Source of the DNA: Diphasiastrum complanatum
Lineage: Eukaryota > Streptophyta > Lycopodiopsida > Lycopodiales > Lycopodiaceae
Length of the DNA stretch: 64,000 nucleotides
Assembly (NCBI GenBank): GCA_029204225.1
Contig: CM055092.1
Span: 78,155,527 to 78,219,526 of the forward strand
Reading direction: 5' to 3'
Each line of letters starts with the position of its first letter. Position 1 is the stretch's first letter. Both the position numbers and the translations under genes were made by a program. This document shows positions 1 through 64,000 of this stretch, one piece after another. The notes beneath the pieces were generated by a model that saw only the letters and a program-made list of their open reading frames with translations, was not told where the DNA came from and did no database searches.

Positions 1-253
1 TTACTTCGGAGTGTGTACGAATTTTTCCAAAGAATCATATTTTTCCAATGACCCGAATTTGTCAACGACTCGAATTGTAAACTCTCACGAACAAGACACT
101 GTCACGAACAGTAAACCATCGCGAACAGTTGTTTCTGATTGTCTAAAGTTGTCTATCACAGTCCTGCATATATTTCTTATTTTCGCACACATAATTCAAT
201 ATTCGAACTTTATTCATGTTCTCTGGGGAAGAGTTCTCAGAATTTTTCCTACA
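1..253 (+). repeat. 3' part of a Copia-type LTR
   Basis: The stretch ends in CA just before a perfect initiator-Met-tRNA primer site, which marks it as the end of a 5' LTR whose start lies outside the window. It is rich in repeated CGAA/GAAC motifs. The small reading frame inside it has no recognisable domain and is not treated as a gene. Confidence 0.6.
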
Positions 254-254
254 G

Positions 255-266
255 TGGTATCAGAGC
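255..266 (+). other. Primer binding site (initiator Met tRNA)
   Basis: TGGTATCAGAGC, the complement of the 3' end of plant initiator methionine tRNA and the usual primer site of plant Copia elements. It lies one base after the CA end of the preceding LTR. Confidence 0.85.
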
Positions 267-2400
267 GTATTTGATAGCATACCATGTGCCAGGAAATTTT
301 AGAAATCATTTGTAAATAAAACTCGCAAAGAATTTACTCGCAAATTGTCAAAACCCTTTGTTCAATGAAATCTTGAAGTCATTTGAGACAGCTTTGTATT
401 TTTTTTGTTGAAAGGTACATTGTTGTTGCACGTCTACCATCCCAATGTTTATGCGGTTTCGACAATTTCTATGCTTCTATTTAAATCCTTGCACTGTATG
501 CGATTTTCTTGTCTTGGTCTTACCTATACATTAAAGAAACTTGTTAAACAATATCAACATTGAGATTATTTTAAATGCAATCTCACAATACCGAAAACAC
601 TGAAATAAGTCTAAATAAAATCATTGCAAGTCATTTTAAATGTGTATTAAAGAAAACACACATACACACCTACCAATCTCTCATTGACTTGAAAACAAAA
701 GTGTTCAGGAATATCATATTGCAGCAAGGTAAGCTCTGATCGAATGTGATCAAGTGTCCGAACGTCCTCCACCTCAATTGTTGTAATAGTAGAATTATTT
801 TGCTTCACTTGGATTTCTATTTGATCTTGATGATTCACTGTAAAATCTTGATCCAATGCTTTCCATTCATTGCCAACTTTGGACCATCTTCTATAATAAA
901 ATGTTAAAGAAAGCACTTGTTTTTCTATAAGATATCTACATTGACGATCTATTAACTATGCACTCGATATTGCCATTACTCTTCTTATCCCATTGATCAT
1001 CAAGAAGGCTTGATAACATATCGTCTGTTAAATCACTACAAATAAACATTGTCGTTATTCTACGAATATTACATGCAACAAAAAAATCTATAAACATTGC
1101 AAAAGGCAACCAGTGCAATCATTTGTTTTTTGAACCTGTGCTACATTTCATACAGTTTTGAATGTCCATAAAAAACCTTGATCAGAAGCTCTCTACTATG
1201 GTGGAATCCGGAGGAATCCATTCTTCGCTTGAGAAAGAGGGTAATGATATCGCCTCTAATCTTCCACTTAAACTAGATGGTGTGTAAGATGAATCGTAGA
1301 AGAAAATACAAGAATCCAAAAGTGATCTTGTGGAGCGGTTCTTGTATTGCAAAAGACCAATATCAGATGAATAACGTCCATGATGCCAACAAGAGATTGT
1401 ATAGATTGCCATTCGATTATGTTTGATGGATACAAATTTGCACAAACCCATAAAACTATATATCATTCAAATACTTAGATACACGTCTAAATGATTGATG
1501 AAAAGCTCAAAGCAAAAAATTCTCCAAAATTGACAACTGCATTTGAGTCTGTCATTTGAACTTACGCCTTCCACTCTAATTTCCTTATGCATGTAGACAT
1601 GTTGAACCAAGACCTATGAAATGGATCAACCACCAGGTGAAACTTTGAAGTCTAAAATTCTACCTTTCCAAAAGCTCATATAATCCATATTTGATTTTCT
1701 CTTCTTACCAAAAACACCTCTTGATGAGGGATGCATGAGAACCCACTGAAATTTTTGATAAATACGTGGTATCCAAGAGCCATCAGAGTATTTTTCATTA
1801 CAAACAGAAACTGAGACAATATTGCTTCATGGTCTACGGCTTCTGGAAGCCATTGCAAAGCTAAAAGAAGATGAACAATAGAGTTTGAAACTAAAAGTAG
1901 ATGAATCAGTATAATTGTGTACCTAGCAATTTTTCATCTTGTGATGGCATCGTTCTATGTTTAAACCATCATAGAACTCTATTGGACATTCCTTATAATA
2001 TTTAATGGATGTTATTATATAAAACATTTCTTTTGCGTTGTGAGAGCAAATACAATCTCTTAAAGTTGTGCGCATTGTTATCAGCATATCTTATTGTACA
2101 GAACCCTAAATATGGGTTTATATAAAAAAGCTTTAATGGTATTCAATACAAAGTTTTGCATTGCTTCGTACCTGTATACATAGTGAAGACATCTCTTGAG
2201 AATTACCTATCCTCCAACAAGTAAGCAACACATCTTCCTTATATACTAATGATTCAATACAAAATCATGGGTTAAAATTGCATGTTTTTTATTGGCAAAA
2301 GTCCTTTTAGCATGAAATATGCTAAACCCTAATTTCATAGTAAGATGGCCTTCCTATACAAGTATTATACTCATCACAAACATCATAGCATTGGCTAGTC
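267..2400. other. Unassigned sequence downstream of the first LTR
   Basis: About 2.1 kb of AT-rich sequence. No reading frame shows a Gag, Pol or host domain on either strand. By position it should be the leader and gag region of the plus-strand element primed at 255, but I see no Gag motif, so the element is either deeply decayed or non-coding. Confidence 0.4.
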
Positions 2401-2401
2401 T

Positions 2402-3360
2402 TTAAAGCAAGTCTTTTGTTTTTGACAATAAATTCTTTGTTAATTTGGGTACATAGAGTACATTGTCTAACTGTCTAGTGATACCATATGGAAATTGTAG
2501 TCGAATAGAGCCTTGGCCAATGTACTTTGATTCGGTTGTTGTGAGATTCGAGAATAGGGTTTTACATGGAGTCATGTGCTGAGAAGCACTTGAATCTAGA
2601 TACCATTTGTAGAAATCTTTACCTGATTGATCTTGTACCATCAACGCCTTTTCTTCTTCTTGGAAATTTCTCACAAAGTCAGAGCCTCCTTCTTGGTGCT
2701 ATTGCATCTTTTTCCTCATTTCATTGTGCTTGAAGATCCGACAATCTTTGATGTCGTGATTGGATCTCTTCTAGTATCTAGGAAAGAGTCTAGTCTTGGC
2801 AGGTTGTTGTTGTCGAAAGTGTTGTTGTATGCCGAGCCTTTGTCTTCTGAAGTGATAGCGCAAGAGTATTGCTCAAAAGCAACACTATATTGTCATAGGA
2901 GGGTGGAAGACTGGCAAGAAGAGACATTGTAGAGTTTTAATCTGAAATAGGAGAATCTATCGTAGCTAACCGATTCAACAACTGTTTAGATTCATTCAAA
3001 TGATCACTGATTGAGGTACCTTCGCTCATTTTGAGAGTAAGGACCTTCTTTCTCTGAAAGAGATGAGCTGATACATCTGAAGTTCATAAATACTTGTCAA
3101 ACGTCCCATGCTTATTTGAAAGTGGTACAATTTGATACATGAGCTATCTGAGTGTCTTTCAAATTTAAGGATATAATGGCAAGAGCTTTGCCATCTTTGC
3201 TTCCCACGAGGGTAGTAGTTCAGATTCCGCCGGTCTGGCTATTGAACCATTGACGTAGCTCCTTTTCAATCAACATCATCCTCATTTTGAATCTCCACAT
3301 GTGGAAATCATCTCCATTGAACTTGTTGATCAAGTGGATCTCTGAGGTTGATCCTTCCAT
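2402..3360 (-). pseudogene. Copia gag-protease fragment, broken
   Basis: Read on the minus strand. The frame opens with ATG at 3360 and gives a Copia-type Gag start with the core KFNGDDFHMWRFKMRMM. Only the His and last Cys of the zinc knuckle survive near 2728-2760 (NHDIKDCR). The retropepsin motif follows near 2590-2615 as WYLDSSASQHMT, with serine in place of the usual glycine of DSG, then the beta-strand region LDNVLYVPKLTKNLLS. Several frame breaks separate these pieces. Integrase and reverse transcriptase are missing. The element must have been primed at the sites to its right (3469-3544). Confidence 0.75.
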
Positions 3361-3468
3361 GAAGATTGATGAACAGAGATTGCATCACAAGTCAAATGTA
3401 AACTAGCTCTGAAAATATGAACCTATTTACTTTTTTTAATTTCAGGACTCTAGTAAATCCAAAACCAG

Positions 3469-3544
3469 GCTCTGATACCACTCTATTGGTGTGGCTTTAT
3501 TCTTTGATACCACTGTTGGAGTGTGGCTTTATGCTCTGATACCA
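3469..3544 (-). repeat. Three tandem 32-bp units, each with a primer site
   Basis: On the minus strand the Met-tRNA primer site TGGTATCAGAGC occurs at 3533-3544 and 3469-3480, with a one-base variant at 3501-3512. The spacing is exactly 32 bp each time and the intervening bases (GTGTGGCTTTAT and neighbours) are repeated too, so this is a tandem triplication of the LTR/leader junction. A normal element carries one such site. Confidence 0.85.
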
Positions 3545-3545
3545 C

Positions 3546-3960
3546 TGTGTTGAAAATGACTTAGACACACACAGGGTGGTCTGATAGGCCGTAGTGGCAG
3601 AAGGCCATCGCCCCAACAAAGAAAACACGATGAACAATATGAAAATTGATAATGTAATGATCTTGGATAACTCAGAGAATGGAACGATAGAGCAATTTTG
3701 ATATGTGATGAACATTAGTATAGGTGTCACAGACAACCATAAAGAGAGAATGTGAAACGATTAGGTATCTGGGACAGCCGTGCATTTCTCTGATACTGAC
3801 ATCTGAACATAAAGAAATATGAAACAATTAGACGCCTATGACAACCATCCATTTTTTCATTACTCAGGTACTTGTGATGGTAACAAAAGAAGAGTGAGAG
3901 TTAATAAACATTCAACACGAATGCAATGAGATAGAACAATATCAATTTTGTGTGAGTAAT
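3546..3960 (-). repeat. Probable 5' LTR of the minus-strand Copia
   Basis: Sequence directly upstream (in minus orientation) of the primer-site array. It ends in CA on the minus strand. The outer boundary cannot be fixed because no second copy is present. It contains degenerate repeats around GACAGCCGTGCAT and ACAACCATCCAT. Confidence 0.45.
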
Positions 3961-3964
3961 TTCA

Positions 3965-4637
<673 letters not shown>

Positions 4638-4649
4638 CGGTATCAGAGC
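4638..4649 (+). other. Primer binding site (initiator Met tRNA, one mismatch)
   Basis: CGGTATCAGAGC, differing from the consensus at the first base. It immediately follows the LTR end. At the homologous LTR near 47471 the same position has decayed further (CGTATTAGATT on the minus strand). Confidence 0.75.
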
Positions 4650-4711
4650 TTGTGTTTCAGGTTATGAATGAAGAAATTACATCTATCAATGATTTGGAGA
4701 AGATATCAATG

Positions 4712-6338
4712 CTAGAGCATGCTAGATTGGATTCTACACCAAAATCGAGTTTCTTGCATATGTAGATTGGAACTTTTGTAGATCAAAAATCTAATTAGGT
4801 TTATATTCTTGATCAATTCTAATTTCCCATTGTCACTCCTTAAGCACTTGATCCTTGCGGAAAATTGGTTCTCCCTTGCATTCTTGAACTTAACAAAGAC
4901 ATCATTCACTTCATCTTTGTTCTTTAGTAGATGGATCCAACAAAATCTACTAAAATCATCAATGAAAGCTACATACATCTTAGCTCCACTATTGCTAATT
5001 GTAGTAGTTCCATGAATATTCGAATGTACAACTTGAAAAGGCTTTGTAGATCTAGTGTAAGGTAGTCTATGTGACTTGACAAAGTAGAAGACTCACAAAC
5101 ATGATTGATACTTTCTAAGAAACTTGGAAGACCAATCACAACTTGCTTTCTGGCCATTACCTCCAATGACTTGAAGTTGAGGTGCCCCATCCTCTTATGC
5201 CAAACCTCTTGAATAGGTATTAGATCACCTGTGACAAATCCAACCTGGTTAGCAATAACACAAGCATCTAGTTTGAACAACTTTCTTTTTCTTTTACCTT
5301 TTGCAACAAAAATATCCTTCCTTTTGATCATGCAAGCATCTCCATTAGACTCAACTTTGAAACCTTTACTTAGCAATTGACTCACAATAAGTAAATTTTT
5401 GGTAATGGAAGGTATGAACAAAACATCCTTCAAATGAACATTCCTATTTTTAGAGAGAGAAATAGGAATTGTGCCAATTCCTTTTATTGCACACTCACCA
5501 TCATTGGTCGTGTAGATCACCCTCTTGTCATCTCCATATGCCAACAAGGAAGTGAAATACTCTTTGCGAAAGTCATGTGTGAACTTGCTCCACTGTCAAT
5601 CCACTATGGATCTAGATTTCCATCATTAGCAAGCATACATGAAGACACCACAAAAGCATCATCATTTGAGTTTTGAACATCCAAGCCATCTTCATCATGA
5701 GTAAGATTACCTTGCTTGTCTCGTTGATCTCTCTTCTTCTCGTAGCACTCACTTGCAAAGTGTCCTTTAATGCGACAATAGAACCACGCCTATATTCTTC
5801 ATTGATTAAGATATCTTGAAGATCAATTAAACTTGAAAAAGTTCTTTGAATGGCAAGACTTTGTACAATGTTAGCATGAGCATCCAACAAACCATTAAGA
5901 ATAACTTGAACAAGCTCTCCTTCCTTAATGCTCTCATCAATGCAAGATAACTCATCATTCAAAGCCTTCACTCTCAAAACAAAAATATTTGGACTCTCTT
6001 CATTCTTTTGCAAACTTTGAAAGATTTGTCTTCTTAGAGTCAACACTTTAGAAGTAGACTTGGATTCATAAAGCTTCTTTAATGAATCCCAAGCATCCTT
6101 TGATGAAGTATTCTTACCAACTTCCTTGAGAAGTTCATTAGTAGCATTCATCTTTATCATGTGTAGAGCTCTTTTGGCCCTCTTGTCATAACTCAATTGT
6201 TCTTGTTGTGTTGCTGCCCTCTCCTCCAAACCTACAACAATATCCAAAACGTCATTCAATCCTCACTTTCCACAATGAATAGTTGTTTGAGGTAAGCCTA
6301 TCATTGCCTTCCAACATGTATCCACTTGATGTAGACAT
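4712..6338 (-). pseudogene. Copia gag-protease-integrase pseudogene
   Basis: Minus strand. Gag starts at ATG 6338 with the family motif LTSNNYSLWKVRIE, shifts frame near 6255, and runs on through the UBN2-type Gag body (KRALHMIKMNATNELLKEV and following). A zinc knuckle near 5735-5780 keeps FYCRIKGHFASEC but has lost its first Cys to Trp. The protease WIDSGASSHMT lies near 5572-5607, with the catalytic DSG intact but a frameshift just after. GAG-pre-integrase with WHKRMGHLNFKSLEV follows, then the start of the integrase core (IDDFSRFCW, LRSDNG). Reverse transcriptase and RNase H are absent. It belongs to the same Copia family as the young element at 26200-32330. Confidence 0.85.
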
Positions 6339-6739
6339 GTTGAAATGACCTAATCCTTCAACATATTCCAATGCACAAAACACTCTTTTGAAATACAACA
6401 AATGTTTCCAAAATGAAATCACAAAGATATGGAACCTCTCAATTCTCTTCGAGCACTTATATCGCAAATCAACACATAGAATGTAGAAATCTTGATCAAA
6501 CTATGATCTATCCTCAATCTAATGACTCTTGCCACTTACTAAGATTGAAACACACTCAAATGAAGTTCAGTAACCTCACAATCTAGAGATCCAATAAAAA
6601 TTAGGTTTTTGACAAAATCACAAAAAATTGATTCTGTCAAATTCTACATGCAATCGCCTAAAACTTGATATAGAATCTTGTAGCCACCACTTAGGCTTTT
6701 CCAATGCATAAAAATTGGCCAAATAATATGTGCTAACCT

Positions 6740-7508
6740 TGATAAGCCATTTTGGAATCAAGCTTTGTTGTGTGCTAATTTCTTGTGCAATAGGTGGTCG
6801 AGTGCTATTTTGGATGGAAGGACACCTTTTGAGATGCTATTCAAGAGGAGGCCCAGTGTCAACTTTCTTAGAACTTTTAGATGCACATGCTATGCCAATA
6901 TAACTCTTGATGATAGGACCAAGGAGGATCCATCTTCAAGGAAAGGTATATTTGTTGGATATAGTGAGGTGAGTAAAGCCTATAAGGTTTACATTCCTTC
7001 TACTAATAAGGTGATTATTTGTAGAGATGTCATTTTTGATGAGGGGAACATTCCAAAAGTATCTTAAAGCATTATTGATGGTGATGTGGATGGATCTAAG
7101 AATATCGATGTTGATGTAAAGGATCCTACTTTAGATGGTGATGATGATGGACCTTCATCAAGTCAAAAGCCAAGGAGAACATCAAGGGAAAGACAAATGC
7201 CTTCAAGGCTCACATATGACGAGAAAGGTAGGCAAGTGGAAGTGACTCATTTTGCTTTTCTCAAATGCTTTGGTGAATCTTCTTGCGTAGATGATGCTAT
7301 TCAAGTAGATATTGGATTTCATGCTAGAAAATCAAGTAACAGATTTGGAAAACAAGTTTTGTTCAATGACTTTGATGTTGAAGGTCAAGATCAAGAGGTT
7401 GATCTCAAAGGGCTTCAACAAGTCAAAAGGGAAGTTGGCAATTTGGAGCTAGTCAAGAGTATCAAAGGAGAGTCAATTGGCAAAGATGTTATGGATATGT
7501 TTTTGTAG
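6740..7508 (+). pseudogene. Copia integrase C-terminal fragment with foreign tail
   Basis: Plus strand. The first part (6765-7067) encodes the integrase C-terminal region, with RTPFEMLFKRRPSVNFLRTF and IFVGYSEVSKAYKVYIPSTN. After one stop, 7086-7300 gives the acidic linker ending in RRTSRERQMPSRLTYDEKGR. The frame stays open to 7508, but the last ~65 residues (from about 7310) do not continue into reverse transcriptase. They look like unrelated sequence joined in frame. No LTR can be assigned. Confidence 0.7.
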
Positions 7509-7784
7509 GTTATTGAAGACTCAAGTAGGGTCAAAGGTGCTAGCAGCACGGAAGTGTTGTTCAAATCTACTTTACTTGTTTTATCTCATTTTCAAGCAAT
7601 TTCATGTGGATGTGTGCAACTCTTTAAGAAAAAGAAATTGAACTTATATGTGTTTAGTTCTTGTATGAGTTCGTGGGTTCAGAAATAGAGCTATGCAGCT
7701 CTGATTGTCGCAGTAGAGTATAGTTGGACCGATATGTAAAAAATGCAGATCTAAACAGATTCTTCAGCAGATATCTTCAAAACG

Positions 7785-8873
7785 TTAATCCATGCATTTT
7801 GAGGATTCTAGACACAAAGAGATGGTACCAACACCATCTATCCTACACTCTTCATCATTTGTAGTAAAGACAAACTTTTTAGCAGCATTGAAAGAGTGTA
7901 AGTTTGAGAAAAAGTCCTTTTCACAAGACATGTGGGAGCTAGCCCCACTGTCGATCCACCAATTGTCTCTTGAATTGCTATTGCTTGTTGGTGAGGATGT
8001 AGATGCCATCAAGAATACATCTACTTCATCCTCCTCCTCCTCCTTTGCAAGGTTTCCTTGTTTGTCCTCCTCCACTTGTGCTCTTAGCCTCTTGTAGCAT
8101 TCAGATGCATAATGCCCCTTCCTTCCACAAAAGAAGCATTTTTGCTTTGACTTGTCCCTTGAGCTTGATGCATCATCCTCTTCTTTGGCCTCCTTTGGAT
8201 GCTTCTTCTTTCCATTGGTCTTCTTTTTGCCCTTGACTGAGAAATTGGCTTTCTCATCACCATCCTGCAAAGACAAGGAACTCATCCTAGATTTTGCATG
8301 GAGCATCCTACACTCTTCAGCCACTAATACACTGTGAAGTTTTTCTATAGTTGGCAAAGTGTCTTGGATGGCAAAACTTTGGACCAAATTTGCAAAGTCA
8401 TCTCCTAGACCATTAAGGACAATTTGTACAAGCTCTCCATCATGAATCTTCTCTCCAATGAAAGCCAACTCCCTATTTAGAGACTTGATTCTGAGTACAT
8501 AATCATGTGCACTCTCCTCACTTCTTCTCATGCTTTGCAAAATTTGATTTCTAAGCATAAGAACTCTAGAAGTGTTGCTAGACTCATAGATTGATTTTAG
8601 AGACTCCCAAGCCTCTTTAGCACTAGTACATGCTGATACTTCTCTCAACAAATCATTGCTCACATTCATCTTCACACAATGAAATGCAAGCCTAGATCTC
8701 TTCTTGTATCTAGCTAACTCTTGTGCACCTAGAGGTTCATCTTCATCTTCAATCAAGAACTCATAAAGGTCTTGGAGCACCAAGATTGACTCCATTCTAA
8801 CCTTACAAATAGCATAATTTGTAGAATTCAACCTCTCACTAGCTTCTAGAAGGTATGCTCCAGCAGATCCCAT
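7785..8873 (-). CDS. Copia Gag and protease N-terminus (truncated element)
   Basis: Open frame on the minus strand; I use the first ATG at 8873, giving about 362 residues. It starts MGSAGAYLLEASERLNSTNY, continues through the UBN2-type Gag domain (to about residue 200), a lysine-rich linker, a CX2CX4HX4C zinc knuckle (CFFCGRKGHYASEC, near 8100-8140) and the retropepsin motif WWIDSGASSHMS with intact DSG. The frame stops in the protease; integrase, reverse transcriptase and RNase H are not present, so this is a 3'-truncated copy. Its leader (8899-9666), primer site (9667-9678) and LTR (9679-10333) lie to the right in the correct order. Gag is the RNA-packaging structural protein of the intracellular particle. 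Confidence 0.85.
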   Translation of the reverse strand: MGSAGAYLLEASERLNSTNYAICKVRMESILVLQDLYEFLIEDEDEPLGAQELARYKKRSRLAFHCVKMNVSNDLLREVSACTSAKEAWESLKSIYESSNTSRVLMLRNQILQSMRRSEESAHDYVLRIKSLNRELAFIGEKIHDGELVQIVLNGLGDDFANLVQSFAIQDTLPTIEKLHSVLVAEECRMLHAKSRMSSLSLQDGDEKANFSVKGKKKTNGKKKHPKEAKEEDDASSSRDKSKQKCFFCGRKGHYASECYKRLRAQVEEDKQGNLAKEEEEDEVDVFLMASTSSPTSNSNSRDNWWIDSGASSHMSCEKDFFSNLHSFNAAKKFVFTTNDEECRIDGVGTISLCLESSKCMD

Positions 8874-8898
8874 CTTACTAGTGACTTCTACAAACAAG

Positions 8899-9240
8899 AA
8901 ATAGATTTGATTGACTTGAAACTCACAAAGGTCTCACACTTGCAGTGTTTCACTCAAATTTGATTTCTAATCCAACAAATGGACTTATAATCACAGTTCT
9001 ATCACTCCCTCACAAAGCTGGAATGAAGATTAGATGAAGTGAAAACTACTTACAAACAAATCTTGCCAAGAAATGGATTTGATTGTCTCTAGAAACTCAC
9101 TAAGGTCTCTCTCTTGTAGTTTTTCACTCAAATTAGATTTCTAATCCAACAAATGGACTTATAATCTCAGTTCTAGCACTCCTTCACAAAGTTGGAATGA
9201 AGATAAGATGATGTGAAATCTACTTACAATCAAATCTTGC
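8899..9240 (-). repeat. Duplicated ~174-bp block in the Copia leader
   Basis: Two diverged copies in tandem within the untranslated leader. TTTCTAATCCAACAAATGG recurs about 174 bp apart, and most of the surrounding sequence matches with scattered substitutions. Nothing coding is seen in it. Confidence 0.75.
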
Positions 9241-9666
9241 CAATTTTGGCTATTTTTGGACAAAAAAATGACTTAATCTCTTTCTTCCTTCTTGGTGTAC
9301 TTTCAAGACCTGTTTTTAACCTTAATAGGACTTGAACTCAGCCTAGATTAATTAGATTCTATGAAACAAATTCAAATCTAATCAATGGCAAATGATCTTG
9401 GTAGATTATCCTAGGATCTCCACCAAAAATTACACCAATAGCTCACAAATTGAATTTTTTTGGATCAAATAAATACCATGCATTAAATGCAGGTTCAGAG
9501 GTGCCCACACATGTGGACAGTACGGATTTGGACCCCTACCAAGTTTGGGATCAAATCTCCTCACCAAAATCAAGATTCTAGCTTGCCCTCTCAATACTAG
9601 TTTTTAGCACCAAAACTTGCTAAAAATGGATTTGCATTAGATCAATGGCTTATGCTCTTGTACTTG

Positions 9667-9678
9667 GATCTGATACCA
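9667..9678 (-). other. Primer binding site of minus-strand Copia
   Basis: On the minus strand TGGTATCAGATC, a near-perfect Met-tRNA primer site, directly adjacent to the CA end of the LTR that starts at 9679. Confidence 0.75.
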
Positions 9679-10333
9679 TGTGAAAGTACTGTACTTTAGG
9701 ACCATAAATGGATCTACAAAAGATCCACAAGAGTGATTGGATGCTTGCTTAACAATCTATCAAAAAATTAGACACAAAAAAGTTGATCTAGATTGGCAAT
9801 TTGAACAAACAACAAGCATTAACGATCAAAAGCATTGATAAACATTGAAATCCGAGCCCACACGTGTGTACTACAGGCTGTAGTACGGCCTTCAACCTGA
9901 GAAACAAGTAGAAATTGATTTGGTTTCATTTGGATCACAAAAACTCAATGTACATAGTGAACTAGCTTGAGATTGCCAATGAGCTCCAAAAATTTTCTAT
10001 CTTCTCACTATGGAGAGAGGGAATACATAGCAAATTCGACTTCCTTATTGAAGTTAGGTGGATTTCCAGCATGTAATAAGGAAGTTAACTCACTCTCCTT
10101 GACCTAAAATGAAACCCTAGTCTATTTCCTAGAGTTATGCTTGGTAGGTAGCTAGTTGGTCAAATTTTCACCTTAAACTTAGGTGTAGGTCCTATAAAGT
10201 AGGGATGACCACCAAATAGACATGACCAACTCTCTTGACTTGACCTAACCTACATTAGGATGGGTTTCCCATGTGGCATCATGGCCTCACATGTGTGGGA
10301 CCCACTTGTGTACACAATTTACACTATTCTACA
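9679..10333 (-). repeat. 5' LTR of minus-strand Copia (655 bp)
   Basis: Bounded by TG/CA in minus orientation, next to a primer site, and similar in length to the 682-bp LTR of the young element. It contains CACACGTGTG at 9859-9868 followed by GTAC-type repeats. No second copy is present, so the outer boundary rests on the TG alone. Confidence 0.6.
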
Positions 10334-10343
10334 TGGTTTTTGG

Positions 10344-10919
10344 TCAAGCTAGATTTGCCAATTTTTGGTAATTCTTCACATTCAGTATAATAGTTTTTTG
10401 GTTAGTAGGAGTTGAAGTATAAGCTACCTCCTCATGATTATTAATCGGACAGAGAAATAGTTCATCTTCTAAATAGTTAGTCTGTAAACTGGGACAGTCG
10501 GTCTTAGAATGAACTTCCTTCTCACAAGCGGTACACCAAACATTGGCATTAGGCTTCGCTTTCTTTCGCTTGGCTTTAACATTAGATATTTGGACCTTTA
10601 AATCACTCATTTCTTTTGTTAACAACTCAACACTTTTCCTTAATGAATCCATCTTTTCAGATTTCTCCATTTTTTTTTTTCTTTCTGAGTTCCTATTCTT
10701 GGTTTTCCTGTAAGAAGATTCTTCTTATGATGAAAAAGAATAATATGAATACTCAGAAGATTCCTCCATATCCACTGAATCAGATTCTGATTCAGACTCA
10801 ATAGATGTTTCAGATTCTTCTGTTCGTTTAAATTTGTGTTTTTTACTACTTTTTTTTTTCATTTCTCCGTTTGCGAGAAATTCAAGAGGTTTCGTAATTC
10901 TCGACAGAGGCAATGACAT
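10344..10919 (-). pseudogene. Gag-like zinc-knuckle fragment of uncertain family
   Basis: Two adjacent minus-strand frames. The right one (10919-10725) is basic then strongly acidic and serine-rich (ESESESDS). The left one (10670-10344) has a predicted coiled stretch (LRKSVELLTKEMSDLKVQIS), a KRKKAK patch and a CX2CX4HX4C motif (CTACEKEVHSKTDC). This pattern suits the C-terminal part of a retrotransposon Gag. I see no protease or polymerase nearby and cannot choose between Gypsy and another class. Confidence 0.4.
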
Positions 10920-12492
10920 CTTTCAAAGAAGTCATCAAACCCTGTCGACAATAACGATCCATTTTCTTAGGCAAACCACCCAAGAACCATTTATTTTGCA
11001 TAGGAACTGGATACTGGGCTCTTAACTTTCCTAATAAACATGCATGTTTTCTTGTTCATAAAAACTTTGTGTTAAAATATTGTGCTAAAGTGACATGTAC
11101 TTGATTTCTTTTCTCGTAGAGAAATTATTTTCAAAATAAAATATGGTGCACATGTCTCAAGTGTGATGGACAAAAGATGCGTGAAAGACGCATTGTTGAA
11201 AATCATTTGTGGAATTTTGAATGAAAAGAAGAAGGTCAACCATTGAAATTTGTTTCATGTGTGTAGCCAATACATTGAATGCCATTCCACGGAGTTGATC
11301 CATCTGTGTTTAGTTACAATCAATGTCAAGTTTTGATAGACATGAGAAAACAAAGAATGAAACAAATTGAAGAGGCAAACACAATTGGAAAAGAGAATAA
11401 TCAACTTGATTCTCATGATTATGATGATGAGGTGCAACACGATGAAGCAATGCACAACATGTTTGAATCTTACTTTGAAACAAATGAGAATGATGATATG
11501 CATGCACTTTCTAATGAAAACGGAAATCACGAACAATTTGAGATGGATGAAGACGAGAATCTATTGCGCAAGGAGGCAGACACCCCTCTATATCCTACAA
11601 CATCTAGTTCAAGACTAGCTATGTCAATTCTTATTCTAAACATACAAATGGAGTGATCGTAGCGTGACATCTTTATGCGGGTACTTAATGCATAACAGAA
11701 CTATTATACTTTATAACGTATTTACATTAAGTTAATTTTTTTTTTCTAACAGCTCACATTGCTCTTTGTTTAGGTTGTTGCATCGAATACTTCCGAAAGA
11801 AAATGTGATACCTTAAACACGAAAAGAAGCACGAAATATGATGACCGTGCTTGGAATGGATTACGACACAATACATGCATGTCCAGAAGACCATGTTCTA
11901 TATAGAGGTGAGCATTCAGAAAAGCTTCAATGTCCAGTGTGTAACGCTTCATGTTTTTGAGATGACGTACAAGGGGATAAAGTGCCACGAAAAGTGTTAC
12001 AACATTTTCCAATTATCCCACGATTGCAACATTTATTTCGATGTAAATCTTTGGCACAACTAATGGATTGGCATGTCAAAAATCAATCTATGGATGATGT
12101 GATGCGAGTACCAAGTGATTCACCTGCATGGAAACATATTGAAGACCAATGGCCCGAGTTTAAAAACGAACTTCGTAATTTGAGATTTGGCCTTGCTATG
12201 AATGGCGTAAGTCCTTTTAGCGTTCAAGCGTCAACTTGGTCCACATGGCCATTTGTGCTCGTTAATTACAACATACCTCCATGGTTGAGTATTAAAACGA
12301 GACACTTGTTATTGGCTTTATTGATTCCAGGAAAGTACAAGACCAAGAACATAGATGTGTATCTTGCACCTTTGGTTGATGAATTGTGCATTCTTTGGAA
12401 TGGTATTCATGCTTACGACATCTTGAGACCTTTACAACAACGGAACTTCGTTGTTCGTGGAATTCTAATGTGGACGATGCATGACTACCACG

Positions 12493-12602
12493 GTTTAAGC
12501 GAATGTTCAAGTATCTATATAATGAATCTAATCCATTTTAGGGTTTAATGTTTGAGTATATTTAACTAAGCTTATGTTTAATTTGGTTTATGAACTATGC
12601 AG
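12493..12602 (+). other. Intron in the TNP2-type transposase
   Basis: GT at 12493 and AG at 12602. Removing it joins HG to LTTSGYNACYICG across a split glycine codon and restores the conserved order of the family. The 110-bp length is ordinary for a plant. Confidence 0.65.
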
Positions 12603-13345
12603 GTTTAACCACATCGGGTTACAACGCATGTTATATTTGTGGACCACTTTTGGAGGGTCGACATAACACAAATATGTTAAAAAAAAGTGGTGTACGAAAA
12701 TCATTGCAAATACTTGCCGCCTGATCATCCTTTTCGAAGGTTGAATAGATGATGTTTTGGAGGGCGAGGACATAATCCTCTAACTACACCACCACCCCCA
12801 CGCATGGGAGTAGCAGAATGGCATGGTGAATGGCTTAAACATCACGACGCTAATTCTTCATGGAATGAATCCATTGATGGTATGAAACAGTTGTCTATTT
12901 TTCATAAATTACCCTATTGGAGGAATTTATTGATAAATCATCTACTGGATCCTATGCATATATTCAAAAACGTTGGTGAATCCTTATGGAACCACATCAT
13001 TGCCATAAAAGACAACTCCGCAGCTCGTAAAGATCTACAAGCGGCCGATGTGAAAAGACCCTATTGGATTCAATACACTGAAGGTGGAGATGAGATTCTA
13101 CCTAGCGTGCCATGGATTCTTACAAAAGAGGAACTCTTATATGTTAAACATGTCATAAAACAAATGAGAACTCCAACAGGCTATGCACATTCTTTATGCG
13201 AGTCATCTACCAAAGATGGTAAATTAAGTAGATTGAAATCACATGATTGGCATAAGGTGTTGCAATTCATACTTCCACTTTCTATTCGAGGTCTCTTCAA
13301 CGATGACGTACGAAATACGCTTTACAATTTGTCATCGATGATTAG

Positions 13346-13435
13346 GTTTGTATATTTTTTCAAGCACTTGTATAAATATGTGATATTTCAATATTTTTAT
13401 GTGTTAAACAACCTAATGTACTATCAATCTTGCAG
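13346..13435 (+). other. Second intron in the TNP2-type transposase
   Basis: GT at 13346 and a pyrimidine-rich end with AG at 13435. Splicing completes an arginine codon and continues WISSEE in frame. 90 bp. Confidence 0.65.
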
Positions 13436-14117
13436 GTGGATTTCTTCAGAAGAAATAAAATATAGTGAATTGGATTCCATGAAAATCCAATGATAACTCA
13501 AAGTTTTTTCAAATCGACTCAACAAAATGTATATCAATGGACTCTCATGACACTTTAGTATTGCCACAACATTGCGAACAAGTGAGACTCTAAAATTTCA
13601 ATGTCACTAATATTCGCAATCCAATTATTTATGTATCAATCTTATATGACTAACTTAATTTTTTTTAATTCTTTGGCATATTATATTCCATCCAGATCGA
13701 ATAGACCCAAGATGGTGGTATGTGATCCAAATTAATGCAAGAAAATGACACATGTTTGAAGGAAAAGATATTGTTGAATTGGATACACACGACAAACCAC
13801 CACCCAATTTTGGCGACGTTTTGGAAGAACCTGAACCACTCATCCAAACTTGAAATGATGTCGAAATGATGGGAGAAGAAGATACAAATGAAAATGATGA
13901 GATTCCTACGATCGTACAAGACCAAATTGGGGGTAATTTGAGGCCCCCACATTTGGATGAGATAGAATTCGAAGAAGAGGAGATTGAGTATGAGGGTAAC
14001 TCACATCATCAAAGAGACACGATCAGAAATTTACATTTATACCTAGACCTAGATTCAGATGAGTGTCAAGACTTGTGTGATGACGAAAATGATGTAAATG
14101 ATGAGAATGATCTATGA

Positions 14118-14699
14118 TTATCTATCATTGTTTTTTTTTATATTCATCGCAATACTTTTTATGTATAGTTTTATAGATAGAGTTGAATGTAGTAATTATA
14201 ATACTCGAACCTTGCGGTTATGTCCTATTTCAGAATGTCACCGCATATTCCCTCCCTGCGCCGTGTAGGTTTTTCCATCTAAGTTGGAAAGATTAGAACC
14301 TTGCCTTTAACGGGAGAAAAGTAAGGGCTACACACCTTCCTAGGATTGGGGATTGTAATTATCTACATTTCACCTTTGCATGTTAATTAATTGCTAGTGT
14401 ATGCGATAAAATACGATATTGCTTTGAACAAAACAAAAATTATGAATTACATTTAATTTCTTACTATGTTAGATAACATATTCCAATAATAAAATAAAAC
14501 AACACAAACTCACTGGTAAACTCACTCAAAGCTTAGGTGCAAACGTGCAATTGCTCGCTCTTTAAACACATGCTCTCTTTTTTTTGAATATTTTTGTCAC
14601 ATGCACAAGCAATTAAAAAATAACACTATATTACACAATTGAACCATTATTATAAGCAAATTCAAACATGCAATTACCATCAAACACTATCTAGTCATC
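14118..14699. other. Spacer after the transposase
   Basis: No gene seen. A stretch at 14205-14350 is less AT-rich than its surroundings (CCTTGCGGTTATGTCC, CTGCGCCGTGTAGG) and could be the subterminal region of the CACTA element, but I could not identify a terminal inverted repeat. Confidence 0.35.
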
Positions 14700-15745
<1,046 letters not shown>

Positions 15746-18703
15746 AATTCTCTTAGATTCTTTCTAGATTCTATATAGATGCTTGATGGATTATAAGAGG
15801 ATGAGGATATTCTTCACAACTCAAGAGTGTATTCCTCAACCGGACCCAGACAAGCCTCCACCCTAATCCATGAAATGGAAGATGGTATGAGCATTTTCGT
15901 AGCTAAGGTATATCTTTAGCCCTAAAGATGTGCATAGTGAAAGCGGAGAGTGATGGCCAATAGTATGGTGCATAGGTTATCATAGGAGACTTGATCAAGT
16001 CATTTTAGTGTCAACAACTCTTACGAGAGTTCTTATATGAAACTATATGCATGAAAACTACGTCAGTATTGTGCCATATAGTTTCCAAGCTTTTGGTTTT
16101 TTGGATTTTGCGCAATAGTTCCACACATAGAACTCCATGGCATTCCATACATATTCCATGCACAATGGTTGCCATGAATTGAATCGTGTGTGAATCATCA
16201 ACACATTAACGAGAATAACTTTAATTTAACATTGAAAGCTGTCGATTAAGTTCTATTTTTTAACGAGAAATTTTTTGCATGCAACTTTGACACAAAGGTA
16301 TACCCACACATTATTCAACATTGAGGATGATTTGACCACAAAGGTCTCTTTGAGACTTGCATGGGTATTTGTGTGGCTAACTAAAACTAATGCTATTGTA
16401 CATGGAGAAACAATCTCCAAGAGGTTTTCCAATGCTTGCAAAACTCATCTTTAACCAAGACTTACTTTGGAAATGGTGGAGCAAAAAAAAGAGCAAAACA
16501 TGCTAATATAAGATAGGGAGAAAGAAGTCACCCATAGATGCTTAGAAAGTGCTTTTGGAAGCTATTGGTAAGATGCCAATGGACCGTCAGAAGAATATTG
16601 TAAGAGATTATTTTTTATTTTGGAAAGCCAAACATAAGAAAATATATGTGGGGAAGGGGAGACTAATGCCCACCAAATCATTCATAGAAGAAGTGTGTGT
16701 GTGTGTGTGTGTGTGTGTGTATCTCTTTTAAACAAGGAAAAGGAGCGGAGACAACTAGTGCATGCCTCTAGAAGAAAAAATTATGCATCTCTTTCAAAGG
16801 TGCTTTTGTGATGAAGATGTACCCTTTTCAAGCAAAAGGGAGGGTAGTGATACAACAAACATTGTAGATACTTAGGGGAAATATTTATAAGGATAGCGGC
16901 TAGTACTAAGAAGCTAATGGTTGATTGTGTAGCAAGTTCTTTTGGGAACCAAAAGAGTCAACATTTTGAATTTTCTTATTAAAATAAAGATTTGCTTAAC
17001 TTCAAAACTAAGAAAATCTTGTTGTGAACTCAAAGTGATCCATTATTCACACCTTATCATGATGAAATCATAATAGGTGACTAAGCTTTATGACATCGGT
17101 GCAATGCAAAGGAAGTTGGAGGGTGCTAAGGAGGATTCAAAGGGACAGGAGACTTCGTAGATTGATTTCAATGACTAGTCTTAGTTTCTACAAAAGTTAA
17201 TGTGCTTATAAGAACTAGATAAAAGGTTCAAAAACCATAATTACACTACAAGTGAGGCCATTAAAGTAAAGTCCTTGTAAAGAACACCTGCAAGATATTA
17301 GGGTGGATTTTTGAGAGAATTTGACAAAAATTACTCTTAAAATTTTTTTCTAAAGGATTTTCATAAATCAAGAGTGAAACAATGAAATTTAGATTAGCTT
17401 TTGTCTAGCTGGAAAAAAAAAAGTTTTATCATGAAAAAATCAATAAGTTCGTGCTATATTTTCTTAAGATTAAGGTAAGAGATAGGTTAATCGATTTGCT
17501 TCTTGCAATTATAATTCTTCTAAATAAAAGGTTTACGTCATGTGAAACGTTTGTGCTTATATAGAATATTCAAAGAGATTATTGGAAAGTGATGTCATTA
17601 GTGATTACAATATATGAATCCATGCACCATGTATAGACATTATATCTTTTTGGAGCCTACATCCTACCACGTCTTAAAATCTCACCACAAATGTTGATGG
17701 CATCTTCACATCATGTTGTCTAGCATACACACCAATATGTATGTTACTAAACATTAAGGTCAACCAAAACATTTCTATTTTTAACATGGATGTAGATAAA
17801 TCAATAATTCTAGTTGAATCAAGCAAGTAGCATTTTACTAGATAATTGCATTTAAAAGTCAATAGCCTAGAAACAAAAAGATCACTAGGTATTAAATAAA
17901 AGCTTTTCTCTATAGGTGCCCATGCTCTTAGCCTTGAAACATAAACATTATGAGCAATATTAGAAATGCACATGCTTTTTTAAGTTCGGGCCATGGGCAG
18001 GAAAGAGCTCATTGGAGGATTGAAGTCAACAAACCTTTCCACAAAAAAGCTACCCTGTTTGCATGTTGTACATGACATTCCAGATGATAATAACATGAAA
18101 TTCACTATCAATTTATGAGATTTGGATGGATAATTTGTTAGGAGAAAAGGCGAAAATGAGTCCTTTGAGTGATGACATACTTTGACATCACTTTAGAGTG
18201 GTGTTCTATGGAGGACTACATTTCAAGATAGATCTCATTTTTTACTTTAGTCATCCTTTCTTCTAGAGCTTGAATGAAGTGGAACTCCACATACTTTGAG
18301 GAGAGGAGAGGAGGTTGGAACTTTTAAATAGCATGCCACTTGTTAATGGATTAGATTATATTCACTCCAGCACACCTCGCAATTTCTTAACTAATTTGTG
18401 ATTACATGCGACTTCCATTGAACTCCATAACCTAAAATCTTGGAATGGATATATCAGGGCAAATATTAGTCATTCACACTTGAGTTTATTAGTCTTTCAC
18501 AATTGAGCTTTCTTAATATACACCAGATCTTGAGCTGGAAGGTTCTTTGGATGGCAAATGGAGAATAGTTGCTCTTGCAAGTGGGGATCATTGCTTACCA
18601 GCTAATTTGAGATCATTGCTCAAGATATATACATGACAAAGTCAAAGACCCAATTCCAGAATTGCCTTCCCTTGCCTCTTCACTCTTGCTTATTATATTG
18701 ATT

Positions 18704-18705
<2 letters not shown>
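15746..18705. other. No recognisable gene; (GT)n at 16695-16721
   Basis: About 3 kb without a supported feature on either strand, apart from a short (GT)n tract. Frames are short and frequently stopped. A frame at 16549-16731 reads into the (GT)n and is not credible. Confidence 0.5.

Positions 18706-18760
<55 letters not shown>
18706..18760 (+). repeat. (TC)n tract upstream of the ammonium transporter
   Basis: About 55 bp of TC repeats following TATTATATTGATTAC, some 760 bp before the AMT2 start codon. Pyrimidine tracts downstream of TATA-like sequence are common at plant transcription starts, so this may mark the promoter region. Confidence 0.6.
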
Positions 18761-18761
<1 letters not shown>

Positions 18762-19519
18762 CTGCCCATATGGATCCTATTTTCAGATCTTGCCTTCAGG
18801 TAGGTGAGCAAGTTGATCAGAGATTATAAGTGAAGATGGGTTTCCAAAGAGAGGAGGAGTTACTGTTGTTTTTGCCAGGCTTGCTTTCCATCTTCCTGCT
18901 TTGAAGGATGTCTCTGTACTCTACCTGCACAAAGGTGCAGAGCTAAATTCTTAGCAGTTGTTGCTGTGACATGCAATGATTTTACAGGTACTAGTTATTA
19001 CTGTGGCATAAAACGATTTTATAGGTAGTAGTTGATAATGTGGCGTGGACTGATTTTACTGCAGGGTCTGTTTGAAGTCATTACCTCAGAGATCTAGCAG
19101 TGATCTATTTGTTACCAAGTTAGGCTTGCAAAACTGATTTACAAATGTGACTGCATGTTTGTGATGGCTGCCTGTACTTTTTGCATGTTAACAGTAATGA
19201 AAAGTAGAAGCCAGATTCATTCTTTTCTGTATGATCTGGCTTCTGCTCTCATTTGAAAAACAAACGCTCTTTCCCTCTTCTACACAAGCAGCATTCCCAT
19301 GCATGCTTATTATATCCAAGCCTTGATTTCTGGCGCTGTGTCTTGTTGCAATTAGATGGCTGGTAAAACACTCTGTTTTCCGTGCCATATGCAGTTTCCT
19401 GCACTGGGTAAGAACATAATTTATGCAGTTTTTGCTATCTCTGTGCAGGCTTGACAAGAATTGTTGTGGCAAGTGGTTGACCTTGAGGTTGCCTGTCTCA
19501 TATACTCAAACCCGTCACA
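18761..19519 (+). promoter_or_regulatory. 5' flank / possible leader with intron of AMT2-like gene
   Basis: A candidate 5' UTR intron has a strong donor CAG|GTAGGT near 18799 and an acceptor with pyrimidine tract, CTCTGTGCAG, ending at 19448. The exon before the donor would contain a short upstream ATG frame. This is inference from splice-like motifs only; no other coding evidence is present. Confidence 0.3.
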
Positions 19520-21705
19520 ATGAGTGTCCCCAGTGCACCCACTGCTACCCCACCTTGGCTTGACAAAGGCGACAATGCCTGGCAGATGACTGCTGCCACG
19601 CTTGTAGGACTACAAAGTGTGCCAGGTCTAGTCATTCTATATGGCAGCATTGTGAAGAAGAAGTGGGCAGTTAATTCTGCCTTTATGGCTCTGTATGCAT
19701 TTGCTGCTGTTCTCATCTGCTGGGTTGCGTGGGCGTACAAGATGGCATTTGGCAAAAGGCTCTTACCGCTGTGGGGAAAGGCAGGGCCTGCTCTTTATCA
19801 GAAATACTTGGTAGATCAGGCTACCCTTCCATCTACAGCACACTTTTTCAAGCATGGAGATCATGCAGGACAGCTTGAAACTCCAATGATCCAACTGTTG
19901 TATCCTGTTGCCACCATGGTATACTTTCAATTTGTCTTTGCAGCAATCACTGTCATTTTGCTGGCTGGCTCACTGCTGGGAAGAATGAGCATTCTAGCAT
20001 GGATGATATTTGTACCATTGTGGGTGACATTTTCATACACAATTGGTGCATTTAGTCTGTGGGGGGGAGGTTTCCTGTTCCATTGGGGTGTGATTGATTA
20101 TTCGGGTGGATATGTGATACACCTATCATCAGGTGTGGCTGGTTTCACAGCTGCTTATTGGGTATGTAAATTTGAATTTGTGAACTTCCTGAATCAGCAC
20201 ATCAAAGTGATCGCAATCTCCTGTTATTGTTGGATGCTGCTACTTTCTCTTTATCGCCGTTAAGAGTCTTGATTGAAAGAGGCTTGCCTCAATTTAGTCA
20301 TTACATTCATAGGCTGGAAAAGTATAATTTAAGAAATATGAGTTAAAGAGAGAGTGAAGTACGTAACTGTTTTCCAAAGTTTGACTCGCCAATATGCACT
20401 TTTGAGCATAAACCCTCTGGAAATTTCACTACTCGAACTGAGAATTTCTTACCGAAACTGATTGACTTACAGGTTGGTCCAAGGTTGACAAAGGACAGAG
20501 AAAGATTTCCTCCAAACAACATACTTCTAACGCTAGCAGGAGCTGGGCTCCTTTGGTTGGGCTGGGCTGGCTTTAATGGAGGAGATCCTTATGCAGCAAA
20601 TATAGATGCTTCAATGGCTGTCCTAAACACCAACATCTGTGCTGCAGCCAGTCTACTTACCTGGACTATAATTGATGCACTAGTGTTTGGAAAGCCTTCA
20701 GTTATTGGCGCAGTGCAGGGTATGATAACTGGCCTCGTGTGCATAACACCAGGCGCAGGTAAGACTTGCAAAATTATGAACTAGTTTTATTCTCGTTACT
20801 TGCTTAGAAGTTGCTATGCTTCAACTTCTTGGGAAGTCTGTCAAATGGTTGATCCCCTTGAGTATATCATGGTTGACAAGGGCCATGTCTTTCTTCCCTA
20901 GGCACACGAGACCATTCTCAGTATAAGCTTTAAAACTGTTCAGAACTATTCTATCAACTTGGATGTTAAGTTGTATGTCGAGATCAAAAACCGCGTCACT
21001 CGTTCGGAATTACTGTGGAAAGTTTGAGATGACATCAGAGCACATTGAGCATTCAGACCATGTATCAGAAGAACGAATTTTTCATTGTGGATTTTTAAAT
21101 GCACCTAGATTTGTGTAGCGTTTTAAAGCCTGGATAAAAGCTCATACAATATTGCTGTATTTGCAGGTGTTGTGCAAGGATGGGCAGCACTTGTGATGGG
21201 AATTGCGTCTGGAAGCATACCCTGGTTCACCATGATGGTTGTCCATAAAAGATTTAGTCTGTTTCAAAATATTGATGATACATTGGGTGTCTTTCATACA
21301 CATGCTGTTGCAGGTCTCCTTGGTGGATTGCTCACAGGGGTTTTTGCAGAACCAACACTTTGTAGCTTCTTTGTTGTTGTTACAAACTCTCGGGGTGCTA
21401 TATATGGATCAGGCGGTGGTCAACAGCTTGGAAGACAGCTTGTAGGAGGGCTTTTCATCATTGGCTGGAATATAGTTGTGACAAGTCTTATACTTTTCGT
21501 AATTCAACTTTTCGTTCCACTGCGAATGCCAGATGATCAGCTTATCATCGGAGACGATGCTGTACATGGAGAGGAGGCATATGCTCTTTGGGGTGATGGT
21601 GAAAAGTTTGATATAACACAGCATAATTGGGAAGAAAAAAGCAAGCATGGTGATGAGTTTAACAATGAGCCACAAAGATCCAGACAGGTCACAGTAGAGA
21701 TATAA
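19520..21705 (+). CDS. AMT2: AMT2-type ammonium transporter, three exons
   Basis: Exons 19520-20161, 20473-20758 and 21167-21705 give a 488-residue protein, the usual AMT/MEP/Rh length. Introns are 20162-20472 (phase 0) and 20759-21166 (phase 1, in the glycine of PGAG), both GT-AG. The start [20 protein letters not shown] aligns with the AMT2 amino end, not AMT1. The family signature lies around [16 protein letters not shown] (residues 193-208). The two pore histidines are H201 and H355 ([10 protein letters not shown]). The C-terminus keeps [20 protein letters not shown]. About 11 membrane helices are expected. It moves ammonium/ammonia across the plasma membrane as a trimer. No frameshift or stop is seen; this is the best host gene in the window. 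Flanking DNA is non-coding, so it stands alone. Confidence 0.95.
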
Positions 21706-23410
21706 ACTTGAAAATGTTAGAGTGAGGATCACATTTTCTGTACATAATTCATGCTAGACAGCACTCTGCATCTTGCATTGCTATTCAGAGCTCCTCCTAG
21801 AGATTCTTCCTTTTTGAAAAATGCTACATAAAAAATATGCAATCTAGAAAGATAAAGTTATGCACTACCTGGGTCCTGAAGGAGCAAAACATCTGTAAAG
21901 TAGCAATTTGAGTTTTTGAGTTTTAAAAATCGGTGACTTTTGAACAATGGTGACAGGATGGATTTTGCAATTTGAGTTTTTGAATTATAAAGATCTATGA
22001 TTTGAGCAATGATGCCCACATGGCTTCTCGCTCACATGTTCACTAGGAGTGTTTATGCAGTTTATGCAGCTTGCTGCTATTTTGCAGCATAGCTTTGGCT
22101 TCTCATAGAGATTTAGTTTTCATCTATGGAGCACCTATTGTTAGAAGAGGCATATTCATTGCCAATTTTCCATGTAGGCCAACTCAGAAAGGATCATGAA
22201 CATAGACAATGTTTGGAACCTGTTCATGTTTTCCAACTTTTTAGAATATTGATTGCTGATTCTACTGCATTTGTTTAACTTAAACGCATCATTAGGTAGT
22301 ATTGACACATGCTGCACTCCATATTAAGAAGATCTTGTTTTTTTTCAAATAAATTATCATTAGACTATATAGGAAGATGAGACTGGCTGCTGAATGACCT
22401 TCTAGCCAAAAAGTAATCTGAGTATTTGAGCCACCCAAACCTCAAATTTCTTGCAAGAGCAGTTCTATGTGTAAGAAAGTACAGCTGAGCACTTGATGGG
22501 AAAAACTTGGCTCATTTATTCAAATGCATAAAAACCTTGATTGATTCCCAGGTTGTTCCAACAAGTACCCCCAATATGTGAGCAGTAACCCCACACATAC
22601 ACACTTCCCCTCCCCCCCCCCCCCCCTTCCCGGTTTTTTTCATGCGTTGAAGAGGTTGCAAGCTCGAGGGTAGAAGGCAGAATGGGTCATAAGGCCCCAC
22701 ACATAGGTGAGGGTCTTTACTCAACGTAAACAAACAAGGATCTTTTTTTCTTTCAGAATTTGTTACTGCCTAGGCAATTATCGCATCATGCCATGCGTGG
22801 GACAAGTCCAAAGCATCATTACATGAGTTCTCAAACTTAGAAGGGCCGTTTGTTACGAGTTTTTTTTGTTTTTTCTCGCTGTTTACGTCCATGTGGCCCA
22901 ATCGGTTCTTGACATTGTGGCTTCTATGTAACATAACTCGCTTGACACGGAAAATGCAATTCATGTTTGGGCAAATTTGAATTTTTGGTTTGGTAGATTG
23001 GAAGCATACTATTGGCTGGCATGCGCGACGACTGGTTGACTAAATTGCTTGGGTTAACCTCACATTAAAATTATCTTGGGACTCACAAATAGGTTTGGCG
23101 CCTAATATACTCCGGACTCTCATATTGACAAGTTCAAACGTGAACTCTTCAAGCTATGGCGATGAGAAGAAGACCGAGATCCTTGATATGCTCTGCAATT
23201 TTTTATAATGAGAGGGAAGACGATGGCACATGGATTGCTCGTGAATATCATAAGGCTTCTTGGGTACTGATGCATCCATCGGCAAGAGGGGCTTTTCGCC
23301 AAAAGAAAAAGGCCAAGTATACATATAGATCTTATTGGAAAGGGCGGATTGTTGATTTCAAAGTTTCTTCAGGAGGACAAACCATTTCAGAGGTGCTTAT
23401 TCAACATGTT
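21706..23410. other. 3' flank of AMT2 and unassigned sequence
   Basis: No supported gene. There is a C-run at 22607-22626. An ATG frame at 23156 (start MAMRRRPRSLICS, then REDDGTWIAREYHKASWVLM) reads like protein for about 75 residues but matches no family I know and then runs into the repeat at 23411. I leave it as an unverified fragment. Confidence 0.4.
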
Positions 23411-23885
23411 TCTACAATGAGCCTATATGTGGGTTCTGTTATAGTCTCCATTTGCTTATGGGACGAATGCACTCTTTTTGGTGCCTTTTCGGATGCAGCC
23501 GCTTTGTGCGTAGCTTGCACCCTCCAACACCCCCACTCAAGCGAGCACAGGGTGAAGGAAACCCCCACTTGCTCATTTAGGACCAGAACACTTGCTCTGA
23601 TACCAACTCAGAGTTTTGTCGACAGCAGAGAGCGGTCCAATAGATGATGTGGCATGTCGTGCGCGCCTGCGGGCCGCGTACGGGATCCCATCCCCACCGC
23701 CCAGCCACCTGCCATCATTCCCCTTTGACCCCAAAAGGGCTGGTACCAGGGGACAAGGGTACATTGTCTACAATGAGCTTATATGTGGGTTCTATTCTAG
23801 TCTCCATTCGCTTATGGGACGAATGCACTCATTTTGGTGCCTTTTCGGACGTAGCCGCTTTGTGCATAGCTTGCATCCTCCAACA
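23411..23885 (-). mobile_element. Miniature LTR-pair (TRIM/SMART-like) remnant
   Basis: Two direct repeats of 119 bp, 23411-23529 and 23767-23885, about 90% identical by eye. Each begins TGTTGGAGG on the minus strand. The left copy is immediately preceded on that strand by a purine tract (GAGTGGGGG, 23530-23538), as expected of a 3' LTR. A perfect Met-tRNA primer site (TGGTATCAGAGC, minus) lies at 23594-23605. If the right LTR runs 23606-23885, the interior is only about 76 bp and non-coding. The left LTR would then be truncated. Confidence 0.5.
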
Positions 23886-24773
23886 TTGACTTCCTTCGCC
23901 CATATTGAATGAAAATTCTGTAAACATACAAACATTAACTCTTTAGCTACGAATTGAAATACTCTCTTCGTTATAAGAGCTACAGAAACCAATCTAAGGT
24001 TATTATTTTCATTTTTTTGAGTCAAAATTGATACTCTTTACAAAAATGTCAAAGTGGGGACTTGAACCCCATGAATTATCATTCAATCATTATACGAATG
24101 TATAAATATCTATGCTAATCACTTGTTACATATGATCATTAGCACAAAGTGTCTTCACCCCCTAGGGAGGATGGGCGACAACCCTAAACACTCCCCTACA
24201 TCCCACCATTGGGTGGAGGTACCCTCAACACCAAGAACATTTCGCATGCCCTCTTACGGAAAGGCTCATGTCCTTTGATGAATCGAATGGAGAAGATCAT
24301 GGTGTGGGACTCTCATATAGGGAATGTTCAATGTGATATATTTCAAGATAGTACCATTCGGCTAACATTTTCTCAAAATGTTTCACAGTGGCTTTCCCTT
24401 TGGTAAATCAAGAACACAAGAAACATTTGAATTATTCAAAAAATATGTGGTACACTTAAATTACCACTTTTCAATATTGTTGGCAACAAAGTTGACCTGC
24501 AATAGGTTGACTAAGGTCGAGAATCCTGAATTTCAAACTTGTTCTCTCTTGATTCATCTTGTAGCATGGACCTAACTGTAATTATGTCTAGTCTTTAAAA
24601 GATGCTGAAACACTTTGAAACTTTAAGTTTAGCACATGATGGTCAATGGACTCCAGATTGAAGACCTTCATGCATACTTCAGCCATCAGTGCACTTTAGC
24701 TTGTACTTTCAAAATCACCACTATAAGTCAACTCTGCCAAAGGCACATCTAGGATGTACTCATAATGTGCCTT
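23886..24773. other. No feature seen
   Basis: AT-rich sequence without a credible frame, LTR junction or RNA gene. Confidence 0.4.
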
Positions 24774-25268
24774 TCATTCGAATCTCAAACAAAATAATAC
24801 ATCAAAGTGAATCTTGTCTAGAGGAAAACATTCGAAACTAGTAAGCTGATTGGAAGCAACGAGCTTGGTCCTTAAAGATAGCTTGGGAAAAACCCAACTA
24901 GATGCACTATCATCACTCTTTTGGCTACTTTGAAAGATTTGATTCCTAAGAGTGAGAAGCCTAGAGGTATTCTTAGCCTCATAGATAGTCTTGAGACAAT
25001 CCCAAGCTTCTTTGGTTGTTGTACAAGTACCTATCTCCCTCAATATCTCATTAGGGACATTCATCTTAATGTAGTGGAGAGCCATCCTAGCTCTCTTTTT
25101 GTATTTTTGAACCTCTTGAAGAACTTGTGGTTCTTCTTCAAGGCCAAGAACTATGTCCATCACATCTTGAAGGATCAAGATGGACTCCATCCTCATTTTC
25201 CAAATTGAATAGCTTGAAGTGGTCAATCTTTCACTTGGTTCCAACAAGGATGAACCCATTGAAGACAT
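24774..25268 (-). pseudogene. Copia Gag fragment
   Basis: Minus strand. ATG at 25268 opens MSSMGSSLLEPSERLTTSSY, continuing IWKMRMESILILQDVMDIV, the same Gag family as the young element. The Gag body holds to SSQKSDDSASS near 24905, after which the frame continues with about 40 unrelated residues, marking a deletion or recombination point. An integrase piece of the same strand and family follows at 25701-25925. Confidence 0.75.
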
Positions 25269-25322
25269 TTGAAGTGAAGAAATCTCAAATGATGAACAAT
25301 AAATGTTGCTACACACTCTCAA

Positions 25323-25700
25323 TAGGATCCAATAATAGAGTACTATATCCTCCTATGAAAGATCTTGCAACTAATTGATTCTCACTAGCTTCACAAATCT
25401 CTCTAAAACAAGATCTTTTTCACATCAAATGATGGAGTATGGGCAAAGTTAGGATCAAACACTCTTAGCACGTGTGAAGTATACTAAGAAACCAAATTTG
25501 ACTCAAATACAATGATATTGCATAAAACAAAATGGCTAAGATCTCAAAACAGTGCCTAGATCACATATAGATGAGATTGGTAAGCATACAACTGTGATTT
25601 TGGATCAACCAAGCAATCTCTTGACCAAACCAAATGTGTCCACCCAGGTCTAGGTGCCCTGCCTACCTCTTCAAAAGCTAATAACTTTTGATTGGCTCAA
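25323..25700. other. Leader-like spacer, no feature
   Basis: No open frame. It may derive from the leader of the adjacent Gag fragment or from an internal deletion of the same element. Confidence 0.35.
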
Positions 25701-25925
25701 TCAAATGGAATGAAACTGATCGGCTATACCATTTTGTTGAGGACTACAAGTACATGAAAGTTCTCTCTTAATGCCATTGGATCTACAAAACTCTATCATC
25801 TTGGTGGAGATATACTCTCCACCATTATCACTTCTCAATACTTTAATTCTAGCATCAAGTTGATTTTCAACTAGGGTTTTGAACTTAACAAAAGCTTCAA
25901 ACACTTTACTTTTAGAATCCCTCGC
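25701..25925 (-). pseudogene. Copia integrase core fragment
   Basis: Minus strand, about 75 residues of the integrase core: SKSKVFEAFVKFKTLVENQL, LRSDNGGEYIS with the second catalytic Asp, and CSPQQNGIAD, where the usual catalytic Glu after NG(V/I)A is replaced by Asp. Both ends are truncated. Confidence 0.75.
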
Positions 25926-25950
25926 TTCACTAGCGGACAATTGGATCTTC

Positions 25951-26199
25951 TGATCCTAGACAAAATTATCTTCTTGCACGCAGGCGAAGCTTCTGTCTGC
26001 GTTCGACTTGATGCTTACTAGCATCATACTTTTTTCTTTCTCTTCTCTTAGTTACACTCTGTGTATCCTGTTCTGATATGTGTCAAGTATTATCCAATAA
26101 GTACGGTTTCTAAGATTAGAGTGATTATACATCTACAACTAATCAGAGAATTACAAGAGTGGTAGATTAGCCACAACCTAGGAAGTATCTGCTGACGTC
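25951..26199 (-). repeat. Probable left part of an older Copia LTR
   Basis: Ends exactly at the target duplication of the young Copia. The right part of the same sequence is 32331-32660. On the minus strand the two join to give an LTR-like sequence lying next to the RNase H fragment at 32661. The assignment rests on position and on the purine tract GAGAGGGAG at its junction. Confidence 0.45.
26195..26199 (+). other. Target site duplication, left copy
   Basis: ACGTC, repeated at 32331-32335 immediately after the 3' LTR. Five bases is the normal duplication for Copia integrase. Confidence 0.95.
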
Positions 26200-26881
26200 T
26201 GTTAAAAATTCACAATTCTAGCTTGACTAGTTTTGGTCATATGACTTGTAAATAGTTAGATGGTCATGATGTGGCTTGTCACACGTGCCAAATAGCATAG
26301 GATTCCATTCATAAGGATGTTCTCAAGTAGACCTAAGTGTTAGAACCTTTGGAATGAGTCCAAATTATGCTTAGATACAAGGGAGAAAAAATAGGAGCTA
26401 TTTTTGGTAATTTTTGCATTGTTGAGGGATCTCCAAGACTCCAACCCTAACTTGGTAGGGATGAAAGATCCACCAAAATTAGCATTAGGGATAGGTTTAG
26501 GGCTACTCATACCTGCCCAAAACCGTGATGGATCATGTATATATAGGTGATGATATCTCACCAAAATCTATCAAGCAATTTCATGATTTTTCTCTCATAA
26601 TGGTGCAATTGCTCTCTATGTTCATAATTGTTTGAGTACTTGTGATTACTAATGATTATAGGATTGAATGTAGGTCTGGTGTACAGTACTCAGACTGTGG
26701 GAGGCCGTACTTTCACACGTGTGAAGCCTTCTTCAAGGATTTGGGCCATTTAGTGAGGTTCAAGCATAGATTTTTGATGGATTTTGATGGTTCAACTTGT
26801 GCTAATCTTATGAAATCATAATCTATTGTTTCCCTCATCATTTCAAGTGTTTTAGGATCCTTATTTGCTGTAATTTTTACA
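26200..26881 (+). repeat. 5' LTR of the young Copia
   Basis: TG...CA, 682 bp. A TATA box (TATATATA) lies at 26538-26545. A 14-bp perfect palindrome TTCACACGTGTGAA, with a G-box core, lies at 26712-26725 between GTAC-type motifs. It should carry the promoter for the genomic transcript. Confidence 0.95.
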
Positions 26882-26893
26882 TGGTATCAGAGC
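26882..26893 (+). other. Primer binding site of the young Copia
   Basis: TGGTATCAGAGC, perfect match to the initiator Met tRNA complement, directly abutting the LTR. Confidence 0.95.
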
Positions 26894-27692
26894 CTAAAGG
26901 CTGAAATGAGCTAAATCCTTGGTTTGCATTCAATTTTATCACAATTTTTGATCTAAATCTTGTGTAGATTGGATCTTAGCATCTAGTATTGATTCTAGAA
27001 CTCAAAGTGAGTCAAATACATTGGAGATTGGTGTTGTGTGACTTCATTTGCAGGTGTTTAGGTGTCTAAAACCAGAGGCAAAGTTGAATTCAATTCACAT
27101 TACCAAGATAGCAAGTTTTGCTTGCTCCAAGCATTGATTTCTAAGCGAGTTTTGGAGGTGATTTCATAGAGAAGGCTTTCTAGCATTCAAGGAGAGGGAA
27201 GATCAGAGTTTTGGGGACTCTTCAAGGCTGTTCTAAGGTGTAGTAGGCACCTCCTAAAGTGATTTAGGTTCAGTCCAACCATTGCTTGACTTATGCACCA
27301 AATTAGATCAATTTTTCATCAATTTTGATCATTTTTTTGCTTGTGATTGATAGTAGATTGTGTTGCATCCTCATTAAGTTCCATTTAGATCTTTTACAAG
27401 TGATTTTGGAAGTATATTAGGTTGCTGAAATTCACTCTTGATCAGATCATTTGGAAGCTTTAATGTTCTTTATAGAAAGAGGGGCAATTCTACTAGTATT
27501 GTCTACTTCAATCAAGCAAGTGCATTGTTTCTAGTATTCTATGATTTGATTTTGTTAGAGATCATTCTTAGATCTTTATAGGAAGTCTATTACTGATCTT
27601 TTCAGGTCCCTAAGAAGTGGGATAAGGTAGACCTTCAATCAAATCAATAGAAGTAACCTTCATTTGTGTCAAGTCCTTGATTAGGAGACTAG

Positions 27693-30600
27693 ATGGCATC
27701 TATAAATGCATATCTTTTGGATACTAATGAAAGGCTCAACAAAACTAACTATTCCATATGGAAAGTTAGAATGGAATCTATCATGATCATGCAAGATCTG
27801 ATGGAAATTGTAAATGGTAAGGAGGGTGAACCTATTCATCCTCAAGAAAAAGCCAAATACATCAAGAGGTGCAATGTTGCACTACATTGCATAAAAATGA
27901 ATGTTGCAAATGAACTCTTAAGAGAGGTAGGAGATTGCACTTCAGCTCAAGATGCTGGGGAGACTTTGCAAAAGGTCTATGAATCCAAGAACCAAACTAG
28001 AATGTTAGCTTTGAAAAATCAAATCTATAGAAGCTATCAAAAGAAAGGAGAGAGTGCACATACTTTTGTCCTAAGAGTAAAGGAATTGAACAAAGAGCTA
28101 GCCTTTATAGGTGACCCTATCAAGGATGAAGAGCTTGTTCAACTCATATTGAATGGACTAAGCTTTGAATTTGACAATTTGGTTCAGGGATATGCAATTA
28201 TGGGTAAGCTACCCATACTTGAAGAACTCCAAGGCACGCTCATGGCCGAGGAATCAAGAAGGAGCCAAATGCAAGAGAGGATGGATAGGCTTTCCATCCA
28301 AGGTGGAGATGACCAAGCTCTCTTCACCAAAGGCAAAGGCAACTCCAAAGGCAAAGGATCAACATTCAAGAAGTCTACAAAGCTTGAGGATCAAGAAGGA
28401 CCCCCAAAGGCATCTCCATCAACCACCAAAGTCAAGAAGGACAAATCAAAGGTGAAGTGCTACTATTGTAGCAAGATGGGGCATTATGCCTCGGAATGCT
28501 TCAAGAGGAAGCAAGATCAAAGCCAAGCCAACATGAGCAAAGAGGAGGAGGAGGAGAGTTCACATGAGGACTCTCTCATGATGTCCATATTTTCTTCAAC
28601 AAGCTTCAAAGGAGAAGGTCCTTGGCGGATTGACTCGAGTGCTAGTTCACACATGACTAGTAAAAGGGAGTTTTTCTCTTCTCTCTTATCTTATGATGGA
28701 CCTATAAAGTCTATCTATACAGCAAATGATGAAGCTTGTAAGATTGAAGGAGTTGGTAGCATTCCCCTTTGCTTAGGATCTTCCAGAAAGATCAACATAG
28801 AAGGTGTTTTGTACATTCCTACAATAACAAAGAATCCACTAAGTGTTGGCCAAATGGTAGACAATGGTTTCAATGTTGACTTTGCTTCAAATGAATGTTT
28901 CATCAAGAAGAAGGGTAAGATAGTGGCTAAGGGCACTAGACTTGGCAAACTTTATAAGCTGGATGCATTTGTGGATACTAATGTTGTCATGTTGGCCGAG
29001 AAGAGCAAGATATCTACCTTTACTTTATGGCACAAAAGACTTGGACATGTCAACTCGGGTTCCATGGAGGCTATGATCAAGGAGGAGTATGCTTTAGGCC
29101 TACCAAGGTCTATTGGGAAGGAAGACAAGGTTTGTGAAGCTTGTGCCTTATCCAAGGCACATAAGAAGGTGTTTCCTAACTCCATCACAAAGTCATCTCA
29201 TCCTCTTGAACTCATACACTCGGATGTGCACATTGCTAGCACCAAATCTAATGGAGGTTCATCCATGTTTTTAACCTTCATTGATGACTACTCAAGATAT
29301 TGTTGGGTGTTCTTACTTTCCTTCAAGTCTCAAGTATTTGATACTTTTGTAAAGTTCAAGTTGTTTGTGGGAAAGCATCATAATCATAGCATCAAGATTC
29401 TTAGAAGTGACAATGGTGGAGAATTCATCTCCAATGAGTTCAAGGCCTTTTGTGAGGAGGAAGGGATCAAGAAAGAGACTTCTTGTCCTTACACTCCTCA
29501 ACAAAATGGAGTTGCTGAAAGAAGGAATAGAACATTATGTGAATGTTCTAAGGCTTTAAGATTAGATGCTTGTTTGCCCAAATCCTTTTGGGGTGAGTCT
29601 CTTGTATGCGCAAACTACTTGATGAATAGGGTGTCTTGCAAAGCAATTGAAGGCAAGACTCCTTATGAGATGTTGTATGGAAAGAAACCCAATCTTAATC
29701 ACTTGAAAGTTTTTGGGTGTATATGTTATGTGCATGTGCCATTAGAAACAAGAACCAAGGAGGATCCATCTTCCCCAAGAGGGATCATGCTTGGATATGC
29801 AAGCTCAAGCAAGGGCTACAAAGTCTATCTTCCATCCTTGAACAAATTTGTTGTTTCAAGGGATGTCATCTTTGATGAACATCATATGCATATGCTTGAA
29901 GAAGGCTCAAGTGCTCCAACAATCAAGAAGAAGATGGCCGAGGAGCAAGATCTTGGTTTTGAGGAGGAGCTCATGGAGGAGCAAGCACCAAACCCACCTA
30001 TCACACCAAGGAGATCTTCAAGGGCAAAAGTGGAGCCATCAAGGCTCACATATCAAGGCAAAGGACAGCAAGTTGAGGGTATCTCATCCACTTCTTATGC
30101 TTTATCTAGTTTTGAAGAACCGTCTAATGTTGAAGATGCATTGAACTCCAAAGAATGGTATAAAGCTATGTTGGATGAGTATGATGCCTTGATTGAGAAT
30201 GAAACTTGGTTGCTTGTTGAGAGACCTCAAAGGAATGTAATAGGATGCAAGTGGGTCTTCAAGCTTAAGTTGAATGCAAATGGGAGTGTTAACAAACATA
30301 AAGCAAGATTAGTTGCAAAAGGTTATGCTCAAGAGAGAGGGATAGACTATGAGGAAACTTTTGCACCCATGGCCAAGATGGTCACAATAAGACTAATCAT
30401 TGCACTTGCATCACATTTTGGATGGATTCTATGTCAAATGGATGTCTCTAATGCTTTCTTGAATGGTTTTTTGGAAGAGGATATCTATATGGAGCAGCCA
30501 CAAGGGTTCATCAAGCATGGAATGGAGAACAAAGTATGCCATCTCCAAAGAAGCATCTATGGCTTGAAGCAAGCCTCAAGATCTTGGAATTCAAGACTAC

Positions 30601-31634
30601 ATTGCTATCTTATTTCACTTTCTTTTGTTCAAAGTGAATATGATCCCACTCTTTATATTAAGTTTGATGATGTTGGTATTGTACTTTTACTCATTTATGT
30701 AGATGACATCATCATTAGTGGAAATAGTGTTGATGGTATTGAAAAAATCAAGATAGATCTATCCTTAGAGTTCAAGATGGTAGATCTAGGGTGTCTTCAC
30801 TTCATCTTAGGCATAGAAGTATTTAGAGGGTCTGATTTTATCTTTATAAGTCAAGTAAACTATGCTCAAAGTCTTTTGAAGAAGTTTAAGATGGAAGTAT
30901 GCAAAAGTGTTGACACACCAATGGAGCAAGATGTAAAAGTGCCAAATGAAGATGATGAAAGATCCTTCATGGACATCACTTTGTTTAGGCAACTTATAGG
31001 TTCCTTAATGTGGATCACTATAACTAGACCAGATCTTAGCTTTAGTGTATGTAGGTTGAGCCAATCCATGCAAAAGCCATTGAATATCCATTGGAAAAAG
31101 ACTAAGAGGATTCTAAGATACATCTCGGGTACATTGGATTTTGGGATTCTATATAGAGGAGATGTGATTAACCTTCAAGCATTTAGTGATTCAAATTTTG
31201 CAGGGGACAAGAGGGATAGGAAATCAAAAAGTGCCTATTCAATTTTCATAGGAGAAGGTGTGGTTTCATGGCTTTCAAAAAAGCAAGAAACTATATCTCT
31301 ATCTTCAACCGAGGCCGAGTACAAAGCTTTGACAACCACTACAAAGGAGGTACTTTGGATCAAGAGATTATTGGTGGAACTAAAGATCATGGATTCAGAG
31401 GAGGCACCAATCATCTACAATGACAATATATCAGCCCAACACCTTGCATCTAACCCAATCTTCCATGCAAGATCTAAGCACATTGAGATATGCCATCACT
31501 TTGTGAGAGAAATGGTGCAAGCCAAGGAGATTGCTTTGGAGCATCTACTTACTAAACCACTTCAAAAGACACCTTTTATGAAGTTCAGATCATCACTTGG
31601 AGTGATTAGTAAAGCAATGATTGAACCAAGCTAG
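27693..31634 (+). CDS. Copia Gag-Pol polyprotein, 1313 aa, single frame
   Basis: UBN2-type Gag covers residues ~1-210, with the zinc knuckle C256-C259-H264-C269. The protease motif WRIDSSASSHMT has D314-S315-S316, so the glycine of DSG is serine (AGT at 28638). The integrase zinc site is H447, H452, C481, C484 and its catalytic triad D511, D573, E609 with 35 residues between the last two. Reverse transcriptase starts near residue 850 and has YVDD at 1002-1005. RNase H carries D1166, E1207 and D1244. ATG 27693 is the first in frame. Residue 89 is Gly where relatives have Trp (GGG for TGG). No stop or frameshift occurs. The product would copy element RNA in particles and integrate the cDNA, but the protease change may block maturation. 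Confidence 0.95.
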   Translation: MASINAYLLDTNERLNKTNYSIWKVRMESIMIMQDLMEIVNGKEGEPIHPQEKAKYIKRCNVALHCIKMNVANELLREVGDCTSAQDAGETLQKVYESKNQTRMLALKNQIYRSYQKKGESAHTFVLRVKELNKELAFIGDPIKDEELVQLILNGLSFEFDNLVQGYAIMGKLPILEELQGTLMAEESRRSQMQERMDRLSIQGGDDQALFTKGKGNSKGKGSTFKKSTKLEDQEGPPKASPSTTKVKKDKSKVKCYYCSKMGHYASECFKRKQDQSQANMSKEEEEESSHEDSLMMSIFSSTSFKGEGPWRIDSSASSHMTSKREFFSSLLSYDGPIKSIYTANDEACKIEGVGSIPLCLGSSRKINIEGVLYIPTITKNPLSVGQMVDNGFNVDFASNECFIKKKGKIVAKGTRLGKLYKLDAFVDTNVVMLAEKSKISTFTLWHKRLGHVNSGSMEAMIKEEYALGLPRSIGKEDKVCEACALSKAHKKVFPNSITKSSHPLELIHSDVHIASTKSNGGSSMFLTFIDDYSRYCWVFLLSFKSQVFDTFVKFKLFVGKHHNHSIKILRSDNGGEFISNEFKAFCEEEGIKKETSCPYTPQQNGVAERRNRTLCECSKALRLDACLPKSFWGESLVCANYLMNRVSCKAIEGKTPYEMLYGKKPNLNHLKVFGCICYVHVPLETRTKEDPSSPRGIMLGYASSSKGYKVYLPSLNKFVVSRDVIFDEHHMHMLEEGSSAPTIKKKMAEEQDLGFEEELMEEQAPNPPITPRRSSRAKVEPSRLTYQGKGQQVEGISSTSYALSSFEEPSNVEDALNSKEWYKAMLDEYDALIENETWLLVERPQRNVIGCKWVFKLKLNANGSVNKHKARLVAKGYAQERGIDYEETFAPMAKMVTIRLIIALASHFGWILCQMDVSNAFLNGFLEEDIYMEQPQGFIKHGMENKVCHLQRSIYGLKQASRSWNSRLHCYLISLSFVQSEYDPTLYIKFDDVGIVLLLIYVDDIIISGNSVDGIEKIKIDLSLEFKMVDLGCLHFILGIEVFRGSDFIFISQVNYAQSLLKKFKMEVCKSVDTPMEQDVKVPNEDDERSFMDITLFRQLIGSLMWITITRPDLSFSVCRLSQSMQKPLNIHWKKTKRILRYISGTLDFGILYRGDVINLQAFSDSNFAGDKRDRKSKSAYSIFIGEGVVSWLSKKQETISLSSTEAEYKALTTTTKEVLWIKRLLVELKIMDSEEAPIIYNDNISAQHLASNPIFHARSKHIEICHHFVREMVQAKEIALEHLLTKPLQKTPFMKFRSSLGVISKAMIEPS

Positions 31635-31637
31635 ATA

Positions 31638-31648
31638 GTGAGGAGGAG
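31638..31648 (+). other. Polypurine tract of the young Copia
   Basis: GTGAGGAGGAG immediately before the TG of the 3' LTR; primer for plus-strand synthesis. Confidence 0.85.
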
Positions 31649-32330
31649 TGTTAAAAATTCACAATTCTAGCTTGACTAGTTTTGGTCATATGACTTGTAA
31701 ATAGTTAGATGGTCATGATGTGGCTTGTCACACGTGCCAAATAGCATAGGATTCCATTCATAAGGATGTTCTCAAGTAGACCTAAGTGTTAGAACCTTTG
31801 GAATGAGTCCAAATTATGCTTAGATACAAGGGAGAAAAAATAGGAGCTATTTTTGGTAATTTTTGCATTGTTGAGGGATCTCCAAGATTCCAACCCTAAC
31901 TTGGTAGGGATGAAAGATCCACCAAAATTAGCATTAGGGATAGGTTTAGGGCTACTCATACCTGCCCAAAACCGTGATGGATCATGTATATATAGGTGAT
32001 GATATCTCACCAAAATCTATCAAGCAATTTCATGATTTTTCTCTCATAATGGTGCAATTGCTCTCTATGTTCATAATTGTTTGAGTACTTGTGATTACTA
32101 ATGATTATAGGATTGAATATAGGTCTGGTGTACAGTACTCAGACTGTGGGAGGCCGTACTTTCACACGTGTGAAGCCTTCTTCAAGGATTTGGGCCATTT
32201 AGTGAGGTTCAAGCATAGATTTTTGATGGATTTTGATGGTTCAACTTGTGCTAATCTTATGAAATCATAATCTATTGTTTCCCTCATCATTTCAAGTGTT
32301 TTAGGATCCTTATTTGCTGTAATTTTTACA
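31649..32330 (+). repeat. 3' LTR of the young Copia
   Basis: 682 bp, two transitions from the 5' copy. The palindrome is at 32161-32174 and the TATA box at 31987-31994. Followed by ACGTC. Confidence 0.95.
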
Positions 32331-32660
32331 ACGTCATGCCATCAGGTCGGATCTCTGTACTTTTGGATACTTGCGTGATATCTGGTGGTACTCCGTAGAG
32401 TGTGAGGACAAAACGGGTTTCATTTCCACCATTGGTTTCGCTTACCTCGTCTGTCTTTCTCTCTTGTTGGACCGCAAAGGAATCTCGTTCGTGGATCCTT
32501 TGTGTTCGCGAACCGTTCGTCTTTGTCTCCATTGACTTTCGTGTTCGCGAAACTCTTCGTGTTTCATGTCTCCAGATATTCGAGTTTGTGAACATCTTTG
32601 TCAAGTGAAGGACTGAAGGCTAGCAAGGCTTTGTAATCAGAAACACTTTGTTTCTTCAGC
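32331..32660 (-). repeat. Probable right part of the older, split Copia LTR
   Basis: Continues 25951-26199 across the young insertion. On the minus strand it begins TGAAGAAACAAAGTG after the purine run GAGAGGGAG and the RNase H fragment, which is where a 3' LTR belongs. Confidence 0.45.
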
Positions 32661-33530
32661 TCCCTCTCAAAGCATGGTAGCTTTATAATCCCGAGACTGT
32701 TCCTTTACCTCTCAAAGAGCCCTTTGTCCAGAGCTTTAGTGAAGATATCAGCAACCATATCTTTCATTCCTATGAAGGTGGTCTTCATCATCTTCCTTTC
32801 AATCAGATTCCTGATCAAGTGATACTTGATCGCAATGTGCTTCGTTCTTGAGTGGAACACACGATCTTTTGTCAGGTGTATCACAGAGGTGTTGTCCATC
32901 TACAAGACTAATGGCTCATTTCTTGTCTCACCCAATTCGTCCAGGAACTGCCTTAGCCAAATTATTTTGTTGGCCATCTTCGCTACTGCTACATACTCTG
33001 CTTTGTAGGACGACTGGGCTACAATTGTCTACTTCTTGCTGACCCAGAGAACTGTTGATCTTGATGCGATGGTGCATCTACTTGAGACACTTTTACAATC
33101 ATCCCTGAGAGATGCCCAGCTAGCATTGTTGTAGGAAAGTATCCTGAGACCTGCACCACGACAATAACACAAGCCATAATCCCTCGTTAATTGAGGATAT
33201 TGCAAAATTCATTTTGCAATCTTCCAATGTGTCGAGCATGGATTCGTGCAAAATTGGCTCATCCTGAATACTACATAAGCAATATCAGGACGTGTGTTGT
33301 CTGCAAGGTACATCAGTGAACCTATCAGCCTCCTGTAAAGAGAAACCCTTCACTACCAGTCTTGCCTTGTATTTTGTCACACTCCCGTCTGGTCCATATT
33401 TGAGTTTGAAAACCCATTTGCATTTGATAGTCTTGCGCTTATGAGGTAACGGCTCCAACGTCCATACCTGGTTCTTCCTCATGGACTCCATCTCTTCGTT
33501 TATGGCTTGATCCATTTGTCCTTTTCTGGA
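32661..33530 (-). pseudogene. Copia RT-RNase H pseudogene with internal deletion
   Basis: Minus strand. 33515-33340 encodes the start of reverse transcriptase (MESMRKNQVWTLEPLPHKRK, CKWVFKLKYGPDG, KARLVVKGFS). It then jumps directly to the post-RT region (RLIGSLMYLADNTRPDIAYV in a shifted frame near 33330-33270) and on to RNase H, ending with IHLTKDRVFHSRTKHIAIKY and DIFTKALDKG (32899-32705). The catalytic YVDD part of the polymerase is deleted. Several stops and shifts are present. Confidence 0.8.
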
Positions 33531-33629
33531 CCTTCAATCACCTCCTCGAATGTCTGTGGTTCGCCACTGAACTCATAGAATTCTTTTGATGGTAACATGA
33601 TTGCCTGCTATAGAAGATCAGTTGAAATC

Positions 33630-36363
33630 GATGTGAGAATCATGTGTATATGGGAAGCAGCATCGAGAGAAGCTCAATAAAGGTGGTGTTGCAAGAGCAA
33701 AGAACATCCTGGATTTAATCCACACAGATTTATGCGGGCCTATGAGAACCATGTCCTTAGGTAAAGCCTTCTATTTAATGACCTTTATTGATGATATGTC
33801 ATGTAAGGCGTGGATCTACTTCTTAAAGAAGAAATCAGATGCATTTGACAACTTCAAGAGCTTCAAAGCATTGGTAAAAAATCAGACGGTACGAAGATCA
33901 AAGTCCTAAGATCAGATAGTGGAGGTGAGTACAAGTCTAATGACTTCAATGATCTTTGTGATCAATGTGGGATTAAAAGACAATTTACGCAAGCTCATAC
34001 TCCCGGTCTCAATGGTGTAGTTGAGTGCAAGAATCGTATGATTGTGAAAAGTGCCAGATGTATGCTAGCTGAGATGAAACTACCAAAAGATTTTTGGTCA
34101 GAAGCATGCAGTACGGCAGTCTATCTTCAAAATAGAAGTGCTACCATTGCCATACCAAAGATAACACCTGAGGAAGCATTCACGAAGAAGAAGCCAAAGC
34201 TGAACCACTTGTGAATCTTTGGATGTAAGACGTTTGTACACATTCCTAAGGAAGAGAGACGTAAACTTGATGTGAAAGCTATCAAATGTATATTCCTAGG
34301 ATATGATGAACGTGTGAAGGGCTATAGATGTTTTGATCCAGTGGAAAACAAAATCCATGTAAGCCGTGATGTTATCTTTGATGAATCCAAGATGTATGAA
34401 GACGAGGATGCTGAGAAGATAGATACATCCAGTGGAAAAGATGGTATAGTGAGGATACCACCTGATGATGATCCATTCATTGACCTTCCGAGTGATGAAC
34501 ATGAGGATACATATCAAGATACTACTACTCAACCTCAAGAGACAGGTTGGAGAGGTAGAGACAAACCTTTTGGTACAAGAAGGATTGAAGTTGTAGGTGA
34601 CAAACGCAAGGAGAAGGATGTACCGTGGGATACATTTTCACCAAGAAGCCGATCACCTGACAAGAAGCTCCCTAAGTGGTTTGAGAGATTGTTGGAGAGC
34701 CGCGACATGGATGACTTTCCAGGATCATCTAGCCAGGGAGAGCTACGAAGATCAACAAGAGAGAAGACACAACCTGAAAGGTATGAAGCAAATTATGCTC
34801 TCTTATCTAGCATTATTCAAAGCAAAGAACCTTTGAGTTATGGTGAAGCGAAGGATGATGACATTTGGGTCAAGGCCATGGGAGAGGAGATGGAGTCAAT
34901 TGCTAAGCATAGCACATGGGACTTAGTAGAACCACCAGTTGGCAAGAAACCCATTGGTTGCAAATGGGTATATAAGACTAAGTACCATGCAGATGGAAGT
35001 ATAGCAAAGCAGAAGGCAAGATTAGTGATCAAAGGATATGCGCAAAGTAAAGGCATCGACTATGAGAAGACCTTTGCGCCGGTATGAAGGTGGAATACTC
35101 TACGTCTACTTGTTGCTTTAGCTCCACATTTTGGTTGGCCTTTGCATCAGATGGATGTGAAATCTGCTTTTCTAAATGGTGAGTTAGAAGAAGAGGTGTT
35201 CATGGATCAACCTGAAGGCTTTGTAGCAAAGGGACAGGAAAATAAAGTATGTCGCTTGAAGAAAGCGCTTTATGGTCTTAAACAGGCACCACATGTGTGG
35301 TATAGCAGGATTGATGCCTACTTTCGTTCAAAGGGGATGGTGAAAACACACTCTGATCCAAATCTATATGTCTTATGCTTTGATGGTATGGTTGCATTGA
35401 TTTCTCTTTATGTTGATAACCTGATTATTACGGGAAATAATCAAGAGATGATAAATATGATCAAGAAAGATCTCATGGAACAATTCGAGATGACAGATCT
35501 CAGCTTGATGCAATATTGCCTTGGAGTAGAGGTGTGGCAAAAAGGACACAAAGTGGGAACACAAGTGAAGTATGTCAAAGAGTTGCTGCACAGGTTTAGG
35601 TTGCAGGATTGCAAACCAGTGAATACTCCTATTGAACCAGGTAAAAATTTTTCTAAGCTTGATGAGTCACAGTCATTTGATGCCACGCTGTATAGACAGT
35701 TAGTAGAGAGCTTGATTTACCTTACCATGACTAGACCAGATATATGCTATGTTGTTGTCATTGTAAGTCAGTTTATGGCAGCACCTACAGAAACGCATTG
35801 GAAGGCAGCTAAACACATTCTGTGTTATGTGAAAGGCACTTCAGAGTATGGCTTGATTTACAGGAAGCATGATGGTTTACCTGAGTTGTGTGGCTATGTG
35901 GATGCGGATTGGGGAGGTCACTATGATGATCGTAGATCCACCACAGGGTATGTATTCCAGTTTTGTGGTAGTTGCTTTTCCTAGTCTAGTAAGAAGCAAA
36001 GTACAATTGCTCTATCCACCACAGAAGCAGAGTATAAGGCAATGTGTAGTGCAGCACAGGAAGCTATATGGTTGAGACAAATCTTGGAAGAAGTTGGCAT
36101 GAAGCAGAAAAGTCCCATGACATTACATAGTGACAGTCAGAGTGGCATTCAGCTAGCAAAGAATCCAGTGTTCCATGCGAGAACCAAACACATTGAAATT
36201 CAGTATCACTTTATACGTGAGAGGCTGCTGAGTCGTGAAATTCATGTTGTTCATTGTAGAACAGAAGAACAACTAGCTGATATTTTCACTAAGCCACTTG
36301 TTGGAGAAAAGTTTGATAAGTTTAGATCAAAGCTTTCTATACTTAAAGTTTGTTTACTTTAAA
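33630..36363 (+). pseudogene. Copia integrase-RT-RNase H, 5'-truncated
   Basis: Plus strand, beginning inside the integrase zinc region (CVYGKQHREKLNKG near 33640). The core follows with HTDLCGP and FIDDMS, then a frameshift near 33890, LRSDSGGEYKSN and NGVVECKNR, where the catalytic Glu is followed by Cys. The frame 34272-35087 covers the integrase C-terminus and start of RT (GCKWVYKTKYHADGS). After a stop at TFAPV, 35142-35984 covers the rest of RT, with the catalytic motif altered to YVDN (near 35410-35421). RNase H follows after one more stop and ends at 36363 with TEEQLADIFTKPL. Gag and protease are missing. Confidence 0.85.
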
Positions 36364-36401
36364 GCTATGTATATGACTGTATAAAAAGTAGACTCTACTT
36401 T

Positions 36402-36670
36402 AAGGGAGAGAGTTAGAATTGAAGTAGAATCACTGTGCTACTGTACTATGGGTCGTATCAGTTGATAAGGATCAGTTGGCCTCGCCATGAGGCAAGTCGA
36501 TGGGACACGCATCCCACCAACGGCAACCTAGGTCATGCATGAGTTTCCTGAGTGAACAACTATATGTATAGTGTAATTTTGTTTTGAGAAATACAGTTGT
36601 TATGTGAACTTGCTATGGAGAGTGTTTTCTATCTGTGTTACTGTGTAGCATGATCTGTGTTCTTACCAAG
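36402..36670 (+). repeat. Polypurine tract and probable 3' LTR of the truncated Copia
   Basis: AAGGGAGAG follows the RNase H stop codon by about 40 bp and is succeeded by GTTAGAATTGAAG, an LTR-like start that has lost its TG. The right boundary is arbitrary since no partner LTR is present. Confidence 0.45.
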
Positions 36671-36689
36671 CAAGTCATCATGGAGCAAT

Positions 36690-37880
36690 AACAGGGGTCA
36701 GCATCTTGAATACAACCAATTCGACCACCTGTGATGCATGTTTGAAAGACGAGATGTCACGCACACCATTCGTCAAAGACTCCTACAGAACGACAAAGAT
36801 TCTAGAGCTGGTGCACTCTGACATTTGCGGTCCATTCAACGTAATCTCAGTAGGAGGCTCAAAATAGTATATAACCTTCATTGATGATTATAGCAAGTTT
36901 GCCAGAGTGTATTTTATTTAGAATAAATTTGAAGCACTCGATAAATTCACAGAACATGTGAATTGGGCTGAGAGATGCACAGGCAGCAAGGTGAAGCAGA
37001 TCAAAACAGATCGAGGTGGCAAATATATCTCGAATCGCTTCACTGACTTTTGCAATGATCGCGACATCATTCACATAAGAACTGCAGCCTGCACACCGCA
37101 ACACAATGGTGTTGCTGAACGAAAGAACAGGACCCTGATGGAAGTAGCCAGATGCATGATGGCATGCTCGAAGGCTCCAAGGGCACTATGGACTGAAGCA
37201 GTATCTACAGCCGCATACATCCAAAACAGGATAGGTAAATCTGGTGTTCCTCACACGACACCACATGAGCTATGGTGGGGTAGAAAACCCAACTTGTCTC
37301 ACGTCAGAATATTTGGCTATGCAGCATATGCACATATTTATGATAAGCTTCACAAAAAGCTTGATGAGAAAGCCGAGCAAGGATTTCTGGTAGGTTATGA
37401 CAATAATTTGTCATACTACAGAATCTATGTTCCAGACACGAACACTGTGAAGACAGTGAGGGATGTCAAATTCGACAAGAGCAGGACAATGGCCAACGAA
37501 GACCCTGTTAGCTATGAAGTTCTGGAAAGACAGTACTATGACCTGTCGCCAACGTCAGAGGGAGCAGAGGACGAACACGAAAACAAAGATTTTTGAGTCG
37601 TCTCCCATTCAAATGACGAATTAGACGAAGAAAGATTCGAGAGGCAACCTGCTGCCGTAGTTCCTGTAAACCAAGATGGTTCCGGACTGAGCAGAGCAGA
37701 CAAGGGCAAAGGCATAGCTGTTCCGGGAGGATTTCTCAGAAGGTCGACAAGACCACGAAGAGCGCCAACAAGATTTGTGCCAGGCAGCTCAGCTTCCGCA
37801 TCCCCATGCACATCCAATGAGAAAGAGAGAGGCCTAGAGGAGTTCAAGAGCCTTCGTAGGCTTATGGATGGTCATTAGAC
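36690..37880 (+). pseudogene. Copia integrase fragment
   Basis: Plus strand. It starts in the integrase zinc region (TCDACLKDEMSRTPF), with HSDICGPFN, a stop after GGSK, and IDDYSKF. A clean frame runs from 36958 to 37596 with IKTDRGGKYIS (catalytic Asp present, Asn replaced by Arg), PQHNGVAERKNRTL (catalytic Glu present) and the C-terminal GYAAYAHIYDK region. After one stop the linker continues to about 37875 (RRSTRPRRAPTRFVPGS). No RT follows. It resembles the element at 56690-58560 rather than the young family. Confidence 0.8.
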
Positions 37881-38299
37881 ATCTTCCATAACTTATGACT
37901 CTTTGATTACTATTCTTGTGAAACTTGAAACTCAATGGACCATTTAGGAGGGCGCCCTCCTACTAGGACCCATTGCCTAAGTTGTGCATGTATACCTTGG
38001 TCCGAGATCAATAAAGTGATATGGTTCAAGGTTGAGACCCAAGGTTTAGAAATATAGTCATCCAAGACCTCTTTAGGTTCCATACCTCCATCCAAGGTAT
38101 AGACACCTACCTGCCCTTATCCAAGGACACTAGTTACTTAATCTAAGGCACCTAACCTTAATCCTAAGAGTATCCCTTATCCAAGGGTCACTTGCCATTT
38201 AGCCCCCAACGCTAAATGAACCTGTAGGAGTTCGAAGTACCATTGGATCTTCACAAAAATTTCACAGTAGCCAGATCTAGGCTAGATATATCTATGACA
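37881..38299. other. Spacer with an 18-bp perfect palindrome
   Basis: No coding signal. TAGGAGGGCGCCCTCCTA at 37945-37962 is a perfect palindrome. The motif CTTATCCAAGG and close variants recur several times between 38090 and 38200. Confidence 0.5.
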
Positions 38300-39480
38300 C
38301 TCTTTACGAATGTTACTTCCCAGCAGATCTCAAAAAATCATGGAAAACGTGCATATGAGTCAAACTCACATGCTCACCAAACTGCAAGAGTTACTTCCCA
38401 AGGAAACTCAAAAAATCTTGAAAAAGTGTATTTTTTTGGGTCTTTTTTGTAAAATTTTAAGATTTTATGGGAACAAACCCTTGCAGACTAGTATGCACTT
38501 GTATCGGAGTCAGATTCATCTTCTCACCAAGCTGCAAGAGTTAATTCCCAAGGAAACTCAAAAAGTCTTGAAAAACGTGCATTTTTTGGGGGGTCTTTTT
38601 GCAAAATTTTAAGATTTTCGAGGAATGAACCCTTGCAGACTGGTACGCACTTGTATCTGAGTCAGATTTATCTGCTCAGCAAGTTGCGAGAGTTACTTCC
38701 CAAGAAAACTCAAAAAATCTTGAAAAAAGTGTATTGTTTTTAGGCTTTTTTTTGGAAAATTTTAAAATTTTCTAGGAATGAACCCTCGTAGACTAGTATG
38801 CACTTGTATTTGAGTCAGATTAATTTGCTCACCAAGCTACAAGATTTACTTCCCAAGGAGAAAAAATCTTGAAAAAAATGTATTTTTTTGGGGTTTTTTA
38901 ACCAAATTTTGAGATTTTCTGGAAACTAATCTTCGCAGACTGGTATGTACTTGCATCTGAGTCAGATCTACCTGCTTGCCAAGCTGAGAGAGTTACTTCC
39001 TAGGGAAACTCAAAAATTCATTGTCTGAGAAGGTTCTAGGCCACTTTTTGCTCTTGGGAACCTTCACAAGGGCACTTTTTTTGGGATCTAACTCTCGCAG
39101 ACTTCTCTGTGTCCTTGTCTCAGTGAGATGGAACTTCAGAGAGCTCTGTGAAGGTTACTTCCCAGGGAAACTAAAAAATTCGTTGTCTGAGAAGGTTCTA
39201 GGCCACTTTTTGCTCTTGGGAACCTTCATAGGGGCACTTTTTTTGGAATCTAACTCTCGCAAACTTCTCTGTGTCCTTGTCTCAGTGAGATGGAATTTCA
39301 GAGAGCTCTGCAAAGGTTAGTTTTGAGTTTTGAATTTTTTTTTGATTTTTACAAGGGATTTTTGAATTTTTATGGATTTTTCTCTGTTTTTTCAAAATCT
39401 ATTGGGAAGTAACCTTTGCAGGCTTTCATGTAAGTCTAGGATAGTACCCTGGAGCTGTTGCCAGTCATGAGAAGATCAGT
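38300..39480 (-). repeat. ~150-bp tandem repeat array in a Gypsy leader
   Basis: The block GAGTTACTTCCCAAGGAAAC or a variant recurs at about 38388, 38540, 38692, 38845, 38992 and 39147, roughly every 150 bp, with a partial copy at 38310. Each is followed by CAAAAAATCTTGAAAAA-like sequence and CTTGCAGACT-like sequence. Homologous sequence in reverse orientation fills 63480-64000. In minus orientation both lie downstream of a tRNA-Asp primer site, so the array belongs to the leader of a Gypsy element. Confidence 0.8.
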
Positions 39481-39842
39481 TTTTGCTGGTTTGTGAGAAA
39501 TCAAAATCTGATGGGATATTGGCTCTTTTTTTTCCTCCAAAAACAGATTTTGAGGTTTTTTTTTTTTCCTGATTTTTATGGATTTTATGGATTAACGAAG
39601 GGATTGGGTGCTTGGATCTGATCCTCCCACCTCATAATCTCTTCCTACAACACTTCCAAACAAAAAAGCAACACAAAAATGGCAAAATTTAAAAAAAACA
39701 ACAAAACTAACACTAACTCACACAAATCTAACCCCTAAAATTTTGATTTTTAGGTGAAAAAGAATGGTGAGAGAGAAGAAAAGAGGGAGGGAGAGAGAGG
39801 AAGAGATTAAGAAAACTATGTGGCGAAGCGAGTGTGTGGCGC

Positions 39843-39860
39843 TCCCCGGCAACGACGCCA
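39843..39860 (-). other. Primer binding site (tRNA-Asp) of a Gypsy element
   Basis: On the minus strand TGGCGTCGTTGCCGGGGA, one mismatch from the tRNA-Asp complement used by Athila/Tat-type Ty3/Gypsy elements. It marks the LTR/leader junction of a minus-strand element. Confidence 0.8.
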
Positions 39861-39861
39861 C

Positions 39862-41030
<1,169 letters not shown>

Positions 41031-42127
41031 CATGACGTTCAAAGTTCACCTTCTGAAAATCAATCAAGTAGATAATAAGAGCAATGTAGTAAAGACAAAC
41101 CATTTCGAAACTATAGTTGGCAATAGTTAGAGTGGGCTATTTATTTAGGTTGAAACAACAAGAACATGGGCGATAATAAAACAATAAGAGAGAATAGTCC
41201 ATATTTGGAAGTTAGAAAGACACTAAAGTGCATGGTTGAAGATTACATAAGTGTCGTAGCTATTGGCATGGGGCACTTTTAGCTTGGTCCAACCTATTTG
41301 CCTTACATATATACATGATTTGGGATGGAAGTCATGCAACTTGCTCAAAAAAAATTTGAGGAGGACCATGAGGTTACCATAAGGCAAGATTGCTCGCTAT
41401 TCCATTAGCAAACTTATTTTGTAATTTCTCTTGTATGTGTTACTGTGTGCATGAGAGGAATCCAACTCTCAGTATCCTATAAACAAAACTAAATCTACCA
41501 AATTTCTATAAAAGGTGCATATAAATTTGTCCTCAACCATCCTAAAGCTGGTACACTTAACAAGGAAAACAAGGTGATTTGAAACATCATGAGAAGCTTT
41601 GTCGTACAAAGTGTCTCCCAAAGAAGCATTCCTACTCTTGGAAAATGAGAAAGAAAAGGTTGTAATTTTGGAGAATTTGAAATTTAAAAGGACCCATTTT
41701 TGTGCTCTAACTCACCTAGGAGCTACATCTTATCACTCTTGTGGCAAAGCTATAAAAAAACATAAATCAAATGTCTACTAATCAGTGTACTTGAGGTTGA
41801 CCTAGTACATGAGTCCAAGACTTCTACTCATTAGCTTGATTAAAATGAAGGAAATTGCAAGCGTCTTTAGTAGGTCTTAGGTCAAGACAACTATCTATTA
41901 CCCATGTAGGTATATATATTTTCATAAGATTTATTTTATTTGTATCTATGTAGGGAGGGGGAGTTGGGACTTGACGTTTGTCAGAAAAAATTTTGTGCTC
42001 TTGCTTGTGAATGAATTTTTTCTCAGCCCATAGCAATGCAATGACATTCATAATAAGTTGATAAAAAGGAGCTGGAATTTTGGGCATTTTGTTTTGTTTT
42101 TCCTTGTCTTTTGAGATCAAGAAAGAG
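41031..42127. other. No recognisable gene
   Basis: AT-rich spacer. A frame near 41599 has no domain. Possibly old LTR or the 5' region of the candidate gene that follows. Confidence 0.35.
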
Positions 42128-44142
42128 ATGGAAAATAATGACCATCCATTGGAGATCCTTGCAGATGGCTTGGCTATGTTGAGGCAAATGGAGGCTACCA
42201 AAATGATGTGGAAGGTAGAAGCCAAAGCAAATGCTAATGCTGCTGCTGCAAGTGTTGGCAACAAGATCCAGAATGGATGTGAAGATAGTGTTTTGCTCTT
42301 TCCAGCAGAGCAGAAGAGGTACCCTATTCTCACAAATTCCCTACCAAGCAGAGGGAGCTTTGGACCTGGATGCATACTCAATCCAGGAAGAAAAGATCAG
42401 GTATCATGAAGATCTGTGTCCTGGTAGCAGCTCATTTGAATTGTAGTCCAGCCCAGTTTTGTTTCGTATAGCAAGAGTACATTCCAATGCAACCCATGCT
42501 ACAAAAACTGCATTGCTTTCAATTTTTTTAATGGATTCAGTGTCTTATATTAAGTTTTCTATTGGAGCTCTATGGTTGCTGTCTTTGAATTATGTATTGA
42601 ATGGATTACCTCCTGGGTGGACAGCATTATGCAGAACATCAAACCGGGCGGACGTTTTGTTTGGACGTTGGATCATCAACTGCCAAGGAGTGGGTAGCTA
42701 CAGGTGCTGCAACCTTCCAAGAGAATTCCAATCAGGTTCTGATTCCCACAAGTGTAAGTTCAGATTCTTCCATCTTTTCAAAGGCTTGGAGTTCCAGACC
42801 TTCCCGCAATCCTCACAGGAAAGTCTAGACACAATTCTAGTGGTTGGCAGAGTGCCTTGCTATCATCCAGATGGGGTAAAGCTCAATGCAAAGAAACCTC
42901 TGCAGTATTCGATTTGGGTGGTTCTTCTGGAAGACCTCTAAAATCTAGACACAATTCTAGTGGTTGGCAGAGTGCCTTGCTATCATCCAGATGGGGTAAA
43001 GCTCAATGCAAAGAAACCTCTGCAGTATTCGATTTGGGTGGTTCTTCTGGAAGACCTCTAAAATGTGGGTTCGATAAGGAGGCAGGGGTGATGATTTCTT
43101 CTAACCAACATATCAGGGGGGGAGATCAAAAGGGTGCCATTGACAATTTGGAGGTTGGATCCTTGGGTATTGGGAGCAACAAAGTAGATAAGTCTAGGTA
43201 TTTCATTTTTGACATGTTTCTCTGTGTATCCCAAATCAAATCCCAAAAACCTCTCGATACTTGTCCACCGAATGATTAAGCATGCTTGAAGTTGATTCCC
43301 ACATAAGGAAGATCTATTTACAATGTGTTTCCTTTTAGAACTTATAGCTGCAGATTCTTCTGTTGTGTAATTATGTTTCAGATGTTTTTCTTCACATATG
43401 GCCACTTACATTTCATGATGCATATGCCCAAAGACCTATTTGCATTGTAGTTTGAGGCTGACTAACCTTTTTTTGAATATATTGCATATTTGCTGTGAAT
43501 GATCTCTGATATAGTTATAATGTGAGAATTTACAGAGGATGTGCCCCAAGGAAAACAATCAGCAGTATGCAAGGAGGCTTCCATACTGTACAAATATGAG
43601 AAGAAGCATGATATCAAAGAGGATGCAATTAGGTATTTGGAACATACAGGCGGCAAATTTCCGTCAAAACAGTTGAATCATTTCAATAAATATACGCAGA
43701 GATGCAAGTAATAGGTTACATAGGAATGCTGCACCTGGCTCCTGTATTTGGGAGCCTGCTGATCACTTGAAGTCCCTTGTGACTATCAGGCTGTGAACAT
43801 CTCAATTTGAAGCCCACAAACTCAATGCATGGCTGGTGTGGGTTTCCAGTTAATGTCTCTCGTGGAAATCAGAGAGAGCCTCACTCTGGTCTTTGTAGTT
43901 CTTTGAATTCTAGTCTGCAATGTAGTAAAAAAGATGGGCAGAATTTTGCTAGAAACATACGATCAGAAGCAATCACTCTAAATATGCTGTGTCAGAGTGA
44001 ATCTGAAGACCGTGCTAAAGAAAGTAGGAAAAGGCAAAAGACTTGCCAATGGCAACAAAAGCAGCAACTTGCTTTTATAGGGAAAAATTTGTGCTTGCAG
44101 TATCTTTCTCGACCCATTGCAAAAATGCCACAGCCTGTCTAA
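42128..44142 (+). CDS. Candidate host gene, unidentified, multi-exon
   Basis: Several stretches look coding but do not join in one frame. The first runs from ATG 42128 (MENNDHPLEILADGLAMLRQ) to a donor CAG|GTATCA near 42401. A second starts near 42627 (HYAEHQTGRTFCLDVGSSTA) and runs to about 42828. A third, carrying a perfect tandem duplication, runs from about 42820 to a donor AG|GTATTT at 43197. A fourth lies near 43530-43710 (after TTTACAG). The last is at about 43791-44142 and ends KMPQPV before a stop. Acceptors with pyrimidine tracts precede several of these. No domain is recognised. Exon borders are uncertain and it may be a pseudogene. Confidence 0.35.
42824..43063 (+). repeat. Perfect 120-bp tandem duplication
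   Basis: 42824-42943 and 42944-43063 are identical by my base-by-base reading. The unit is 40 codons long and leaves the frame open (SRHNSSGWQSALLSSRWGKA and following, twice). Identity implies a very recent event, or an assembly artefact. Confidence 0.95.
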
Positions 44143-44636
44143 CTAGGAATCTTTTCCAGTTCAATTCTGATTGTTCAGCAAGGAAGGGGAGTCCTACATT
44201 TCAACTGCGATGACAATTGAACTTAAGCTCATAGTAGCACATAAAAAGCTGGCAAGGAAGCAGAGGGATTAACTGAGAAATGTTTAGCTCGATATCTGTT
44301 CAGCTACCTATTTTGTGCAGGTGAAGAAGCGTCCTGGTAAATTTTATGCACCTTCCTTATAGGACTACTCAATTTTTTTTTTTTGATAAAATATAGATTT
44401 CCTTTTCCCTATGAGGAATTTGGGGCGTCATTTGATTGGACTGGGACTTTATTGTTGGCCTTCATCATGGCATCCTCCCTTCCCTCCAAAGAAGTCATGA
44501 AAATCACTTTATAGTCAATTTTACAAATGTACGAAAGTTTGGTTTGAGCATACGTTTGTGCATGTGACTTGCACCTATTCTCCGGCACCAATGAAGTGAA
44601 TACGGTGTCGTCGCATTTAGTTTGTGATGGAGTTAA

Positions 44637-44702
<66 letters not shown>

Positions 44703-46627
44703 TAAGTATTATCATTTGGCAAGCCTTTAAGGAGATACTTTACCCAAGCTTTCATTCTAGGACAATATTAGCACCAAAGTAGAGCATACAACAATTTTAC
44801 TGTTCACAATACTTGACAAGTCCTTGATCATATTGATATAGACATTAGAAGTCATCAAATCCAATCAATGCACATGCACAACCAAACCTTGAGTCCTCAT
44901 GCATAGTCTCCACATAGATCCCATGCAATTTGATCGAAATCCTAGCCCACCTGGTATTCTTGATCCTTCATTTGTGCCATCACCATCATAGAAATAATTT
45001 GCAAGATTTGATACCCATGAACTTGCCATTGACCTACTTCTCATCTTGATTTCCCCATCTTATCAACATCTACCTTGTTAGATATTATTGTTCACCCACG
45101 ATCCCATTGTCACTTGATCTGACTATTTAGAACATAATGGAGCAATCAAGTGCTCTTCCTAACACCCATATCAATGTCACTTTCCAAAAGCTACTCAACG
45201 ATTCAAAGAGAATCCAAAACTTCATAATCAAAACTTCGAATTATAAGTGGTAGATTTCAATTATCAAATGGAAGCTTTGGATGTGGAGTACATGATGCCA
45301 GACCTATGGAGGGAAGAGGAATTGTAGAGGAGCATTGAATTAATAGAAGCATATGTGTTCTCAAGGTAAATGGGAGAAAACATTTGGATTATTGCTCAAT
45401 TTTTTGGGGAGCTGGCACAATCAATAAAGAGAACGGTGAGGCAATCAACGGAATTTGTGTCATGAAAGAAGAATGCAGGTGGCGATGATATCTTACTAAC
45501 AAAATATTTCTTCTCTACAATCACAATGTCTTATAGTCTACTTATCACTCATGTTCTTTTCACTTCAAAAGTTCTGTACAAAGTACTAGAAAACTCTCAT
45601 CCTGCACCTAATAAAATAGAATCAATGGTTAAAAACTTCTTTCTATAGTCCTTTCTTTCAAGTAAGAGTGTTGAAATAATTATGTTAATTTCTAGTGATA
45701 ATCATTAGCAAAAAGTAGTCCACATTATGAAATTCTCAGAACATTCTCAATAGATGATATATCAAATTTGCAAGTACATGTTTGGGATAATCTCTCCTTT
45801 CCCACTCATCCTAAATTGGAAATCAGACAATGTTTTCAATCCCTTAGGTGATTTCTATCTTGAATTTTTTGCCCTTCCCACATCCTCAAGCTTGCATGCT
45901 CGAAAACTATCAAAAGCTCCCCTACAAAGTATTGAAGTGGTTCATGAAATGGAGAAATTTATGTTTAGCCACTTAATATTTGAGGCCTTCCTAAATCTTC
46001 TTGTTACCACAAGTTAGGACATCATATGCAAGATTGTCCATTTCCTCCACATATCTTCCAATCAACTCATTCCTACTCAGATCATAATGAAAACAATATA
46101 GCATCTTTTGATCCGATGTCTTGTGCAAAACCATTAAACAAACATCAAATATACCTACTCAATCTACCAATTTCATGATGCTAGAGAATTTATTGAATTC
46201 TAGGCTAGAATTCAGTGAGTAAGAAGTGTTCAAAGAACAAAACCATGCCACCAAACCCATAACTAATTCCACCACTATTGTTTGGAAACCTCCCTTGTAA
46301 AAAATAAATGTCAAAAGAAATCCAATTTGTTTTGTGTAGTAGCATTAGTTGATGATAATTGCTCTTTTGGCCTTGAAGCATCAATAGATTGTATGCAGTT
46401 TAAGTTGCTCTCGAGGCCTTTAGTAATTACATTTTTGCAAATAGAGTTGGAAATTATTTTAAACCATGTAAGAGTCAAGGTATAAGCAAAAAGGAAAGAG
46501 GGGAAATTTTATAGCCTTGGACTTTCTAAGTTAGAAAAGTGGCCAATAGTGCCGCATAGTTAATAAGAGACCCAACCACAAGACCATATGACAAAAAGCT
46601 GCAAGGAAAGATTGAACAAATTATTTT
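44143..46627. other. No recognisable gene; (CT)n at 44639-44699
   Basis: About 2.5 kb without supported coding sequence. It contains a 60-bp (CT)n tract. The right part may be the LTR belonging to the degenerate tRNA-Asp primer site at 46628. Confidence 0.4.
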
Positions 46628-46645
46628 TGGTGTCATTGTCGGGAA
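46628..46645 (+). other. Degenerate tRNA-Asp primer site
   Basis: TGGTGTCATTGTCGGGAA matches the Gypsy primer site seen at 63207 at most positions. It suggests the LTR end of an old plus-strand Gypsy element. No internal coding region survives downstream. Confidence 0.4.
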
Positions 46646-47155
46646 ATTGTGTGATTTTGATATGTAGGGAGTCAGTCCACTTATGTGCTTGATTTTGTGT
46701 TTTTTGCATGAATATTAGTTGTTTAACATTTCAAGGTAGTGTTCAAGAAACTTTTTTGAATTATCCTTGTAAGCTTGCATTTGTTGAAGCTTCTTAGTTT
46801 TCTAAGGACTATTACTTATAAAAGGGTTAATTTGCCTATATAATTAATTGTCAAATCTTTTATGATATTGGTTTTTGAGAGATAATGCCAATTCCATTCC
46901 TATACTTTGTTGGCTTTTCCAAACATTATTTCAATGGATTTCACAACCCATTTCGCATGTTTTTGTTGACTATTTTGGTTGTATTTTGTGTAAAAATTAT
47001 ATTTCATTGTCGATGCAAGTTAACAATCTATCAGGTTAATCAAAAGAGCTGCAATACCTTATCAAACAACATTAGCACAACAACTACACAATACAAGAGC
47101 ATTACGCCAGAGTGCCAAGGGATTGGCGGGCAAGTAATAAATCTAGTAAGGGTTG
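46646..47155. other. No feature seen
   Basis: By position this would be the leader of the decayed Gypsy element at 46628. No frame with a domain is seen. Confidence 0.35.
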
Positions 47156-47221
47156 ATCCTGCATGCATTTTAGTTGACATGGGCTTGAGTTATCGCAAAA
47201 AAAAAAAAAAAAATCCTGCAT
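47156..47221 (+). mobile_element. Tiny poly(A) retroposon with 9-bp target duplication
   Basis: ATCCTGCAT at 47156-47164 is repeated at 47213-47221. Between them lie 48 bp ending in a run of about 17 A. This is the expected footprint of a severely 5'-truncated LINE/SINE-type insertion. Confidence 0.45.
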
Positions 47222-47470
47222 CCAAAGTTCGGTTGTGATAAGTAAAGTCATGTACTCATACATGGCTCGACTATGGTACACTTTAATGGCATGGAATTTC
47301 CCAAGTTGTTTGGTGCTTGGACTCTCGGAAAATGGTTACGGGAAATCCATGGGGCTAGTATAGCACGGAGGTGCTCTAGTACCTAGCATTGTGGCCATTG
47401 TCAAGTCTCTCTCCATCTATGTAATGAAAGATAGCTGCTTACATGTAGAATGTATATGTGAATCTAATAC

Positions 47471-48120
47471 GTGTGAAGGATTTCAGATCATTCAAGATCC
47501 AATCCATGTCCCTAATCTTTGGTTACAATAAGGAGCAAACCAACAATCCCGCCAATGTAGAAAAATCAGCATCTACATACAAAATGAGATGCAAACTCTA
47601 AGAGATATTGATCAAACATGAACCAAAAAAAAAAAAAAATGATTGTTGTTCGTACAATTACAGTACCCTACGGTATTTCACACGTATGAAACCAAAATTA
47701 GCAATAAATGATCATTCTACACATAAGATTGCAAGATAACATCATGAGATTGCACCAATGAGTAGTAGAACTCAAAGAGAACCATGTATAATGATGAAAT
47801 GAGAGAGAGAAGAGAGAAGATCCCTTTCTCCACGAGCTACAACAATAAATAGCAGGTCCAAACCCTATTTGGCCACCTGGCTTTCCCTCCAAAATGTAAA
47901 CCCTACTATTTTTGGGTCTAGATTCAATGTACCCAAAGTTCAAATTTGAATCTCTCTCAAACTCGACTACCAGCTTTCCCACACTTTCAAAGGGTGTTTA
48001 TTGAGTGTATTTTAAACTAATACAATTTAAAGAAGTTTATCTCTAAGTGTAAAATGAGTTTTGGCCTCATATTGACAATTTACCAAAATATGACTAAACT
48101 AGACTAAACTTGTTGAAATC
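47471..48120 (-). repeat. Second copy of the 3965-4637 LTR family
   Basis: The reverse complement aligns with 3965-4637 over most of its length, for example the blocks around GTTTGCATCTCATT, GTAGATGCTGATTTTTCTACATTG and TACATGGTTCTCTT. The pyrimidine-rich region after the TATA-like sequence is much shorter here. The primer site beside it is decayed and no coding region of this element is found, so it is a solo or near-solo LTR. Confidence 0.65.
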
Positions 48121-49057
48121 TCTCACAATACGTTCGTTTTGCTCCTTTAATGATCAGTATGGCTTCTGCCTTGATACGGCTTCGTTAAAGGGCAAAACAA
48201 ATTGCTAAGTTATGAAATGAATGATTGGAAAGATTGGACGTACTTGTTACAAATGCAATCTAGCTTATAAAGTAGTGAATCTTGTTTCGGACATGGATAA
48301 CAACTGAGACACCTGTCTTCCTCATGCAACTAACTTGTGCGGTTTTGTTGTGTGGGATGGTGGCATGTAACAACTGGGTGTCCTAAAACTTACTTCGCTT
48401 TATGGTACTCTGTACTGCTAAACTTTATACAGTTGTATTTTTACCTATTATGCTATAAATTGAAGGGTTCAAAGGGTTTGGTCCTGAATTGTCAAGAGCG
48501 ACTATGTGAAATCTTGTTACTCTCTCTCTAGCATCTTTGATGCCACCCCGACTACCCTTTGGTGGGGGTAGTACCAAACCTTTACCTTTACTTGTGTTTT
48601 ATGGCTAACAAGGTTTGTTGTATGGTGTAGTCCACAGGATGGTTTCATGATGCAGTGACTCTTGGCTATGGGGAGCCCCTTCCTCCTCCTAGTCCTTTTG
48701 TTCAAACTATTATATGTTGCATGAAGAAAGTTGTTGAAGTTCACCAATTGATTATTGCTTATGATATGACTACTTGTAATGCTACTGGCTCGGATGATGA
48801 AATTCTTTGTCTTATTGATTGATGTGCATCATGGATTAATTCAAAATTTATACAAATTTCATTAAAAAGAAAGAAACCCTTAGCATGGTTGAAAAAATTT
48901 ATATGGACCTCTCAAATTATGCTGAACGAATTACTGCTGAAGAAAATTCTGTAATATGCATATTCGGAACGTATTTGCTTGCTTGGAAAAAGAAAATGGT
49001 GACTCCTCTGCTGATACCCCTGTCCCTACCAATGCTCCTACTTCACCTCACCCTTTA
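48121..49057 (+). other. Unassigned sequence; left half of an interrupted frame
   Basis: A frame open from about 48630 to 48820 (GEPLPPPSPFVQTIICCMKK, then VEVHQLIIAYDMTTCNATGS) looks protein-like but is unknown. At the right end a frame beginning after a stop near 48930 runs into the Copia insertion and continues at 55355 (see that entry). Confidence 0.35.
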
Positions 49058-50159
49058 TGTTGGAGAGAGGGAGATGAACGAGTCGAGAAAAAGGTTTTGT
49101 ATGTTAGAAACGAAAAATAAGCCAAAGAGGTAAGACAAACAAGACACGAACTCGAACAAGAAATGAACGAGAAACAAACTCAAACAAAAAATGTTCATGT
49201 GCAGTGAACGAGCTATACGACTCTCTCCGTAAGCATGACTATGCCTATCACAACGAACAAAACGGTAGTGATGGGAATCACAGTCGTTCTTGATTACGTA
49301 GCCAAACTTTAATAAATGAATGAAGCTTCAAAAAATGGTTTGTTGCGAATAGTAAGACAAACTATTCGTCGTGAATGATTTGCGAAGAGCTAGATGGTGC
49401 TCGACTGATAATTAGTCGCGAATGATTCGTGAAAGACAAGACTAAATGTTAGTCATCTATTACCATAGAAGAACAACTAAAAAGATCAGACAAAATGAAT
49501 GATAAGCATAGCAATATTAACATAGATCTGAACGCAGAACAAAGAATTGTATCAGATTAAGTATATCATGTACACATGTCAATAATGCGGTAGAGCACAA
49601 GACAATAGCGGACGAAACCGCATTCCCTAAAAAGCTTATACAATCTATAAAGGGATAAAACCTTATTGCTGACAATCAAGAATCGTCTCATTCATCAACT
49701 CATCAACTCATTCCTCATTAACCTCATTACTCATTAACCTGAATACACAAAATGGTATCCAATATATATATATTATATTACAAGTGTGCAGATGTGGAAA
49801 GTACAGAGTGGATGTGTTGTCTGTAAGAGTTGTGGGTGGCTGCAGTCGTTGTCCAATCTGTTAGTGTAGCTGCATGGGGTGAGCGTGAAAAGGGTGCGAT
49901 GTCAATTAGTGTTGAAGTGATCATTGGTGATGACAATGCAAAAAGTGTGTCACTCTTATGAGTAGCCTTAGGATTAGATTTACAGGGTGTCTTTGCTTTT
50001 AGGCACCTTTGGCATTCTGTAAGATAGTGTTCCCTTTTCTTCGTTTGTGCAAATTTGCGTGTAAATATGCAGACTGCTTAACAACGTTAGTAAATATGCA
50101 GCATGAATGGAGGCAGATGAAAATGGGATTTAAGGAGAGTAGAGGGAATAAATCCAACA
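49058..50159 (-). repeat. 3' LTR of the older Copia
   Basis: 1102 bp; pairs with 54255-55354. It contains clustered GAACGAGA/CGAATAG motifs and TATATATATA near 49764. Confidence 0.9.
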
Positions 50160-50461
50160 CTCCCCCTTAATTTGGATCCGTGAATGCCTTGATCTTCAGA
50201 CTGAGCAATGCACAAATTTGTTGTGTGCATTAACACAAAGTGCTTTCGTGAAGATGTTTACAACCATGTCCTATGTTCTGCAGTACGTTAAGCTCACCTC
50301 TCTGTCGAGAACCTTGCCCCTGATGTAGTGATATCTGATCTAAATGTGCTTACTCCTAGAATGAAACATAGGGTTGGCCGATAAGGCAATAGCACTTTGG
50401 TTATCACAAAATAAAATTGTGGGGCTGTACTGATACAGATTGATGTCTGATAGCAAATTTC

Positions 50462-52570
50462 TCAACCAAAACGCTTCCTTAAGAGATTGAGAAGCAGCAA
50501 TGTATTCTGCTTCAGTAGAAGAAAGTGCAATAGAGGTTTGCTTATGATTGTTCCATGAAATAGGACCGTCGGTGAAGAAGAATGTAAATCCAGATGTGGA
50601 CTTACGATTGTCTGCATTTTCTCCCTAGCTTGCATCAGAATAGCCACTGAGCTGATGAAGATTGTCGTTGCTGACATCTCCATAGCAGATGCACTGGTCC
50701 ATGGTAGCTCGAATATACCTCATGACTCGAATAAGAGCCTTCCAATGATCCTAGTATCGATCGATACAGATACTCTCTCATTTGCTCTTCTTCCTGCTTG
50801 GTCTGGGGACATTGGTCCTTTGACAAATGCAGGCCTGGATCCATTGGTGAGTGAGCTAATTTACAATTCATCAAATTGTATCTATTAAGAACATTATGAA
50901 GATACCTTTGTTGAGTGATCTAAATCAGTTGATTTGCTTTGTCTCTGTGGATTTTAATTCCTAAACAGAAGTGAGCTTCGCCTAGATCAGTCATGTCAAA
51001 TTCTGAGAACATCATGTGTTTTGAATCCTTAACCATATTGGTATCGTTGCTGAAGAGCAACGTATCATCCACGTACAAGGTGATGATAATGAAGGATTGC
51101 TGCACTGACTTCGAATAAACGTTGCAATCAGCAGTGCTTGGTTTGAATCCTTGTTCAATGAGGAGTGTGTTGATCCTCTGAACCCAAGCCCTGGCAGACT
51201 GTTTCAAGCCGTACAGTGCTTTGTGGAGTTTACAAACACGATTTTTCATGCCTTCCAGAACGTATCCTTCGGGTTGGATCATGTAGATATCTTCTTGTAT
51301 AACTCCATTCAGATAGGCTGTTTGTACATCAAGTTGATGTACTTCGAGGTCGGCAGTTGCAGCATAAGACGAGCATTCGGATCGACGAATGTTTGACGAC
51401 TGGACTAAAAGTCTCATTGTAGTCGACATTTGGGATCCGGGTGAATCCTCGTGCTACCAGTCTAGCCTTCCTTCGATCAATTGCTCCGTTGGCATTATAT
51501 TTGATCTTAAAGATCCATTTGCAATCAATGATATTGCAGCCAGTAGGAGCTTTGACTAATGACCATGTCTGATTCTTGATCAGAGAGGAATACTCTATGT
51601 CCATGGCTTCTCTCCAGAGATCAGAGTCTGGTTGGCTAAGTGCCTCTTCAGCTGTCGTTGGTTCTTGCATTAAGAGACAGGCAGACTCAGGAGTATACCT
51701 TGTGGGCTGCGTGCGCACTTGGCTTGATCTTCTGGGAAGATTCGACTGATGAACCGCTCCTAGGACTTGTTGCTGGGTAGCAGCAACATCTTCATCTGAT
51801 TCGCTGTCTCAAAGTGGGTCGACAATACATATGCCTGAGCCAGAAGCTCGGTCTGTCGTATCAAGGGTAGGTGATGAAGGTCTTTCTTGAGCAATATCCT
51901 TGTCTTTGAGGTCGACGAACTGATCCTCGATAAAGACTGTATTCCGGCTATACAAGATTTGCTGGGTATCAGGATCGTACAACTTGTAAGTGTTATCAGA
52001 CGAAGTATATCCGATCAGGATGGCCTTGAGACCTTGGAAGTCCAATTTTTTCCTTGTGTCCTTTGGGATCTGCGCATAGGCAATGCATTTAAACACTCTT
52101 AGGTTCTTCAAATAAGGCTTAGAGCCTGTCCACACCTCGTGGGGTGTCTTGTCTGAGAGGGCCTTGATTGAACATTTGATCTAGACATAAGCTACAGTGG
52201 AGACAGCTTCAGCCCAAAATCTCTTGGGAAACAATGCATGCGATAGCATACATTTAGCAGATTCGACCAGAGTATGATTCTTCCTCTCAGCTAAGCCATT
52301 AGACTGAGGACTGTAAAGAGTGATGAATTGCTGCTCAATGCCTTGGCTTTGGCAGTACTCCTTAAACTCGACAAAGATATATTCTCCACCGTTGTCTGAC
52401 CTTAGGGCCTTGATCGTCCTTCCAGTCTCCTTTTCTGCACGCTCCTTGAAGATTTCGAAGCAATTGAAGGCTTCTGATTTCTTCTTTATGAAGTTCACCA
52501 TAGTTCTTCTGGAGAATTCGTCAATAAAGGTTATAAAATACTTGGCGTCTTTCAATGAAGGGTTTTTCAT
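50462..52570 (-). pseudogene. Pol (integrase, RT, RNase H) of the older Copia
   Basis: Minus strand. 52570-52181 is the integrase core with FIDEFSRRTM, LRSDNGGEYIF and PQSNGLAERKNHTL, so the Asp and Glu are intact. After a stop, 52135-51809 is its C-terminal part. 51718-51329 covers the linker and first part of RT (CKWIFKIKYNANGAIDRRKA). A frameshift leads into 51429-50920 with VHQLDVQTAYLNGVIQEDIY and intact YVDD. RNase H is present only as decayed pieces down to 50462. Confidence 0.85.
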
Positions 52571-52967
52571 CGGGCCACAAATATCTGAATGTACAACATC
52601 TAGAATCCTCTAGCAACATGTTGATGGCTTGACTTAAATGGTTTCCTAGTCTGTTTACCAACTAGACAGTCTTGACAGACAGGTAACTTGACCTTTTCAC
52701 GAGGATAGTCGAGATCAAGAACAATAGATTGTCTAGACATTCATTGTACAACAGGATGATTTAAATGACCAAGTCTATAATGCCAAAGTAAACCTTTATT
52801 TGAATGAATTGAAGTACTGAGAGCCTGACTAGAGGCAGAAAAGCAACGACTCAACTTATACAAGTATCAGTGCCTCTTTTCGAGTGCTAGGATCTTGCCT
52901 GTCCTATCAGCTACTTTACACTGAACACATTCGAACTCTACTCTATGTCCTAGATCAGTGATTCTGC

Positions 52968-54098
52968 TTACAGAGAGCAGATTTGTAGATAACTTGGTAC
53001 ATACATGACTTTAGAGAGTAGCTTAGACTGATCATTTGCAATGCATAATCTTACAATGCCTTCACCTTTAATAGCTCGTGTGCTACTGTTGTCAAGGTGA
53101 ACGAATTTTTGAGTACTGTAAGGTGTATAGGACTCAAAACAACCAATGAGACTAGTCATGTGCTGAGTGGCTCTGGAATCCAGGAACCAAGAACTGTCGC
53201 CAGATGCTCCTTGATGATTGGTCATGAAGGCATCATGATCCGCTTCTTGAATAGGCTGTGGAGCTTTTGCAGCTGCATTAGCCACTTGATTCGACTGCCC
53301 TTTGCTATTGTTCTTCGCTTGAAGTATTCGACAGTCTTGTATTTTGTGGTTGTTTCATTTGTAGTATCTGTAGAACAGCTTCTTCTTTGTCTACAGATTC
53401 GATTGTTCCTTGTGCTGAGTTAGTTTTTGGTCTGGCTTTGATTCCTTCAGGCATTTCTTCTTCTTCTGCGTTGTCGTGCTCTCGTTGGTGTACAAGGCAT
53501 GAGAATTAGCTGAGGAACTCGAGGCTTTGTTCCTTCGCATGTCTTCCTGCAATAGCATAGTAATGACTCTCGAAAGAGTCAATTCTGAATGAGTCGTGAT
53601 GATCATCACCCAACTGTCATAAGAACTTGGCAAGCTTGTAAGCAGTTGCATCACTGCGTCTTGATCGTCTATGACAGATCCGACAACGGCCATTTGTCTT
53701 AGCAGGTTCTTGAATTGATTAATGTGATTTTGTAGAGAATCACCATTCGTCATCTTGAGGGAGTAGAATTTTTTCTTGAGATGTAGCTTGGAAGCTATAT
53801 CTCGCACTTCGTATAGTGTGCTCAAGATGTCCCAGACTTTTTTTGATGTCTGAGCCTCAGATACATGGCCGATCTGGGTATCCGTGATGCCGAGGATGAT
53901 CAGCGCGAAAGCTTTTCCATCCTTCAGCTTCCATCTGGCGATTGTCACGTCGTCCACTTCGGGTTTCCCTTCTGCACCTGTAAAAACGTCGTACAATTCT
54001 TTTGCCATTAGTACAGTTTTCATCTTAAATTTTCACAAATGGTAATTGGCTCCATCAAGCTTGTCCATGATAGGATTGGCTTTCCTTTGGGAATCCAT
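52968..54098 (-). pseudogene. Gag and protease of the older Copia
   Basis: Minus strand. ATG at 54098 opens with MDKLDGANYHL, but the following Trp codon is TGA; the frame resumes KFKMKTVLMAKELYDVFTG. The Gag body follows to about 53395. In the zinc knuckle both leading Cys codons read TAC (YRYYK then a stop, then NNHKIQDC), near 53345-53390. The protease reads WFLDSRATQHMT, with Arg in place of the DSG glycine. All these lesions are G-to-A on the coding strand. Confidence 0.85.
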
Positions 54099-54242
54099 GT
54101 GGAAGAGATAGTTTGGTGATAGGAAAAACTATCAGTGACTTAAGTATGAAAATCTGATACTGAAAAATACAAAACAAGAAAACAATTACTCTATCGGCTA
54201 GTAGAGTCTTGTACTGTGGAAGCTTATCAAGCTATGAAAATA

Positions 54243-54254
54243 GCTCTGATACCT
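54243..54254 (-). other. Primer binding site of the older Copia
   Basis: AGGTATCAGAGC on the minus strand, one mismatch at the first base, adjacent to the LTR end at 54255. Confidence 0.85.
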
Positions 54255-55354
54255 TGTTGGAGAGAGGGAGATGAACGAGTTGAGAAAAAAGTGTCATATG
54301 TTAGAAACGAAAAATAAGCTCAAAGAGGGAAGACGAACACGAACGAGACACGAACTCGAACAAGAAACGAACTCGAACATAAAATGTTCGTGCGCAGCGG
54401 AACGAGCTATACGCCTATCTCCGTAAGCATGACTACGCCTATTAGAACGAACAAAACGGTAGTGATGGGAATCACAGTACTTTAATAAATGATTGAAGCT
54501 CCAAAAAATGGTTTGTCACGAATAGTAAGACAAACTATTCGTCGCGAATGATTTGCGAAGTGCTAGATGGTGCTCGACTGATAATTAGTCACGAATGATT
54601 TGCGAAAGACAAGACTAAATGTTAGTCGTCTATTACCAGAAAGAACAACTAGAAAGATCAGACAAAATGAATGATAAGCATAGCAATATTAACATAGATT
54701 TGAACGAAGAACAAAAAACTATATCAGATTAAGTATATCATGTATACATGTCAATAATGTGGTAGAGCACAAGACAATAGTGGACAAAACCGCGTGCCCT
54801 ACGAAGATTATACAATCTGTAAAGGAATAAAACCTTATTGCTGACAATCAAGAATCAATGTGCAAGGCATCTACTTCGTCTCATTCATCAACTCATCAAC
54901 TCATTCACTCATTAACCTCATTACTCATTAACCTGAATATGCAAATGGTATCCAGTATATATAAATTATATTACAAGTGTGCAGATGTGGAAAGTACAGA
55001 GTGGATGTGTTGTCTGTAAGAGATCGTGGGTGGCTGCAGTCGTTGTCCAATCTGTTAGCGCAGCTGCATGGGGTGAGCATGGAAAGGGTGCGACGTTAGC
55101 CAGTGCTGAAGTGATCGTTGGTGATGACAATGCAAAAAGTGCGTCACTCTTACGAGTAGTCTTAGGATTAGATTTACAAGGTGCCTTTGCTTTTAGGTCA
55201 CCTTTGGCATTTTGTAATATAGTGTCCCCTTTTCTTCGTCTGTGCGAATTTGCGTGTAAATATGCAGACTGCGCGACAACGTTAGTAAATATGCAGCATG
55301 AATGGAGGCAGATTAAAATGGGATTTAAGGAGAGTAGAGAGAATAAATCCAACA
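54255..55354 (-). repeat. 5' LTR of the older Copia
   Basis: 1100 bp; relative to the 3' copy it lacks about 20 bp near 54475 and carries an extra ~21 bp near 54860. Confidence 0.9.
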
Positions 55355-56340
55355 CTTTGATCTTTACCAAAGACCTTGATGAAGATAGTGCTTCCCAGTT
55401 AGAGTCCTTCTCACAGAAAATTTGTGATGTAGGAAATCAATCTGCCTTTGAATTTTGTCAAGACAATAGTTTCCAAGTACCGTTGGTTGTACCATTGGAT
55501 TTAAATCTGCAAAGACTGATTATAAACTTTGGAGCCTTCCTTCTGTCAACTTCCTAGCACCTATCTCTATTCAGCTTTGGATGGCTCTTGCTCATCTCAC
55601 TGATGTAGAAGTCCAAGCCTGCAAGCTTGCTGCTTTGCATAACTATTTCTTTTAATACTCATATTGCCTTTGATACTGTCATCAAGATGATCAGATTTGA
55701 ACCTTCAAGATGTTCTTCTGAGCAGGACTTGGACTAGAACTAGAGGCCATTTTGACACTGGCTTTAACAGAATGAACCTTCATCAAGATAGAATCTGAAA
55801 CTGGAAAAGACCTTTCTTTAAGTGTAGATGCGGTGATAAATGCATAAACAATTATTCTATTATATGGTTTGATCACTCTATCTGATACATAATGAATAAT
55901 CTTTCCATTTTCTTTCCTGGTGCGTCTCTACAAAATCAGCTTAATGCCTTCTTCCTTTGGTTTCACAAACCTGCTAGAGAGGTTGTCAAGTCCCACCTTG
56001 TCTTTCTGTACATCCGACAATACATGATTGATGCTACCATTGAAAATTTCATAAACACTACTGCTAAGCTCCTCGCACACCTTGGCGACGTTGGAAACAT
56101 TCGAAAAATTGAACGTCTTTTAAAAAACCTAGCTTCTCCACCTTGCAAGACAAATACTTCCATAATACTAGCAAGAAAATGGGATCCTTCAATCTAAACA
56201 ATCCAAGCTCAATTATATCAGGCAGCGGCAATAACAGGAAGAGAAAGTACTTTTTGAACAAAGACAAAGAAGGGCAAAGTAGTGGCAGTAAGGGGGATCT
56301 TCCTATCAGAAAGCTGAACTTTTACCGTGATTGATCCATG
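55355..56340 (+). other. Right half of the interrupted frame; unknown protein-like sequence
   Basis: A frame from the Copia boundary to 55557 (FTKDLDEDSASQLESFSQKI) continues, once the insertion and one target duplication are removed, the frame ending at 49057 (GDSSADTPVPTNAPTSPHP). Further open stretches follow: 55892-56197 (FFLWFHKPAREVVKSHLVFL) and 56143-56334, ending basic (NRKRKYFLNKDKEG). No family is recognised. It could be a host gene or part of an older retroelement. Confidence 0.35.
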
Positions 56341-56399
56341 TGCAGGAACACATAGAAAAAACAAGGATTTTGGAGGTCAATAATACTAGTAGACGATGA

Positions 56400-56680
56400 C
56401 TAGTGTGTCAAACGACTATATGCTGAAATCTTACTTCAGATTTTTGGTCATATTGATGAGACTTTTGAGCTTATTGTGTTTGGTTGTCTTACTTTCCACA
56501 TTTGAAGCATGACTGGTATAAACCCTTTCAAGTCTTTTGTGATTTCGATGTTGACAATATCCCACCTTGTACTTGCACTGACAATAAACGTTTTAAAGAG
56601 TTCATTTCCAAAAATTTTGGGCATGTTGTCTTGATGGATACTATCAACTCTGGTACATATGAGGAGCCTCTATGACATGA
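56400..56680 (+). pseudogene. Possible N-terminal fragment of the unusual RT lineage
   Basis: A frame 56484-56675 reads HLKHDWYKPFQVFCDF, then PPCTCTDNKRFKEFISKNFG and HVVLMDT, ending SGTYEEPL. A Cys-x-Cys followed by GHV and a G(T/P)KYREP-like end recalls the region upstream of the polymerase in a group of Penelope-like/rvt-like reverse transcriptases. That is recognition from memory, not alignment. It lies on the strand opposite to the RT core at 60111-61745. Confidence 0.3.
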
Positions 56681-56689
56681 GCAAGAAGG

Positions 56690-58560
56690 ACATAGTCACA
56701 GGTCTGAAAATATCCAGACCCGATACTGAGTTCTACGAAGCTTGTCAGAAAGGGAAATAGCATCGGAATCCATTCCTGCATGAGTGAAGAAGAGCTAAAG
56801 AAATTCTTGAGCTCGTCCACTCAGATGTCTATGGACCAATGAAAGTTGATTTGCTCTCAAGATCGAGGTATTTCTTTACATTCATTGATGACTACAACCG
56901 AATGACAATGATCAATTACTTGAAGAAAAAATCTAAAGTATTTGACTCTTTCAAGAAGTTTGTGGCATTCGCAGAAAGACACACCTCGAATAAAATTCAG
57001 ATCATTAGGTCTGATAATGGAGGTGAATATAAGAGCACAGAATTTTCAAGATTCTGTCAAGAACAAGGAATAAAGCATCAATTCACTCTTGTGTATAGAC
57101 CCAAATATAATGGTGTCGTGGAAAGAAAAAACATGACACTATTCAAAGGAGCCAGATGCATGATGGCACAGGCTCGATTGCCAAGTCAATTTTGGACTGA
57201 GGCAATAGCTGTAGTGGAACACCTGCAAAACAGATCAACGACGACAGCCCTGGAAGACAAAACACCATACGAAATGTGGACAGGTAGAAAGCCTGATCTA
57301 TCATGTGTGCATGTATTCGAATGTGCAACATACAAGCACATACCAAAGGAACAAAGAAGCAAGCTCGATGAAAAGTTGGATCAAACAATCATGGTTGGAT
57401 ACTCGAATGGACCACAAGTCTATAGACTCTACAACCCAACCACAAAGAAAGTTGTGTCGTGTAGAGATGTGAAGTTCGACGAGTCCACATTCCTTGGATT
57501 GAAGGACAAAAAGGGGTATGAGATCTTCACAATACTGCCGATTCAAGAGAGAGATCAAGGGCAAACACCAAATCAAAATATTGAGCCCCATATCCCAGAG
57601 CAGTAGGAAGCCAAAGATGAACTCGACAAAGAAGAAACATTCGAACAACAACGAATCGAACCCAGAAGGTCGACAAGACAAAGAGACCTCCAGAATGATA
57701 CACTGACAACCTTCAATGGAGCGAAAAAATAGAGTTCAAATACTACAGCTTCACTGAAGAGCCAACAACATATCAAGAAGCTATCCAGAGTCTAGAAGGT
57801 GAATTTTGGAAACAGACAATGTCAGAAGAAATCGAATCAATGAGGCAAAATGAGGCATGGACACTAGAGCCACTGCCCGAAAATAAAAAGATCGTCGACT
57901 GCAAATGGGTCTACAAAAGAAAAATAAAGTCAGATGGCATTGTCGGGCGATACAAAGCAAGGCTTGTCACGAAAGGCTACACACAAAGGTACGGCGTCGA
58001 TTACTTTGATACTATTCACCAATGGTAAAAATGACAAGCATTCGACTACTCCTTGCATACGCAACTCAACCACGGAGATCTAGAAGAAGAAATCTTCTTG
58101 AAGCAGCCTGAAGGATTCGAAGACCCCAACAATCGACAATATGTTTGTCGGTTGCAACGATGCATTTATGGTCTGAAACAAGCATCACGATCTTGGCATA
58201 AGAAGATCAATGGTCTTCTGAAGTCTCTAGATTACATTCCTATACAACCAGACTGTAATGTCTATATAAAAAAGTAGAAATTTTTTTTGTGATTTTGACT
58301 ATATTTGTAGATGACCCCCTAATGATAGGAAATTCTTTGATGCTAATCAAGGAAACGAAGATATAGGAGAAACAACAAAATGCCTTGGGCTGGAAATCAG
58401 AAGAGATCAAATTAGAAGAGAAATGCATATGAACTAGTCAAAGTATGCCCAGAAAGTGTTGAAGCAGTACCAAATGATGGACTGCAAAGAAAAAGCCACA
58501 TTGGTGAAGCCATCTCTTGTGAACTATCCATCTTTAGCTTCTTAAGGGAATCACCCACGT
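56690..58560 (+). pseudogene. Copia integrase-RT pseudogene
   Basis: Plus strand. It begins in the region before integrase (FYEACQKGK), has HSDVYGPMKVDLLSRSRYF and FIDDYNRMTM, IIRSDNGGEYKST, and NGVVERKNMTL in a frame 56839-57606. The linker follows (RRSTRQRDLQND), then the RT start at 57740-58028 (CKWVYKRKIKSDG), a break losing part of RT, and 58053-58277 (EEEIFLKQPEGFEDPNNRQY, YGLKQASRSWHKKI). A stop and decay follow; the YVDD position near 58305 reads only partly (TIFVDD). It ends near 58560. No RNase H or LTR is seen. Confidence 0.8.
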
Positions 58561-59503
58561 GCTAAAGCATTGAAACAAAAAGTATTGGATTAAGTATAGA
58601 GTACTCTTAAAGCCTCATAGAGTCATCACCAATAGTTAATTACTTGCTTTTTTGAAGATTAATAACATAGCTTTTTACTCCTCCTGAGCCTTCTCCACCA
58701 TATACAGATTATTAGCAATAGTAGCCATGTTTTCTCAAGAGCATAATAGAATTCTAGCATAATTTATACTACTTCCTTTTCCATAATCACAGCCATCATC
58801 ATACTAGTTTATGAGAGGCAGATAGCATCATAGTTTTTATCAAACCAAAAGAGCAATCGTATGGAGCAATACCACGGAAAGGTTACAACCAATCGAGTAT
58901 AGCAAGAGCATTCACATCAACCATATTCATGCTATAGCTTCTAGTATATCCATAAAACACATGGAAGGACAACGGTCCATCGCATTTCTCAAAGCATTAC
59001 GTTCTGAAAAATGCTTGACACTTTGCTCACACAAAGAGCCATGGTAAATCGTAGTAAGTACAAGCGATTCTGAGCCAAAAATCAGCGTTGGCAAATCCGC
59101 CTCAGAGAGGGCAATAGCCAATGACTACTCTCTTTTCAGGATTGTCCATAATGATTATCAAAAGTTGGCTTGCTGCCAACGCCTATCATAGATCAAAAAG
59201 GTTAAAAAAATACCTGAAAAATTGTCCACGTTTGTTCCTTGGGACAGGATTGATTGCAGTAGTATCCAATCACAATATGCAAGCCAGACCTTGCTACTAC
59301 ACAAGGTAATCACAGAAACCTGTGAGCATTCATGATTCACCATAAAGCTTAGCATACACCCTTCATTATCATGAGCTATCATTCATTAAATCAGTCTCAC
59401 CTTTGTTTGCAGTATCGTTCACACGATTGCTCTTCCAATAGCATTCACGAGCTTTCTCTTCAATCACAATCATAGTATGGTAGAGTACCAGAAGAGCAAA
59501 AAT

Positions 59504-59509
<6 letters not shown>
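58561..59509. other. No recognisable gene
   Basis: AT-rich sequence without supported features. On the minus strand a TATA-like TTCTATAAAGAGGG near 59625-59640 precedes the (CT)n tract at 59510-59590, as in the LTRs elsewhere in the window, so the right end may be LTR-derived. Confidence 0.35.

Positions 59510-59590
<81 letters not shown>
59510..59590 (+). repeat. (GA)n microsatellite, ~81 bp
   Basis: Uninterrupted AG/GA repeat; frames through it are artefacts. Confidence 0.95.
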
Positions 59591-60067
<477 letters not shown>

Positions 60068-60110
60068 CCACCAACCATACTCACAACTAGCAAAGTTTTT
60101 CAGGGGGCAG

Positions 60111-61745
60111 TTAGCACCCCTGAGATGGAGTGCTAACTACCCACCAAATTTTTTTAGCATTTATTGGTAAAGTAAACTTGAGTCTTGGGAAGAAATTGTG
60201 TAGGAATAGGTTGTTTATAGTCTTATATAATCTTCCTTTCATGAAGCCATTACGTTGAAAAGCAATAACGATGTTTTTGACCTCATCCATAAATGTGTCA
60301 TGTTTGCTACAACAATACATGGCAGCAATAATTTGAGCGACAATAACTTTATACGAGTTCATCATCAGCTTGTTGGTAGTCAAGTGTATATATTGGAAAA
60401 ACGAAAACGGAAGTTCCCTTCGCTTGTCAAATTTTTTCATATGAAACCTACCCGATAAAGAATCAAAGGTAGTAGTAATATTCAAAAAATTGATCATATT
60501 ATCAAAAGCATCGTCATTTCTATGGTGAGGTACTCCAAGGGATAGATCCATAAGGCATTATCATCGACACGAGGTTGCTCTTTGTCCAAAAATAAAAGAC
60601 CATCTGTGTTGTTTATGAAACAAATATCATCAATATAGAGGAAGGTATGCTTAAAGGCATGTAGGTATTCCACCTTACCAAGTTTGGCGAGTCTTTTCAT
60701 GAAATATAATTAATAGAATGACAGATACCAATTGCACCATGTAGGAGAACAGGCAAAATCCATTGGAATACCACAAACTTGTTTCCAAGTCCTGTTTTCT
60801 AATCTTACTATGCAGCTGTCAATAAGTATATCATTCCATTGGCAAAGAAGTTTTTCGTCAATCACAGTCCAATTGTCAGTTTGATTGTTTACCCATTCCA
60901 ATCAAATTGCTTAAGGCTCAGTTTCCATTGATAGGCCAGCTTTTTATTTTTACAAGACTTGAAGGCATATCCGATCATTTTCCATACTACTATTTTTAGC
61001 TCATCAGGACCATTAAGAGGATATTCTCATAGCATTTTGCGATGTCAGTAGACCACATTGAAGTGATTTTGTCTGGCACATTAAGATAGAATTTAGTAGA
61101 TGAATTGCACTACCAGAAAAGGTTGGTATCCACATTTAGGACACTCTGGTATGAAGTTGCCTTAAGGCTTGCCCTCTCCATAAGGAGAGGAGTCAGTATA
61201 CCAAGAGCTCCAGAAATGAACGTGTCCACCTTAGAAACATAACAATTATGTGTGTTTGTAATCCATCTGAACGCAATTTTATGTGCTTTGAAAGAACAAA
61301 GTAAAAAAGGTAATTCTTCTTTCCCTATTAGAAAATCAAATATTTTAGTAGCAAGCGTATCTTGAATCTTAACCATAGCCATGTCTAGAATATTGTTATT
61401 TTCTTTCGAAAACGAGGCAAAATCTGAACTAGACAATCTAACCAAAGCCAAGTTTCTTACGAAGTAGATGCACATAAAACATGGGTTGTGTTCACCCTTA
61501 TCCATGCCATTCACATACAAATTGGTAGTAATCCAATCACGCTCGTCAATGGCATCTTTAAGTTTGTTATTCATTATACTTTTCCCATGCAGCCATTTGG
61601 TTTTTTTCAAAAAGTTTGTCACAGCATCTTTACAAATCAGGGCATGTTACATAACAGTCTCATGATCAATATTTTGATAAGTAGGTAAAATTCTTGCCAA
61701 TTCAAACCATTCGGTAAAGTTCTAAAGCAACCTCATTTATATTAG
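60111..61745 (-). pseudogene. Non-LTR reverse transcriptase, Penelope-like or rvt-like
   Basis: Minus strand, several frames. It opens near 61740 with ELARILPTYQNIDHETV and, after a stop, CKDAVTNFLKKTKWLHGKSI. A template-contact-like motif follows (FKAHKIAFRWITNTHNCYVS, near 61240-61290). RT motif A is STDIAKCYENIPLNGPDELK (near 61020-61080, shifted frame), motif B CGIPMDFACSPTWCNWYLSF (near 60715-60785), and motif C FLYIDDICFIN with two catalytic Asp (near 60605-60640). A thumb-like region ends the protein (FHMKKFDKRRELPF, then VIVAQIIAAMYCCSKHDTFM and NGFMKGRLYKTINNLF). It matches neither Copia nor Gypsy. No GIY-YIG or other endonuclease is visible. At least four stops or shifts break it. 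Confidence 0.65.
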
Positions 61746-62335
61746 ACTATCAGAGTTGCTGATTATCTTGGCTTGGTAGAGATTGCCTTCTCTGCATCCA
61801 ACTATCAACAACTTGTTTGTTGTTTTCTCGATCATCCGACATACATTGCCATCGAATAGAACTCGAATTCCAAGATCTGTCATCTTGGAGACTGACAATA
61901 GGTCTATGTAGAATGTTCCTGGCAGCTCTGCTTGTCCTGATAGTGTTCATAGTTATAGAGTTCCGACGCCCTTGACATCGTGTCGGCTCCCATCGCCTAG
62001 AATCACTGCTTTGTTGTTTTCAAGTTCTCTGAAGTCAATCAAGATTCTTTTGTTGTAGGTGATGTGTGAGGTTGCTCCTGAATCAATGACTACATCGCAG
62101 TCCTATTCAGTGTAGCTTGTCGAGGCTTCGTCGAATACCGTGAAGGTCTCATCGCTTTTATTTGTAGCCCTCGACAACTCTGCAACATTCACCTTGTCAG
62201 CTTTGTTTTTTCTTTTTGGGTTGAATCTGCAATCGTATGCAGTGTCCCTTCTTCTTGCAGTGCATGCAAGGTATTGTCGGGTTAAACCAGCATTTGTTGG
62301 CTGCGTGTCCGGAATTGTGGCTGTCGGGGGTATTC
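61746..62335 (-). pseudogene. Copia zinc knuckle, protease and pre-integrase fragment
   Basis: Minus strand. The end of Gag has GHAANKCWFNPTIPCMHCKK and a knuckle CMHCKKKGH whose last Cys is in a shifted frame (YDCRFNPK). The protease follows with VVIDSGATSHIT (DSG intact, near 62065-62085), GDGSRHDVKGVGT, then a stop and FYIDLLSVSKMTDLGIRVLF. It ends abruptly at about 61746, where the non-LTR RT begins, and on the other side at the Gypsy LTR. It is a third Copia lineage in the window. Confidence 0.75.
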
Positions 62336-62349
62336 CCAACGAATTGTAA

Positions 62350-62887
62350 ATAAATAAAATCGACCAATAAAATGTGTTGCGAAGGCATGGCATCCTGCGC
62401 ATATAAGTCCATGGCCCAATGAGCACACAAGCTTAAGTGTAAATAGAATAAAGTAGACTTGGGCCTTTGAACTAAAATAAAACTAGAGGCCCAAAGTCAT
62501 TTTTAAACTTAGAGATTACTTTTTAGAGTTGGGTCCGAATTGGGACTCACATGAATCTTGTGAATTTCAATGTACTTTTTGTGGACCCTTGGATCAAGTT
62601 GGGTCCAAGATGAATGGATAGGATCAATGTAAATATTAGCCAATAGGATTTTGGGGCAAGGGCCTTCCCCATTTTATAAAAAGGCACCATTCGTACACTA
62701 TTTCAATGCTTAATAGAGAGGAGGAGACTCTATCATTTTGAGAGCTCAAGCATCCTCATTTGCTAATTACTCTTGCTTATGCTATTGTTGTGATTGCTTG
62801 TTATTTCCATTTCCCATGCTTTTTGGTTTATGCTAGTTAAGTTTTTTCCATAAGCAATGAAATTAAGCATTTGAGCTAACCTCCATC

Positions 62888-62974
<87 letters not shown>

Positions 62975-63205
62975 CCCTTCTCTTTCCTCTTCCTCTTCTA
63001 TTCTATCATTTTTCTCTCCAACATTCAAGATGAAGTTAGTTTAGGAAGAATAGAGTTAGTGTGAGTAGTGTTAGAGGAGGTAGAGTCAGATGCAAAGTAG
63101 GGAACTAACTAAAAATAGCATCTATGCATAGTTAGATGCTATCCAGTGAACTAACCCTTGTTGACAGGCGGGAGGGCTATAGTACGCAAGATCTTCAAAC
63201 CTATA
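62350..63205 (+). repeat. LTR of a plus-strand Gypsy (Athila/Tat-like) element
   Basis: The right end is fixed by the tRNA-Asp primer site. It holds a TATA box (TTTATAAAAAGGC, near 62675-62687), then AGAGAGGAGGAGACTC, and a (CT)n tract at 62891-62970. The left boundary is approximate: Copia coding sequence is still readable to about 62335. Confidence 0.55.
62891..62970 (+). repeat. (CT)n microsatellite inside the Gypsy LTR
   Basis: 80 bp of uninterrupted CT, about 210 bp downstream of the TATA box. Confidence 0.95.
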
Positions 63206-63206
63206 G

Positions 63207-63224
63207 TGGCACCGTTGTCGGGGA
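63207..63224 (+). other. Primer binding site (tRNA-Asp) of the Gypsy element
   Basis: TGGCACCGTTGTCGGGGA, two differences from the Athila/Tat-type tRNA-Asp primer site. One base separates it from the LTR. Confidence 0.85.
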
Positions 63225-64000
63225 TAGGTTTCCACTAACTAGTGTAGCTGCATTTTAGCTATTTTCTTGCTTTTTAGAGTAGTTTTAGGTAGATTTTTGG
63301 GAGTTTAGAGTTAGTTTTTTGTATTTTTTTTTTGTGTTTGGACTGTTCATAGCTAGCAGAGGAGGTGTGAGAGGTAGAGGAGGCCCTGAACAGCCTCTAA
63401 GGGCTTGAAACCCAAACCAACCAGGCAAAAAATCCAAAAAAACACACCAATCTGCATCTTGGAGGAAAAAAGAGCTTAAAATCTCATCAGATTTTTATAT
63501 CTCCGAAACCAGTGTGAATTAACCCTTGCATGACTGGCAGCAGCTCCAGGGTACTGTCCCAAACCTACATAGAAGCTTGCGAGAGTTAGTTCCAAGCAGA
63601 TTGCAAAAATCAAAGAAAAATCATAAAAAATTCAAAAAACCCTTGAAAAAACCAGGACACAGAGAAGCTTCAGAGAGTTAGTTTGATGTCTGTGTGCCTA
63701 TGCGAGAGTTCCCAATAAAAAAAATACGGTAAAGTACCAGAGAACCCTCGCAGATACCAAAATTTTCAGTTCTAATGGGCAAGAACTCTCGTAGAAGATT
63801 CTGAAGTTCCATCTCAATGAGACAAGGACACAGAAAAGCCTGCGAGAGTTAGTATTATTCCAGTGAACAGAAAATTGGGTTTAAGTGCTAAAAAATCACT
63901 AAAAAGTGAAGATCCAGCAAATCTTTCCAGTAAGAACTCTCACAGATCTTCTCAACCAATTCAGAATGATAATTTACATCAATGATGAAGCCTTGCGAGA
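63225..64000 (+). repeat. Gypsy leader with repeats homologous to 38300-39480
   Basis: No coding frame. From about 63480 the sequence is the reverse complement counterpart of the array at 38300-39480, sharing for example GAAGTTCCATCTCA(A/C)TGAGACAAGGACACAG, CTCCAGGGTACTGTC and GCGAGAGTTAGT. The element continues beyond the window. Confidence 0.75.

Follow-up and report, generated by a model that had tools for sequence, protein, structure and literature searches.

A dead, rearranged copy of a probable endonuclease-deficient Penelope-like element in Diphasiastrum complanatum, from an abundant family bordered by CT tracts

We characterize here a decayed reverse transcriptase (RT) on the minus strand (61748-60114) of a 64-kb stretch of Diphasiastrum complanatum DNA, referred to as the window, together with the repeated element that contains it. 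Motifs A, B and C of the RT are in order and spread over several frames; since the motifs lie in different frames with stops in between, the window copy is a pseudogene. The parts of the element and the motifs of its RT were located as follows.

47132..48528, plus strand: final part of the left direct repeat (R), with matching pieces at 47132-47475 and 48127-48515 and unmatched sequence between them
48530..49056, plus strand: start of the coding module (I)
49058..55354, minus strand: Copia-like insertion splitting module I, with ends TGTTGG...CCAACA and a near 5-base duplication CTTTA/CTTTG (by eye)
55356..56642, plus strand: module I continued, upstream coding region, in pieces 55356-56405 and 56406-56642
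58503..59883, minus strand: right direct repeat R, initial ~1.3 kb, which begins with CATGGGCTCTG
59884..60065, minus strand: (CT)n tract lying between the hairpin and the right repeat
60105..60142, minus strand: conserved hairpin 3′ of the RT, with two 16-nt arms and a 6-nt loop
60114..61748, minus strand: portion of module I that codes for the RT, comprising an N-terminal block, motifs 2 to C and the thumb, with multiple frame changes and stops
61289-61278, minus strand: KAHK
61049-61023, minus strand: motif A, TDIAKCYEN
60772-60761, minus strand: GIPM of GIPM(DFACSP)
60637-60626, minus strand: YIDD
60434-60420, minus strand: KFDKR
60251-60243, minus strand: NGF

When 60101-61750 was shuffled with dinucleotide composition preserved, an ordered A-B-C trio appeared in 0 of 1000 shuffles and an open stretch of at least 178 amino acids in 1 of 1000. 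Together with the order of motif A, GIPM, YIDD, KFDKR and NGF, this upholds the original prediction of an RT pseudogene, and its further statements that the RT is not of Copia type, has a Penelope-like motif order and shows no visible GIY-YIG in the 60111-61745 region are also supported. The CxxC that it had remarked in NPCFMC falls within a conserved block in an alignment of six sequences, where H57, N58, C60, M62 and C63 are invariant. The extent given, 60111..61745, holds for the RT part but not for the limits of the element, which continues through the right repeat to 58503 and in further parts on the plus strand; the 5′ edge of the RT copy, at 61748, is where homology with other copies ends. 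Copia-like remnants were noted by eye at 61737-62496 (minus strand); the three pieces submitted to Pfam matched 0 families.

The window copy matched 0 families in Pfam and NCBIfam and no relevant chain in the PDB. Two AlphaFold single-sequence models were of unusable quality (pLDDT 43.1 and 32.5). Profile recognition, which failed for this copy, succeeded with less decayed ones: RVT_1 was found in four of six (best E=7.5e-5, judged against the curated cut-off), and the PADLOC RT model also matched four of six (1.6e-6). Copy L028, which has an open stretch of 509 amino acids, gave RVT_1 at E=2.7e-4 and 21.1 bits, below the curated cut-off of 29.6. The other PDB sequence searches, and likewise NCBIfam, returned nothing relevant.

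Other copies and their termini, sought in the same genome as the original prediction had suggested, revealed a large family whose sampled ends lie mostly at (CT)n. Across 1,744,706,496 bases in 5176 contigs, the window RT region had at least 45 matches at the DNA level (40 scored of 2129 candidates), and the open stretch of L028 had at least 92 at the protein level with 59-100% identity (84 scored of 6824 candidates), 80 of these 92 containing at least one stop. One copy, L013, is not independent because it is a 98-99% identical duplicate of the window region. This abundance in both searches, along with long direct repeats, rules against a single-copy, non-mobile rvt gene, which had been offered as an alternative. 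Relative to L028, dN/dS was 0.12-0.21 in six divergent copies (dS >1, between subfamilies) and 0.26-0.69 in four closer copies, values that fit a long-lived enzyme that was under selection in the past and whose present copies are decaying. No relatives outside the host genome were found in the viral contigs, prokaryote genomes and phages searched, and four pattern matches in viral contigs (L001-L004) were dismissed as chance.

The architecture of the element was derived from 20 copies with flanks, compared with one another and with themselves. Several copies have the layout R-I-R, a direct repeat of ~2.2 kb on either side of a coding module of ~3.5 kb, with the RT inside module I and, upstream of it, a long coding region that matches no known family. 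The two R of one element differ by about 5-17% (five copies measured), and R lacks TG...CA termini. Nine fetched copies, two duplicate pairs among them, have GTTACTCTCTCTCTAGCATC or a slight variant of it at the junction from R to I, and this junction also occurs in the window on the plus strand near 48515-48535. On sequence comparison, the window evidently contains much of one dead element, with the left R and pieces of module I on the plus strand and the RT, hairpin, (CT)n tract and right R inverted. A truncated RT merely abutting a Copia element was rejected, since the comparison shows a nested insertion and an inversion.

The hairpin is found in 27 of the 29 sequences scanned, and (CT)6 or longer follows within 75 nt in 26 of the 27, L017 being the exception; four of the 27 (L013, L015, L020 and L023) are near-duplicates. 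The 121-nt region that holds it has a folding z of -5.14. The hairpin hardly varies among copies whose protein identity to L028 is 59-88%, and covariation was seen in only 1 of 21 pairs, a scarce signal because the sequence is too invariant. An Rfam scan of the window gave 0 families at cut-off, and no hammerhead was found in laxer Rfam scans.

The outer ends of the element also lie at CT tracts. R starts with CATGG immediately after (CT)n in L014, L019, L024, L028, L029 and L032 (with a few C between in L028), and six further probes yielded three R starts, all three preceded by (CT)n (L070 by alignment), the other three probes being without R; thus all nine R starts seen are at (CT)n. BLAST among the 5′ flanks of seven R starts, including the six named, found no shared similarity. 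At the 3′ side, (CT)n closes each of the first seven ends, five of which are independent. A second sample comprised 20 R ends out of 40 scored, from 3040 candidates; three were R-to-I junctions (L056, L061, L066) and 17 were ends, partly dependent on one another (L050 and L052 have a common flank; L047, L053 and L055 seem related by eye). Sixteen of these 17 carry (CT)4 or more in tracts of 9-135 bp, 11 with at least 16 bp and five with only 9-13 bp, and L047 has a degenerate tract only. As background, 25 tracts of (CT)4 or longer occur in the window on both strands together, starting at ~0.0002 per base per strand. No CT tract was found at the 5′ break of truncated copies (the window copy, L018, L020-L023, L025, L026 and L030). 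In L049 and L051 the CT tract runs into an apparent R start of another subfamily (by eye; compare L033), as would result if an element had inserted at the CT tract of a second one. In three pairs (L068/L059, L070/L058 and L072/L065), about 2.2 kb separates an R start from an R end, both of them at (CT)n and with differing flanks, which suggests R units without module I.

When the 107 RT places from the DNA and protein searches combined were compared with 150 scored GIY-YIG matches of 471 candidates, none of these places had a match within 18.9 kb. A profile search of nine coding pieces likewise found no GIY-YIG, no APE- or RLE-type endonuclease, and no integrase, protease or RVT_2. Of 70 RT places on contigs of known length, one lies less than 1 Mb from a contig end, roughly as chance would predict, and neither the window (one mismatch allowed) nor the 20 flanked copies contain paired TTTAGGG; telomere association, which is typical of Athena and was not treated as defining, is thus not seen in the family. 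GIY-YIG domains are themselves very numerous in the genome (at least 150 scored places). Five such loci were fetched, none of them beside an RT by eye, and two (L044 and L045) adjoin, again by eye, PIF1-like helicase ORFs, which suggests that loci of this type are Helitron-like elements with a GIY-YIG domain.

Taken together, the element is likely a dead, rearranged copy of an abundant, dispersed, endonuclease-deficient Penelope-like element (PLE), judging by motif order and by motifs characteristic of this group. Motif 2 (HK..R), a motif A ending in NIPL and the KFDKR/NGF thumb are features that we take to be PLE-like, and the motif order, the spacing from motif 2 to motif A and the thumb presumably fit the Penelope/telomerase kind. 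Motifs A, B and C and the thumb of an RT domain are all present, as are direct repeats like the pLTRs of PLEs; the GIY-YIG of canonical PLEs was not found. An hhalign profile comparison detected no similarity to the first exon of the host TERT, and the Copia control likewise gave none. We regard it as unlikely that this is a canonical Penelope-type element with pLTRs for direct repeats, its GIY-YIG lost from the sampled copies or supplied in trans; the LTR-like repeats do resemble Penelope pLTRs (PMC3846280), and a genome this rich in GIY-YIG could furnish the enzyme, but none of the 107 RT places has a scored GIY-YIG match within 18.9 kb, and of the five fetched GIY-YIG loci two adjoin helicase-like ORFs and none an RT, by eye. 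A divergent LINE in which a (CT)n tail replaces poly-A would explain copies broken at the 5′ side with simple-repeat 3′ tails, yet we hold it highly improbable in view of the long direct repeats, the lack of a LINE endonuclease profile in the nine coding pieces, and a motif A and thumb that are, we assume, not LINE-like. The R-I-R layout, together with R units that resemble solo LTRs in having (CT)n at either end, is what would be expected of an LTR retrotransposon whose RT is aberrant and in which R is a true LTR that includes the CT tracts. Nevertheless, no profile of an integrase, a protease or an LTR-type RT was found in the nine pieces, R has no TG...CA ends and no target duplication was seen by eye; this reading is likewise highly improbable.

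If the element is an endonuclease-deficient PLE, then it is of a kind already reported from plants, and the original suggestion of something undescribed overstated the case as to kind: PMC9033089 lists endonuclease-less PLEs for Selaginella moellendorffii, Pinus taeda and Picea abies. The present family shares with these the plant host and an RT without GIY-YIG. PMC12477314 places PLEs of Selaginella among telomere-associated elements, in contrast to the single RT place in 70 near a contig end here. According to PMC3846280, endonuclease-deficient PLEs use exposed ends of chromosomes for priming, and the protist and fungal ones among them do not have the Penelope repeat organization; the direct repeats of the present family are in this respect a point against the assignment. 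Within the literature surveyed (including PMC10473749, PMC9370799 and PMC11167929), whose coverage of key PLE work is partial, no plant endonuclease-deficient PLE with CT-bounded direct repeats was encountered. On the best reading, what differs here is that the elements are dispersed, have LTR-like repeats and are associated with CT microsatellites rather than telomeres.

Several other systems bear comparison. The Athena elements and Terminons of bdelloid rotifers also have no nuclease, and their units are chained through a simple repeat that is telomeric there and would be CT here; they differ from the present family in host, and in that it has LTR-like repeats and no TTTAGGG pairs. The Penelope/Poseidon elements, including Dryad of conifers, share direct repeats flanking the coding part but carry GIY-YIG, which was not found here. 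Chlamys and Naiad PLEs insert at dinucleotide repeats in green algae, a likeness to the present family, and encode an N-terminal GIY-YIG, a difference from it.

Most of the sampled copies have CTCTCT tracts at both their start and their end, which hints at simple repeats as landing sites. Since the element is without a nuclease, its RT might rely on free 3′ ends of DNA located at (GA)n/(CT)n microsatellites, where the (CU)n of the element RNA would pair with the microsatellite end and prime cDNA synthesis, the hairpin being a likely recognition signal. The other end would join through the same repeat, which would leave (CT)n on both sides. We tentatively propose, at somewhat less than an even chance, that CT/GA microsatellites serve this nuclease-free retroelement as interstitial pseudo-telomeres, that the (CU)n ends of its RNA prime on (GA)n DNA ends so that copies insert into long CT tracts, become chained through them and distribute them across the genome, and that R also moves alone. 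Concerning the targeting step only, it is close to evenly probable that the CT tracts are element-made tails or post-insertion expansions and that the RT inserts at any break. The tails of 9-13 bp at five of the 17 ends (five of the 16 CT-tailed ones) may be encoded by the element itself, and the 5′ breaks of truncated copies without CT point the same way; on the other side, (CT)n precedes every R start seen, in flanks that are unrelated among the seven compared. Endonuclease-less PLEs are known chiefly as telomere dwellers. Against that background, priming at microsatellites would, if true, show another primer source for a nuclease-free RT in a dispersed, CT-bounded family, and such a family, high in copy number and long-lived, might help explain the many CT tracts of the genome.

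The window contains further features outside the element. The clearest ordinary gene seen is an ammonium transporter in two exon-like pieces at 19487-20263 and 21127-21705 (plus strand; Pfam PF00909). A Copia-like polyprotein frame of 1313 amino acids at 27693-31634 (plus strand) is stop-free and possibly a young copy, and a tnp2 transposase domain (PF02992, E=5.8e-44) at 11961-12548 (plus strand) is the remnant of a CACTA-type DNA transposon. Finally, tandem units of 152-162 bp and short repeats with GCGAGAGTTAG occur at 38371-39319 and 63567-63854, and the two places are similar by eye.
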